Below, one piece after another: positions 1 to 64,000 of a stretch of DNA of 64,000 nt. The notes beneath the pieces were generated by a model, which was not told where the DNA came from, did not search any database, and saw only the letters and a list, made by a program, of their open reading frames with translations. Every line of letters starts with the position of its first letter. The first letter of the stretch is position 1. The position numbers were made by a program, and so were the translations under genes. Source of the stretch: Heliocybe sulcata (lineage: Eukaryota > Basidiomycota > Agaricomycetes > Gloeophyllales > Gloeophyllaceae); the NCBI GenBank assembly GCA_004369045.1, contig ML213510.1:818736-882735 (forward strand), given 5' to 3'.

Positions 1-1740
1 GACTCTTCCTCCGAGTTCGAGGTGGTTAAACACTGGGGTAGTCTCAGCCCATGGTACTCAGTGCAGTCGAAGGACCTCCCGGAGTCGTCCCCCGAGATTC
101 CGCAAGGATGCAGCATCACCCAGGTACATCTGCTGCACCGGCATGGGGCACGCTACCCCACCGAGGGCAGCGCGCTGGCGAGTCTGGCGGAGAAGGTGCA
201 CAATGCTTCGACTGGCGCCGGTTTCAGTGCTAGCGGTCCGCTTGCGTTCTTGAACACTTGGACTTATAAGCTTGGAGCGGAGCTTTTGACTCCGTTTGGG
301 CGGGAGCAGTTGTAAGGCCTAGCCTCCTCCTACCTCCAATCATCATACAGACTTACGCTTCGATAGATACGATCTCGGCGTTGCTTTCCGGATCAGGTAC
401 GGTCATCTCTTGGAGGGATTTGATCAGTTGCCAGTATTCCGGACTACGTCTGAAGGTATGGACCTACGATGGCGTTGGGGCAGGGATCATACTGACTTCT
501 GTTTCATCACAGCTCGCATGGTAGACTCTGCGTACGTGTTTGCATCCTTCTGAAACTCGACAATCCTAACGTACATAATAGTCTCAACTTCGCTGCCGGA
601 TTCTTCGGTGTCCAATCCTACCAGACCGACTACCACCAGCTCATAATGGAAGAGCCCGTCGATAACATCGCTTACAATAATACTCTGGCGCCCTTCTACT
701 CCTGCCCGAATTTCGGTGGCAATGGGCGGAGCCTTGGCGAATGGGAAGAGAAGTACCTTCAGCCAGCGTTGGAGAGGATATCTTCGATGATCCAGGGTAT
801 CAACTTCACGATCTCGGATATGGCTGCGATGCAGCAGACGTGTATCTACGAGGTCAGTTTCTTCCGCTCTTGCAGGTTTGACTGAGGCTGAGACCTGTAT
901 ACAGATGGTCGCACTGGGCTTCTCCGAGTTTTGTGGCTTGTTCACTGAAGAAGAATGGAGAGGCTTTGATTACCTCCTAGGTCAGTCTTCAGCTCTTACT
1001 TGTGCGTTCCAAATTTCTCTGACACGTCGCTTTCGCAGACGTGGAATTCTGGTACTACTTTGGGCCCGGTAACCCTGCGTCTGCCGCTGCCGGACTCGGA
1101 TGGGTAGCAGAGCTTGTAGCCCGCCTTACAGAGACCCCAATTACCTCGCCTGTTGGGGAAGTGAACACAACGCTGGCGAACAATACAACGTTCCCACTTA
1201 ATCAACCCATATATGTGGATGCCACCCATGACACCGTCATTTCTACCAGTAAGCTCTATGCTCCCCTTCCAACTGAGACTGCGTAGAGCTAACGTCTACC
1301 AGTACTGACGACCATGAACTTCACGTCCCTGGCGAAGAGCGGGCCACTTCCCTTCGACCATATCCCCGCAAACCTCGTAAGTCTCTTCATGTCCCATCTT
1401 CCCTCTAACCGACTCTCATACTTCCCAGTCGTACGTCGCCAGCCAATTCTCACCCTTCGCCTCCAACCTAGTCGGCCAAGTCCTCTCTTGCCCCTCCTCC
1501 GGCACCCCGTCACACATCCGCTGGGTCCTCAACGACGCCGTCCTGCCCTTAACTGGACTGGGTAGCTGCCCCGAGGACCCGAATGGGTTATGTCCGCTGG
1601 ACGTCTTCGTCAAAGGGATGAAGGACAGGATCAACGAGATCGATTACGAGTATGATTGTTTCGCAAACTTGACGGTGCCGGACCCAGATACGATCGTGGA
1701 CGGGCGGTACCCGGCCTATCTCAGGAATGGGACGGCGTAG
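1..1740 (+). CDS. Secreted histidine acid phosphatase (phytase-like), 5' end outside window
   Basis: Histidine acid phosphatase clan 2, which hydrolyses phosphomonoesters such as phytate outside the cell. The frame is open from base 1. Exons that keep frame: 1-311, 367-455, 513-531, 582-852, 905-980, 1039-1248, 1303-1376 and 1429-1740, giving 453 visible residues. The catalytic LLHRHGARYPT motif (nucleophile His and phosphate-binding Arg) is in the first visible exon, and the partner His-Asp motif (ATHDTVIS) is near 1230. Two Cys-rich stretches near the C-terminus fit family disulfides. The signal peptide must lie upstream of the window. The paralogue at 14,041-16,143 on the other strand has the same intron positions. 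Seen: motifs and splice sites. Inferred: phytase rather than general acid phosphatase activity. Confidence 0.93.
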
Positions 1741-1984
1741 GAACGCGGTGCATTTGAAGACGGTTCGACAGGTGCGGTGTCTCTCATTACTATTTCTGTG
1801 GAAGTATCAAACACTCCTTCATTGAACTACACCCATAACATTGCTATTCGAGGTAATCCACCGTTTTTCATATGCTACATGCCATAGGTTCGCCACGGAG
1901 CAGGGCTCAGCGTGGTTCATACAAGTACATAAAGCCCACGAGGGGTTGAACCAGCATCAGCATATTCTCAGAACGTCCGCGATA

Positions 1985-3667
1985 TCACAAAACCCACGCC
2001 TTTGACTTCTGGACACCAACCGACGAAGTCGAAGACGCTCCTTTCTTGTGTCCCTTCCCGGTAGCAACACTCTGCCACCCATCCTTCCCTCTCTCATCAT
2101 GATCCTCCCGCAACGGGCTCTTCTTCCGACCTCGCTTATGCCCTGCATTCTTACTCTTGCTCCCCTCCAGCACCTTGTCCATAGCCTCGCATATCCCCGG
2201 GTTACACACCTTCCCGTGGGCGGGACAGAGCACCTCATTGGTGGTTTTCTCGGTGTAGTCACTCCAGAGGTTTTCCTCGGGTTCGACAATTACAGGGGTT
2301 GTCCGAGATGCCACCGGTAAGTCGGACCATGCAGAGATCGGAGAATCTCCCTCAGTCGGGTCTGTGCTGTCATCCGACATGTACATGTATGGTGCGTATG
2401 CAGGCATCTGATAAGGCCGCTGAGGCGCTGGTGCCTTGATCGCCGCGCACGCGGGAGTGCCCGTCTTCGCCGCTACCTGCGTAGAAGTAGTCGATGCGAC
2501 TTGTTTCTGCGTGGCATGTGCTGTGCCACCTTTCGCAGATGCTCTACTGGGCCCTAGTTGAAGCCGTCAGTACTGCGACATGATAGAACGGTAGGCGAGG
2601 GCTCTACCAGCAGAGTGCTTGGCGGAAGGGGGGCCTCTAGTCCATGCGCCGCCGGAAGTGGTGGCCGTAGCATTGCCCAGAGGCGGGCCTCTGCCCCAGG
2701 CCCCAGCTGGTCTGATAGCAGCCACATTGCCATTCCTTGCCTCAGGCCAGACAGGAGAACCGCCTATAGCATGGTGAATCAATGCTGGAAGGAGTGCAGG
2801 AAAATGTGACCCACCGGGAGCACGTCCAGAAGCCTGGCCATTGCCAGGAGGGGCACTCCTGGACTGGACCCATGCCGCGGAGCCCACTGCAAGAGAGTCA
2901 TTGTAAGCAGCACTTAACACACGAAGATGTCACTAACCAGTCGCAGGTCGGGGAACCTGGACCGGGCCTGTGGGGAACAGTGTTTCAGGGAGCGCCAAAC
3001 ATAATCCGATGACCTGATCGGCCGCGGGCGTATTGCACCTATGACTGAGGGGGTAAGGATATTTGAAGATACTGGAGGATACCAAGTAAGTTCTGGTGAA
3101 TGTCATGAAGAAAGAAGGTGTAGTATACTTCTTGACGGCATGCCACTGCTTCTCCTCGAACCACGATCTCTCGATGGACAAATTCTTCCAACCTACTCAG
3201 AAGGTTAGTGGAAATGAGTTCTCTGTAGTTAGCGACTGCTGACTTACATATTTTTTCGATTTCGTGGATGCTACTGATCTTGCACCGAAAGATCATGCTG
3301 ACCCTCTCCTTATCCTCCTCAGTGGGATTGAGCAGCATTTCCGACCACCTATGCTCTCCAAGGAGCTTCCTCTCCTCGTTGAAGCTTAGTGACACCGCAA
3401 AAATGACCATATTCGGCGACTGTGGCAGATGCCACACGGTGGCACGGTGAGCTCGGACGTGTGGCAAGGGCAATCAGGATGCACACGCACGCTAGGCCTG
3501 AAGTGGAGACTCGCGAGGTAGGCATGACTACCTAGAATACAAGCCAGCCACTGTGCCAGCATCTTCCTGTCCTGTACCACTTGCATGTCCGGTCCAGGGT
3601 ACGGCTGGTAGACGACGTAGACAGCCTCCTCTACGGGACGAGGTGGTGACTTCTCGCGTTTTACCAT
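1985..3667 (-). CDS. Conserved uncharacterised protein
   Basis: I do not recognise the family. The ATG at 3667 and consistent splicing give exons 3667-3532, 3451-3248, about 3182-2933, about 2895-2580 and about 2555-1985, all joining in frame (about 500 residues). The N-terminal half is globular with many aromatic residues (for example YVVYQPYPGPDMQ, then SFNEERKLLGEHRW). The middle is Gly/Ala/Pro-rich and probably disordered. Near the C-terminus is a short Cys/His cluster (VLCPAHGKVCNPGICEAM) followed by a Lys/Arg-rich tail (GHKRGRKKS) that could be a nuclear localisation signal. A TATA-like box lies about 105 bp upstream. Exons 3-5 have approximate ends. The Cys cluster suggests metal or nucleic-acid binding, but this is a guess. 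Confidence 0.7.
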
Positions 3668-3770
3668 AGTGTCTCTTCGGGAGCTTTGTGCTGGTGTAAG
3701 CGGAGGTCGGGTGTGGCACTGGGAGGTTAGTGGTAAGTGAACAATGAAGCAGTAGCCGGATGGCGGCGCG

Positions 3771-3779
3771 CTTTATATA
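3771..3779 (-). promoter_or_regulatory. TATA-like box for the gene starting at 3667
   Basis: A TATATAAA-type stretch on the minus strand about 105 bp before the ATG at 3667. The rest of 3668-4415 holds no convincing coding frame and serves as promoter and as 3' flank of the TMEM16 gene. Confidence 0.35.
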
Positions 3780-4415
3780 TGTCGTGCCACAGTTCCTAAT
3801 CTGGTAAGTTAGCTGTACCCTTTGTCCTTTCAACTTCAAGTGGCTGACTGGGTCTAGACCCACAGCAAGCGATGATAACCATGAGCTCTTATGTCTGGAA
3901 AGCAGTGGCTGGACCTTCCCGGAACCTTAGACGGACAGTACCTATCGCAGTCAACCGGCAGCTGAGATGGCGTCTAATCCTGTGAGGTCGCTGAAATAGT
4001 ATGCGGGTCAATGCGTCTTCTGGTGTGCCAAGATATAAGCGGGATACTTACTTGAAATTCAAGCAGACAGTCGCGATCTCGGAACGCGCATCAACGCTGA
4101 AATATTACTCAAATGCCCCTCCTAATATGGACATCCACATACCGGATATGGCAACTCGTCCTCGGACGAATATCGCCCTCTCCTCGAATTCGAGGAGATC
4201 ATGATGGCCAAAGGGCCGAAGTATATACACCGTGTATTCAACTATCTAATGCTACGTGATGACAAGATACTATGATAAGGGATACATATGTTTGAATTAC
4301 AGTTCGTTCTATCGTATAACGCTCGTATCCAAAACGTCCTTTTGCCTGCGAGGCCAGCGTTCAAGAGTCCACTACTTTCCCCACCCCAAGTCTTCTCGCA
4401 ACCCATCCCAGCACC

Positions 4416-6891
4416 TCACGCGTCCTTCACGCCCCTCCTAATCTCATCCAGCCCCTCATCAACTCCCCAGAACGCCAGAATCGCATTGCTCTCCTCCACC
4501 ACATCCTCCGGCACCTTCTCCCCCTCCACAATATTCTTCTGAATCCCCAAACTCCCGAGGTACTTCTCCTTCACACTCTTCTCCACCTCCTCAGCGCCCT
4601 TGACCTCCTCGCTCCCCTTCCAAACAACCATCTCCACAAGATGCCCCACCACAGCCCTAACGACGATATACCCATGACTCGCCGCCAGCGCAATCAAGAC
4701 CGCTGTCACCACCAGCTGGTTCGAGTTCGGCCGTGCCCCTACCAGAACGGCGGTGTGCGGGTGGTCCTTCACCAGCGTCGTACTATTCCTCCCGTCCCCA
4801 GCCGCATGGTCAGGCCGGAAGAGGTATACCAGCGCCGAATTGGTGAGTGCGCCCAGCCAAGTGAGGAACGTCAGCATATCGAGCCACGGCCCAATCGTAT
4901 CCGTCCGCACAGGGATAGGCCGACGGTTATGTACCGTAATCTTGAATGCGTCAGAGCGCTGCTCGACGAGGTTATTCACCCACGCCATCACTAAACCCTC
5001 CCATCAGCCCTTTCACAGCCCCGACGAAGAGAGAGAGAGAAGAAAGGCGTACCAGGTGCAAGCGGCCAGATACTGCTCCAAAGCACCACATACCCAAACT
5101 GCGTAACCATCTCTGCAAAATCCCCAAACACCTCATACTCCCCGAGGGCGACCTCCCTCCTGACCACCTCCAAAAACTCCCTTTCCTCCTTCCCTTCACC
5201 CTCCCTCGTCTCGTCCTCAAACACGACCCGCTTCTTCGGGCTTTTTCTAGCCCCCGCGCCGCTCACTGTACCCGCGCTGGTAGAAAACGCATCCGAGATG
5301 GGCCGGCCGGATCGGACAGAGTCGACAGCGCGCAGGAAGAATGGGAGGACGTTCTCAAGGAAGAAGTTGATAATCTGGTTCGTCACGGTGTACGCATACA
5401 TCTGGTTCTGCAACCTCGCCGGGTTGAGCTTCTGCCTTGCACTCTGGCTATCCTTGACGAACAACGTCTTTCCTCTACTCTCGGCTGCAAGCATGGTAGT
5501 ATTAAGCCCGCTGGCTTGGCCCATCGCGCCAGACACTTTCGCCGCGAGTCCCGATGCCACTCCGGTAGACGAGAGCACGTTGGCTTGGACGAACTGCATG
5601 ACGCGCTCGCCGAAGGGCACGTATACGAATGCCGAGAGCCCCAAACCCAGGTACGCGACAATGGCGGACAGGGAGAAGGTCTTGATCGTAAGCGAGCGGT
5701 TGTACGACGACTGGTGCGCGTGGTTCTCCCAGTCCGTGAAGCTCACTGCGTACTTTTGGTAGAAGCTCAGGAATTGTGGGACTAGGGCTATGAATAAGAC
5801 GGTAGGTGCAAAGCCCTGTACCTCATATCTGAACAGCTGCCTTCAGGCTTTGAGAGCAGACGACACTCACGATCCATTTCTGGCCCGGGCCAGTATACAA
5901 CTGCGTGATAAACGCCTCGAACACAAACATGGCCGTCAGCAGCACAGCGAGCACACCAGCAAACAGTCCAATGACAGGGACACTCGCCAGCGTCCTTAGC
6001 TCTCTTTTCCACCACGGGAAGCCCGCCTGGTAGCCCGCCCTGCGCTTTTCGACCTTGAAGGAGCCGCGGGTGCCCCAACGGACGGCGAGGATGCGCTCGT
6101 GCACGCGCCAGTACTCGACGAAGGCGGTGGAGTAGAGGAGGATGAGGAGGGAGTAGAGCGGGGAGTAGGGTGTGCCGAGGTAGTAAAAGCCGGCGCCAAG
6201 AACAGACGGGATAAGGAGGGACTTCGTGTATGCAGAAAGGAAGGCGAAGTAAAGGGCTACGGATTCACCAAACTGGGGGACCGGGACCGAGTCAGTATAT
6301 GAAGGGGGTGTACTGTGGCTATATACTCACTTGCTCACGAATTTTATCGAGATGAACTGAGCCGGACTGGCGCGAAGTCCAGGAGCGGATCCAGTGCTCG
6401 TTAAATTCGTAGTCATGTAAAGCCATGACGGACTCGACGCGGTCCCAGTCTTTGGATCTTGGAAGAACTCCAAGCCCTCCGTCTGGCGGCATGGACGTGA
6501 TATATCCGTGTATCAGACGAAGGCGGTCGGAGGGGGACAGGGAGGTGCTGTTGATATCACCCATTCGGTGGGTAATAGGGAGACCTGACAGGAAGTCGGA
6601 GTATCTACGCGTCTCATATTTGAGGCGAACATAGTGTTAATACAGCTTCACTCACCTCTCGCTGTGCACGAGACGCACTAAAGTGCTCGCGGGACACCAT
6701 ACCAGAACGAGCAGCTGGCCCGCACTCTCCCCCCTCCTTCCTACCGCCTTCAGCCCGGCATTGTGAAGGGTGTCAATAAGGTTCGAGTACTGTCTCTCTG
6801 CGCGTTGTGCGTCTTCTATGGCTTGAGGCTTGGAGAGTGGGCGAGGCGAAGATGCGCGGAAGACTACCACCAAGTCCACTCGCGGCGGCAT
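4416..6891 (-). CDS. TMEM16/anoctamin family membrane protein (Ist2-like)
   Basis: Fungal anoctamins are multi-pass ER or plasma-membrane proteins acting as Ca2+-regulated lipid scramblases or ER-plasma membrane tethers. Exons that keep frame: 6891-6656, 6604-6331, 6272-5871, 5815-5053 and 4990-4416, giving 749 residues. The N-terminal cytosolic domain (DLVVVFR, later KAVGRRGE) is followed by the first membrane helices (FGESVALYFAFLSAYTKS), a hydrophobic helix near VIGLFAGVLAVLLTAMFVF, then the re-entry and groove region around SFTDWENHAHQSSYNRSL. The length is typical of fungal TMEM16. A charged linker (KKRVVFEDETREG) breaks the C-terminal membrane helices. There is no long basic tail like that of yeast Ist2. 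Family is confident; scramblase versus tether is not decided by sequence. Confidence 0.9.
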
Positions 6892-6966
6892 CTTGAGTAT
6901 ACCGGGCGGTCAGAGAGCGAAGTTCAGAGGAACGACAAGGGGCTCTGTGGGGTGCAGGCTACACGC

Positions 6967-6974
6967 ATTTATAG
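6967..6974 (-). promoter_or_regulatory. TATA-like box for the TMEM16 gene
   Basis: CTATAAAT on the minus strand, about 75 bp upstream of the ATG at 6891. The remaining intergenic DNA up to 7319 is shared with the divergent DAP3 gene and shows no other gene. Confidence 0.4.
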
Positions 6975-7319
6975 AGGTTCGTTGAGGTTGATCGACAGAA
7001 GCGTGCCTGGCATGACGCAGACGGGCTCCGTTGAACTTAGCTACTACGCGGTAGCTGTGCGGCTCTGCGTGGCAGTGGCGAAGTACGCGAGCCCAGGACT
7101 CAAATCACTGGCGGAAGTTCTGCCTATATTGTTATGCCCAGTCGATGCACAGTTAAATTTAGAATCAGCAGTCAAAGGGACGCCACTGTCCGCGCTGTAA
7201 TGATCATGCTTGGTTGAGGCCAAAAAATGTCGGCTAGGCGCGTTGTAGCGAAGTTTAGCACATTCCCACGAATACAATACTCTTGGTCTGAAAGCTTCAA
7301 GCTCTTAGCCTGCTGGAGA

Positions 7320-9187
7320 ATGTCCCTCTCTGCTCTTCGAAATGCGCAAAATAGCCTTCGCAGGACCGCCGCAGGCCCCTCTACGATAATCCGGCTGGCA
7401 GTACCAGGACAGCAAAGACACGCAGGTGGCCAAAAGCAGAAGACTGCTCCCAAAGCTAAAAGTATGGCCCACTGGACACTCGTTCACGAACGCTATTTAC
7501 CGGATGGGAACGCGCAGATAGCCAGGGTGGAGGACAGACGAAATCGACGAGGAAAAAGGAGAACAGCGGCCAGCCCGTGCGTAATCGTCCTGTGGACTGG
7601 CTAGGCAGACTGACTAGGGTTTGTGCATAGGTGTTCCGGCCCTTGCCACCGTCCCAGCTGCAGGACCCGATATTTCAATCAGAGAGCCGAGGGCAAGGTC
7701 TTGACTTGGAGGCCTTCAACCCTGTACGTCTGCCTTTCGACGGGCGCAAAGCGTCGCTTGACTTGGTCCATAGGACCTCACTACACCAGGGCATGTCGGG
7801 AATGTCGTAGCCTTCACTCCGACAGAGACGGACCCCATACGAATATTCGGTGTACCAAAGAATATACTGATTGACGTACGTATTCTGTTAATCCCTTTAA
7901 TTCACTCTGTTGCATAACGCGATACCCAAGCACCGTATCGCGTCGAAACCGCTTAGCGTCATCCGAGATGTGACGGTGGCAACGATTGACACACTGCAAG
8001 CCGCCGCAGAGACACCGAGCTCACAGACCAGGCTGGTGATGAGTGAGTTCTAAAGGCTATCGCATGTCGAGCAGTCCTGAACTACGGACAGCCGGTCCCA
8101 CTGGCTGCGGTAAAAGCACTGTCCTCCTCCAAGCAGTCGAGTACGCCGCCAAGACCGGCTGGCTTGTCTTCTACATCCCCCGAGGTCCGTTTGCCCCTCC
8201 CCTTCGCCCACAATAAAGCCCAAACCACTCATTACTACCACTGTCCAGCAATCAAACTCGTCGACTCCTCCACCACGCACATCTACGACCTCCGCACGCA
8301 AACCTTCATCCAGCCCAAGGCCGCATACCAGCTCCTCATACGTTTTCTCACCGTTAATCGCGACCGCCTGCAGAACCTCAAGACCACAGTTGAGACACCG
8401 TTAGACAGGAGGTCGACGGTGCCTGCAGGCCAAGGGCTGGTGGACCTGATTGAGATGGGGTTGAAGGACCCGTTCTTGGCGACGACGGTGTTGGCGACGT
8501 TATTGGACGAGCTGAGGAAGCAAACGAGGTCCGGATCGCGCTAGGCGTCCGAGTCTGAGCGCTGACACAACCCATGTAGGTACCCTGTGTTGCTAGCCGT
8601 GGACGATATCCAGGCGTTGTACTGCAAGACGGCATATCGCGATCAGCATTTTGCATCAATCAAGCCGTGGCATCTCTCCATGCCGCGGCTACTCCTTGAG
8701 CTCGCGTCCGGCAAGAAGTCATTCGTACGTGCCTCGCCCGCCTCACCCTCCCTTCTGTGTCTTTCGACCTAAATCCATTCTACAGGCTCGGGGAGCTATC
8801 CTAGGCGCGCTTTCAGACACCGTCACCCAATATAAGACCCCTCTGGAGCTCCGCAGAGCCCTAGGCCTACCAGACGTGGCTCCAGTCGGGCCGTTCGTAA
8901 AGACAAACAAAACTGTGGAAGAATACGCGGCGGGCCTGAAGGCTCTTCCTGTGCCGGGGAAGCTGTCACTGGATGAGGCGGCGCGGCTGTTTGAGGTGTG
9001 GGTGGAGGACAAGGCTGTTCCGCATTCTCATGATGGTTAGTATCGTTCGACTGGCATGCGGGAGCGGAGTGACTGATGAGGTTATTGGACAGTGCCAAAT
9101 GATGAGCTGTTTGTCTCGCAGTATACTGTTTCGGAGGGGAACGCGAGGGGATTTGTGAAGGGATTGTTGTCCACGCTGACGATATGA
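7320..9187 (+). CDS. RSM23: Mitochondrial small-subunit ribosomal protein mS29 (DAP3/Rsm23)
   Basis: GTP-binding component of the mitochondrial ribosomal small subunit. The N-terminus from the ATG at 7320 is Arg/Ser/Ala-rich with almost no acidic residues, as in a mitochondrial presequence. Supported exons: 7320-7461, 7552-7580, 7631 to about 7760, a short exon near 7830-7870 (FGVPKNILID), about 7940-8040, then 8092-8184, 8249-8528, 8580-8724, 8786-9035 and 9093-9187. The P-loop (TGPTGCGKST) is built across the splice at 8092, and LLAVDD near 8590 fits Walker B. The junction around 7760-7830 could not be resolved with a canonical donor in phase, so that part of the model is uncertain. The protein ends at GLLSTLTI, a normal family end. 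Confidence 0.88.
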
Positions 9188-9901
9188 TCTCCTCGATTTG
9201 GTTGCCCATTGCTGACTATCCTTCGTACTCTTGGCGGTGTGGCTGTGGCTGTTCTAGTACGCGTCCATAACGGCACGTGTGCGTGACAATCAATCTATGC
9301 GCCGAACTATGTCCCTAGATTTCTGCGCGCTGACTGGCGAATTCCGGCACAGTCCCATACTTCACATTACAAGGCGACGCTACTCCGACCGTCACGGTTC
9401 GTACGCATACCTGCCGGACATCCACGAGCCTCCCTACCCAACGTTCAACGTTAAACCCTGAGGCGTTCCTTCCATCCCCAGAATGACACAGTACTTAGTC
9501 TTCTGGTACTAGGCTCACCCCAAGAACATAGCATGCTGGTCCGTCCCTCTCTCTTTCTTCCTGCATCACCTCGCCAGTTACTGTGGCTGCCTCCTCCCAT
9601 GCAACTCAGACTTCCCCGCTGACGCCGTCTTCGCCATGGCCATTATACCTCTCCGACATGCCTCATCTTTGACGATTGCTATGACTATTGTCACTGGACG
9701 TCCGTTTCCTTCATTATATCATTAACTGACATTGCGCAGATGTGAGGCACAATGGGTAACCCGACTACAAAGTTAGCCGTCCATCCGGCCATGGTATTAC
9801 GTTTGGGATACTACTCTTCCACTCAGGTCCAGGGTATGCCTATCAACATGTCCACAAAGAATCAAATCGCCTCCCAGTCGACATGTCGTCTGCCCATCTC
9901 A
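9188..9901. other. Intergenic DNA, no gene seen
   Basis: Convergent 3' flanks of DAP3 and the next minus-strand gene. I see no coding frame with supporting splice sites, RNA gene or clear repeat. Frames on the plus strand here continue into DNA antisense to the 9902-11119 gene and look like shadows. Confidence 0.5.
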
Positions 9902-11119
9902 TTATTCCCAAACCAACTTTCCCTTTTCATCCACCGTCGCCGTCATCCCCCCACTCGCCTTCTTACCCCTGCTCTTCGCCTGCTCCATTACGCGCTCCCT
10001 CTCGAGTTCGCGCTTGTGCTTGGCAAGCTTTTCCAGCCGCTCGGCCTCAGCTTGGTCCTTAGCGGCCTTCTCCCGGTCGCGCTTGGCAGCGTTCTGCCGC
10101 TGCTTCTTCGTCACCGACTCCGGGGCCTTGAATTCTGGAGTAGAGGACGGCTGAGCGTTTGTAGGTGCTGTGCGACCTATATACACAGATTTGTCAGGAT
10201 CAGGGCGTGGTGTAATCAAGAGGGGATATCGAAGACGTACGCGAACGACTCTTGACGACGCCCCACCCGCCGTCGTCCTCTCCGTCTGCGTCAACGTCCT
10301 CATAGTCCCCCCATGAGAACCCAGTCGCTGGCTGTTCGCCTGGCGGGGGTTGTACGCGCATTACACGAGCGATACCGGGATAGTCTGGTGTCTCTGTCAT
10401 GCTGTATATATTCAATATTATAAGCATATAATTCAGTTATGAAGTTAAGATACGCACTCCTCGACACCAGTCTTCCGAGGCTTAGGAAGTAACTTCTGCG
10501 CAAGCGTCTTCCGGTTGTCCACCTCCTCGTCCGTAGGCTCGCTCACCGACGACGCAGCGAGCCCCGCATCACTAGTGTGCTCCGCAGACGGAGCCATAGC
10601 ACCTTCCGACGCCTCCTGCCTCCGGCTCCTTGAATGCGAGCTCACCTGCGTCCATGAGCCATCGGTATCAACGGGCGAAAGCTCTGCCCTCGGCTGAGAG
10701 AGCGGTTGCAACGACGACGGGCCCGGCCCCGCAGACGAGTCCGACAGCGTCCCCGGCACAGCCTTCTTCGCCTTCTTCTTCTTCGTCTTCTTCACCTTCG
10801 CACTCGTCTGGGGCTCGCTCGGCGGTGTCGGCGGCTCCGCGCCCGAGTCGAACCCGCCCGGCAGAGAGACAGTAGCAACAGGCGGGAACGGGACCACAAC
10901 CGGCTCGGGCGTCGAGGCGCCCGCTTTCCTTTCCTTCTTGTTCTTCTTGCTCTTCTTGCCAGGCTGCACGGCCTGCGCGAGCTTCTCGATCGACGAAGTA
11001 CTATCCGGGTGCGAGGCGGACGTGGCGTCTGGCTTTGAGAACTGGCTGTAGCCGTAGGCGAGAGCGGCGCCGCCGACGAGGCTGCTGACGAGGATTAATG
11101 TACTCGACATGGAGCCCAT
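9902..11119 (-). CDS. Uncharacterised N-terminally membrane-anchored protein
   Basis: Exons 11119-10458, 10401-10241 and 10176-9902 join in frame to 365 residues. The N-terminus has one hydrophobic segment right after the start (STLILVSSLVGGAALAYGY), consistent with a signal anchor. It is followed by Lys-rich low-complexity stretches (KKSKKNKKERK; KKTKKKKAKK) and Ser/Pro/Glu-rich disordered sequence. The most conserved-looking parts are an acidic-aromatic block (GFSWGDYEDVDADGEDDGGW) and a C-terminal charged helix (TKKQRQNAAKRDREKAA and on), which would form a long single alpha-helix or coiled coil. I do not recognise a catalytic domain. A role as an ER or mitochondrial outer-membrane adaptor or ribosome-associated factor is possible but unsupported. 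Confidence 0.75.
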
Positions 11120-11442
11120 AGTCTAAGTCAGTGGTATAAGAGAGTAGTTGTAAGGATAATTAAGGGAGAGGGATGCCAGTGAATGAGAACACGTCAACAA
11201 CTATAAATAACGCGCCCTTGTATTCGGTGCCTGATCCGCCTCGATCGTATACGCCACATCACAACTCTCGGGGATTATACCACAGGCATAGCAAATTATG
11301 ATCGCTAAACATGTCGGATGGGACAAGACGGCGAAGAGTTGCATGGCAATCATGCGAGAGTGAAAAGGTTGCGCTTTCCAGGGTACTCGCAAAGGTGCCC
11401 GACACCTAACCATGGACGTAATCCAAAGCCACAACGTACTTC

Positions 11443-11469
11443 GGTGCTCGAAATACGAATTTCGGCACC
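11443..11469. repeat. Short imperfect hairpin just past the ARG7 stop codon
   Basis: GGTGC-T-CGAAAT pairs with ATTTCG-GCACC around a short loop, with one bulge. It lies 17 bp beyond the ARG7 stop codon and so inside the expected 3' UTR. It may be an RNA structure or part of a small decayed inverted-repeat element. Positions 11120-11442 hold no gene I can support. Confidence 0.4.
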
Positions 11470-11485
11470 CAACAGTTGAATACCC

Positions 11486-13034
11486 TCAACTCCTATAATC
11501 TCCATTGATCCGCACATACTCCTACAAACGCAATCATAAGTCAATCACGCATCTGAGCCATAACAGCAATCAATCCAGGCACTCACATAGCTCAGATCAC
11601 ACGTGTAATACTGTGCACTCTCGCTGCCTAATCCCAAGTCCACGCGCATCTCAAAGTCCTCTTGGCTGAGGATCTCCTTTGCGCGCACCTCGTCCACCTT
11701 CTCCGGCTCGCCGTTGACAAGCACGGGCAGGTGAGCAGAGCCGTCCGCAGGGACGAAGGTAACGCTGACGCGCGTGGGGTCGATGGGAGAGGAGAGAGGG
11801 ATGGAGCCGGTGGCGGCGAGGATACGGCCCCAACTGCAAGAAAAGGTGGTTAAGTGCGTGGATGGGGAGAGGGTGCAATGGCTTACTTGGCGTCCTGGCC
11901 ATACAGGGCGGTTTTTACGAGTGCGGACGTCGATATCCGGGATGCAACTTTGTGGGCATCGGAGTATGTAGGAGCACCCTGCAGAATAGTGAATCAACAA
12001 GAGGTCGCGAGTAAAACTCTGAAACATACCTCAACTGTAACCGTAGCAAACTTCGTAGCGCCCTCTCCATCCCTGACCACAAGCTTGGCAAGGTCGATAG
12101 CGAACGACGTCAGTTCCTGTTTGAAAGCCTCGTACGCCTCTTTGTCCGTCGCCTCGTCGATCTCACGTCCCTCAGCGGCAGCGCCATTTGCCAGGACGAT
12201 AATCGTGTCGTTGGTCGACATGTCCCCATCCACGCTAATCGAGTTGAAGCTCCTCTCCACCGCATACGTGAGCGCATCCTGCAAGCTCTTCGGCGAGACC
12301 GCCGCGTCCGTCACAATGCACCCAAGAAGTGTCGCATGGAGCTGACCACTCGAGGCAGGAGGGCCCATGTCGGGGTGTATCATCCCAGCGCCCTTGTCGA
12401 TCCCGGCCATCCGATACTCCCTACCCTTGACCGTGAACGTGCGCGCCCTGAGCTTCGGAAACGTGTCCGTCGTCATGAACGCGCGCGCTACCCTCTCCCA
12501 GGCCTCGAACCCCGCGCCGAGCTTCGCCTTGTCCTTGTGCGCCTGAATACCCGCGATGATCTTCTCGATGGGGAGGTTCTGCCCAATCACCCCAGTCGAC
12601 ATGACCAGCGTCTCGCTCGCCGCCCCCTCCTTGGGCGGAGGGTCAAGCAGTGCATCCGCCGCCCTTACCATCGCCCACGCATCCTCCATCCCCTTCTTCC
12701 CCGTCACCGCATTCGCACACCCGCTATTCACCACGATCCCCCGCGCCCGCGCGCCTCCCCTCTCCAGCACGTCCTGGCTCACTACGACGGGCGCCGCTTT
12801 GAACGCATTCCTTGTAAAACACGCCGCCGCGCTAGCTGGCTTTTCGGACAAGATGAGACCCAAGTCGAGGAGCCCCGCCTTCTTCTTGATACCGCAGTGC
12901 ACGCCGCCCGCGAGGTAGCCTTTTGGAAAAGAGGAGTCCGGGATGGGCGCGTGGTGGTGCGCTTTGGGCGGCCCCGGACGTGGAGTGATGGTCGACGAGA
13001 AACGCTTCCATAGGGTCCGCGCCGGCGAGGCCAT
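11486..13034 (-). CDS. ARG7: Ornithine acetyltransferase / acetylglutamate synthase (ArgJ family), mitochondrial
   Basis: Bifunctional arginine-biosynthesis enzyme moving the acetyl group from N-acetylornithine to glutamate; in fungi it works in the mitochondrial matrix. Exons 13034-12030, 11978-11887, 11833-11587 and a 36-bp last exon 11521-11486 join in frame to 459 residues, the normal family length. The N-terminus is rich in Arg and Ser (MASPARTLWKRFSS), fitting a mitochondrial presequence. The self-processing site with the Thr nucleophile is seen in QLHATLLGCIVTDA, preceded by KGAGMIHPDMG. It ends in the family's C-terminus (CDLSYEYVRINGDYRS), reached only by splicing to the last small exon. 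Ntn-hydrolase-like self-cleavage into two chains is expected from the family. Confidence 0.96.
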
Positions 13035-13726
13035 GGCAGTAGGCTCTGGTAAAGCTTTCCCTGAGTCATGATCAAGTCAGTATTTAGAGGCAGTTATTCG
13101 AGTCATCAGGACTCATAACAGTCTTCTATCTTGGCCCATCTCGAAGACCAACGGCGGCATTGCAATTCATAGCATCGTATAGCAAAAGTAAGCATAGCAT
13201 ATGAATTGAGTTAATGAACAGCGTATGTGCCTCTCATTCGAACCGGAGTCCGTACCGATGGACAACCCCCAGCGTATTTACCGCAAACAGTGAGAACTAG
13301 AGAACAGTATGCTCTGCCATCGCTCCGTTACTCGCCACGCCGCTGAAATAGCGGCGAAAGAGTGCAGCCCCGAGGCTGCGTCGATGGTCAGAGTGCGACG
13401 GATGCCCGAATGGCAATTTTATGACAGTGTCATGTCACAGGCACGTGATTTAATGAATGCGTGACATACGCGTCAGAAAGTTATAAGTTTATAAGTAGCT
13501 GCTGTGGTCTTTGAGGACAGCTACGCATTGCCACATGCAGGTATACGCCATATCCCGGGATGCACACCTATGTAGACAGTGTGGTAATTATTCGACTCTG
13601 GGTCTAAGGCGAGCCTCGCAAATTGAAAGTATGCGAGGGGTCATTGTCGTGACTTAAAGATTCGAAAAAGGGCGAGTCGGAATTGGCATGCAAGCTGCCG
13701 ATGTCTTCTGACCGTAGAAACTAACA
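13035..13726. other. Intergenic DNA upstream of ARG7
   Basis: About 690 bp without a supported coding frame. It should hold the ARG7 promoter. A TGACA/TGTCA-rich stretch (ATGACAGTGTCATGTCACAGGCACGTGA near 13,420-13,447, including a CACGTG E-box) is visible and may bind bZIP or bHLH factors; this is inference. Confidence 0.4.
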
Positions 13727-13729
13727 CAG

Positions 13730-13970
13730 CGGATGATTCACGCTACGTGGCTTGCGGAGTTCTACCTCAGCAACGAGTTGGATGATGTCGTTGAGCATGT
13801 CTCGCATGATGCGGAGAACCTGGAAACCGAGAGGAGGATTGTGGAGGAGGATCTGAAGAACTCCTTCGTAACACATATGTAAGGTATGTGAAGCCTTCGC
13901 GCAAAGCGTCAACTAAACCTTTACAGGCTAATCTGGACCCTAAAACGATATATCAACTCGCAGAGCCGTC
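13730..13970 (+). pseudogene. Two-exon relic of a VPS18-like gene
   Basis: A splice acceptor (acacag) at about 13,730 opens a frame whose product resembles an internal part of fungal Vps18/Pep3 (ATWLAEFYLSNELDD, then HDAENLETERR). After an apparent 50-bp intron (GTATGT to TTACAG) comes ANLDPKTIYQL, which in Vps18 directly follows. The flanking exons of a full-length gene (about 1,000 residues) are absent, and the frame meets a stop just before the donor, so this is a fragment and not a working gene. It sits between ARG7 and the second phosphatase. The match is from memory of the family and needs an alignment. Confidence 0.45.
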
Positions 13971-14040
13971 CTTATTCATCTCCATTATAGCGAACAACAT
14001 CTCACACGGCGTCCATCATTATTATAGCACACGCACGCGC

Positions 14041-16143
14041 TCATGCAGTCCCGTTCCTCAGAGCCGGTGGGTACCTCCCATCAATAATGGTGTCCGGCGT
14101 CGGGACAGTATAGTTAGCATAACAGTCAAAATCGTAGTCAATCTCGGCCATGCGGTCCTTCATCGCGGGGATAAAGGTCGACAGAGGGCACAAGCCGTTC
14201 TTGTCTTCAGGACAGCCGTTCAGACCGGTCAGTGGCATCACCGCGTCGTTCAGGATCCATCGGATGTGCGTCGACACATCCGACGCCGGGCACGACAAGA
14301 CCTGCCCGACCAAGTTTGAGGCAAAGGGCGAAATTTGGCTAGTAATCCAGGACTACGAGTACGTGCGTTAGTGGGCACCTGGGCCTATGGACTGGTAACT
14401 CACTCTGTTGGCTGGAATGTGGTCGACTGGTAAAGGACCTCCGCTAGCTAGGCTCGTGAAGTTCATGGTTGCCACGACTGCGGGTCACAAATAAGTACCC
14501 GAGTTGCGCACTAGAGAGGCAAATCACTCACTGGCGGAGATGATCGTATCGTGCGTAGCGTCGACATAGATTGGCTGATCCAGCGGAAAGGTGATATTGT
14601 TCATAAGAGTTGTGTTGACCTCCGCGAAAGCGCCCGTGATAGGCGTCTGCGTCAGACGGGACATCATTTCACCAACCCATCCGAGACCGATGGCTGCAGA
14701 AGTTGGGTTTCCTGGGCCAGTACTGTACCAGAAAGAAATGTCTGAAGACGGAATATTAGGACAGCAACGTGGAGCTTGCGACATGGGTACTCACCAAGGG
14801 CATAGTTGAACCCTTCCCATTCTTCCTCAGTGAAGGCACCGCAGAAATCAGAGAAGCCAAGCGCAACAGTCTAATAATATGTGAATTCCATCACTGATCA
14901 GCGATAGGACGGATGGCATACTGACCTCGTAGGCACACGCAGACTGCATGTTATAGAGATCGCTAGTCGTCAGATTGATACCTTGGATCAAGGGCTGTAG
15001 TCGCTTCAGCGTCGGGGACAAGTACTTCTCAATCCATTGGTCCTGCAGGCTATCGCCATAGTATCCAATGCTGTCGGCATTGTTGTTCGGGCAAGCATTC
15101 CAGGGCGCAAGGGTATTGTTAAAGCCGTCAGATTCCACAATGATGAGCTCGTTATAGGCTGTCTGGTAGCTGTCGATTCCGTAGAAGCCGGCTGCGAAGT
15201 TGAGTCTGTACAGCGTCCCGGAATAAGGAACGAAACAAAGGAGACGTTGATCGCTACTCACGCCGATTGCACCATACGATCTGATGGAGTATCGGGGTTA
15301 AGCTTCCATCAGTGATTGGCAGATCTTGCTTCAGACAATACCATACCTTCCGAGGTCGTTCGCCACACAGGAAGTTCGGTGAAGTTCTTCAGAAGGTCGC
15401 CGTATTTGACTCGGAAACCGACGCCGAGGTCGAAACTGGCATCGCATTCCATAATCAACATTGGAACATGTCCAAGAGCCAAGAGAGACCCACAGTTCCT
15501 CCCTTCCGAAGGGAGTCAAGAGCTCGGCACCGAGCTTGTAAGTCCACGTATTTAGAAACTCAAGGGATCCAGAAGCAGTGAAGCCTCCGCTGACGGTAGC
15601 ATTGCTCAGCTTCTCGGCGAAACCGGCAGGGCCACCGCTAGATGTGGGATACCGAGCGCCATGGCGGTGAAGGAGATGGACCTGGTTGATACTGCATCCT
15701 TCTGGAATCTGAGGAGACGCCTCTGGCAAACCGTGGGCAGAAGAGGGCACGGAATACCAAGGAGACAGGTTGCCCCAGTATCGGATGGTATCGAAACCAG
15801 GCTTTTCAGACCCGTCTACTTCCGGGTCCGTCAAAGGGTAGATACTCTCCATTTCAGATGCAGCCGGGGCAGTCTGAATAGCTTCCGGTTCATCTCCAGC
15901 TACCGCGGCCATAGATCAGAGAAGCTGCAGGCAGTAAGACTAGGTAAAGCACCTACTCGGGGTAGGACCAGGATATCCAACTTGACTTGCGTCTGGGAAG
16001 TAGGAACTCAGGCCAGTGTTGGTTGCGCCCGGAGGCGGCCATACCGCCGACGAATGAGAACCGGCATAGCTGGATGCCTTGGGTACGGCGGACCCCAGCA
16101 CGAGTGGCGCAGTGCCGAGCACGAGGAGAAGCCCAGAAAGCAT
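14041..16143 (-). CDS. Secreted histidine acid phosphatase (phytase-like)
   Basis: Full-length paralogue of the gene at the window start. Exons 16143-15957, 15899-15494, 15435-15347, 15280-15262, 15205-14926, 14870-14795, 14741-14532, 14477-14404 and 14352-14041 join in frame to 550 residues. The ATG at 16143 starts a clear signal peptide (MLSGLLLVLGTAPLVLGSAV). The catalytic LLHRHGARYPT and distal ATHDTIIS motifs are both present. A 19-bp micro-exon (15280-15262) is kept in both copies, and exons of 312, 74, 210, 76 and 89 bp match exactly in length. The protein should be secreted and release inorganic phosphate. Phosphate-starvation control is usual for the family but no specific site was identified. 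Confidence 0.95.
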
Positions 16144-16241
16144 GGCGAAAACTTGAGTGGACAGGGACCTTCGACCGAACACTACCACGAGAGAGTACTG
16201 CCAAGGTCGAGCTCGCAGTTATATTTGCGTCGCTGTAGCAT

Positions 16242-16247
16242 TATATA
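16242..16247 (-). promoter_or_regulatory. TATA box for the phosphatase starting at 16143
   Basis: TATATA on the minus strand (the run continues to TATATAA), about 100 bp before the chosen ATG. This spacing supports the start at 16143. Confidence 0.45.
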
Positions 16248-16850
16248 CCCTGCCTTCTGAGGAGTATTATTGGACATGTGGGCTGAGAGAGTTACGTACC
16301 ATGTGTAACTTGGGGCGTCATCTTGGCCTCAATGTCTGTTAAGCCGTTCGGCAGTGTCAAGGACAGAGAGGAAGGAGCGAACGTTCGCAGACTTTAACTA
16401 TACCCGTTCCGTTTACGCTGGGTATGTCGGCCGTCACTGACGTTGACTGCATGGTAGGATACTTTAGAGCCTTAGGAGCGGTAGCAAGCTCACCTGTCAG
16501 ATTCTGACTATTGCGCACGCACGATAATAACTGATCCAATGCCAGGTTTCTCGTACCTAAGGCCCAACCCCAGGCAGACGTCTCCGACAACGTACGCGCT
16601 AATCGACCGGTTGAAGAGCACGCCTTTGCCCTATCCTCTTTCTTCTCACGCCACTTCACTCACTTTCGTGCATACTACATTCTCCGTCCGTGTTTATAAA
16701 GGCTTTATGCTTCCAACCTGTCGCTCCTCCCCCACTTTCTTTCCCTCTGTCGCAAGTGTCGAGCAATTAACCCTGAAGTCATAGGAGGCCTCGGGGCCGC
16801 ACTGTGTCGTCGCCTACCGTACAAGATTGGTATTCAACGCGTCTCTAGCG

Positions 16851-17283
16851 CAGACGGTCAAGGGACAAGCGGGGCATGTTTTAATCCTGACCGTGTCGTC
16901 ATATGGCTAGTCCCAGTCTGCAAGAGGCAATTGGGCGTGCTTTGATCCATCTTGCACAAAGAACAGGTGGAGACGGGCAGGATAGGCGTTGTGCACAATT
17001 GTCGCTATGCGCCACGTCTTGTGTAGCTGAAGATGTCTAACGCGACCAGTTCTGGTAAAGCGGGCATCTTCGTCTTGTCTTGGTGGGCCGAGGCCCACCA
17101 AGTGTGAACCACTTCGACCGCGTCTCTTTTCGGCATCACTCGAGACGACTAACTTCCTCCCGATGGTAGAGTCCAACAGACGGTAAACGTTTGCGTCGGG
17201 ATATGTTTCAATGTTGACCATTTCGTCATATGGCCAGCCGTCTGCCTGCAAGCGACAGGTGGGCGGGCCTCGATCAAGGCTGT
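16851..17283 (+). repeat. Diverged direct repeat of about 105 bp upstream of a gene candidate
   Basis: Sequence starting CAGACGGT at 16,851 is repeated in degenerate form from 17,177. Both copies share CAGACGGT, a GTTT-AAT-TGACC block, CGTCATATGGC and a TGCAAG segment in the same order. Spacing is about 326 bp. The second copy ends about 75 bp before the ATG at 17358, so this looks like an old tandem duplication of a promoter or gene start. The DNA from 16,250 to 16,850 shows no supported gene. Confidence 0.5.
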
Positions 17284-17357
17284 CAGCCATCGTCAGCCGC
17301 CAGGAAAGTGTATAAGAACTCCACCCTCTCCTCGATATCCCCCATCCATTCTACTAG

Positions 17358-18422
17358 ATGTCTTCGACTTCAACCTTCTCTGCTCTATCTGCATTCTCTA
17401 GTACGACTGCGAGCAATAGACTCGAGCCGGTGGTCGATCTTATCAGCGTCGTCAGTCTCTCGCGTGCAGCCCTTACCCTGCGACGGCTACTCTCGCCTTC
17501 GGGTCCTTGTCAATTCCCCAGCTCTCGGCGTCTCCTCTTGTGCTTCTCTTGGACGGATCCCCTGCAGGATGGTACCACGGCGACACGGAGAACAAGATAC
17601 TCTGCGGCACCCTTGGTCTTGCTTTCATCGTACTAGCCAGTATACTCTGGGTTGGTTGTTCGCTACACGGGCCCCCTCGCGCTCTTCGTCGGCTTCGAGT
17701 GAACTCAATATCATTTTGGAGTCGACATATAAATCAATTACACAAATGAACATCGGTGTGTCTCCGACCTTCAAGCTCAACATTACCCACGATGCACAAG
17801 GCGCTATGCAAGACTTCCCGACTTGCTCAGGCAAGACATATTTGGCCACCACTACCCTCTCCTCTGCGTGCCCGGACAAAGATTCTCCATCACCTCGCTA
17901 TCGACCTGCTGGCCACCGGGAAGAGATGCTTGGAGCTGGCAGCGAATCTGGACGCACCCCTCACCCAACTGCCGGACAAGATGCAAGAGAACAGGAGGAA
18001 GAGGACGGCGAAAGCAAGCGACGTAGTCAAGGCTCCGCTGGCCGGACAGCCCCTAAACAACGCCCTCCCCGTAGGCCGCAGGACGACACGCTCAGCGCAG
18101 GCGCGACATACTCTCGACGGGCACCACACTTTCAGGTACGATGATGACAACCCTGATGAAGAATAAAAATGGCAAGAGGATTCGCAAGAGACGGAAGAAG
18201 GAGGCACGCGAGGAAGAGGTCGACCACCTGGACGCGACGGCGCCTCTCAGGATCGCCTTCGACGTCATCAATCGGCGACAGACTGCTCGGTGCGATATGC
18301 GGAACTTGCTTGCGATGGAACGACTTGGTCTGCTACCCTCGACTGCCGAGGAACTCCAAGCTCTTGAGGATACGCATGAGTACTTGATGCTTCTTACGAC
18401 TCCGCGCATCGGACAATTGTAG
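17358..18422 (+). CDS. Weak candidate gene, small membrane protein of unknown function
   Basis: A TATAAG box near 17,311 precedes an ATG at 17358 (MSSTSTFSALSAFSSTT). Coding-like stretches follow in more than one frame and need introns to connect: a segment near 17,560-17,660 with one hydrophobic helix (ILCGTLGLAFIVLASILWVG), a segment near 17,870-18,130 (LLATGKRCLELAANLDAP), and a last exon after an acceptor near 18,174 that is basic then leucine-rich and ends at 18,422 (HEYLMLLTTPRIGQL). I do not recognise the family. The exon chain is not proven and the locus could be a decayed gene. Confidence 0.3.
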
Positions 18423-18895
18423 GAGCTTGGACCGAACACCTTCCCCCCACCGTTCAGTGTGACCTTCTCTTCCCGTGGGCATTGTAGGCAGGGGTTACAA
18501 TCGTGGCAGAGCGCATACTTATAAACGGGAATGGACAGGGCTGGCCGCCTGTGCATGGTTGCGCGACTTAATACCAGACACAGAACAGATGTCGATATCA
18601 TGGCCATGGCGGACCAGAGGAAGACAGTGGAGCAATCATTCGACTCTTGTGGACGTGCTTCACGAAAACCGTGCATATCTGGGACGGCGGAGCCAAGTAC
18701 TCAATGGTCATAGCCGTAATCGTGCATGGCATCTTGATAGGATGCTTGAAAGCGGATACAGGAAGTAGCAAGCGATAAGTCAGACCGCACACGAGAATAA
18801 ATAATCCTATAACAGAAACGCTCGTACAAGACACCCGCAGGCCGACATCCCAGTCAAACACACAACCAAAAACATATCAAGCCGCCCTCAGGTAC
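18423..18895. other. Intergenic DNA, no gene seen
   Basis: Convergent 3' flanks of the 17,358-18,422 candidate and the GH71 gene. No frame with splice support and no repeat were found. Confidence 0.4.
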
Positions 18896-20587
18896 CTACT
18901 CGCTAATCGACCCAACCCACGGGTTGAAGTTGTAGTACGAGCACGCATTCGTCACATGCACCGACCCATAGCCATCCGCGACCTTGGCTCCATTTCTGAT
19001 GATCTGGATGTATGGGATCTGGTCGTCCTCTGAGGGGAACGCCACGGAGCCCATGGTAACGCCGGCTTGGGCGTTGAATTCAGCGTGGTTGGAGCCGATG
19101 TCGAGGGAGATTGTGGCCGAGTCCTTGAGGATGGCCATGGCAAAGACGGCGTCGGCCGGGTAGTCGGCGTTGCGCGGGCGTGTGCCGGTGCTGGTGAAGA
19201 ACGGGTCGTGTTAGCATGTGAAGGAAGGGGAGACTCGAGAGGGGGACGAACCTGCAGGAAACACCCTTGGGATGTGCGCGGTACCAGAATACTACCTGAT
19301 CCTTCTATAGAGCCGAAGGACGACGTCAGAAATACGGCGTCGGATTGTCTGTGCAGCAGAGACTTACGTCGACACTAGGTGCAGCATTGTTCTTATAGTA
19401 CGAGATATAGTACTGCGCGGCAATTCGCCAAGGCGAGTGCACGAAACCGTTGACGTAGTTAGGAGCCTGGGTGCCAAGGTCGACATTGGGGTTGATGTCA
19501 CCACTGCACAGCAACAACATCTCAGTAAATACGCATGAAAGTGGGCGGAAGAGGAGACGGACATGTAGTGGGACTCGGCATAGTCGTTCCACGTAGCGAT
19601 CTCAACAATGTCTGGCTCGACCTGGAGGGCTTGCTGCCAGCGGTAGTTCCACAGGTCGTCACTGAGCTCTACCCAGTTGTTGGGGTCGCCGAGGTTCTTG
19701 AATTGCCAGGGAGATACAGCTGTGAATCGGTGAATAGGTTAGTGCCAGCTGTTATTCTGTTGTTGGCCAGTGTACGTACACATGATGTAAGGACCGGTGC
19801 GGCCTGCAGATTTCAGGGCATCTTGGTAGGCGACGTCGGTGTCCGTGGTAAGCTTTTCGCCGTTATCCGCAGGCCTGAACAAGCATCGATTCAGTCCCAA
19901 GTACTACAGACACGCGCAGATGATAAGGGGCTCACCATGACCACCAGTTGAAGAACCCGTCAATGGAAGGGAAACTCGAGAACATGCCATCAGCTGCAGA
20001 GGGGTCGCGGTAGCTCGTGAATGCGGGAGCCAGTGAAATGGTTATCCCTTGGCTAGACAGAGCCGACTTGACACCAGCCCAGAAGGAATCGCCATTGTTC
20101 TCGCCCGAGTATGTCGACACAAGGACCTGGTTATTCCACAAGTACGTGCTCTGGCTGCTGTGGTGCGCCGCCACCAAGGAGACAATCGCGTCCTGTGACC
20201 AAGAGTAGGACATGTCGAACGAGTAGAGGAGCTTGAAGCCAAGTGCTTCTGCAGCCGTGTAGGCGTCGTTGATGCGGCTTGTCTCGTAGTCATCCACTGC
20301 GACGTTCAGAGCTGTTGGTAGCTCGGGTCAGCCTCTCAGAGTCATTATATTCAACTGGCTCGACGCACCAAAACCTTCGATCCCAATGGACTGGGCGGTT
20401 TTCATATCATTGGTCCAGTCTGAGACAGAGTAGGAGTAGGAGTTTTGCGCCTTGCAGGTCTCAATTAGCAGATGCAGTGGTGATACCACAACCTACTCAC
20501 CATAAAGTGCGCGATTACGCTCCGTGCATCGGCGGAGCTGCATACCGCTAGACACGCCAGTGTCGCGCTGAATAAACGTCTGAGCAT
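18896..20587 (-). CDS. GH71 alpha-1,3-glucanase (mutanase), secreted
   Basis: Glycoside hydrolase family 71 enzymes cut alpha-1,3-glucan of fungal cell walls and act in wall remodelling, hyphal fusion or attack on other fungi. The ATG at 20587 begins a signal peptide (MLRRLFSATLACLAVCSSADA). Exon 1 runs 20587-20501 and the second starts AQNSYSYSVSDWTNDM, the usual GH71 N-terminus after VIAHFM. Later exons carry YSFDMSYSW and a segment ending SIDGFFNWWSW, both around the expected catalytic acids. The gene has about eight exons, and the last coding exon ends FNPWVGSISE at 18896. Length (about 430-450 residues) fits a single catalytic domain with no extra carbohydrate-binding module. Confidence 0.92.
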
Positions 20588-20655
20588 CGTGTAGACACCC
20601 GTTCACAACTGACAGACGCTGGATGATGGCGTTGACTACATATCCTCCGTCGATC

Positions 20656-20662
20656 TTTATAC
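20656..20662 (-). promoter_or_regulatory. TATA box for the GH71 gene
   Basis: GTATAAA on the minus strand, about 70 bp upstream of the ATG at 20587. Confidence 0.45.
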
Positions 20663-20935
20663 AACCGAAACAGACTTGTCGTCGGCAGAATCGTCCGGAA
20701 CAGTAGTCGCTATGGTATACTGAATCCGTCATATGCACACGCAGCACATTGTTGCGAAGATGAGACCGTATGGTGCCCGCTGGTAGTACGTATAGTGATC
20801 ATATGGGTCCGGTTGTGAGGCGTTGTGATAGGCTGTCATTAATGCATTGCCATGCTCGTCCCGCGTGCACGTCACAGGTCACGTCTAGACGCGTCCACGC
20901 ACGCTGTGGCAAACCTCAGGTGGCCTGCTGCCTCT

Positions 20936-20979
20936 AGGGTACTCAGGACGAGCGCAGAGGGTACTCAGGACGAGCGCAG
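20936..20979. repeat. 22-bp tandem repeat, two perfect copies
   Basis: The unit AGGGTACTCAGGACGAGCGC plus AG occurs at 20,936-20,957 and again directly at 20,958-20,979. The surrounding 20,663-21,497 is intergenic DNA between GH71 and HSE1 with no gene I can support. Perfect identity of the copies indicates a recent slip or duplication. Confidence 0.85.
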
Positions 20980-21497
20980 GCAAGGAAATAAATCCATCAG
21001 CGGCAGACCCGGCAGCTGCAGCCTGCAGGTATAGTCACTAAGCGCTGGAGATAGAACGTCATATCGAATTAAAGCCGAAGTCACCATGTCTGAAGCACGG
21101 GTTGAACAGGCAAGTCAAGCACGTATCCATTGTGGCTTAACGCGAAGCAAGTGTACGACCCTCTCATAAGCGAGGCGACAATTCCATGGTATAGAAAGTT
21201 AATGAACAGTAATGATATCACACTCAGTACAACATAAACATCTTAGCAATTATCGTCCTTGGCAACGAGAGAGACAGTCCGTCGTCGAGCGGATCCAACA
21301 GCAGCCAACTGGCCTTTGTCGGTCCATCGGTAGCAGCTCCTCTTGAGCCCGCGTTTCGACGATGACGTAAGCAAGGTCACATACAACGAACCATCCGTCG
21401 CCCATTTGGTCACCCCCCATCACATACTTAACCATCCCATCTAACCACGCATCACCCGTCTACCCACCCATCAAGCTCAAGGCCAAGTCATCATCGC

Positions 21498-24462
21498 TCA
21501 TTGCGCAGGCGCACTCGCACCTTCTCCAGCGTGAGGCTGAATATGCATCGCATTAAACTGGTCGACGACTCCAGGCCAACCAGGCCCCGTACCCGCACCA
21601 GGACTCTTCGGCAACGGAGCTGGTGCATATCCGCCACCGTAGGGGTTGGGATACGCTTCGTGCGGCGACAATCCCTCAGGAGACGCACCATCGCCCGGCT
21701 GATGGAACGACTGAGCAAGGGGTGAGCCAGCAGCTACACCATGGAGGTCCTGCTGCTGCCCGAAAGTATGGGCGCTCGACGGGGTGTGCGGAGACTGCAT
21801 GGACTGCACGCCATGCGGGACCACCGTTGACGCAACAGACGGATACCGTGTTAACTGACTCTGACCCTGACCCTGAGCCTCCCCAGCCCCGCTACCGTTC
21901 AGATCCGTGACAGACTCGGCAGCAGAGCTGTAGGGCGAGGCGGAGTGAGCCGCGCCACTCCCAAGACTTGTCTGCGAGCCGTTAGGATGACCATAGGCCG
22001 CAGGCTCATTTGGGCCATACGGATTATACAACGGTTCATCTTGGGCTTGCGCCGCGCTGGCAGGGGTTGGAGGTGGTGGTTCCTTGACACCAGGTATCGA
22101 AATGAAGTACACCGACCCGGTCGGGTCCTTTCCGCCCTGTGCATAGTATTGAGCCCATGCCTGCACGTTCGGGTCCGCATACGTCTGGCTCGGATCGTAT
22201 ACGAACGGCGGACCAGCCTGAGGAGCCGGACCTGATTGCTGCCTCTGAGGCTCGGGCTGAGGTGCAGACTGTGCTTGAACCTGCGGTTGAGGCTGGGGAG
22301 CGGCAGCTGGCTGTTGATCGGGAATAGCAGCGTACGGTGCTGCCTCACTCTGCACGCTAGGAGCGAAGGATGATCCCCGCGACACATTCGCATACGGCTG
22401 CGGGTACGCATTCGCCTGCTGTTGCTGTCCTTGGTACGCGTTAGCATCAGGATATGGTTGCTGCTGGGGGGGCAGCTGTTGCTGTTGTTGCTGCGGTGGC
22501 GGCTGTTGCTGCTGCTGAGGCGGGTAGCCACCCTCCTGTCCGGGGGTATAGGGTGCTGCCGGGGCAGGGAAAGCGTTGTAGCCAGGCTGATTGTATACCG
22601 AGGGATTCCAGCCGTAGGCTTGCGGACCGAATTCTTGGACGCCGGGAGCCGCACTTTCAGGCCGTGGGTATTGGGATGTGGGACGGTAGCTATCGTACAC
22701 TGAAACGGGATAGTCACGCCATCAGATTTCAAGTGTTTATATCAGAAAGTGATACAATACCTTGAGTGTGCCTTGCCAGACTATCCTCCATCATACGTTC
22801 ATAGATAGTCCGCGCCTTGACGAATCCCTCGTTCATGGAGATCAAATCCGCTATGAGGGATGTCAGCGCCAAGGCAGGGCGAGACTGACAATAGCCTTAC
22901 CTCTCTTCTGACTGTACTTCTCGATCAATTTCACGATCTTGGGGCGGAGCGACATGCACTGTCTGTACAGCTCCTATACAAGTATATGGTTGTTACAGGC
23001 AGTCCGGCTGGAACATATACTATACTCACTTGGATCTCCTCGTTGTCAGCCAGATTGTCTTTAGCCGGGTCCAGATGGCGCAGAAGAGTGAGCAGGCGGT
23101 CAACATTCATGGCCTGATAAAACACCCCCGCCTCCTGCTCCGCCTCTCTGGCAAGCTCAGCTGGTGTCGGCTCTGGCAGCGGTTCCTGAAAACTCTCAGT
23201 ATTCTGCTGCATTTCCCAAAGAAAGGTCTGAAGAGCCAACATACCACGTAGTTAACTGGGAAAATCCCAGTGCGACCCTTGAGCTGGCCACGCCACCAGT
23301 CCTTGTACCCTCTGTCAACAACTTTGATGATATCACCCTTGTCGAAGGCCAGCTCTCCAGGCTCGGACGGCTCGAAAGTATGCAGAGCACGAACGCGGGT
23401 AACGATGGCCTGCGACGCAGGTGCCGGGGGCGAAGTACTCGGCGCAGGCCCATAGGGCGAGGCTGCGGAGGTCACAGATGCAATAGCGGCTGGTGTCTGG
23501 GGTGTGTGAGCAGGAGCATAACCGGAGGCATAGGTCGGCGTAGACGGCTGCTGGTAGCTATCCCGACGGTACGTGGAAGAGGAAGCGGATGCCGGGCCGG
23601 CGGATGATGAGCCAGCTGAGGGAGTGGACGAGGATGCACCGTAGCCTGAGCCAGAAGAGCCGCCTGCACCGTTGGATGAGTAGACGGAATACTCGGCCCA
23701 CTGGTTCCGGCCGCCCTTGTCATGCACGGACATCTCCAACGCACGCTGGAGTTCTTCCTCCTCCTTGCGGCGGATCTCGTCATCAACATCGGGCGGAGGG
23801 GGTTCGTTGGGAGTTTCGAACTTGTAGTCTGCGCGGGCGTTAGTGCGGGCCTGCACATCGACGAAAATCCTTACTCTTAGTTTTCAAGCCGTTGTAGAGG
23901 TCCTCCATAATACCAAGGGTCGGGTCTCTCTCGAACTCCGCAGTCCATGTGGCGATAAGTGAGAGTGCTCGGCGCCGCACTTTATCATGCGTAGTCTGCG
24001 ACGGATCGTGCTTAAGATTAGGAGCACCAAAGCAGCAGCTGCATCACGCACCCGATCGGTCACTAGTTTCTCGAGAGCTTGAGTAAAAGCACGAGAGGAT
24101 ATTTCTCGATGGACCTCAAGTCCGCAGTTCTTCTGCAGAGACTCCACCAGAGTCAACGAGTACAGCTGCACATTGGGGTTACGATGCGCTAGTCGCTTGA
24201 TGATAGCTGCGATAACGTCGCGAGCCCTGACATGTCGGTTAGGCACTTATAACTCTGATGATTACGGAGTCTACGCACCCTGTCTCTCCCTCATCTTGTA
24301 CTTTGTCGCATAGATTCAATATTAGTTCCCAGTTCTCGGACGTAAGATTCTCATCAGTAGTCTTGGCTGGACGCAATCTATTAGCAACCCACATCGGCTT
24401 CAAACATAGCGCCGCTCACCGACTATCTCGTCATAAGGGTTCGCCTGGCCTGCCTTGAACAT
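21498..24462 (-). CDS. HSE1: ESCRT-0 subunit Hse1 (STAM homologue)
   Basis: Hse1 pairs with Vps27 on endosomes to gather ubiquitinated cargo for the multivesicular body pathway. The ATG at 24462 starts [14 protein letters not shown], and splicing (first exon 24462-24420) continues into the VHS domain ([37 protein letters not shown]). Then come a ubiquitin-interacting motif ([12 protein letters not shown]), a Ser/Ala/Pro linker, an SH3 domain ([17 protein letters not shown] to [11 protein letters not shown]) and a coiled-coil region that binds Vps27 ([16 protein letters not shown]). The last exon is one 400-residue open stretch rich in Gln, Pro and Tyr with poly-Gln tracts, longer than in yeast, ending at 21498. 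All hallmark domains are present in order. Confidence 0.95.
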
Positions 24463-24630
24463 CGTCGGCAACAGAGTTGTGTATTACAATACAAGATGCG
24501 AAGGGGGCAAGAAGGGGGCCGCTGCGCGTCATGGCTGTCCTGCGGCGAATGCCGAGCTCATTACGCGCTCTGATTCGGATTGCATTGCTTGAAGCCGCCT
24601 CACAAGTCATTCTCCTTTCAGTCCGCTTCG
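24463..24630. promoter_or_regulatory. Shared 168-bp divergent promoter between HSE1 and the MMS2-like gene
   Basis: The two start codons lie head to head only 168 bp apart, so both genes must draw on the same short promoter. No strong TATA box is visible, as is common for housekeeping pairs. Both products work on ubiquitin, which makes co-regulation plausible but unproven. Confidence 0.6.
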
Positions 24631-25216
24631 ATGGCCAAGAGTAAGACACTATTGCATCTGGTATCACGGATCGATGTTCAAAATGCGTACTCTTAGTACC
24701 TCGTAACTTCCGCCTTCTAGAGGAACTCGAGAAGGGAGAGAAGGGTATCGGCGATGGGTCATGCTCATACGGTCTCGAGGATGGCGATGATATGCTGATG
24801 AGCAACTGGAACGGCACCATCATTGGACCAGGACACGTACGTCTCCTCATCATCTGCATCTAACAGTAACTGACGCTGATCGTCGCCAGACCGTGCACGA
24901 GAACCGTATATACAGCCTCAAGATCCACTGCGGCGAGGAGTACCCTGAGCGCCCGCCCACTATCCAGTTCATTTCGCGCGTCAACCTGCCTTTCGTTAGC
25001 CAGACTGATGGCAAGGTTGAGGCGTCCAAGTTGCCTGTCCTGGCCCATTGGAACCGAAATAACAGCATCGAGACTGTTCTGGTTGAGATCAGGAAGTGCG
25101 TTCCATATCCATATCCTCCGTTGCGAGCGTAATGATATTGATATTGCCATGACAGGGAAATGGCATCCTTCAACAACAGGAAGCTCCCGCAGCCGCCCGA
25201 GGGCAGCACTTTCTGA
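24631..25216 (+). CDS. MMS2: Ubiquitin-conjugating E2 variant (Mms2/Uev1 type)
   Basis: Catalytically inactive E2 partner of Ubc13 that builds K63-linked ubiquitin chains in DNA-damage tolerance. Exons 24631-24640, 24697-24836, 24890-25095 and 25156-25216 join in frame to 138 residues, the normal size. The start [20 protein letters not shown] is typical, with the first exon only 10 bp. The UBC fold motifs are there ([14 protein letters not shown], then [20 protein letters not shown]). The position of the E2 catalytic cysteine is replaced, with [14 protein letters not shown] where active E2s carry Cys near the W; no Cys is present there, as expected of UEVs. Confidence 0.95.
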
Positions 25217-25569
25217 TTACGAACATTACGGTTTCTCGTCTTGCTTTGTCCCGAATCCTCACCACTGTGTAATCATCATCAGCAACATCCCATCGTATAT
25301 GCGGCTCTGCACTGAAATATGTATCAATGTACACATCTTTTAACCACGACCTCAGGATCTATACAATCGCAGATAATTGAGTGAATGTACGTTGTTGCAA
25401 AGGCAGGCCGAGGAGCGTGATCGTTAAGAGAGACATCAAAGACGTGAACATTGCATTCCAGACGTAGAGAACATTGTAGTGATCTACGAGCATGTCCAAT
25501 GATGGAGGATACCCGAAGCCGAATAACTTAGCGAGATACAAATAAAGTTACACCACCCGTTCTACTCTC
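25217..25569. other. Short intergenic stretch, no gene seen
   Basis: Convergent 3' ends of the MMS2-like gene and the aspartic peptidase. Nothing beyond expected 3' flanks was recognised. Confidence 0.4.
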
Positions 25570-27086
25570 TTAAGACAACTTAGCGAAGCCGACTTGGCTG
25601 TTGCCGACGTCGAAGGCGGTGTAGACGTTCTGCAGGAAGACGTCACCCACAATCCAGAAGTCTACAGGCAGGGAGCGATGAGCAAGAGGGCGCTTGCGGA
25701 GATGCGGAGACGGGCTTACCAAGACCATCCTCAGCCACGATGCCACCCACGCAGTCCGAGGAGCCCTGGGTCGCAGTACCGAGGTTGAACGTATCAGGTG
25801 AGATATCGAAAGACTTGCCACCAAAGCTCAAGCTGACAGTGGGGATCGAGTCACAGGGAACTGAAGCGGAAAACGCTAAGTATCATTCTAAGCGGAACAG
25901 CACGTTCCACATACCAGTGTAGTAACCCTGGCCAACAGTCTCCGACGCATCTTGCGCACCGTCGATGGACTGGTACAGCTGGGCAACGGACTCCGAGTCA
26001 CCAACAACAAGCGTAGTGCCGGTATCGATGATAACAGAGAGCTGCCTGACAGCCTCCTGGCCCTCGACGCTTGCGCTGTCCATGTCAACCTGCCAGTACC
26101 CCTCCTGTGTCACAGGAGTGTAGGTGAAGTCACCGGAGTACTGGGAGTCGTCGGTGCCGCCAAGATAGAGCTGAGCGCCGGAGGACGAGAGCTTGAAAGC
26201 GAAGACGGGGTCGGAGGTCTGGTCATCTGCCACGAGGGTCTGGAAGACGGGGTTGGCATTGTAATCGGAGATGGATCTGAAGCCCATGCCCATCAACCCG
26301 TCCGCCGGGAAGCTGGAAGAGGAGAAGCCAGTGGAGTATTGAGAGGCAGCGCCAAGCGTCTGCTTCTTAGCCTGGGAGGGACGTCAATTGGATTCTGGAG
26401 GGCACGATAAAGCATAACGTACAGTGAGACCAGCGACGGTGACAGTGTCGGTGTACTGTTCGCCGGAGACCGTCGAACCGTCACCATACTGGAGGGAGAA
26501 CTGCTTGCCCACTTCGGAGGAGCTCGAGCTCGAGCTGGGATCATAGGTCGTGTGCCCGTCGCAGTTCTCCGAGCAGTCCGGGCCAGGCAGGAACAAGTCA
26601 CTGCTCCCCGTGTCGAAGTCCACTGCGTTAGAGTATACAGTGAGCGGACGCGGAGGGACTGTCACTGATCATGAAAACTCACCGGTGTACCTCGTGGCAG
26701 GCGTGCCGACCTCAATTGTGCCATACCACAGCTCGGAGTTGTCATCGGTAAGAGAATCACTGCCAGTGTCGCGCTTGCGGGAAGCGCTCTTCGCGGCGAG
26801 AGGGTGGGGCGAACCAGTGTTCTTCTGGTAAGCGGCGAAACCGCGCTCGATTTTCCTGGAGCGAAAGATTCAATATTAAGCCCAGAAAGCGTAGCAGCGT
26901 TGTGAAGACTAACCCAGTAGCATAGGCGAGGTGCGAACGCAGCGCATCGGTGTTGACCGAGCCATCCGAGTTCACCAGGGTGGACCGTTTCTGGATGGGG
27001 ACCCTGGTGCCGACCTTGGGGGCAATGGGCGAGGCAGCAACCAAGAATGGCAGAGCAGCGAGGACGAACGCAGAGGAGAAGCGCAT
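25570..27086 (-). CDS. Secreted aspartic peptidase (family A1, pepsin-like)
   Basis: Pepsin-fold endopeptidase acting at acid pH outside the cell or in the vacuole. The ATG at 27086 starts a signal peptide (MRFSSAFVLAALPFLVAASP), followed by a propeptide with a basic stretch (VPIQKRS) and a KR near the mature N-terminus (SASRKRDTGS). The two catalytic sites are VDFDTGSSDLF (near 26,610) and VIIDTGTTLV (near 26,020). The flap tyrosine is in SLQYGDGST. The C-terminal FWIVGDVFLQNVYTAFD is the usual family end, stop at 25570. About five introns interrupt the gene. A Ser-rich run (SSSSSSSE) lies before the flap. It resembles polyporopepsin-type enzymes of white-rot fungi. Confidence 0.94.
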
Positions 27087-27160
27087 CTCGATAGTGGCCT
27101 AAGTGCTATGAAGGAAAAGACCTGGTAGCGGTGAGGACATCGTGGCTTTTCATCTCGTCT

Positions 27161-27167
27161 TTTATAC
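27161..27167 (-). promoter_or_regulatory. TATA box for the aspartic peptidase gene
   Basis: GTATAAA on the minus strand, about 77 bp before the ATG at 27086, typical spacing for a regulated secreted enzyme. Confidence 0.5.
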
Positions 27168-27770
27168 CCTGACACGGACATGAACCGGGAGTCTCATCTC
27201 CGGAATCTCATGGCTGCAGCGAACACTATGCACGCGAGTTGTGGAGCAGTTGAGCCTGCTCGTGTGATGAGCGCAACGTACAGCTTCAAGAATCATGCTG
27301 AGGGTGCATCTAATTTTAGCAAAGGTAGTGTTCCGAGGACAAAAGACCAGCGTGATCCTGACACTCGCCTGGGGAAGAGAAGAAGCAAGAAGCGAGGTGT
27401 GCTACCGCTCCCCGCATCCAGTGGCGGGCGGGTAGTTCGGGTGCTTCTCGGAGCTGTTGATGATTGACCATAACTGTAACATGCCTTGTCATAATCCAAT
27501 GGAGGAATTACGGATCTCGCTGTCGTCAAGGCTATTATCAAGTACTTGCAATCGACACAGGTTTGCAGAGCCGAGTACGGAGGTTCGTCGTCCGTACTCC
27601 TTGACAGCCGAGGTAAGGTGGTCCGAATCACGAAGCTGATTCAAGGACATGGTTGTACAGTTTGGGCATATTGAGCTGAAATTCTTCGGTTTGAGCTACC
27701 TCAACGTGCAGGACTCCAGTTTCCTTCGAGTCAGACAAGACTGGATTTTGGCCCGTCGGTCGACCGCTAC

Positions 27771-27875
27771 TGAATTTAGCGTGCAAGTGCAAGGTGCAAG
27801 GACGCCTCGCTTGCCAACGGCAAGCGAAGCTCCCCAGCCACGCGTCGGCTAGACCCGAGCTAAATTTAGATGCAC
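27771..27875. repeat. Nested inverted repeat of about 105 bp
   Basis: Outer arms TGAATTTAGCGTGCA and the inverse of GCTAAATTTAGATGCAC enclose a perfect 9-bp hairpin (TCGCTTGCC, loop AAC, GGCAAGCGA at 27,807-27,827). Two GTGCAAG direct repeats lie between. The structure resembles a small foldback or MITE-like insertion. It lies just upstream of the M20 peptidase start. The rest of 27,168-27,770 shows no supported gene. Confidence 0.5.
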
Positions 27876-27948
27876 TCACCCTTCTCACTTCAGTATCGAG
27901 AATGAGGAAATAGCTCGTTCTCTGTACCGCCTCACCGCTCGGTAGCAT

Positions 27949-30445
27949 ATGGTAATGCTCTTCGGGATGAACTGGGACGGCGCTCACGAAGTCGCTTGCA
28001 CATGCAAGACAGCGAATTCTTACGTTGTCGCTGAGAAGGGTGAGCATCGGGTATGCCGGTGCGATAAGGATTCCAGTGTCAGGAAGGGAGAGAGAAGTGG
28101 GCGGACGGTCTTGTTATTCCGTCTGGTGATCGTGGCCTTCGCTTTGTTTCAGCTCCGGTCGTACTTGCAAGCGTATCGCCCGTCTAGAGACTTGGAGCGC
28201 GGAACAGATGAATTTCTATGTCAGCAAGCTAGCCAGATAACGCCGTCCAAGCATGAGGAGCTTCTGAAGGACCTGGACGAACTGTCTGCTACGCGAGACT
28301 TCCAACTGAAGGCCTACGAGTCTCTAGGAGGAGCCATCAGGATCCCGTACGCACGCACGACGCTAGCATGGGTTAACATGTTTATCTTGGAGTGAACAGA
28401 ACGCAGACTTGGGATGACTACGGCCGTCCTGGAGAGGATCCCCGCTGGGACATTCTAGAGAAACTGCATGAATATCTTGAGAGCCGCTTCCCGCTTGTGT
28501 GCGTCAGGATGCCGCAGAATCTATAGACGGGGTAAAGGCACTCACCTATGCTACCAGCCACGCCAAGCTGAACAAGACTGTCGTGAACCATTATGCTCTG
28601 GTGTACTCCTGGAAAGGAAAGGATGAGTCTTTGAAGCCGGTCCTTCTTACTGCACATCAAGGTTACTCTTCACGTATGCTCAGACGGATATTGCGACTCA
28701 CCTCCGGATGCCCAGATGTCGTACCGGTCGAGCCACTGACTCTTGATCAATGGATCCAGCCTCCCTTCTCGGGTTACTTCGACGGTAAAAGTCATAATAT
28801 TCGGTGCTCGTGACATTTATTCATATAAGATAGGCGAATGGATTTGGGGCAGGGGATCCTGCGATGATAAACCCGGTCTGATTGGCAGTCTGTGAGTCCT
28901 GCGCTTCAAGTTCCGGGATCATGGTGAAATATGAACATGTGGTACACCAAAGGACGGCCGTCGAGACTCTGCTTGAACAAGGCTTCGAGCCGACCAGATC
29001 ATTCGTCCTTGCATACGGCATTGACGAGGAACGTGGTGGGATCGAGGTGAACGCTGCTGCCTGAATAGATATCCAACATTGCATTGACCACCCTACTTTA
29101 GGGAGCCACGGCTATCAGGGACCACCTACTCTCGGTTTATGGCCCCGATTCATTCTCCCTACTCGTGGACGAGGGCGGTTGGTTATCTGACGTCTGGGGA
29201 AATGACTCAACTCACCCTGGAGTAATCAGGTGGATACGGCGAAGAAAATGGCATAATATGGTCCCAGCCTGCCGTGGCCGAGAAGGGTCAGCTAAACGTC
29301 CGAATGGAGGTCAACACCCCAGGCGGCCACTCCAGCAGACCCCCCGCCCACACTGTGAGTATCGACTCACTTCACCTCTGCATCCGTATGAATGGCTCCT
29401 GTTTTGCCTTGGCCTAGGGTATAGGCATTCTTGCGTCCTTGGTCACCGAACTCGAAGCCAACCCGCACGTACCGCACCTCTACCGCAACGGGACGTACTA
29501 CAAGCAGTTACAATGCCACGCCGAGCACGACTCGCAACTGCCGAAGACGATACGTCGCATGATCAAAGAGGCCAGAGAGAGCGATGATGCGCTGAAACAG
29601 CTGGAGGCTGAGTTAACCGCCTCCCTTCCCGCGTTCAAGCACATCGCAGGCACGACCCAGGCTGTGGACATTATCGAAGGCGGCGTCAAGGTGAACGCCT
29701 TGCCGGAGCGGGCGCATGTCGTCGTGAACCATCGGATTGCGGACTATAGGTTCGTGACTTCCCACTGGTAACGTCGTACCCGGTTTGAAACCAGGGCCGG
29801 ATATAGTTCCGTGAAAGAACTTCAGGAACGCTTCACCGGTGTAGTCTGGCCAGTGGTTGAGCATTTTAACCTTTCACTGAATGCCTTCGGCACGCCGTAC
29901 GGCGACAAGTCTGCCACTGCTGGACACGTCCTTTTATCCGATGCTTATGGGAACGCTCTGAATCCCGCACCCGTCACGCCTACCAGCGGTGATGCATATG
30001 AGTTCGTGTCCGGGACTATTCTCGCCGCTCTCGGGCGCTCTCCCAGGGAACAAGAGTCGAAGACGAGGGCGGTGGTCGTTCCGGGGTTATCTCTAGGTGA
30101 GTACGAATCACACTTCGAGGCACCACAGGTTCTGAACGACTCACGTGTGTGATAGGAAATACTGGTAAGCTTATCCATATAGAACAATGAGACAGAACTC
30201 GACGTCCAGCAGACACAAGGCACTACTGGAACTTGACGCAGCACATCTTCCGGTACGGTCACCAGAATTCGCGCGACCGCTATAATGGCGCACATACAGT
30301 AAATGAAGGTACGTCATTTGAGATAGGTCGATATCATATCCAGGTCCTGAACCAGAAGATAGCCATGAGAGCCAGCGGTTTCCTGGAGATGATACGCTTC
30401 TTCCACTTGCTTATCCTGAACGCCGATGAATCACCTCTGTTGTAA
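27949..30445 (+). CDS. M20 family metallopeptidase, carboxypeptidase S (Cps1)-like
   Basis: Zinc carboxypeptidase of the vacuolar lumen or secretory path that trims peptides and N-acyl amino acids. One N-terminal membrane anchor (TVLLFRLVIVAFALFQL) fits the type II topology of Cps1. Catalytic motifs appear in order across about 11 exons: TAHQDVVPVEP (first zinc His/Asp), WGRGSCDDKPG (bridging Asp), YGIDEERGG (general base Glu pair), NTPGGHSS, and HTVNE near 30,300 (distal His). The final exon ends FFHLLILNADESPLL at 30,445. Introns are short and GT-AG. The first-exon start at 27949 is uncertain since the segment before the anchor does not look conserved; a later or spliced start is possible. 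Confidence 0.88.
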
Positions 30446-30600
30446 GATTTGAACACGGTGAAATTCAGAATCTTGACGTACTTCTGGAGTATGTCACGAC
30501 CGCAATCAATGACTCAATTGCACATATCACTGAAGTTGATACTCCCACCGGTATGCTGGTATGACACGAAGACTGTGATTCACCGCACAGGACGGACTTC

Positions 30601-31794
30601 CTAGTTCGCCTCGTCTTCATCTTCGTTCCGGCATTCCAAGGCGGTCTTCTGCCTCTCCTGAAGCTTTTCCCAGCTTTCAAGATCGAAGAAAGTGGGTAAT
30701 TCTTTCCATACGGCATCCAATGCGTTGTTCTCAGAATCCCGGAATTGCGCGTGGCAGACAGCGCATAGCCGGGTTGTGTGAGCGCTGTAGTACGCCCACA
30801 GTGGCTGCCTACTGAAGATGTCGCATTTATCAAGAAGTCCGCGATCCCTATGGTCTCGTAGATACAATGCAAGAGCGCGACAGCATCTATCTGTGGTTCG
30901 ACACGGCTGGGCTGGGGACAATGACATGAGGAAGTTGTCGACACGTGCGTGCTTGGCTTTGATGAGGGCGTCACGGCCCACGAGACACGTCTTCACGTCC
31001 CGATCGGACGAAATTCCGTATTCCTCTCCAGCATGGGTGACGCCGTCCACGATTTCGGCCGCAGTAAGCTCGCAGCAGTCATAAAATGCCACAGGAGCAA
31101 TAGGCAGGAGAGCAGGTAAATCGTGTGACATATCGAGAGCCTCCACAGCATGAGGTCTGAAATCGGCGAAGAGGGACTTGTCCCTTTTCCAATAGTCTTC
31201 CAGAGAAGATGGATATATCAGTGATAGATGCGCGGCAACGTCCTCCATAAGGTGCTTGATGTTGTACTTGCTGCTCAAACGTGCCAAGGACGTCAATCGA
31301 TCGAAAGGTGTGCAGGTACCCTTGACAAAGAACCTGATGCTACGATTAGTTTAGGGGATTGGAGTAGATGCATGCTACGTGCCGTCTTCTGTACAATGCC
31401 TTCAGGAGAGCGCCTATATCTTCGGAACTATCTTCGAGATGGACAAGAGGGTAGCCCTCATACGTCTCCTGGTCTTCGGCTGACGACGTATCGAGCATAA
31501 GTTCGAAAACGGGTGAGTTGATGGTCAACAGTCCGCAGTACATACTGTAAACGTCTCCTCCTGCTTTAAGCACGATAGTGCTATCTGAAAACCATAACCC
31601 ATCCTCTAGCGCCGCAACATTGGAATATACGGATGGAGGGACTCAAGGGACCCTCCGGACTCGGACGCCTCGCATACGTACAATGGCACCACGATCTTGT
31701 CCTTCGATTCCTCCTTTAGGCTCGAGGCAGCGTCTGGTATACTGGATGAGGTCACGCCTCCTTCGCCTTGCCTGCGGCGTTTCTGAGGTCGCAT
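30601..31794 (-). CDS. BTB/POZ domain protein (possibly degenerate)
   Basis: BTB domains mediate dimerisation and substrate recruitment to Cul3 ligases; this family is greatly expanded in mushrooms. From ATG 31794 (MRPQKRRRQGEGG, basic) the frame passes via introns to the BTB core (STIVLKAGGDVYSMYCGLL, then FELMLDTSSAEDQETYEGYPLVHL), and after an acceptor at 31,333 to FFVKGTCTPFDRLTSLA and a helical C-terminal half that ends at 30601. It parallels the paralogue at 52,553-53,728 along its whole length. The two intron junctions, judged against the paralogue, do not keep phase with the obvious donors, so either unusual splice sites are used or the copy is broken. The C-terminal half carries a CAVCHAQF cysteine pair. 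Confidence 0.65.
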
Positions 31795-31806
31795 AGTTGT
31801 GGCCAA

Positions 31807-32393
31807 GAGGGCTGGTCAGGAAATAGCAATAGCCAATCAACGCGAGAGCCTGAAAATGGCCCTGTGTGACTCCATACAAGGCACATGGCATGTGACAAGA
31901 CGCGTTGCCGCCCATGACTTGCACACGGCGCTCAAGAGCGCCCAAAGTTCTCACGGATTAGTCAGCACAATCTGAAGATCTCAGGAGATCAGCGCTGGCC
32001 ACACAGGGTGAGAAGTGATGGACTCTGATGGAGATCGCTGAGGATCCGGTCATCCTTGCCTGTACATATGTTGAAGCACAGTACCCTGGTCAAAAAGTAT
32101 AGAGACACGGAACTAAGGATATAGCAATAAATACAATTTTCTCTACTCTATGATGAAGATATATGTCGAGCCGGTGAATGCTGGAGGCGATATTTTGGTA
32201 TGAAATACAGTGAAATGGTACGAAGAATTGTCAGAAAAAAGCTTCATGACATGAAAGAAATATAAAATGTAAGTAAGGCCTCGTTTTGAGGAATACCGCC
32301 TCATCAGCACCAAAATATATGAAACCATCCATGGCCGGTAATTACCGAGGTGTAGACTTAGCTATGAGGCAGGCCAAAAAATCTGAAAAAGTA
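31807..32393. other. Repeat-rich intergenic DNA, no gene seen
   Basis: AT-rich DNA between the first BTB gene and the insert. No frame with splice support. The composition shifts to lower GC from about 32,090. Confidence 0.4.
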
Positions 32394-32477
32394 CAACACC
32401 GGCAGGAGTCGAACAAGGGACCCCCCGGAGGGCATAGGATATACACTACGAGACCCAACCCACTACACTACAGTGCT
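32394..32477 (-). repeat. tRNA-like sequence, possible tRNA-derived SINE head
   Basis: On the minus strand an 84-nt stretch has an A-box-like TAGTGTAGTGG and a B-box-like GTTCGACTCC at tRNA spacing. Its ends can pair as a 7-bp acceptor stem (AGCACTG with CGGTGTT, allowing G-U). The T-stem does not pair, so a working tRNA is unlikely. A T-rich run follows. This is best read as a decayed tRNA or the head of a tRNA-derived SINE. Confidence 0.45.
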
Positions 32478-32546
32478 CTGGGAAGTACTGGTTCTTCATC
32501 CCCTATGTATGTACAAATGCCGCCGCCATACCGAAAGAGGTCCAAG

Positions 32547-32720
32547 TAAAGTTGCCGATGTTCGGTCCAGGTTCGAGTCAGCCACATTTGCCCGACCCTC
32601 GACCTGACCTCTTGAGGAGGGTCAGTGAGGACGATGAACCTTGACCCGACCTTCAGGTTCGAGGAAGGTCGGGTCATATGAGGGTCGGGTCGGGGTCGAC
32701 CCGGGTTCGAACCGCAGTAA
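32547..32720 (+). repeat. Left inverted end, GTCGGGT-rich
   Basis: Begins TAAAGTTGCC and carries repeated CCCGACC/GGTCGGGT motifs plus an internal palindromic part ending GTCGACCCGGGTTCGAACC. Such subterminal repeats are known from nonautonomous hAT elements. No coding potential. Confidence 0.55.
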
Positions 32721-32930
32721 TACAGGAAGCTGACTTCGAGCATAGTAAAAGCAGTCTTGGATGGTATTCTAAGCTATGAGAACCGGTCCAATGCATCTAT
32801 TGCATGGTAATAACTTGACTCGAATAAAGAAATTGACCGCCCGGTGAGTCGACGTCACACTGACCAGCGCGAATGGTCTCGGCCTCGGAGTACTACTTGT
32901 GAAACATATATTCTGTCATTAAAATACATA

Positions 32931-34224
32931 CTACAATTCATCCCAGTTCTGCCTATGGACCTCCTCCTCAGCTGCAGCCTGTGATTGCTGCTGTCTCCTC
33001 TCTTCCTTATAGTAAGATTTGAGACTATGAATCGCCCCAAACATTTGCGAGGACAATCTCCCTCGGCGATTATCATCGGTTAGGCCGGCATTTGAGAAAT
33101 CCCACTCACATGGTACTTGAGGAAGTTGGCCATTGCATAGCATGGCATTATTTTCGAGTCCTGAGTATATTTTAGTTATTTTTTATATTTTGTGCGTATA
33201 TAGCTACTGAAGCTGTTCTCTCTTGTGCGGTGAGTAATGTATCAAGGTTTATATTACGTATGTTACCTTCTTCGGTGCATTGCCTACCAGTGGTCATACC
33301 GTCATTATACCAAATATTTCCTGTGTTATCAATGAACCAGGATGTAAAGTGAAAGCCTCCAAAGTATATAATTCCTCTAAGGTGATACCTCTTTTGCTTA
33401 TTACAACTGAGGTATAAATACCTGCTTAGTGTTATTGCATTTGTTGGTGTGTGTAAAGCGATAATACCAGGAAGCTTCGAAATGGTTGTTACTGATTTGA
33501 CATTTTGTCTACAACACTTAACTCCCTGGTAGGCACCCTCGGGATGGAGGATTTTCTCAATCCACTTACGAGTATTCAATACTGGGGTATTTTGACCAGT
33601 TGAAAAGGATGAATTCCATTCAATTAGGAGGTTTGTAATGTCGTGAAGGATGGTGTGGCTGCATATTGGACATGTTGAAGTGATTGTACCTATTGCCTGG
33701 GTTTCTGTTAGCTCTTGATATAGTTCTACAACACTGGTCCCTACACCACGCCGTAAAGGGAATCTATTTCTATCAATTTTGTTGAGTGCGATTCTTGCAT
33801 GGTCCCTACATTTTTCCATATTGAGCTCACCTGAATGTATCAATTTAAAATCTGATAGCATGTTGATTATTGTATCATTTATGCCAATTATTTCCGACCA
33901 TCTTTCTGGATTGTCTGACCATAAATTATATAGTACCATGAGTAGAGCATCATATGCACAGCTGTAATTTGACTTCCATATGAATCCTACGGGATCTGGT
34001 CTTATTGTAATCTGCTGTACGTGATTGGGGGTATTTTTGGGTAATTCATCTGCTGCATGCTGATTGATGTTGTATTGGAGATCGCTGTTAGGACTATAAA
34101 TTTTGTATACATCTTGATCCTCTTTTGTTAATGGTCTTAGCACATCTTTTGTTCTTGTTGGTTTAACTAAAGTCCATTCAGAGTCTTCTATCACATCAAT
34201 AGGTTTCAGCGGATCAATTGCCGT
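32931..34224 (-). pseudogene. Helitron USP-like cysteine protease domain, frameshifted near its end
   Basis: Directly downstream of the helicase and in the same frame, separated only by an in-frame TAG. It has a ubiquitin-specific-protease-like layout: catalytic Cys in SNYSCAYDALLMVLYN, two CxxC pairs (CPICS; KCCRQN), and the distal His/Asp region (GGFHFTSWFID, then WYNDG). A frame change near 33,172 leads into a further piece (CEWDFSNAGLTDDNRRGRL) that ends at 32,931 in a Gln/Glu-rich tail. Cysteine protease domains of OTU/USP type are known passengers of eukaryotic Helitrons. The stop, the frameshift and the lack of its own clear ATG make it a broken part of the Helitron polyprotein. Confidence 0.7.
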
Positions 34225-37200
34225 CTATCTAATTGCAGGATGCACGGTGTCCGGGCAATAGTCCACTTTCCATTGCTGGTATGACCGGATCAGTGTGTTT
34301 CTGCGGTGGCCTTCAATGTGGGCAGGAAGAGTTCCATGATAGGTAAGATTAGATATATGGTCTAATATCTCCAATTCTCTGAACTCCTGTCTGAGAAACC
34401 CTGAAGCTCCTCCAGTGATCTGTTTTGGATCGAAACCTTGGACAATAACAGTACCATCAGCAGAAGCACTACGTGACAAGCAGGTGTAATACGACTGGTG
34501 ATTATTACAGTTGTTAAGGTCTACCACATTATTTGGTCTCGTTCGTCCTTGTGAAGCATAATCTGTCATTGCGAAATTTGGGAGTACTGGGATTTGTTGT
34601 CTGACTATTTTCTCAAGAGTATCATTAGGTAGTCGGCACTCGATTTCTATACTCTCCCTGTTGATAGGTACTACATTGATAGGTAATCCCTCAATCTGAA
34701 CTGGAGTAGGGGGATTCATAAGCTCCACAAACAGAGTATCTAAAATGGGTACACTATTTATGTCATGAGAGTGCCATGTAATAACCCTGGCCTCAGCGCC
34801 ATTGGTTATACAACATTCTGTTGCTATATTTTTTTTGATTAACACAGGCATGCCTTTTGATAGTGACAGTTTACCGGCAACATGACCAGTATCAGTGTGC
34901 GGTAGGTTCCAGAGTATCTTTTGGACTTCAGGATCAATTATCTCTGAGGCATGTACTTGTTTTGAATGTCTATTGTTTTTTCTTTTCTTGTTCAGGGTCG
35001 GATTCTTCCATTTGTCTATTGAATAGAATTCCGTCAGGTTTTGATTTGTATCTATGGCATATTGCTTAGCACCTAGTATATTAATCTTGTCTCTGTGCAT
35101 GTTACGTGCTGTTATCATGGATACGTGTCTGAATCGTGGGTCTGCTAGTTTTGGTTTACCATGTTCAAGACCTGCAATACGAGATCTAAGAAAAGCAATA
35201 TCTTCTTCTGTACATGCTTTATACCTCATGTTTTCCAGTGCAGTACGCAATTTTGCATCTTGTTCAGTTTGTGTTCACTGTCTCATGTTTTCCCGTAAAA
35301 TCACAACTACTGTGAATTGGTGCCACAAAGCTTTACCTATGGCAGTTTGTTGTGCAGTAAGAGACATGCGGGGGCCAGGCTTAGTACCTACAGATGCACT
35401 GTATAGGGGCTGGCGGTTCATGGCTGGAGGAAGCTGGGCAAAGTCACTGCAGAATATCATATTAATCCCACCAAATGGCTCATCATTATTGCCTTTACCT
35501 TTGCATAACTGAGCACAAATATGATACAAATCATAACAGCTGACCATGGATATTTCATCAATGAATATATAATCAATGGTTTCCAGCTTGGCTTGCATAT
35601 TAGCAGTGCTGCTACTGGATTTATTCATTGTATCTGACTTATCTGCAACACCTAATATTGAGTGGTATGTAGAGCCACCTACAATTGCTGCAGCAGAGCC
35701 AGTAGGAGCTAGTACTAGGAATCTATGAGACTCATTTTGCTGTTTAAAGAATTCAATTAATGCCTTTATAACCTGAGATTTCCCAGTACCAGCCATGCCA
35801 CCCAGATACATTTTTAGTTGATCTGATTGTGGCATAGAAGCGTGATTAGATATGACCCTGAAAGCTCGTTCTTGCTGTGGACGTAACGAAAATAGATTTA
35901 CAATGGCAGCTTGTAGTGTTACAATATTAGGATTATTACTGATAAAATCCTTAAGTAAGTATCTCTTGTCAACAATTTTGACTTCATCATGGTTAACGTG
36001 CTGGACAGGAACAGATACTACAGTAGGCCTACGGGTTGCTCTGTCTTTCTCACGCTTTTGGAGGATATCGTCTTTCTTATGCTGAATACTATCAGTCCAA
36101 TGCTGCTTATTTCTTAATTCAATGTATATATCCTCTGGTAGCTGAAAGTCACATTTACCTCTTAACGGTGCCAGCCAGCCAGAGCTTTTCAATACAGACT
36201 CCATTTCTTCCATTTGTCTCAACCTATTGATAGTTCTTCTTCCTACTTGTGTATACTCATTGGCATCGGGATGCACTATAAAATCTAAATCATCATACAT
36301 ATCATCAATCTGGTCAGAGTTTACTCCAATCCTCAATAGTAATTCTTTAGTATGCAGAGTGGGTAACCCAGAACTGAGTCCCGCTTTCCGTTGTTTCGAG
36401 TAGTCATCGCGGGCATCATAGCATTCATATCTGATATTAAAAAAATTCATTAACTCTTGCTGCCTAGAAGTAAACTCGTAACAGACGAATGCATCATCCC
36501 AACTCTCATCTTGATCTTTAAGGTTTCTGCCTCTTCTCCAGGGTTTAAATAATGTTAACATAGTGACACAGTAGAACTCACGATTCCCACTGTCTTTTCT
36601 GGGAATGTTTCCTCCTATAAAATTAGGAACGATTGAGAACATCTCTTTGACCATGTTAACATAATGAGTATTGTGCTGTGGATGGGGTTCTTTGAATTTA
36701 AGTCTAATATGTTCGTTTAAGGTATCATCAGCTTCTTCTATGTTGGCATCCTCTTGCTCATTCAAATTGTTTAGCTTATCATCTGGATTCAATGACAGTG
36801 ATTTATTATTTTTTAAATAGTGTTTTCTTGAAAGGCGAATCCAGTCGTAAAGATTAACATGTTCATACTGATCTGGCCTATATATATAATCCATAACCAC
36901 TGAGTACATAGTGTAGCCATCGGAGGTCTGCTTTATTAATACTTGATTCTTGGAGCCTTGTATATCATTATTAATTTTTAGATCGTGGGAATCGGTTAGT
37001 TCGCTTGGTATATCCCAGTCACTCAAGACTTCACTAACATAGGATTTCCAGTAGACAGTTTTGAATTTGTGACTGGTGTAGTGGTCAGGATTTCCCAATA
37101 AATAAGCACTAGCCATAGGGGCTCCAATTTCCATTTTAACAGATAGAGAATTAACTACACGTGTTAATAATTTTCTTGCCTTTTCCTGTTCGCTGGCATT

Positions 37201-40200
37201 TCCTCCTATCATCATAGATTGTCTGTCAAACACGTCATGTATTGTCTGAAATATAGTGTATGTTTTCAAAGGAGTTTTTGTGATATAATCTGTGACATAT
37301 GCTACAATGGCTTTCAAGGCTGTTCCCGAGAGTAGACTAGTCACATCTGAGTTCGATCTCAGGAGGTATGTTAAAGCAGGAGAAAATGTATTCATTGTAC
37401 TTTCTAGTTTTTTAAGTTGGATAGATCCATCTTCATCATCCACAATTGACTTTTCAATAATAGGACGAGGAAATCTGGCTTTGCACTGGCCATTTACAAT
37501 GCAGTGATCTCCGCATTTATGTAGGTTTGATCGGTATAACAGATCATTAACTGTATTTTTGAATTGATGCCTCCAAGAATTAGTATGTGCACAAATAGAG
37601 CAATCTATTTGCAGAGAGTGGTCGCATGGAACAGGAGGACATACCGGTAGGGTTTGCGTAGGATCTTTATATCTCGGATCACTCTCTGCATACTTGACTT
37701 CTGCTTCAACTTGGGATAATGTCTTATTGATAAATTCACCCTGATGTACGCCTTCTAAGTACTGGATCATTTTTTTTTGGAATGTAGAATCAGATCCAGT
37801 CATGCGGTCTCTGATTTCTTGGGGACTTAGAGAGTTGGTTATCCATAGAAGTAGATGTAAGTGGAGCGTTAGCCTCCCTTGTTGTTCTACCGTACCATAG
37901 TATGCTGACGATCTGCCATATAGTCCATCATGCTCAGAACCTATACCTAATACATGTTTCACAAATAATTTAACCATCATGTCAAAAAATCTTGCACCAG
38001 CAACAGGATTTGTAGCAATTAATCTAGATCTCTCATCTTTGGGTAGAATATCTAAGCTAAATGTCTTATTGGTATTAGCGTAATAAAGACATATTGGATG
38101 CTGGACATCTGCTGGAGCGAAAGTAATAAACCACGAGGGAGCACCTTTGTAACTTATCAATGACCATATATCATTTCTCATATATTTCTTACTCGTGAGA
38201 GACCCGTCCACGCCCCCGCCTACTAGGTCCAGATCATGTAACAATTGGAAACAATTTTTCTCATTGGTTGTTGATGGTTGTACCTTATCTCCTTTGGACA
38301 GCCTGGCAGCGAGATCAGTTAGGACATATTTATTTATTGATAGTAACCGGTCAGAAATATTGGCAAAAGAGCTTCTGTTTGCAGCCAGAAATCCACCTGT
38401 GGTACTGGACTTTATCTGCTCGTGATTGAAAGCAATAATAGGGAAATATTGGTCTGTTTGGAATCGTTTGTCATGGTACATCAGGAGTTGTTGCTTGTGT
38501 AATTTCTCTGAAATTTTTGAAGAGCAATTAACATTACCTAATCCACCTAATCCATAAGGGAATAGCCAAGGAAACATTTGAGGATATAATTGAGGGTTAT
38601 TGTACATCGACTCTGGTTCCTCAGCATGACCTACTGCCATAACCTTACCAGAACTGGTCAAGTGTTTCATAGCTAGTGCTTTAAGAGCTTTTATGCTTTT
38701 TGAGTATAGTTGAGTGCCCGTGACTCCATGTACCACTAGAGGGCACGGACCTGTCTCTGTACCTTCTTCATCACCATTGAAGTGCAGGCTAGTAGCCAAT
38801 GCATCGGTATCTTGGCCTTTAGGATGGTAACTTACAACCACTGGTGGACTATTATTATTATACCCTTTTAGATTCTCATATGATATGGTGAGGTCATGAT
38901 AATCAGAATGATTCAGTTTTAGCCACTCCAAAGCTCGACTCACCCTGTTATGACTGACAAGTAAAGGGGTTCGCTTAAAGTCATCATCTACTGGCTGTGC
39001 TGGTCCAGTAAAGATGAATGCTAGTACTTCATCCATTTCACTGCGTGGAGGTGGTAATGTATTGTGAATTTTTGGAGTGGGATTAGCAAACATAATAGCA
39101 TTAGCTCTCATTTTAAGACCTCCAGCAGCGACTCTCACTACACACCGGTTATGTCGCACCTTTGCTATCATAAGCTGCTCAGCTAAAGTCAGGTTTTTGA
39201 GAGCTTCTGGCACACTTCCGATCCATAGTCCACTGGCAAGAGCATTCGGAGGTATACAACCAGTTTGCAAAGAAGTACCACATTCCGGACAGACAAATGT
39301 GCAATCATCAGCAAGAACAGGTCCTTCTATAGGACCAATGGGATCAGAAACTACAAACCGCTCTTTTCTGGTGATATTAGCATTAGCTACAGTAAGTATA
39401 CTAATCACGGAGTCATACTTAGCTAGTGGTGTCATGATTTTAGTCGGATACAAAATGCCACATACTGCACAGCCTGACTCTTCTATGAGATCAGGTCGCT
39501 GATCTTGACAGAAATTATGTATTAACTTTTGGATATGGTTATGATCGGGAGGACAAGGAGGGAATTTGATATCATTAGAATTTTCTCGATAATTAATACG
39601 GTTGATGTTACCTCTGTTATTTAAAGTCCATAATCTGCTATCTGGGTTAGTCAGATTAATTTTCTGCTTGAAATACGTTGCAGTAGATTTTGGTATATAA
39701 GGAGCTAGTACAGCATAATATTCAGGACACCTCGAACATGTATGATTCCGCACTGCATCTCTCATGTACTTTATCAACCACCGAGGGCTGAGATTTATAT
39801 TATGAAGGTCAGCTATCTCTTTGAGCCAAGGCCCGGAAAGTTGTTCTGCAAGCAGGTGAATAGGAGCTTGACTAAATATAATATTTTTATTATCTCTATA
39901 CATATGTCGTGCCTCATCAAGAAGACAGTAGTCAATGAATTTAAAGTGGGTGTCAGGATTTCCGAGAAACATAGAGGATGTCGACCATTCAGGTATAATA
40001 TACGGGTATTTTATTATAGCCTCCACATGGTACGCGGCTCTAGAGACTGCACGTCTACCTCCACCTATCTCTATGTTAATGTGTTCTATAGAACGATAAG
40101 ATATAGCGGAATGGGAATGTACGGGCCTGTGGCGTCTGAATAAAAGAAAGGAATTACCAAAAATGAATATTAAACGTTTACAAGTTTGTGGAAAATATAT

Positions 40201-40608
40201 CAAAATTAAATTAAGACAAATCTGAATCAATTTAGCGTTGCATGGAAGATAGGGCATGGTCAAGAGAGTCATACGTGTAATCTTCAAGTGCATTCTGTGG
40301 CAAACAATGATAGTGGTAAATATAAGGCACCAGGTTACAAACATCTTATCTTTGACATCGTTAATCTGAAGCTCCCCAATGCCGCTGGTCCAGGAATACA
40401 TGACCGTCCTGGTCCAAGATTCAGTGACCATTTTGGTCCAAAATTCAGTGACCATTCTGGTCCAATAGTCTGTGACCGTACTGGTCCAATAGTCTGTGAC
40501 CGTACTGGTCCAATGATATATGTAATCCAATGGTAGGGTCGACAAGCCTGGTGTTTGATTGAATAGAAGACGGTAAAAGAGCTTCATGACAGAGATCTGG
40601 AGCAGCAT
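34225..40608 (-). CDS. Helitron Rep/Pif1-helicase protein, one in-frame stop
   Basis: The first ATG in the frame is at 40608; the frame itself is open from 40710. The N-terminal region has an 8-residue repeat (DYWTSTVT type) and then Cys-rich segments (CSRCPEYY; CAVCGILYP) like the zinc-binding part of Helitron proteins. The Rep domain shows the HUH motif in LTLHLHLLLWI (residue about 950 counted from 40710) and a two-tyrosine YVTDYITK motif (about 1,140). The SF1 helicase has a Walker A GMAGTGKSQV (about 1,640) and IFIDEISMVS. A TGA follows RENMRQ; the same frame then continues with helicase motifs (YASQGRTRP; YTCLSRSA) to 34,225. It would make nick-and-roll transposition if intact. Confidence 0.88.
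40387..40530. repeat. 24-bp minisatellite, five full units and a partial
   Basis: Units begin GGTCCA at 40,387, 40,411, 40,435, 40,459, 40,483 and 40,507. Units 4 and 5 are identical and unit 3 differs at several bases. Because 24 is a multiple of 3, the array keeps the Helitron frame open and encodes an 8-residue repeat (DYWTSTVT and variants). Confidence 0.9.
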
Positions 40609-40710
40609 GATAGTCAGTTGCAATCCGGAGAGCAGTAGCAAAATGGTCGGAACAATGAAGGATGCAACAAGCCGTACATCGGGGCCCAGGATAATGTTCC
40701 CACGCCGCAA

Positions 40711-41191
40711 TTTCCATTTATATCATAACTATAACGTTTATACATGTGAATACAAACAGTGGAACCCGGATGGGAAAGTGAAACACCGCTATTGGATCAA
40801 CGCCACAAATTAGAATATTTATCATAGAGAATTGACTATTTGTTTGTTTTTTCCCCTGTCATTTTTTTTCTTTTTTTTTTCCTTAATGACAAAATACTCT
40901 GTAGAAACCGACTAATGTTAACTTCCATGGGGTCGACCGTACGCCACGAAGGCTATTTATATCACAACAAAGAGCGTCACATATATATATATATTTGCGC
41001 ATGGTCATCTTTGTTAGGTAATATTGTCACAAATACTACAAAGGTCAATTATATGCCATTATGCTAAGTGCTGCCGTTACCTTAAGTTTTACGAAAAAAA
41101 TCCTATATTTTTAACTTCACAAGCCTCAGTTTATTGATCAATCCATCATCGCGACATTATTATTGCAGTCAAAAAATAACAACTTGGCGTA
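40711..41191. other. AT-rich gap upstream of the Helitron frame
   Basis: Holds T- and A-runs and a (TA)n stretch at about 40,982-40,994. It may contain the Helitron promoter and 5' end, which I could not fix. No gene seen. Confidence 0.4.
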
Positions 41192-44100
41192 TCAATCAAC
41201 TACAGGACTGGTAATCACGACGACCCACTGCAGATTCAGACTCAGAACCGGATCCGTTCCCTGTATGGGCTTGGTGGGCTTCCACCGAGTAATGGTGTAC
41301 CCTACCATGGCTGTCGACCCAGCAGGGACCTCAGTGGTAAACTCCGGTAGACCAACCTGATCCAAACGATCAATCCACTTGTCCCAGTTCAGAGCTCGGT
41401 CCACCACATTCAAACGTCCATCATAGATGGGCACTTCTCATCGCGTCAGAAGATAAAAATAGATATCAATGAAACCAACTCACCCTTGTCGTTCAGATCT
41501 AAGGTCCGGTTGGCTTGGTCCCTACCCACAGAGGAAGCAGGTTTGACGCTCTTGGAAGGGCTGAACAAAGGGGGGCGGGAACTGGGAGTAGATGGCGCGC
41601 CGACATCTAGAATAATTGATGTTAGTATAATAATCAATAAATATGATAGACACGTACTGGCAGGACCCCCGCTGCTCGTGCTAAATTGGACTGCATCACC
41701 GTCCATCCGAGCGACCACATGCTCAGTTTGATCATACACGGTACCCACCACACTCAACCATCTCTGCCACTCCAAAGTATAGAATACTCCTGACAGATAC
41801 TTAAAGGAAAACCCGCTGCGCTCCACCGGCTTATGCAAATAACATTCGGTCACTGCCACCACAGAGGCACATAAAACAGGCGTGTCTTCCTGGAGAACCG
41901 CGATTGCCGAATCCTTCCGTGAGGTGACGTGCAAGATGTCGGGGGAAATACGGGACAGGTTCAGGACGCTAAGGCCTTTCTGCTGGAAGCAGAGAGACTT
42001 CTTAATAAACCTGCATAGCATATTGAATAAAACAATAAAATATGATAATAAATTACATACTCCAAGTCCTTCTGAACGTGAGGACATATGGGGTCGCGAC
42101 TGCTGTTGGGTAAACGGTTCTTGCAGGGCGCATAGGTTTCATGACACTTCAGATGGAACTTGAGGTGACCGAACAGTACATTCCCAGTAGACCTGCCGCC
42201 AAAGTCCCTATAAGGTTTGGCATTTACCCAACTGCAATCAAATAAGTATCAGCATCGCGGAAACAATAAACAGTACGCACTACTTTAGGGCAGGTAGATC
42301 CTCATAAGTGTCGGCCATTGCTGCCTCCTCAAACTGCTTGAACAAGTTCCGATTGGGGGCAGGCCTATGTTTATCGATTAGCGTACCGAACGGGTATTCA
42401 TAGTGTAAACACTCACCCTTTGTCGACTTTAGCATTGCTTCCCTTACCCTTCTCTACATTGTCCACCGAACGTCTCCTTATTTGAATATTAACCAAATAT
42501 AATACAGTTGTGTGAAAAATACTCACAGAACTTTAGGCCGGTCATCGTCATCGCTATCTGTTTCGGCAGGCTTGGGAGGCGCACTGGACGTGTTTCCCAA
42601 AATAATCAGATATTTATCGAACATAAAATGAAATAAAAACGTACATGGGACGGGGACGATCGTCATCGTCAGGCTCTTCCTCTTCATCGCTTTCACCACC
42701 GCTCTTCTCCATAAATTCCTGCTCTCCTTCTTCCTCATCGACCTCTTCCTCCTCAGAGTTATTGCCACGGTTTCCATCATCCGCTACGCCTTCCTCACTG
42801 TCCTGGGCTTCATCGCCTTCCTGTCCATCATCATCTTCCGTGTCTAAGTCAAACAAGTCATCAGACCGGACAGGCGAAGACTGTTCCAAGCGTCTAAAGC
42901 AGAAGAGAAAAAAAAAGTAGATTAAGGATCGCGTTGAAAATATAAATGAGCAAGAAATACGCACTCGGTTTTAGGCGCGGCCTTGACAGAGGGTGGACCG
43001 CCGGCACTCTCCTTCTTACCCACCACTTTTTGACGCTTGATTACCGGCCTGTGCAGATGATCAGAATGTAATTAAATACAAAATGAAATCATGTAACGCA
43101 CTTCTGTGTCGAGGAAGGTCTAATAATTTGACTAAATTATGATAGAGTCAGCCCGATAATATATAAAACAAAATATGCGATAAAACATACCTATTGGAGG
43201 GTGACGGGAGAACTTGAACGTCGTCATCAGAGCCTGGAATCCGACGCTTATTGCCGGCAATTGTGCTATAAGAATAAGTCAGCGTTTGAGCGATGTAAGA
43301 ATTATTTAATATAACTGACATCTTCTTTTTCAAAGGTGTAACCGCCGCCTGGGCAGAGCGCTTGACATCCAGGGTCTGAGCAATTAGTTCCTTAGTGGAA
43401 GGCATATCACTTGAAGCTCCAATAAGTCTACTATCAATGACACCACATGATAAACATTCAACAAACCCAGTTTCGTCTTCGGAATCCGAGGTAATATTGA
43501 TAGCATCCTCCGCCGTCCCAGGTAATCCTTGGTCTGGATGGTCGCTAGCGGCGACACGAGATCTATTCTTGCTTTCGCTGGATAATCAAATAAGTGCAGA
43601 TAATAAAGAAGCAATTGGCCGACATACCGATTCTTGGCGGTCGAAGCCTTAGATGATTCGCCGGTCTTAGGACCATCTCCCTCCTTATTTCTCGTAGCTC
43701 TAAATCAATAATATTCAGTCGCATTGTAATTCCAAAATAATCAGGTAAAGTGCCACGAACTTTTTCTTCGGGACAATTCTCCGGTTACCGACTTTCCGAG
43801 CGGAAGTCCGGGTATTGCTAGATTGACTATATTGGAACAATCATCAGCGTGAAATAAATGGCGGCATAACATACTAAGACTCACACTGCAGCTGAAGCTG
43901 AAGTTCCTCCACCGCTGTCAGGAGCGAGCTCCGTCTCCGGTATAGCCGTCATGCTGTAATTGAATAGGAAAAAAAGATAATTAAAATAGGAAAAGAGAAG
44001 GAACAGCAAAAAGTACCTGGTTAACACGGTAAGTTCAACAGGACTGTGCATCGCGATTTAGGATATTAAATATACAGTAAAAACATATAAAAATGACATA

Positions 44101-44242
44101 CCTCCCAATACGTCTATTGGGAACTGACTTGCGTGTCGACTTTCTACAGAGGAAACTTAAGAACGTAGAAGAGTATAAATAAAAGTTGGACGCACCTGGT
44201 CGGTGTCTCCAATTCAGAGGAGGGTGTCGCCATAAAATTCAT
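41192..44242 (-). CDS. Many-exon acidic protein of unknown function within the insert
   Basis: I do not recognise the family. From the ATG at 44242 (or 44233) about 15-17 short exons separated by 45-70 bp introns can be followed: MATPSSELETPTR, then KSTRKSVPNRRIG, basic AT-hook-like pieces (ARKVGNRRIVPKKK), a segment with a CLSCGVID pair, a long Glu/Asp-rich exon near 42,650-42,890, then LFKQFEEAAMADTYEDLPAL, a Cys/His cluster (HLKFHLKCHETYAPC, later CPHVQKDLE) and a globular C-terminal half with FSFKYLSGVFYTLEWQRW. It ends TSPVVD at 41192. Basic plus acidic tracts and Cys/His residues suggest a nuclear DNA- or chromatin-binding protein. All splice sites look intact. Exon ends are approximate. 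Confidence 0.6.
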
Positions 44243-44754
44243 AGAGTACGACACTGTATTTATATTACCAACGGCGGATGCAGACGAACACCCTAAACCC
44301 TAATAATCACATTGAAGATGAGATAGAAGCGTCTAGAAGCGAGTACGAGTGTGCAGGATGCATACCCTCAGCCGTCGCTTATTTAGCGCCAGCGGTCTTA
44401 TGAAGTAATTGCAAATACAGAGTCGGTAACGCGCTCATGAATAGCACCTACAATAAATATACCTTACTGCCAGTCTCACTACACTGAGTACTTCCCGGTG
44501 CGAAAGACAACATGAGTTGCGGCGTGAATGAATCAGGGATATATTGAATAATACCTCCTAGTCAACACATAACCCCACCCCCCACCACCCAACTTGAAGA
44601 CCCGATACCCGGCAAGTAGCGACTAGCGACGGTTGAAATATAACCGCTCTTCTCAATCAGCGCCGGATTATTGTGATGCAGGACATCCAAAAATAGTGCA
44701 CTCAGCTCGAGCGGCACGATAACGGTGACTGTAGAAGCTGCCAGAATTGAACCC
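44243..44754. promoter_or_regulatory. Divergent intergenic region between two insert genes
   Basis: About 510 bp separating the minus-strand acidic gene from the plus-strand GDIVEV-family gene. It should carry both promoters. No coding frame with support. Confidence 0.35.
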
Positions 44755-46219
44755 ATGAGTTCCTACCACCCGACTCTCCAGGTAAGCGATCTCACCGACT
44801 GGCTACCTCGCAAGCACGCGCATACCCGGCTGCAAAACTTGGAATTCATATGGTATGTATTAGCCGCTGTCAGAGATAGGCCAATTTGCGGCAAGACTCG
44901 AACGAATCTAACAATATAGTGGCCCCTCACAAAGGCTCTACAACCTGAACGCCCCGACCTGCAAGAAATTCTCATGGAGGAAATAGACATCGATGGAGCC
45001 AGTACGTGCCTTTTCACTCCATATGAGCGTACAGGAAATCACAAATTACCATCCAAGGAAACACCATCGCTAAGTGGACGGAGCGGTTTGATAAACAGGA
45101 AGATACACGATGGCATATGCTCACTGCTGCAGCGGAGAAGGTCGGCCAGAATCCTGCACATAGAGATTATTCTCTCACCTTTTATCCAGCCAGACATTAT
45201 TCGCCTAGGGACTGCTCTGCCCAGCAACCCTCTGAATCCGAGAGTCAGGATCCTAACCTTTATACCAAAGGAAGACAACAGTTACGAAGAATTCAACCTA
45301 CGTGTAGTTGGAATTCTGCAAGCGAAAGACCTACCGCCTCAGATAGAGCCGATAAAGTGAGTAAATAAACAGTACTTGCTTAATCACGAAAACATGCTAA
45401 AGATTTCATCAGCTTCAGACAGGCTTACCAAAAACAATACTTAGCTCAGAGTATCACGATCTCCGGTCTATCAGCCGAAATCTTCAGCAAGGCACTGAAG
45501 GGTATAACTGTCATTCACCGCCACATGTCGCGATTCTTCAAAGATGGTGCTATGCAGGCTTGGGCACCTTCCGACTTGCAAGGACACCCCGCAATCAATA
45601 TCAAGAGTCGATACTTTAGCTCGACCAGAGATCTCGGAAATCCTTCCAGCATTCCATTCGATAAGCGCCTCGATCCCAATGGAATACTGACGAACCTGGT
45701 AGATGACAAGTGGGTGCATACCCAAGACAATGTCGTAGATTATTGCCAGGCTAAAGAAACTGAAGACGGCAGTATCAGGTACGCAAAAAAAGCACTTACT
45801 ATCAATCGCCGGATACCTAATGCGCCTCAGATATGTCAAATGCGATCCATCTATCTTCCGGATAGGCGACATAGTTGAGGTTGATATTGGATTTATCGCT
45901 ATACCTATATCCTCAAATCAAATGCGGATGGGACTGGTACTACGCTCACTTACAGTACTGGAGACTACGTACTCTGAGGTAAGCTAAGACTTCACAGACA
46001 AACATACCCAAACACTTACATAACTAGATGGCATCCGCTCGGCTCCTGGAACTCAACACCCCAACTTTCCAGAGAAAGGTTCCAACAATCAAGCGCGCCA
46101 GTCGTGGAGAAGAGGATGATATTGGGCAGACCCGGCGTCAGATTGCCAGGCTTCAATTGCAAGACGATACAATGGATGTAGGTCCAGAGGGAGGCAGGCG
46201 GGATTTTCCGGATACTTGA
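44755..46219 (+). pseudogene. Degraded member of a basidiomycete family with a GDIVEV motif
   Basis: The ATG at 44755 starts MSSYHPTLQVSDLTDWLPR, then LEFIWYVLAAVRDRP. An in-frame TAG interrupts at about 44,917, after which the same frame continues (ALQPERPDLQEILMEE) to a donor near 45,001. The next exon (TIAKWTERFDKQEDTRWHM) needs a frame change in a T-run near 45,178-45,183 to reach RVRILTFIPKEDNSYEEFN. Further exons give GITVIHRHMSRFF, VHTQDNVVDYC, then FRIGDIVEVDIGF and a short tail ending at 46219. Proteins of this layout are numerous in mushroom genomes and often lie among transposons; their function is unknown. Recognition is from memory of the family. Confidence 0.6.
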
Positions 46220-47208
46220 GGGAGAGACCGTAGAGTTTATCAGGACTACACATCTGGCATAAGTGCAGAAACAGTAACCAAGAAATTTGCAGAGCGTATA
46301 AACATGTGGTACCTTCTAAGATGCGACAAGATCCAATGAAAATTGAACCAAAAGGAAGCGCCCATTACCATCACAAAGGCTGTGCTGTGGCAGTGTTGTC
46401 ATCACTGACTTAGATGACAAGTTCGAGTATGCAACCGTACGAATATCCACTTCTACATCTGATTTAAAATAGGGACTGAACCGGATCATATAGTAACAGC
46501 CAATACTTGCTACTATCTAGCGCAGAAAGGGGAGTAATTAATACATGGTGCACTTGGAGCGTCACCTAATCCTATAATGATATAGCTAATGCCAACCAAC
46601 ACCTACTGGGCATCAAGGAAGGTACCTATGACACACTCTTAAGTTAAAAGTTATAACTTTCAGCTTGAAAGTGCGTCATAGTTGATCTAAGACAATGTCC
46701 GATCTAGATTATACCGCACCGATCCAATCTCGATCATGTTCAGTACGATTGTTAACAAGTCAGCAGTACGCATAACAGTTGATGGTTCCGGGTCTAGTAC
46801 AACTAATACAACAGCAATATAGCTCAGTGATGGCCCATCATGATTACCATATACCCTATGGCTCGTCAATGCCACAAAAAGCGCAGGTAAGAGGTTGTCA
46901 TCACCCAATGAACGATCGTGTTTCAACCGTTCACAACAGGAACCGATCACATATCCCCCCGATATGCCATCGGTATACTCACAATTAACCGGTAGAAATA
47001 ATTGGAACCATCCAGGCCATCGGCCGCGCTGCTGCACCCACACCCCGGTCCCTACATCCCATCCCTCAAAACAGTCTCGCCAACTCCTGCCAGCACTCCC
47101 AGTAACTGGCAAACGTCTATACGGTGCCCCTCCAATATCTACCACCACTATCACGCTATATCATCTGTCAGCAACCTCCGAGACATTGACTCGGACGACT
47201 AGCCCCTA
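46220..47208. other. Gap with possible upstream exons of the dioxygenase gene
   Basis: Between 46,220 and about 46,690 no gene is seen. From 46,750 to 47,200 plus-strand coding-like pieces occur (HHDYHIPYGSSMPQ; after a plausible intron at 46,887-46,940, TYPPDMPSVYSQL), ending near the start of the dioxygenase exon at 47,209. They could be its first exons, but a stop lies in frame and I could not fix the junctions. Confidence 0.35.
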
Positions 47209-49446
47209 ATGCAGGGATCAAGCAATTCCTGCCGACCGGTCAAAGTGCGATACGCTACCTCAATATTAGGAGAACGTTACTTACTGTATGAAAGCGACAA
47301 GGGCTGTGTCCATCCGCTCTGGCCGTGGGGGACAGCAATAGTAGTTCTGACGGAGGTCTCAGACGATGCGGTCAAGCAGAAGTAAGCATGCAGCGTCATC
47401 GTGCCAGATAGACTCAATAACAGCCCAATAGCCTCCGCAAATACGCTGGGCGTACTATTCCAACAGGTCTCAGAAATGCGAAAGAATTAGAAGACCGCGG
47501 TTACGTCGAACTAAAGCCAGGCTACGGTCTGTTCACCAGGATAGTAGAAAACGAGACAGACCAAGGAGACTCTACACACGCCAAAGACGACGAGATTCAA
47601 GGATGGGTAGCCGACTACGACCTCCTCGTGCAGAAAGCTATTATCCACAGCAAAACGCTCGACACACGCCTCCAGATCTTAGCTGAAGATATTCTCGGAC
47701 CCGTGAACGAACACTCCAGCTCGCCGCCGCACACCTCCACAAATCCTAAGGGAGGTATAGCTCTCGAACGCTTGCTATGGCACGTCACCGCCAGCCCGGC
47801 AAATAAGCAAGGCAGTAGATGCTACTCCATGGGATACACTATCGAACAACCACGCTCGCTCATACACCCTGCACGTACCATGAAATATCACCCGGACATT
47901 CCGATGAATGAAGATATGCGAACACGGCTAGTTCAGGTGAGTCGGCGACAGTCCAGGTGAACGTATTCTAAGCCGCATGCAGACGGTGACCGAGTATGGA
48001 GGTGCAGCCATGAAATTAGCGCCTCTACAGCGCACAGATCTGATGAGGAACATCAGTGAAATCAACCAGATACCGCCGTTGGGCCACACGGATAATCAGA
48101 ATTTTTGGACCGGTCTACAAGTCAACGTTTCGAGACCGGTCTTGCATGGCGCAAACGAACAACTGCGGGCTGATCTTGGACGCGCAGGTGATGTCCATCC
48201 CGACGTCCACAACGACATAGGTTCTTTCACGACCATGATCGTACTTACTCGCACGCCCGAAACCTATACGCCTGCCTTTTTTTTCCTGCTAGAATTCGGC
48301 GTCTTCATTCAGATGGACTATAGAACAATCATCACCTTTTCGGGCTTACGACTGCATGGTCGAGCACCTTCTACGGCACCCCCAACCGTAGATACCATCC
48401 CAGAAGACTGCTACTCTATCATCACCGTCCTTTACAACACCTCCGATGTCGCAAAGCTCACGAAGAACAGACTATCTCTGTTTCCACCGCCTATTGAAAG
48501 GAGGACAGCCGCGGAACTAGGCGTACAAGCATTACCTCCGGAAGCGTGGCAGAACGACTCGGAAGAGTTCGTCAACGACCCTACGTACCAATCAAATATG
48601 TTCACTGACGGTCATATGCTGGCCGGAGATCGACTTCCGGGTTACAACCTCAAACTCATGAGCAGGCTCCTACGCTATATAAACCGGTTCAGCCCGATCT
48701 ACATGTACAACTGGAATCCAAGCGAGCTGATAACCGACACTGAGGTCAAGATACGCAACACGGATGAAGTCGTATTCCCGACAGAAATCACCATATCCGA
48801 AGCCGAGGAAGCGCAAATCCAAAGCGAATGGAACGACCTCGTAACGAGGAACAGGATCCTCCTAGGCGGTGAGTCAGCCAGGTACGGTGACATACCGAAC
48901 CGAGGTAAGCGTCAAAAAACACTAATACCCGCCCCATAATAATGACCTTTATACAGCACAAGACAAGATAGTTTACAATCCGATCGCGACAGCGCCCGAA
49001 CGACTGGCCAATTTACAAAGCTCCCATAATAACCAGCAAGGTACGATAATAAGATTAATAAAAATCAACCACTAACAGCGCAGACAGGTAAACGAAAGAG
49101 ACTAATATGCGAGGTAGTAATACCGATGTTGAAGCGCCCGAATCGCGACCACTCAAACTCCAACGCGGCCTCCAGCAGCTCACGTGAATTACGCTCATCC
49201 AAGAAACAAGATTCTACTCACAAGACGCCTCTGACCACTCCCTCCACAAGCGGAGACAGTCGTAGCGCAACAACACAACAAGAAGTACCTATCCACACGC
49301 CAGATTCGAACGAAGACGAGAACGAGACCGACATCGCAGACACCGAGGAACTGGAATCCGATACGGCACACGCAAGCGATCATATGAGTGAAGCAGCAGC
49401 AGCAGACTGGAAGGGGAAGGGAAAGGAAACGAGGCTAAGGAAATGA
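47209..49446 (+). CDS. TET/JBP-family 2-oxoglutarate/Fe(II) dioxygenase
   Basis: TET/JBP enzymes oxidise 5-methylcytosine or thymine in DNA. Exons 47209-47381, 47432-47936, 47983-48904, 48957-49040 and 49088-49446 join in frame to 680 residues with no internal stop. The double-stranded beta-helix core follows the fungal TET/JBP layout: iron-binding HxD as VHND (48,208-48,216), FFLLEFGVFIQMDYRTIITF, and the distal iron-binding His in SGLRLHGRAP (48,355). The position after that, CYSIITVLYN, usually carries an Arg (YR..) that binds 2-oxoglutarate; here a Ser is seen, so activity is in doubt. The C-terminus is basic then Ser/Thr/acidic-rich (GKRKRLICEVV). The gene lies within transposon-rich DNA, as known for many mushroom TET/JBP copies. 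The start may lie further upstream. Confidence 0.75.
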
Positions 49447-49668
49447 TGCCGTACAGGTAAGCATATAAGAATCGGATATAAACATTGAGGCGTAATTGAA
49501 GTCCACATAACAGACGCTGAGACCGATAGCCGTTGAGCAGTCTCTCAGGCCGAAAGTGAGGTACAGCAAACCCAACGTCCGAGCTGAGGTAAATATCATA
49601 GATCATGATGCGCTCTTAACTCATGCAGCATACTAGGTCCGAAGAAGAAGGACTACAAGGCAGCTCTC

Positions 49669-50580
49669 ATGTCCATTTTCGACGAACAATACCTAGACAG
49701 CATATACAAAGACCTCAAGGAACGGCTTACGATGAAGCCAGATTCCGTCCAGACATACGCCGTCCCGAAGCCGATACAAACTGCATCGCTCTCCACCGCG
49801 CTCTTGGCATTCATGCAAACCGATTCCAACCCGACACTTCAGCGACAGTCGCCACAAGACATCATACTTATTTGGGAGCAGATTTCAAAAGGTCGAACGA
49901 ACTTGAAGAAGCTAGGTGTCACGACCAAGCTGATTCGCCACGGAGTCATGCTTGGACTTTGGAAGACCTGGGAGTTTATGGAGGTCCATTGCCGCAAAGA
50001 CTGTGAAGACGTACTTTGGGAGAACAAGACGAACGATCTCACAAAGCTTGTCAGAAAGGTATTACAACACCTCACAACCAACGCGAAGACCGCACTCCGA
50101 CTCAGTGCCAAAACCTACATCCAGAACTTCAACGGAGACGCCATAGCCACCATCGTGCCGAAGCAGATGTGACTAATAGACGACGAAGAGCACAGGGACG
50201 AATGTTATTGGGTTGTTACCGAAGAGGTTATCAATGTCCTATGCGCTTGGCTTGGCTACTCGCGTGGACCTGGAAAGCAAGGTCTTTGGCGCGATCAAGG
50301 GATATTCATTGACATCCTAATCAGACTCACGGGTAATTCGTTCCTATGCTTCCTGGATGAAGTTTGGGATGCATTCGAGCATCCCAAACAGCTAATAAAG
50401 CCGAACAAGCAAGGGAGAAGAGAGAGAGGAGATAGATGGAATGATCTCGAGACGGAAATCCGAGAAGCGGTCAGAACCAAAGGAACACGCAAGATAACCG
50501 CGAAGGTAGAACAGATAGGAAGCACCTGCACGCCGTATGTCGGAGGACTGGAGAAAATATACAAGAGGAAGATACATTAG
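49669..50580 (+). CDS. Unknown protein with one in-frame UGA in a UGA-CUA context
   Basis: One frame from the ATG at 49669 (MSIFDEQYLDSIYKDLKERL) to a TAG at 50,578 holds 303 codons, interrupted once by TGA at 50,170-50,172 followed by CTA. The short form is 167 residues, helical, with WEQISKGRTNLKKLGV and WKTWEFMEVHCRKDCED. The extension of about 135 residues (IDDEEHRDECYWVVTEEV, then LCFLDEVWDAFEHP) looks equally coding. UGA CUA is the known high-readthrough context in fungi and animals; a simple nonsense mutation is the plain alternative. Upstream exons near 49,514-49,590 and from 49,638 (PKKKDYKAAL) may extend the N-terminus. No family recognised. It follows the dioxygenase gene on the same strand. 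Confidence 0.55.
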
Positions 50581-51839
50581 ATACAACCTACTTACGGTAG
50601 CAATGTGCGCATGTACAAGACGGAACACGACAATCTGACCACTGATCCTATACGCTATACACCCAAAAAAGAATCAAGCTAAAGAAATCGCCACATAAAA
50701 GCGCTAACATTAACACACAGCAGCCACTGCGCGAGACCAAACACGATCAAAGAGATATCAACCAAACTGTCAAACAAATGACATCGACCAATCAGGGGCC
50801 ACGATATACGTTAGACACGACAGTGACACCCAGCCGCATCATCTATGCACAGTGAGCGATGACATTAACAGACACGTCAAACAGACTAAACTTACTGATT
50901 ATCAGTATTAATAATGACCAAAAACCGAACCTCAATCAATAAAAAGCAATCCCACTAACCAAAAGCCCTAGTTGCGGCGACAATCAGTACTAAAGAGCTT
51001 TGATGTCGGCATTGCTTAACTGCACCTCAAATTAAATTCGCGCGAATCCATGCTACGGCTCATATACAGGAAAAAAAGGACGAACAGAGTGCAGAAGCCC
51101 GCCATCTGGCGATCTGGACAAAGCAAGCAAGCAACCCGCCACAACATTCGACTGACCAATCAGAGATCAGGAAACCCGCTCGCCGCGGAAACGCGAGCGC
51201 CACATTGGTTCCCACAGTAAGAACCATGTTACTGATCCATCAACGATGAATAAATCCACAGGACCCGACTCAATCCTCCTAAATTCCCTGCAATATTGCT
51301 GAACGTACCTACATATGCGTAGATAATATATTTGAAATTTCAGAAAGTATCATTAACGTTTCATAGAGCCAGGTGCCGAAAACTTCAAAATGAGACTACA
51401 AACAGAATTTGTAGTCCAGACTACGGACGGAGTTCGAAAATGTCTTACTACTTTTGAAGTGAGACTACAAAAACAGGTTCGCACGACTTCTCGGCACAAT
51501 TTCCCACGGACTTCGCGGTTCGGCATCATTCCGCGCGTAAAGACGCCTCCTTCGTAAACTCAGGACTCGTAACAGACGATGCCTGAATGGCAAGAAAATC
51601 GGGCGCCATGGAAGCAAGGACCGGATAGTGTAGTTCATTGACCTGAGTACATGCTAAGATATACACGAAATAGCAAAACTGACCGGTAACAAGAGAGCGT
51701 ACCTTCCAACACGTGGAACTGACTCGAATAGCACTGTATTTTCTGGACTCCAATACTACACTCACATACTAGTATCGGGGTCGGGTCAGTCGAACGTCAA
51801 CCTCCATAATCTATCTGTATTCCAAAAATGTTGTATGTG
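50581..51839. other. Non-coding right part of the insert
   Basis: About 1.3 kb of AT-rich DNA without a supported gene. It holds one small inverted-repeat unit (51,373-51,497). A 79-codon open frame on the minus strand near 51,526-51,765 has no other support. Confidence 0.4.
51373..51497. repeat. 125-bp inverted-repeat element
   Basis: Ends GTGCCGAAAACTT and, inverted, GTGCCGAGAAGTC match at 10 of 13 positions. Inside, two copies of TGAGACTACAAA flank an AATTTGTAGTC inverted match. It looks like a miniature inverted-repeat element; no clear target duplication was seen. Confidence 0.4.
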
Positions 51840-52031
51840 GGAAGATAAGGGAGGGTCGGGTCGGGTCAAACCGAAGTCGACCATGGTTCAGCGTAGGCAA
51901 GAGGGCAGTGACCCGCGACCCGAACCCTCAGTGAACCGTGAGGTCGGGTCGATAGAGGGTCGGGTCCGATCGGGTCGGGTCGGGGGTCGACCGTGGTTCA
52001 GAAGGTTCAGACCCGAACAATGGCAACTTTA
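51840..52031 (-). repeat. Right inverted end, GTCGGGT-rich
   Basis: Read on the minus strand from 52,031 it begins TAAAGTTGCCATTGTTCGGG, then GACCCGACCCGA-type repeats. It is the inverse partner of 32,547-32,720. About 500 bp of non-coding DNA follow before the second BTB gene. Confidence 0.55.
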
Positions 52032-52552
52032 GGTCTGAGTCGGTCCCCGATCGGCTTCGGGAAGCTGCCATTTTGGGTGAATTGCCGATTACGGTAACGC
52101 GAAGCGCCCAGCGACGGCGTGAGAACTTTGGGCGCTCTTACTCGCCCTTGCACACGGACGGATTTGCGAGCATTATAATGAACGACCTCCCATGCATAGG
52201 TTATGCCGCTATGAATCCACTGAACGTTGACACGAGGGTACCATAATAAGTCGGTTCCTGGGTACTCGGGTTCAAAACGAAGGCGCACTGAGAAGAATTT
52301 TAATATCACACTTTGGAGCCAAATATACTTCATTGGTACGGACAGAGGCGAAATCAATACGGATCCCTTTGACGTAAATAAAGGGCAGGCTCAGCGCAGC
52401 GATAGGACAATAAGTGGTGCAGGGTTCTAGCAATCGTAATAGCAGGGTAAGTGTACAGGTTGCGATAGCTGCATGCCCCACTTCTGGTCTTCCTCATCGA
52501 CCTCCTCACGTTCCTCGTCCCACCCAACTGCTTGATCTTAACGGAGCTCACC

Positions 52553-53728
52553 CTAGCCCCCTTCCTTCAACCCAAAGATGACCGGCAGTCTCTTCCAGAC
52601 TGTTTCCAGCGCCTTCGTCTCCGATGCCTGAAACACGTCCTTGCATGGCTGACAGAGCTGGTTGGTGTGATTGCGATACTGCTTCCAAAGCGGCTGCCTA
52701 GTAAAAATATCGCAGCAGCTCAAGAGCCCACGGTCCTTCTGATCAGATAGATACGAGGCAAGAGCCGCTCGGCAAAGATGCTTCGCACGGCAGGTAGGGG
52801 TGGGCGAGACGCTCAGCAAGAAGCTATCCATGAGCTCATGCTTGTACTGGATCAGATCTTCTCGGCCAACTAGAATGATCCCTTTATCGTGCTCGCTCTT
52901 CAGTTCGAATTCGGATGTCTCATCTCCCATGCCGACCGTTATGCCATAGACAATATCCTCTATTGGGAGCTCAGCAGCACAATAGTATGCAGCGGGAAGG
53001 ATCGCGTCGAGGGGGACTTCATTTGCCATGGCGAGGGCCTCGAACATGTGGGTAGTGGAATCCCCGAGCAAGGTCTTGTCTCTACGCCGGAAGTCGCTGA
53101 GTGTCGTGGGATATATCAAGGACAGATGAGCGGCAATCTCGTCCTTCAGGTGCTTAATTCTGTATCTCTTGCTCATGCGGAGCAAAGCAGCCAGCCTATC
53201 AAACGGCGTATATGCACCCTTGATGAAGTACCTTCCCGTCACGGACGAGTCAGACTCCGCAGTCAAAATAGCTCGAAACACGTACTGTCTTTTATATATC
53301 GCATTCAGGAGGCAACGAATATCATCGGAATCCACATCCTCATCAAGGTGGACCAGAGGAGCACCTTCGAAAGATTCCTGAGCGCTACCGGGTGGAAAGT
53401 CGAGCATCGCCTTGAAGACCTCAGAATGCATCAGAAGCAGACTTTTGTGAACCCTGAAGACGTTTCCCGCTGCCTCGAGCACGATACTTCCATCCGGAAA
53501 CCATAGATCTTCCTCTTCAGCCATAGACTTGGAGTACGCCGACGAGGCAGAGGAATCCACCTCCCCCAGGGTATCTTCATCATCCTTGATTTCCGGAGAC
53601 TCAGCATCCATTTCCGCCGCATGTTCTTTTTGCTCTTGTTTTACATTATCTTCGACATCCTTATTCTGCTGCTCGGACGATGCCTGTTCTGTCCCGTCAT
53701 CTTGTCTTCGGTGCTTAGGAGGTTGCAT
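52553..53728 (-). CDS. BTB/POZ domain protein
   Basis: Exons 53728-53286 and 53231-52553 join to 373 residues. The 54-bp intervening sequence has GT and AG ends and is a multiple of three with no stop, so retention would add 18 residues. The N-terminal third is Gln/Glu/Lys-rich and disordered. The BTB core follows (SIVLEAAGNVFRVHKSLLL, FKAMLDFPPGS, then YFIKGAYTPFDRLAALL) and a helical C-terminal region with CRAKHLCRAAL and CQPCKDVF. This is the usual layout of the expanded mushroom BTB family, with likely roles in Cul3-linked ubiquitination or transcription. It parallels the gene at 30,601-31,794 in sequence and orientation, so the two were probably neighbours before the insert came between. 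Confidence 0.88.
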   Translation of the reverse strand: MQPPKHRRQDDGTEQASSEQQNKDVEDNVKQEQKEHAAEMDAESPEIKDDEDTLGEVDSSASSAYSKSMAEEEDLWFPDGSIVLEAAGNVFRVHKSLLLMHSEVFKAMLDFPPGSAQESFEGAPLVHLDEDVDSDDIRCLLNAIYKRQYVFRAILTAESDSSVTGRYFIKGAYTPFDRLAALLRMSKRYRIKHLKDEIAAHLSLIYPTTLSDFRRRDKTLLGDSTTHMFEALAMANEVPLDAILPAAYYCAAELPIEDIVYGITVGMGDETSEFELKSEHDKGIILVGREDLIQYKHELMDSFLLSVSPTPTCRAKHLCRAALASYLSDQKDRGLLSCCDIFTRQPLWKQYRNHTNQLCQPCKDVFQASETKALETVWKRLPVIFGLKEGG

Positions 53729-53820
53729 GACACAATCAGTAGTGGAGGGCAGAAACTACCTGGCCAGGACAATGATTTTTTTCTTTTTGGGAGGAGGGGG
53801 GGGTGAGCTGACAAAAGTTT

Positions 53821-53848
53821 AAATTGACGTGCACAAATTGACGTGCAC
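53821..53848. repeat. 14-bp tandem repeat, two perfect copies
   Basis: AAATTGACGTGCAC occurs twice head to tail. The wider region 53,729-55,300 lies between the BTB gene and the next transposon and shows no supported gene; a (TA)n TATA-like stretch is near 54,770. Confidence 0.8.
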
Positions 53849-55713
53849 TCTACCAGAGGAAGATCCCGTGGAGCGTGACACGGTTAATCACGTGCCAGTG
53901 ACAACACGTCCAGCTGCTCTTTCATATGGTGCGCGTCACTCAGCCACGACCTCTAGTGAACTACTGCTAAATCGGCCGGAGGGCGAGAAAATTTTGTATA
54001 TACTACTGTGACCACCACTCCGGAGAGGTATCGGAGTAGGAACACCAGCAGGCCATAGACGTCGAGGCAACTCTTTAGTAAGTTTCAGAGCTGATTTTTG
54101 CGCACCACATTGCTACCCATGTGAAATCCTAAGTGTTGTCAAGAATATTTCCTACCCGGGCTCCTAGCTCCCTTTGGTCTTTAGCACGTGTTTCGAGCAA
54201 TTCAACGAGAAAGTAGCCATTTTCGGTGGAGATATGAGCAAATTACACAGGCACTGCCAAATCCAGAAAACTCCCATATTCTATCTCCGCCAGTAGATAT
54301 GCAAAACACAGCATAAAGCCACATGTTATGGTGTCGGCATATTTAAGGTAAATTTCCAAAATGTACCGAGAATATCTGGAAGATGCGGTAAAAATTCAAT
54401 GCCAGCACATTGCAAGCGAATTGGAACACTTTGAACACAATATACTTCGAATACACTGTCAAAGTTGCCTAGAATATGACCGCAATTTGAGCTGATCTTT
54501 TCGGTTGCTCCGGCTCCTTCCTTGCCACGAGTAGTAATAGAGTCTCCAGATGTCATTCGCAAGTGCTTGTACCACCAATACATCTGTGGATGCATAGCAA
54601 CAGCCGTACAAAGTCAATCCTACTCTGGAAATCATCTCTACGCCATTCTGCAGCCTGCCCCTCCACCCACCCCCTTCCCGAATCTCGAGCCAAGGTAGCC
54701 ACGCGCGAACTCGAAGTCGCCGCTGCAAGCAAGTTCGAGCAGTGAGTATAGACTGTGAGATGTCGATATATATACACCCCAGGAGAAGGGACCGGCAGGT
54801 CGCATTCACTAAGTCCGAAAGCAATTGAGGTCATTCCCTACCAGTGTGACAGAAACCGCGTGCGCCAAGCTGAGAGCCAGAACGGGAACGAGCTAGTGTA
54901 GGTGTTGGCCGCTAGGCTCAGAGAGCGGAAGCAAAATGTGTAGTCGAGGCTGCCGTGGATTGCGTCCGGGTATACAACATGCAGATAGATCTTCGAGCTC
55001 AGCCGAGTAAGAGTTATCCGAAACAGTGAACACAGTCCCAAGCAGAACAAGACGACAAGCAAAGCCGGCAAGAGCATCCCTGCCACGTGGGTGACACAGG
55101 TCCCGGGGTGTCAGCACCTTGCGAGTGCTGCTCCTGTGTTGGGCCTGTTGTCATCTCAGACCTGGCTGATGTGACTAATGCCGACCACTGGAGGGGCAAC
55201 AGAGCCCGGGAACTCAAAAGACACCCTAAAAATGTCATTTTCAAGGCTGTTATATCCACTGCGTTTCAGGTGCTGTTAGTCAAAGTATGAATAGTCCAGC
55301 CTAGCTCAAGAATTCAAAGCTATGCATCCCTGCTAGACGAGCTTGAACAGGCGACCGCTTCGCAGCCTGATTAGCTATGCCCACGTGGCCTGGACATGTC
55401 GCGCGAACAGCACAGCTTATCAACCTTCGAATAGCTGTGTCTATGTTTAGCCAGCTCTGCGGCTCACGTCTACTCTTACTATGCTTCATGTATCTTAGCC
55501 TAAGTCCGTTGTCTGTTAAACAATACAGTCCACTCTTTTCTGCTCTTTATTTTCTAAGTCTCCTTCCGGAGTCTCCCGAAACCTGCTCTCCCTCGCCTGA
55601 CACACTCGCTTGACGGGCAGCGTCTCTTGCTTGAAGCTTGAAGCTGCAGCTACGACCACTGCTTGGTGCAACGCCCATCCCATCCGCAGGACTTTCCAGT
55701 ACCCTATAAACTC

Positions 55714-58700
55714 ATGCCCAAGAGTCTTCCCACTAGCTCTCGGATCACTAAGTCCAGACCAGATGTGAACGCAAAAAAGTACCGATGCTACGAAGGCTGT
55801 ACAAGGTGCAACGGCGAGTTGGTCACCCGGGGAACCAAAGAGCGTCACGAGCGGGAGCGACGTAAGGCAAACTCTCTGGCGGTAGCTCGAGGACGAGGGA
55901 GAGGATTGTTGGGATCTGTTATTTCTCGAGCAAAGAGTCTCGGTAGGGGAGCCTCCTTGAAGCTGAAGTCAAAGACCGGGCCCTCCGCTTTCCCTCAACT
56001 CGACAATCACAACTTCTCTGTTACGCAAGTCGATACACCCATGGAGGATGCAGCTGGTCCCACCCAAGCTGTGAGTGCATCGAACATCGACCCCGCTGAG
56101 GTGCCATATGCGGTAAGTCTTCAGTGCTGCGCATATATACCCATTCAAATTTATTGACCAGCTCCGGTTGACAGGACATGATGGACGTATGTACGGATGA
56201 CAATACTGCACGAACTCCGGAGCCCGAGCCTCAGGATAACAAGTCTGAAATCGTACAAGATGATCCTATGCGCTCTGTCACTGCTTCACCCCATGACAGT
56301 CACCAGTTTGATGACCCACCTTCCCCGGCCCCTTCTCACCACTCCATCTCACCCGCACCTCGCCCTCCCTCCCCTTGCCGCTCTATTACCCCTGCACCTC
56401 GCCGCTCCACACGGCGCTCAGCTAAGCGAGTTATAAAAGAAGTTATGACATTACGAGAGAAGCAGGAGCAGCTCGAGCAGGAGCAGCTTGAGCAGGAGCA
56501 ATCACAGCTCAATGATGATCTGCAGCTGGGTCTCTATGACGATCCAGATGATGGAGATGAGCTACAACTCGAGCTTGCAGCTGCGCTCGAGAGTGAAGAG
56601 CGTCCGGTGTCTCCTGCCAGTGACCACTCTCCACTCTCTGCTGCTCCGGATTCCATTTCTCGGGACGATATTAGATCTCTTCCACCACGACCATCACCTG
56701 CTGATGCCTATGCAAACTCTCACAGCCACTGGTTTGTGCGGCTGGTCCTCTTGCTCGTTATACACCTTCAAACTGTGCATCATGTCACGTTTCATGCATG
56801 CACAATCATTCTCTTCACTCTCCGCTCCATCTTCATTTGTATGGGCGCTCTCTATGACGATGATCCTATGCCAACAACTTATCAGAAAGTTATACGTGAC
56901 ATGGGTCTTGAAGATCGATTCGGTATCCATCCAGCATGCCCAGACTGCCACTGCCTCTTCAGCCCCGACCTCCCTGCCAACGCCAAGTGTCCTGGCTGTA
57001 ACACAGCGCTTTTTATGTCCAGACACACTGGTATTCTTCGACGCCTCTGGAATAAGGTTACACGTAATGCTAATCGCAAGCCGCCTCCCGCCAAAGCAGT
57101 TCCTCTTGCGACGTTATCTAGCCTGCTGGCGGACTTCCTCGAGGATGAGGAGATGGAGACAGCCTGTGACCAGTGGCTCGATCATGTCCACGAGCCTGGC
57201 AGATACACGAATAGACTCGATGGTGAGGTTGCGCGTACGGTCAAGGATAAGAATGGCAATCTCTTCTTCTCTCAGCCATCTCACACCGAAGAGAATGAGC
57301 TCCATATCCCAGTCGACTTTAGCGCCGATTGGTAAGCTGTCGCTGCATATATGCATTGTTCTCAAAGAGCTGATCTTGTCGAAGGTTCAATCAAAATAGC
57401 TCCAACTTTGCCGGGAGCCATTCCTCCGGTATGATGTCCTCTACTGTTGCGAGTTTACCTCCAGAGCTACGGTGAGATCCTCCATTTTCCGCAAGATCCC
57501 TAACTGAATATATGCACCGTATCAGCTACCAGACTAGGAACTTACTTGTTCCTGTTGCCCTTCCCGGTCCCACGGAGCCTACGGCAGAACAAATCCAGAG
57601 TTATCTGAAATTTCTTGTCGATGATCTTGAGCTGCTATACGGAGATGGTGTACGTATCAAGACCGCCAAACATCCTGACGGTGAGTATATGCATTCCTTT
57701 CATGATCTGAGCCTTGTACTTAATCTGCTTAGGTCGACTCGTTCACGTTTTCCTCATGGCGATCGTCTGCGACCATCCGGCCATGTGCAAGATATGCGGC
57801 TTCGCTGATCATGCTCACCGCAAGGCACCATGCACAAAATGTCATGTGCCTCACGATGAGCTATTCTCGGAGAAGTCTCTCCGAAATGGTGAGTAAAATC
57901 CCATTTCTTTAATACTGTTTCTGATGTACCTGCAGAGTATACTCCCAGGGATGGTGAAGACCACAAGGCTCGATGCTGGCGATGGAAGCAGCTATCCACG
58001 CAAGAAGAACGAGATGGATGGTTCCAGCATTTCAGTGCCCGTTGGACCGAGTTTGCAAGACTTCCATACTTCGACCTCGTACGTTTCACGCTCATCGACC
58101 CGATGCATAACATTCTCCTGGGTCTTGCAAAGAACCAGTGGTACGCTCGTTGGATTAAAACAAAGGCATTGCGGGCTCCCACCGGCAAGTCTGAGCACGA
58201 GATCGGCATGCTACATGAGTTCCTGGAGACGGTAAGTCATTCTGAGCTCGATTAATATCAATCTGACATGGCGGTAGGTGGAATCTCCCCTTTGGGCTGG
58301 ACGCCTGCCACTGTGGATGGGCGAGCCCGCTGGTGGGTCGCTTACAGCTGATGAATACAAGTTTTCTACGACGAGTGTTCTCCCAATCATTGTGAGCCCT
58401 ATATTCTGTTGTATCTCATCCACTACCAACTACTATAATACATTAGATCCCTATCATATGGGATGTATACCTCGAGTCAGCTGTTGCAGCTGTTGGTGCA
58501 GCGAGGGAACGCTACGAAGAAGAGATGGAGGACTATAAGCAAAATATCAAACTCTGGGAAGCACGTGAAGCTCGTCGGAAGAAGAAAGTGCAGGAGAGAG
58601 GCAAGACGACTCCCAAAACGTCCAGCAAAAAGGATCCCAAGCCTACTCCACCAGCAGAGCCCGAGCAGCGTCTGCATGAAGAGGAGCCCGATATGTTCCT

Positions 58701-60079
58701 CAAATTTGCAACGTCCCTCAAGGTCTTACTCGGGCGCTCCATCGATGAGCGCGGTATTGCTCGTGCACTCAGCCTCCTTCAAGACTACCTTCTCCAGTAC
58801 CGACAGGTGAGTCTCTCTTTACTCGAGTACTTGACTTTGTGCTGACATGAACACACCGGTGCAGCTGTATGGTGAAGGTACTATGAAGCCGAACCACCAC
58901 TGGGTGGTTCACCAGCCTGACCAGATACGGGACTATGGTCCCGTATATGCATTCTGGCTCTTCCTGACCGAGTGGCTCAACAAGACAATGAAGAACTATC
59001 ACACCAATCACCACACCGGCGGGCAGATGGAGGTTACCCTGATGTGCTCATTCGGGCGTGAAAAGCGTGCACGCGCACTGGTAAGTAGGCAGCTACTTGT
59101 TCGTTTATTGTATTCCTATTGATGGTACTCATAAGGTTGCTGCTGTCGCCGCAAACCCTGCAAATCGCGCTGAGCGAGACATATCAAATCGCATGCTCTC
59201 ACGGAACAACGAAGACCGCGGCACTGTCGAAGCGGCTGCTTCCAGCTCAGTTTTGCAGTCTCATCTTGAACACGCAGCTGTTGATGATGGTGTGTGCCTC
59301 CTTTCACTCGGCGGAGCCACATATCATGCTTACCCATACGGTACTGTAGCGATGACCATCTTGCGCATACAAACGGGTCCACCTGTCACAAGGACAGGTC
59401 AAAAGCTCCCCGATACTGCTGTGCGCCATCTCCACGACTACTACAACAGCTCTGGTGACCCCCGTGTCTACTTTCCAACAACTCGCAATCCGCTACCTGG
59501 CACCCGTGTCATATTGACTAGAGCAGTCTTCTATGAATATGCTCTCTTGGATGGCCGACGAATTGTGCCGACTTCAAGAAACCTGCGCCAGACTGTGGGC
59601 TCTTCAATAGTGAAAGCTGTTATCAATGGCGGCACATACGGCGGTGAGGTCATCTCGATCTTTCATCACCAGCAGAGTGGCATTGATGATGCCACGCTCT
59701 GGGCTGAAATACAGTGGATGAAAAGGCTCGACTATATCCCAACCGAGAGAGATTACTGGAGCAACTAGTAAGTTATACGCATCACCACTTGCTTGACGAT
59801 GCTCATATCTCACCAGTCCAGAGCTAGAGGTGGAATGTTGGGAACTAGGGAAGTATGTCGAGGACTCCGAGGATGATGTTAGTGTCCCGCCGCGCTATGT
59901 CCCTTTCTCGTCGATCCGCTGCCAGCTTCTCCGTGGTCAATACGAGCATGTCGAGCCGGAGATGTGGATCACCACTGCGCTGGAGCGCGTAAGTCAAGGC
60001 TCCACTAAGTTGTGATTGCTCTCGCTGACTTCGTCTCCTCCAGCACCCAACGGCATTCTTTGACTTAGATGAGGACTAG
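55714..60079 (+). CDS. Plavaka-type (tnp2-like, CACTA superfamily) transposase
   Basis: Catalyses cut-and-paste movement of the surrounding element. The ATG at 55714 follows a CCTATAAAC box. About a dozen short introns interrupt it. The N-terminus has a Cys cluster (YRCYEGCTRCNG) and basic repeats, then a Pro/Ser and Gln/Glu-rich linker, and a four-Cys zinc motif (CPDCHCLF, CPGCNTALF) near 56,940-57,010. The RNase H-like core holds VCDHPAMCKICGF with CTKCHVPHD near 57,760-57,860, and LIDPMHNILLGLAKNQWY near 58,090-58,130, with the later MKPNHHWVVHQPDQIRDYGP block near 58,890. The final exon ends HPTAFFDLDED at 60,079. No stop or frameshift was noticed, so the copy may be intact. Confidence 0.82.
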
Positions 60080-60567
60080 TATGATACAAATCTCACCTCG
60101 ATGAATGTGATGTCGGTAATCTTGGAGCGCAAATCAATGCCGTGGTATGCATGTCATATAATTACTCGGCTTCTACATGATTCTACGACAGCTGCATAAA
60201 TATGTACGGTCCATGGGTCTGAGCAAAAACAACCGGGATATTCGACCTTTCTTCTTCCGCCATCAATGGATCGCAAGTCTCGAAGTTTCCATGCGTGCAG
60301 CAAAGCGATCAACAACTATCAGCAAAACGGAAACGGAGCACATTAGTGGGGTTCAGCAGAGTAAGCAGGTGTAGTAGCGACTGTCTGAGTGACCAAGATA
60401 TAACAGCCTTTTCATAGCAGGTGCAGAGCAAGGTCGACAAGGGGTGCAGCAACGAGCAAAGCGGAGTAGTTCCACAGTTTAGAAAGCCTAATCTTGAAGT
60501 ACAGCAAAGGCCAAGGGCAAGACGATGGGCAGCATGAAGACTGAGACGAGCAGAGTGACCGAGGTGA
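60080..60567. other. Convergent 3' flanks inside the transposon
   Basis: Non-coding gap between the two transposon genes. A short plus-strand open frame near 60,177-60,374 lacks any other support. Confidence 0.4.
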
Positions 60568-63407
60568 TCAGCGGCGAGTGATCTTTTCATATTCTTGTTC
60601 GTCATGGTTTTCAGAGGTGTCATCCGAGGAATCAGAGCTCTGTGTCTCCTCGCTGGAAGACGTTGGCGAGATATGACGGCGCTTACTTGTTCCGACTGTC
60701 GAGTCGCAAGGACTACGCTTGCGGGTACCGAGTCCAGGTTTCTGGCGATCTGAGTCGGATTCAATGAGATCGGGGCGGCCCATATCCATATCAAACTGGT
60801 CCTCGGAGTCGACAGAAGTTTCCGAGGTGGTGGATCCTGTACTGTTGTCGTCACCAGATGCCCTGTCATCTGCAAGGGACGAACCAGACGTGGATGTCGT
60901 CGGGACAGCTGGTGAGTTCAAGCGAGATGGTGAGAGTCCAGCAAGTGGCAGGGAGGACACTCGAGTGTCGCCTAGCACATCCTCGTGTTCCGGATGACCC
61001 TCTCGACGCTCATGGCTTGCCTCACTCTCATAGAGTTCTTCCATTCCTCGGTCATCGGATGCCTGACGCTGTCCTCCACGAGCTTGAATGTCTTCTGCTA
61101 CTGGTCATAAGTACCTCTACATTATTTGGAGATACTTCCACTCACGATTATCTTGTCCATCATCATCACTAGATTCCTCACCATCATTTGGAATATCCTC
61201 CCAACCAGGCGGATTGCCGTGCTCAAACCAATCACTAACATGGTCAATGTAAGTCCTGCGGTGCTCATCCCACCAACGTCGCGAAATCATGAGGTTGTAT
61301 GGGGTTATCACTGGAGGGGCATTGGAGACATGGTCTGTGGTATCGACACGAATTCCGGTGAAGCGCTGCCTCTGTTGATCGGTGGCGAGCTCCCACCACA
61401 GCTTCTCTAGGTCTCCGATGAGTTCTGAATGCTGGCAGTGACGGTACGTATCAGTCGATGCTCAATAATCATGAAATATGACTACCCACCGTCTGCGAAG
61501 CCCAGCCAGAACGAACTCGTTCCCAGAGCTTCAGCTTACCGAAGCGCTGTTCAGTCATTCCTGGAGCATCATGAGGCATCCCTGCCGCACGTCCCAAGCG
61601 CTCCCTGAACGCTTGCTTCGTCTCCCCACTCCCCTTCTCTGGGCTCGATACATAGATGGGGATCCAGTCGACTTCCAGCATTGGCCGTGGGTCGCGCCCA
61701 TGCTGCTTCTGATACTCAGGTGCAACTCCACGCAGGCGGTGGCAGTCCTATAGGCTCGTCAGTCATCTAGTTCTTCCGAGAGTTGCAGGTTTGCTTACTG
61801 CGACACAACGTGCTAAACGGCGTGATGTAGCCTGATTAGCACATCTTTTCTCCCCTTTCAGTGTATCCCTGTCTGCCTGCGCTTGAACTTTGAAGCCATC
61901 CCAGGCTTTCTTCACCAAAGCCCGAATTGTCTGTGCATTGAAGTAGACGTCGGGATCCTGAAGTTCATCCTCTCTCGAGTCGAAATCCTGCATCCTATCA
62001 GCATTGGTACGTCAGCATTATCTTCTGCTGCATCTACCTTGAGTTCTTCCATAAGGAGCTCTGCTGTACGGTCAAAGATCTCACGGTTAACAGGGTGGTT
62101 CGCGTTTTTGGTGAAGTCGGGGGTGAAGTACTCCTCCCCAGGTGCTGGACCATCTCTGATGTCGTCAACTGCAGGCCATGGTGTGCTTTCCTGGACACCG
62201 CAGATGTTGCGAAACATGCAACGAGTTCTGGTCTATGATCATACAGGTTTGTACAGGTTCTCTGACTGATGATAGCAGTACTCACTGCTAGAATGAGCTT
62301 CGCAGCCCGTCGACTCTCGCTAAGCTGCTCAGAAGGCTGAGTCAGTTCTTTCCAGCGCGTGAACAAGGGACCTTCGCTATCACTATCACGGCACTGCGGT
62401 TGCGTGCGACCAGCTGCGAGATCGCGGATACGACGAGTCTTGCCTGCATTGTGACGGCCTTGTTTCGGGCGCTGGGGTCGCCGTTCACGATATTCGGTCT
62501 CCGAGAGGCATGGGGATTGTGAAGGACGAGAAGGTGCGCATTGACTAGTTTGCCGATTGTGCGTGTTGTGATAGCCTTGCTGATCGCTATAAGACTCCTC
62601 GTAGCGCCGGCGTTTCCAGGTGCCACTGGTGGGCCTGCCTGGCTCCGGGAGATCCTCATCAGAATCTTCACGGTAGTGCTTGCCTGTGTTGCGTGAAGGG
62701 CCTGGCCTGATAAGCAAGGGAGGTGAGTATAATTGTATATTATATGGTATGAGCATATACTCACCTGTTGTTGTGTTCTTGGTCCCATTCGCGGTCCCAT
62801 TCGCGGTCTTGTTGACGGTTGCGCTCATGTTCATGTTCACGGTTGCTCGGATGCTCACGTGCCTGAGGAACCCGGCCACGCGCTTGGATGTGTTCACGCT
62901 GGCGCTTGCGGTGCAGCTCTTCATTATCGCGCCCGGGGTGTGAATGGCTACGATTGCTATAATCCGGATATCTGTCAACAAAGCTGAGGATATGTTATAC
63001 TGCGACTTACTTAGAGCTTTGGCAACCTCCTCTCCAATTTTGCTGATCACCAAGCTGCGGGCGACTACCAGGCGGTTGGCGACTTCTTGTTACTGACGGC
63101 CTAGCTTCTATCAGCGGCAGGTTCTCGGTTGCTTATCTGACGACAGAACTTACTGGCGGTCCGCCTCAAGTAGCCGAGGATCAATGACAGATTGATAGGG
63201 CACCCCGTTGGGCCCATCCCGGGAAGAGTCATGAGGACGGGCAGCCCGGGATTGATTATCGAGGACGGCTTGCTGCAGGCTCCGAGGTAAGCTGTTCCAT
63301 GTCTGTTCAGGAAACCCTTCTGGACGTCGAGGACGACGTTCCTCCGCCATGAGCAGGCCTGGAGGGGAAGGAACGAGAAGAGCAACACGTTGAGAAGAGG
63401 GACGCAT
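60568..63407 (-). CDS. Second gene of the Plavaka-like element, unknown function
   Basis: From an ATG at 63407 (or 63350, MAEERRPRRPEGFPEQTW) about eight exons can be followed to 60568. The protein starts with EQTWNSLPRSLQQAVLDNQ, has a long Arg/Glu-rich stretch near 62,780-62,930 (REWDREWDQEHNN type), a basic Arg/Ser-rich exon near 62,300-62,700, then a helical part (IFDRTAELLMEELKVDA; TIRALVKKAWDGFKVQA), a Trp-rich block (WERVRSGWASQ; ISRRWWDEHRRTYIDHV) and a Ser/Asp-rich C-terminus with KRRHISPT. I know no enzyme family for it. Companion genes of this kind in CACTA elements often bind the element ends; that is inference. Confidence 0.6.
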
Positions 63408-63694
63408 CGCGAAGCAGAGGATTTCAAGGGCGCGTCAGGGTCGGGCAAGCGTGTATTATTAGATTTAATATGATTTATGATTTCATTGCGCATCATCCTG
63501 TCCGATGGTCAACTATATGAGGTATTCTGGGCTAGATCTGATGCGAACAGCTGAGATAGGCAGACCTATTCATAGGATGTCTATCTTATCATAGATTAGA
63601 TAGTCATGCATTGATTAGATGGGATACTGAGCGGCTGAGCAGCTCTGACTCTGTGGAAAACTCAGGCTTACTCAGCCTTGTTCGAGCAGGCGGC

Positions 63695-63733
63695 CTAGAC
63701 TCGCCTATTCAGGCCACGAACAGGCGAGCCTAG
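63695..63733. repeat. Imperfect hairpin near the right end of the Plavaka-like element
   Basis: 16-bp arms CTAGACTCGCCTATTC and GAACAGGCGAGCCTAG pair at 14 of 16 positions around a 7-nt loop. Related sequence on the left at about 55,333-55,355 supports a role as subterminal transposase-binding repeat. Confidence 0.6.
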
Positions 63734-63767
63734 AACGCAGTGATCGAAAATATCCAATCCAGGGGAC

Positions 63768-63956
63768 AAGCTCGAGTCCGGCGAGGAGACCATTAGGTCA
63801 TCCCAGAGAGATAGCAAGCAGCAGCAGAACGGGATCAGGGATCTTGAGAGCAAGATAGCAGATGTAGAGAGCGAAAACAATGCACTGAAGGACGCCATCC
63901 ATAGAGCGAAAAGCTGCATCAAAGGTCTCGAAGGCCAGCTATCCAAACATATTCAG
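63768..63956 (+). CDS. Exon of a coiled-coil protein, gene continues beyond the window
   Basis: After a possible acceptor (ATCCAG) an open stretch of about 63 codons is strongly heptad-like (IRDLESKIADVESENN, then IHRAKSCIKGLEGQLS) and ends at a donor-like CAG/GTGACG near 63,957. No upstream exon is seen, because the transposon lies directly to the left, so the gene start may have been separated from it by the insertion or lie elsewhere. The family is not recognisable from this piece. Confidence 0.4.
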
Positions 63957-64000
63957 GTGACGAAGAGATGCAAAATCAGCTTGAGCTTGCGGAACAGAGT

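What the first reader, a model, noticed from the sequence alone, without database searches (positions are those of the whole stretch)
47209..49446. TET/JBP-type DNA dioxygenase gene inside a transposon-rich insert
The five-exon model closes perfectly in frame at 680 residues, while the neighbouring genes of the insert are partly decayed. The core shows the HxD (VHND) and the distal His (LRLHG) but has Ser where the 2-oxoglutarate-binding Arg is expected (CYSIITVLYN). Known: TET/JBP genes are multiplied with transposons in mushrooms and act on 5-methylcytosine. Inference: this copy may be a divergent, altered-activity or inactive version kept by its element.
Basis: partly seen in the sequence, partly recalled or inferred. 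Interest (0 to 1): 0.82.

Follow-up and report, generated by a model that had tools for sequence, protein, structure and literature searches.

The report
TET-like enzyme carried by Helitron transposon
A wood-rotting fungus carries an 18-kb Helitron jumping element whose cargo includes a very divergent relative of the TET enzymes that change methylated DNA; its protein family has lost the usual arginine of the active site but has another one nearby, so a rebuilt active site can be tested.

Summary
The window is Heliocybe sulcata (Gloeophyllales). The gene is real but longer than reported: its 680-residue end is an in-frame TGA within a family of longer proteins, and a second TGA cuts the C-terminal domain, so this copy is probably decayed. 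The family (11 proteins found, all Gloeophyllales) has no accepted Pfam match. A predicted structure of a close paralogue finds TET enzymes first (CMD1, CcTet, NgTET1, TET2), though the HxD stretch is poorly modelled. The iron triad HxD...H is invariant in 11 of 11. The classical 2-oxoglutarate Arg is absent in 11 of 11, so its loss is a family trait, not decay of this copy. An Arg two residues after the distal His is invariant, at a spacing where CcTet and CMD1 contact the co-substrate. Exon 3 shows purifying selection. Only this copy has Asn, not Asp, at the base-contact position. The 'transposon-rich insert' is one 18,458-bp Helitron (33115-51572) with Rep/helicase, asymmetric inverted repeats and no target duplication. 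It also carries an unknown companion gene that this genome shows only beside TET-like copies. TET-bearing Helitrons are known; this TET type was not in the papers I searched. Verdict: new variant of a known kind.

The parts
33115..51572 (-). Helitron, 18,458 bp, oriented by its Rep/helicase (5' end at 51572, 3' end at 33115)
   Evidence: shared ends, no target duplication in 10 of 10 copies with both flanks
51555..51572 (-). 5' terminal inverted repeat TTACGAGTCCTGAGTTTA
   Evidence: 59 + 59 genome matches at up to 2 mismatches against 0 + 2 for the reversed pattern
33155..33168 (-). inner copy of the inverted repeat, 40 bp inside the 3' end
33115..33154 (-). 3' terminal stretch ending CAAGT, with stem GCCAT/ATGGC
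   Evidence: ACTTG (plus strand) in 10 of 10 copies; stem in 9 of 10
35275..40722 (-). Rep/helicase ORF (1,815 aa, stop to stop)
   Evidence: Helitron_like_N 1.2e-33, PIF1 1.6e-21, DUF6570 6e-39
45036..46216 (+). companion gene of unknown function (approximate, in pieces)
   Evidence: conserved with C9/C48; 7 of 7 genome matches of its 124-aa piece lie upstream of a TET-like copy
47209..47381 (+). TET-like gene, exon 1 (start uncertain; the public model starts further upstream)
47432..47936 (+). TET-like gene, exon 2
47983..48904 (+). TET-like gene, exon 3 with the oxygenase core
   Evidence: pS 0.739, pN 0.182 against C9
48957..49040 (+). TET-like gene, exon 4
   Evidence: counterparts in P0004 and P0011
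49088..49446 (+). TET-like gene, linker exon, with in-frame TGA at 49444-49446
49639..50577 (+). C-terminal domain, interrupted by in-frame TGA at 50170-50172
48181..48183 (+). Arg293 (H-5), invariant 11 of 11
48196..48204 (+). HPD, the HxD iron motif (His298, Asp300), invariant 11 of 11
48211..48213 (+). Asn303 at the base-contact position (Asp in the 10 others)
48355..48363 (+). distal His351 and Arg353 (H+2), both invariant 11 of 11
48409..48417 (+). Cys369-Tyr370-Ser371, where the 2-oxoglutarate Arg would be

Best explanation
This is a copy of a TET/JBP-fold Fe(II) oxygenase family, so far seen only in Gloeophyllales, carried as cargo by large Helitrons. Supported by calls: it lies inside an 18.5-kb Helitron with Rep/helicase and a companion gene; the predicted fold is closest to TET enzymes; the iron triad is invariant; the protein evolved under purifying selection; the usual 2-oxoglutarate Arg is missing in every member. 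Inferred: the enzyme flips out and oxidises, or otherwise modifies, methylated cytosine and so counters silencing of its element; the invariant Arg at distal His+2 now holds the far carboxylate of the co-substrate. Inferred for this copy: it is decaying, because two in-frame TGA codons interrupt it and the base-contact Asp is Asn.
Against: Tet_JBP stays under its cut-off (11.7 bits for the window core against 34.9) and whole proteins do not match it at all. The model has mean pLDDT 55; residues 291-307, which hold the HxD, and 347-349 are under 50, Foldseek TM-scores are low (0.13-0.20 by query in the TET rows) and no atomic distance was measured. CcTet R385A is dead, so a family without that Arg could be inactive. 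The CcTet paper pairs CMD1 Thr399 with CcTet Thr323, not Val378, against my spacing argument for H+2. Selection is weaker between recent copies: dN/dS 0.44 for C9/C48 (27 changes) and 0.54 for C5:326k/C3 (19 changes), and dS between window and C9 is saturated. No expression, methylation or activity data were available.
Confidence: 0.55

Rival explanations
1. The family does not use 2-oxoglutarate. Like algal CMD1 it binds another co-substrate, for example ascorbate, and makes a different DNA modification.
For: No conserved basic residue between H+3 and Tyr377: 9 of 11 members have none there, P0004 and P0006 have one each. CMD1 is the first Foldseek match (3.1e-5) and works without a basic residue for the far carboxylate.
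Against: NgTET1 ranks first by VIA, in a tie with CMD1 and TET2. CMD1's Trp358 that fills the Arg space was not found at the same spacing, and its vitamin C contacts were not tested one by one. An invariant Arg at H+2 offers another anchor for 2-oxoglutarate.
Confidence: 0.2
2. The family has lost catalysis and acts as a DNA-binding, TET-fold protein that shields or marks its element.
For: The Arg whose loss kills CcTet is absent in 11 of 11; a C-terminal domain of unknown fold is conserved.
Against: His298, Asp300 and His351 of the iron triad are unchanged in 11 of 11, which a dead enzyme need not keep.
Confidence: 0.2
3. The TET-like gene is an ordinary host gene family that merely lies near transposons.
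For: Core identities between loci range from 36 to 95%, more like an old gene family than a burst of identical cargo.
Against: 8 of 9 loci sit by an oriented Helitron end; from the 60 exact end motifs in 31.6 Mb about 0.03 would be expected (my estimate). The near-identical pairs C9/C48 and C5:326k/C3 stop agreeing exactly at that end.
Confidence: 0.05

Closest known systems
TET+ Helitrons and TET types PU, AG and PE (Kojima 2025, PMC12730594)
   Same: A TET/JBP-type gene as cargo of a Helitron; anti-silencing role proposed there
   Different: HxD, not the HxE of PE; no Asp at H+11 as in AG; no 2-oxoglutarate Arg; Gloeophyllales are not named in its main text
CMD1 of Chlamydomonas
   Same: TET fold; works without a basic residue for the far carboxylate of 2-oxoglutarate; Asp at H+5 like 10 of 11 members
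   Different: CMD1 still has an Arg there that points away, and Trp358 fills the space; H+2 is Thr399, not Arg
CcTet of Coprinopsis cinerea
   Same: Mushroom TET; Arg at H-5 (Arg321) like the invariant Arg293
   Different: Has Arg385, essential; H+5 is Gly331, H+2 is Val378
Helitron2-type elements of Fusarium oxysporum (PMC5148889)
   Same: Rep/helicase, asymmetric inverted repeat with the 3' copy set inside the end
   Different: 5-11 kb against 18.5 kb; other terminal letters; hairpins at both ends in some, only a 3' stem here; its insertion preference not seen here

Membership tests
TET/JBP dioxygenases | HxD...H iron triad | tested here: met
   11 of 11
TET/JBP dioxygenases | double-stranded beta-helix fold closest to TET enzymes | tested here: met
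   on a predicted model of mean pLDDT 55
TET/JBP dioxygenases | Pfam Tet_JBP (PF12851) over its curated cut-off | tested here: not met
   best E 0.0087 in 3 of 8 isolated cores; no match in 9 whole proteins
TET/JBP dioxygenases | Arg binding the far carboxylate of 2-oxoglutarate on the last core strand | tested here: not met
   0 of 11, by alignment and spacing in two registers
TET/JBP dioxygenases | Asp or Asn at H+5 that contacts the cytosine | tested here: met
   Asp in 10, Asn in the window copy; role
TET/JBP dioxygenases | oxidation of 5mC (or related base) in DNA | not testable with these tools
   no assay
AG-type fungal TET | Asp at H+11 (CcTet Asp337) | tested here: not met
   Thr, Ser or Ile in 11 of 11
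PE-type fungal TET | HxE in place of HxD | tested here: not met
   HxD in 11 of 11
Helitron | Rep plus PIF1-type helicase in one ORF | tested here: met
Helitron | no target-site duplication | tested here: met
   0 of 10 copies show one of 2-8 bases
Helitron2 | asymmetric terminal inverted repeat | tested here: met
   outer copy at 51572, inner copy 39-41 bp from the other end in 10 copies
Helitron2 | hairpin at both termini | tested here: inconclusive
   3' stem in 9 of 10 copies; the two window ends fold no better than shuffles (z 0.63 and 0.33, whose left stretch starts at 33152, inside the 3' stem)
Helitron2 | insertion between TTTT and T or C | tested here: not met
   16 of 16 right flanks start with C or T, but only 1 of 10 left flanks (C13) ends in TTTT
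Helitron2 | Rep/helicase clusters with Helitron2 proteins | not tested
   no reference set was fetched

The most novel reading that the evidence does not exclude
A Helitron-borne lineage of TET-fold enzymes has rebuilt its co-substrate site: the usual 2-oxoglutarate Arg on the last core strand is gone, and an invariant Arg two residues after the iron His has taken its place or holds a different co-substrate. With a co-carried companion protein and a C-terminal helical domain of no known family it serves the transposon as a DNA modifier against silencing.
Probability: 0.35. Interest if true: 0.82.

Novelty: new variant of a known kind. Interest (0 to 1): 0.6.

Why it matters
If the relocated Arg is right, evolution has rewired a TET active site and one enzyme assay can show it: which co-substrate, which product. 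It would also extend transposon-borne TET-type enzymes to Gloeophyllales Helitrons, tie a new companion gene to that function, and give an element with clear ends and many short copies that can be counted and dated.

Full report
WHERE IT IS. The window is G000:C8:818736-882735 of a 31.6-Mb assembly. The database protein over the finding is OE88DRAFT_1644538 of Heliocybe sulcata, on a contig of the same length, 1,384,731. The species belongs to Gloeophyllales, Agaricomycetes.

THE GENE. The five exons splice as reported, but eight splice combinations close, at 676-683 aa, so closure alone says little. The C9 paralogue has introns at matching places and exon 4 has counterparts in P0004 and P0011. 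The 11 relatives found, the window's own included, are 595-1,221 aa, and several continue into what the window has at 49639-50577. At 49444-49446 the window has TGA where C9 reads a sense codon, three residues before a shared donor. A second in-frame TGA lies at 50170-50172. The public 891-aa model splices past the first and ends at the second, so a shortened product cannot be excluded. Against C9, pN/pS is 0.182/0.739 in exon 3 (307 codons), 0.162/0.805 before and 0.134/0.742 after the second TGA; synonymous sites are near saturation. I read this as a recently broken copy of a gene long under selection. Recent pairs give weaker signals, dN/dS 0.44 (C9/C48) and 0.54 (C5:326k/C3), from 27 and 19 changes.

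ACTIVE SITE. In 11 of 11: Arg293, His298, Asp300, Arg349, His351, Arg353, Ser371, Tyr377 (numbering of P0002, the same in the 680-aa model). Position 303 (H+5) is Asp in 10 and Asn only in the window. By spacing it matches TET2 Asn1387, NgTET1 Asp234 and CMD1 Asp350, which hold N4 of 5mC. CMD1 D350N lost all or nearly all activity, but TET2 has Asn naturally. The Arg for the far carboxylate of 2-oxoglutarate (TET2 Arg1896, NgTET1 Arg289, CcTet Arg385) has no counterpart: position 369 is Cys, Val, Ile, Ala or Tyr, and 371 is Ser. Between H+3 and Tyr377, 9 of 11 have no Lys or Arg; P0004 and P0006 have one each. CcTet R385A is dead. CMD1 has an Arg that points away, Trp358 in its place, and cannot use 2-oxoglutarate. 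H+2 is Val378 in CcTet, touching the co-substrate analogue, and Thr399 in CMD1, which touches vitamin C and is essential; here it is Arg in 11 of 11. The CcTet authors pair Thr399 with Thr323 instead, which speaks against my spacing argument. Arg at H-5 has the spacing of CcTet Arg321, another co-substrate contact. The relocated Arg thus rests on spacing and conservation, not on measured geometry. These three structure papers were seen as passages found by term only.

THE CARRIER. Copy pairs C9/C48 (95.6-96.4%) and C5:326k/C3 (96-97.6%) stop agreeing exactly after TAAACTCAGGACTCGTAA. The window has this end at 51572. With up to 2 mismatches it occurs 59 + 59 times in the genome against 0 + 2 for the reversed pattern; 60 are exact. 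The inverted copy lies at 33155-33168. In 10 copies compared, agreement runs 39-41 bp further out to ACTTG and stops. The element is therefore 33115-51572, 18,458 bp, and it matches the block of lower GC. No duplication of 2-8 bases flanks any of 10 copies. Rep/helicase lies inside on the minus strand. An inverted repeat set inside the 3' end is what PMC5148889 (passages) gives for Helitron2. The published TTTT insertion preference was not seen (1 of 10), and I made no Rep tree, so I say Helitron2-like. Rep/helicase copies with no TET-like match nearby also appear (C23, C11 at 626k and 746k, C6 at 102k, and a 32% relative on C1).

LINKAGE. Nine loci carry the TET-like gene. Eight of nine have the exact end, rightly oriented, within 3.0 kb; the fetched stretch at C17 has none within one mismatch. 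Five of nine have Rep/helicase in the same inverted order (C8, C9, C5:162k, C5:708k, C17); the other four showed no hit in that search of 17 candidates, some next to contig ends or masked stretches. The companion-gene piece has 7 genome matches, all upstream of TET-like copies; C3 has a matching fragment of another exon, and C5:326k runs into masked sequence there. Distances disagree between parts: window to C5:708k is 77.6% in Rep/helicase and 61% in the companion piece but 38.9% in the TET core; for C17 they are 70.1, 50 and 52.4%, for C5:150k 68.5, 47 and 56.5%. This hints at exchange of the TET-like gene.

LITERATURE. Kojima 2025 (PMC12730594): I read the abstract and outline, sections 3.2, 3.4 and 4.2 and passages. 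It puts TET genes on 11 transposon lineages, Helitron1 and Helitron2 among them, in types PU, AG and PE. Gloeophyll-, Heliocybe and Neolentinus do not occur in its main text. The present family has neither the PE nor the AG hallmark. PU hallmarks were not tested. Searches of the held library showed no paper on this family (listings only); subscription papers and supplements were not seen. Iyer et al. 2014 on TET/JBP and KDZ elements is recalled, not read.

HOW IT WORKS (inference). The transposon makes a TET-fold enzyme that acts on methylated cytosine and counters silencing, as proposed for other TET+ transposons. My odds: TET-type fold 0.9, Helitron cargo 0.92, family active on DNA 0.6, Arg353 as new anchor 0.4, this copy truncated or non-functional 0.75.

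Noticed in passing
L030 and L032 (G000:C37:39237-39428, C5:598326-598517): Two AG-type TET fragments of this genome (GHRDRGD / GHWDRGD ... THFN) have Trp and Cys at H+9, where CcTet has its essential Arg385; a third weak hit (L031) was not readable in the frame shown.
   Followed up: partly
L036 901-1434 and copies on C4, C13, C21, C29, C31, C33, C38: Short non-autonomous Helitron copies of roughly 0.53 kb share both ends with the window element.
   Followed up: partly
window 33115-51572 against G000:C5:708884-728232: Rep/helicase and companion gene are closer to the window's than the TET-like gene is, hinting at cargo exchange between elements.
   Followed up: partly
L033 4449-5890, minus strand: Cys-rich ORFs lie between companion gene and TET-like gene in the C48 copy; the window's gap there is only about 1 kb.
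   Followed up: no
window 41446-43704, minus strand: Further ORFs of unknown kind between Rep/helicase and companion gene, inside the Helitron.
   Followed up: no
window 52553-53755, minus strand: BTB/POZ protein (E 4.9e-9) just outside the element.
   Followed up: no
window 56172-58255, plus strand: ORFs that recall a Tnp2-type transposase to me (from memory); Pfam gave no accepted match for the two pieces tried.
   Followed up: no
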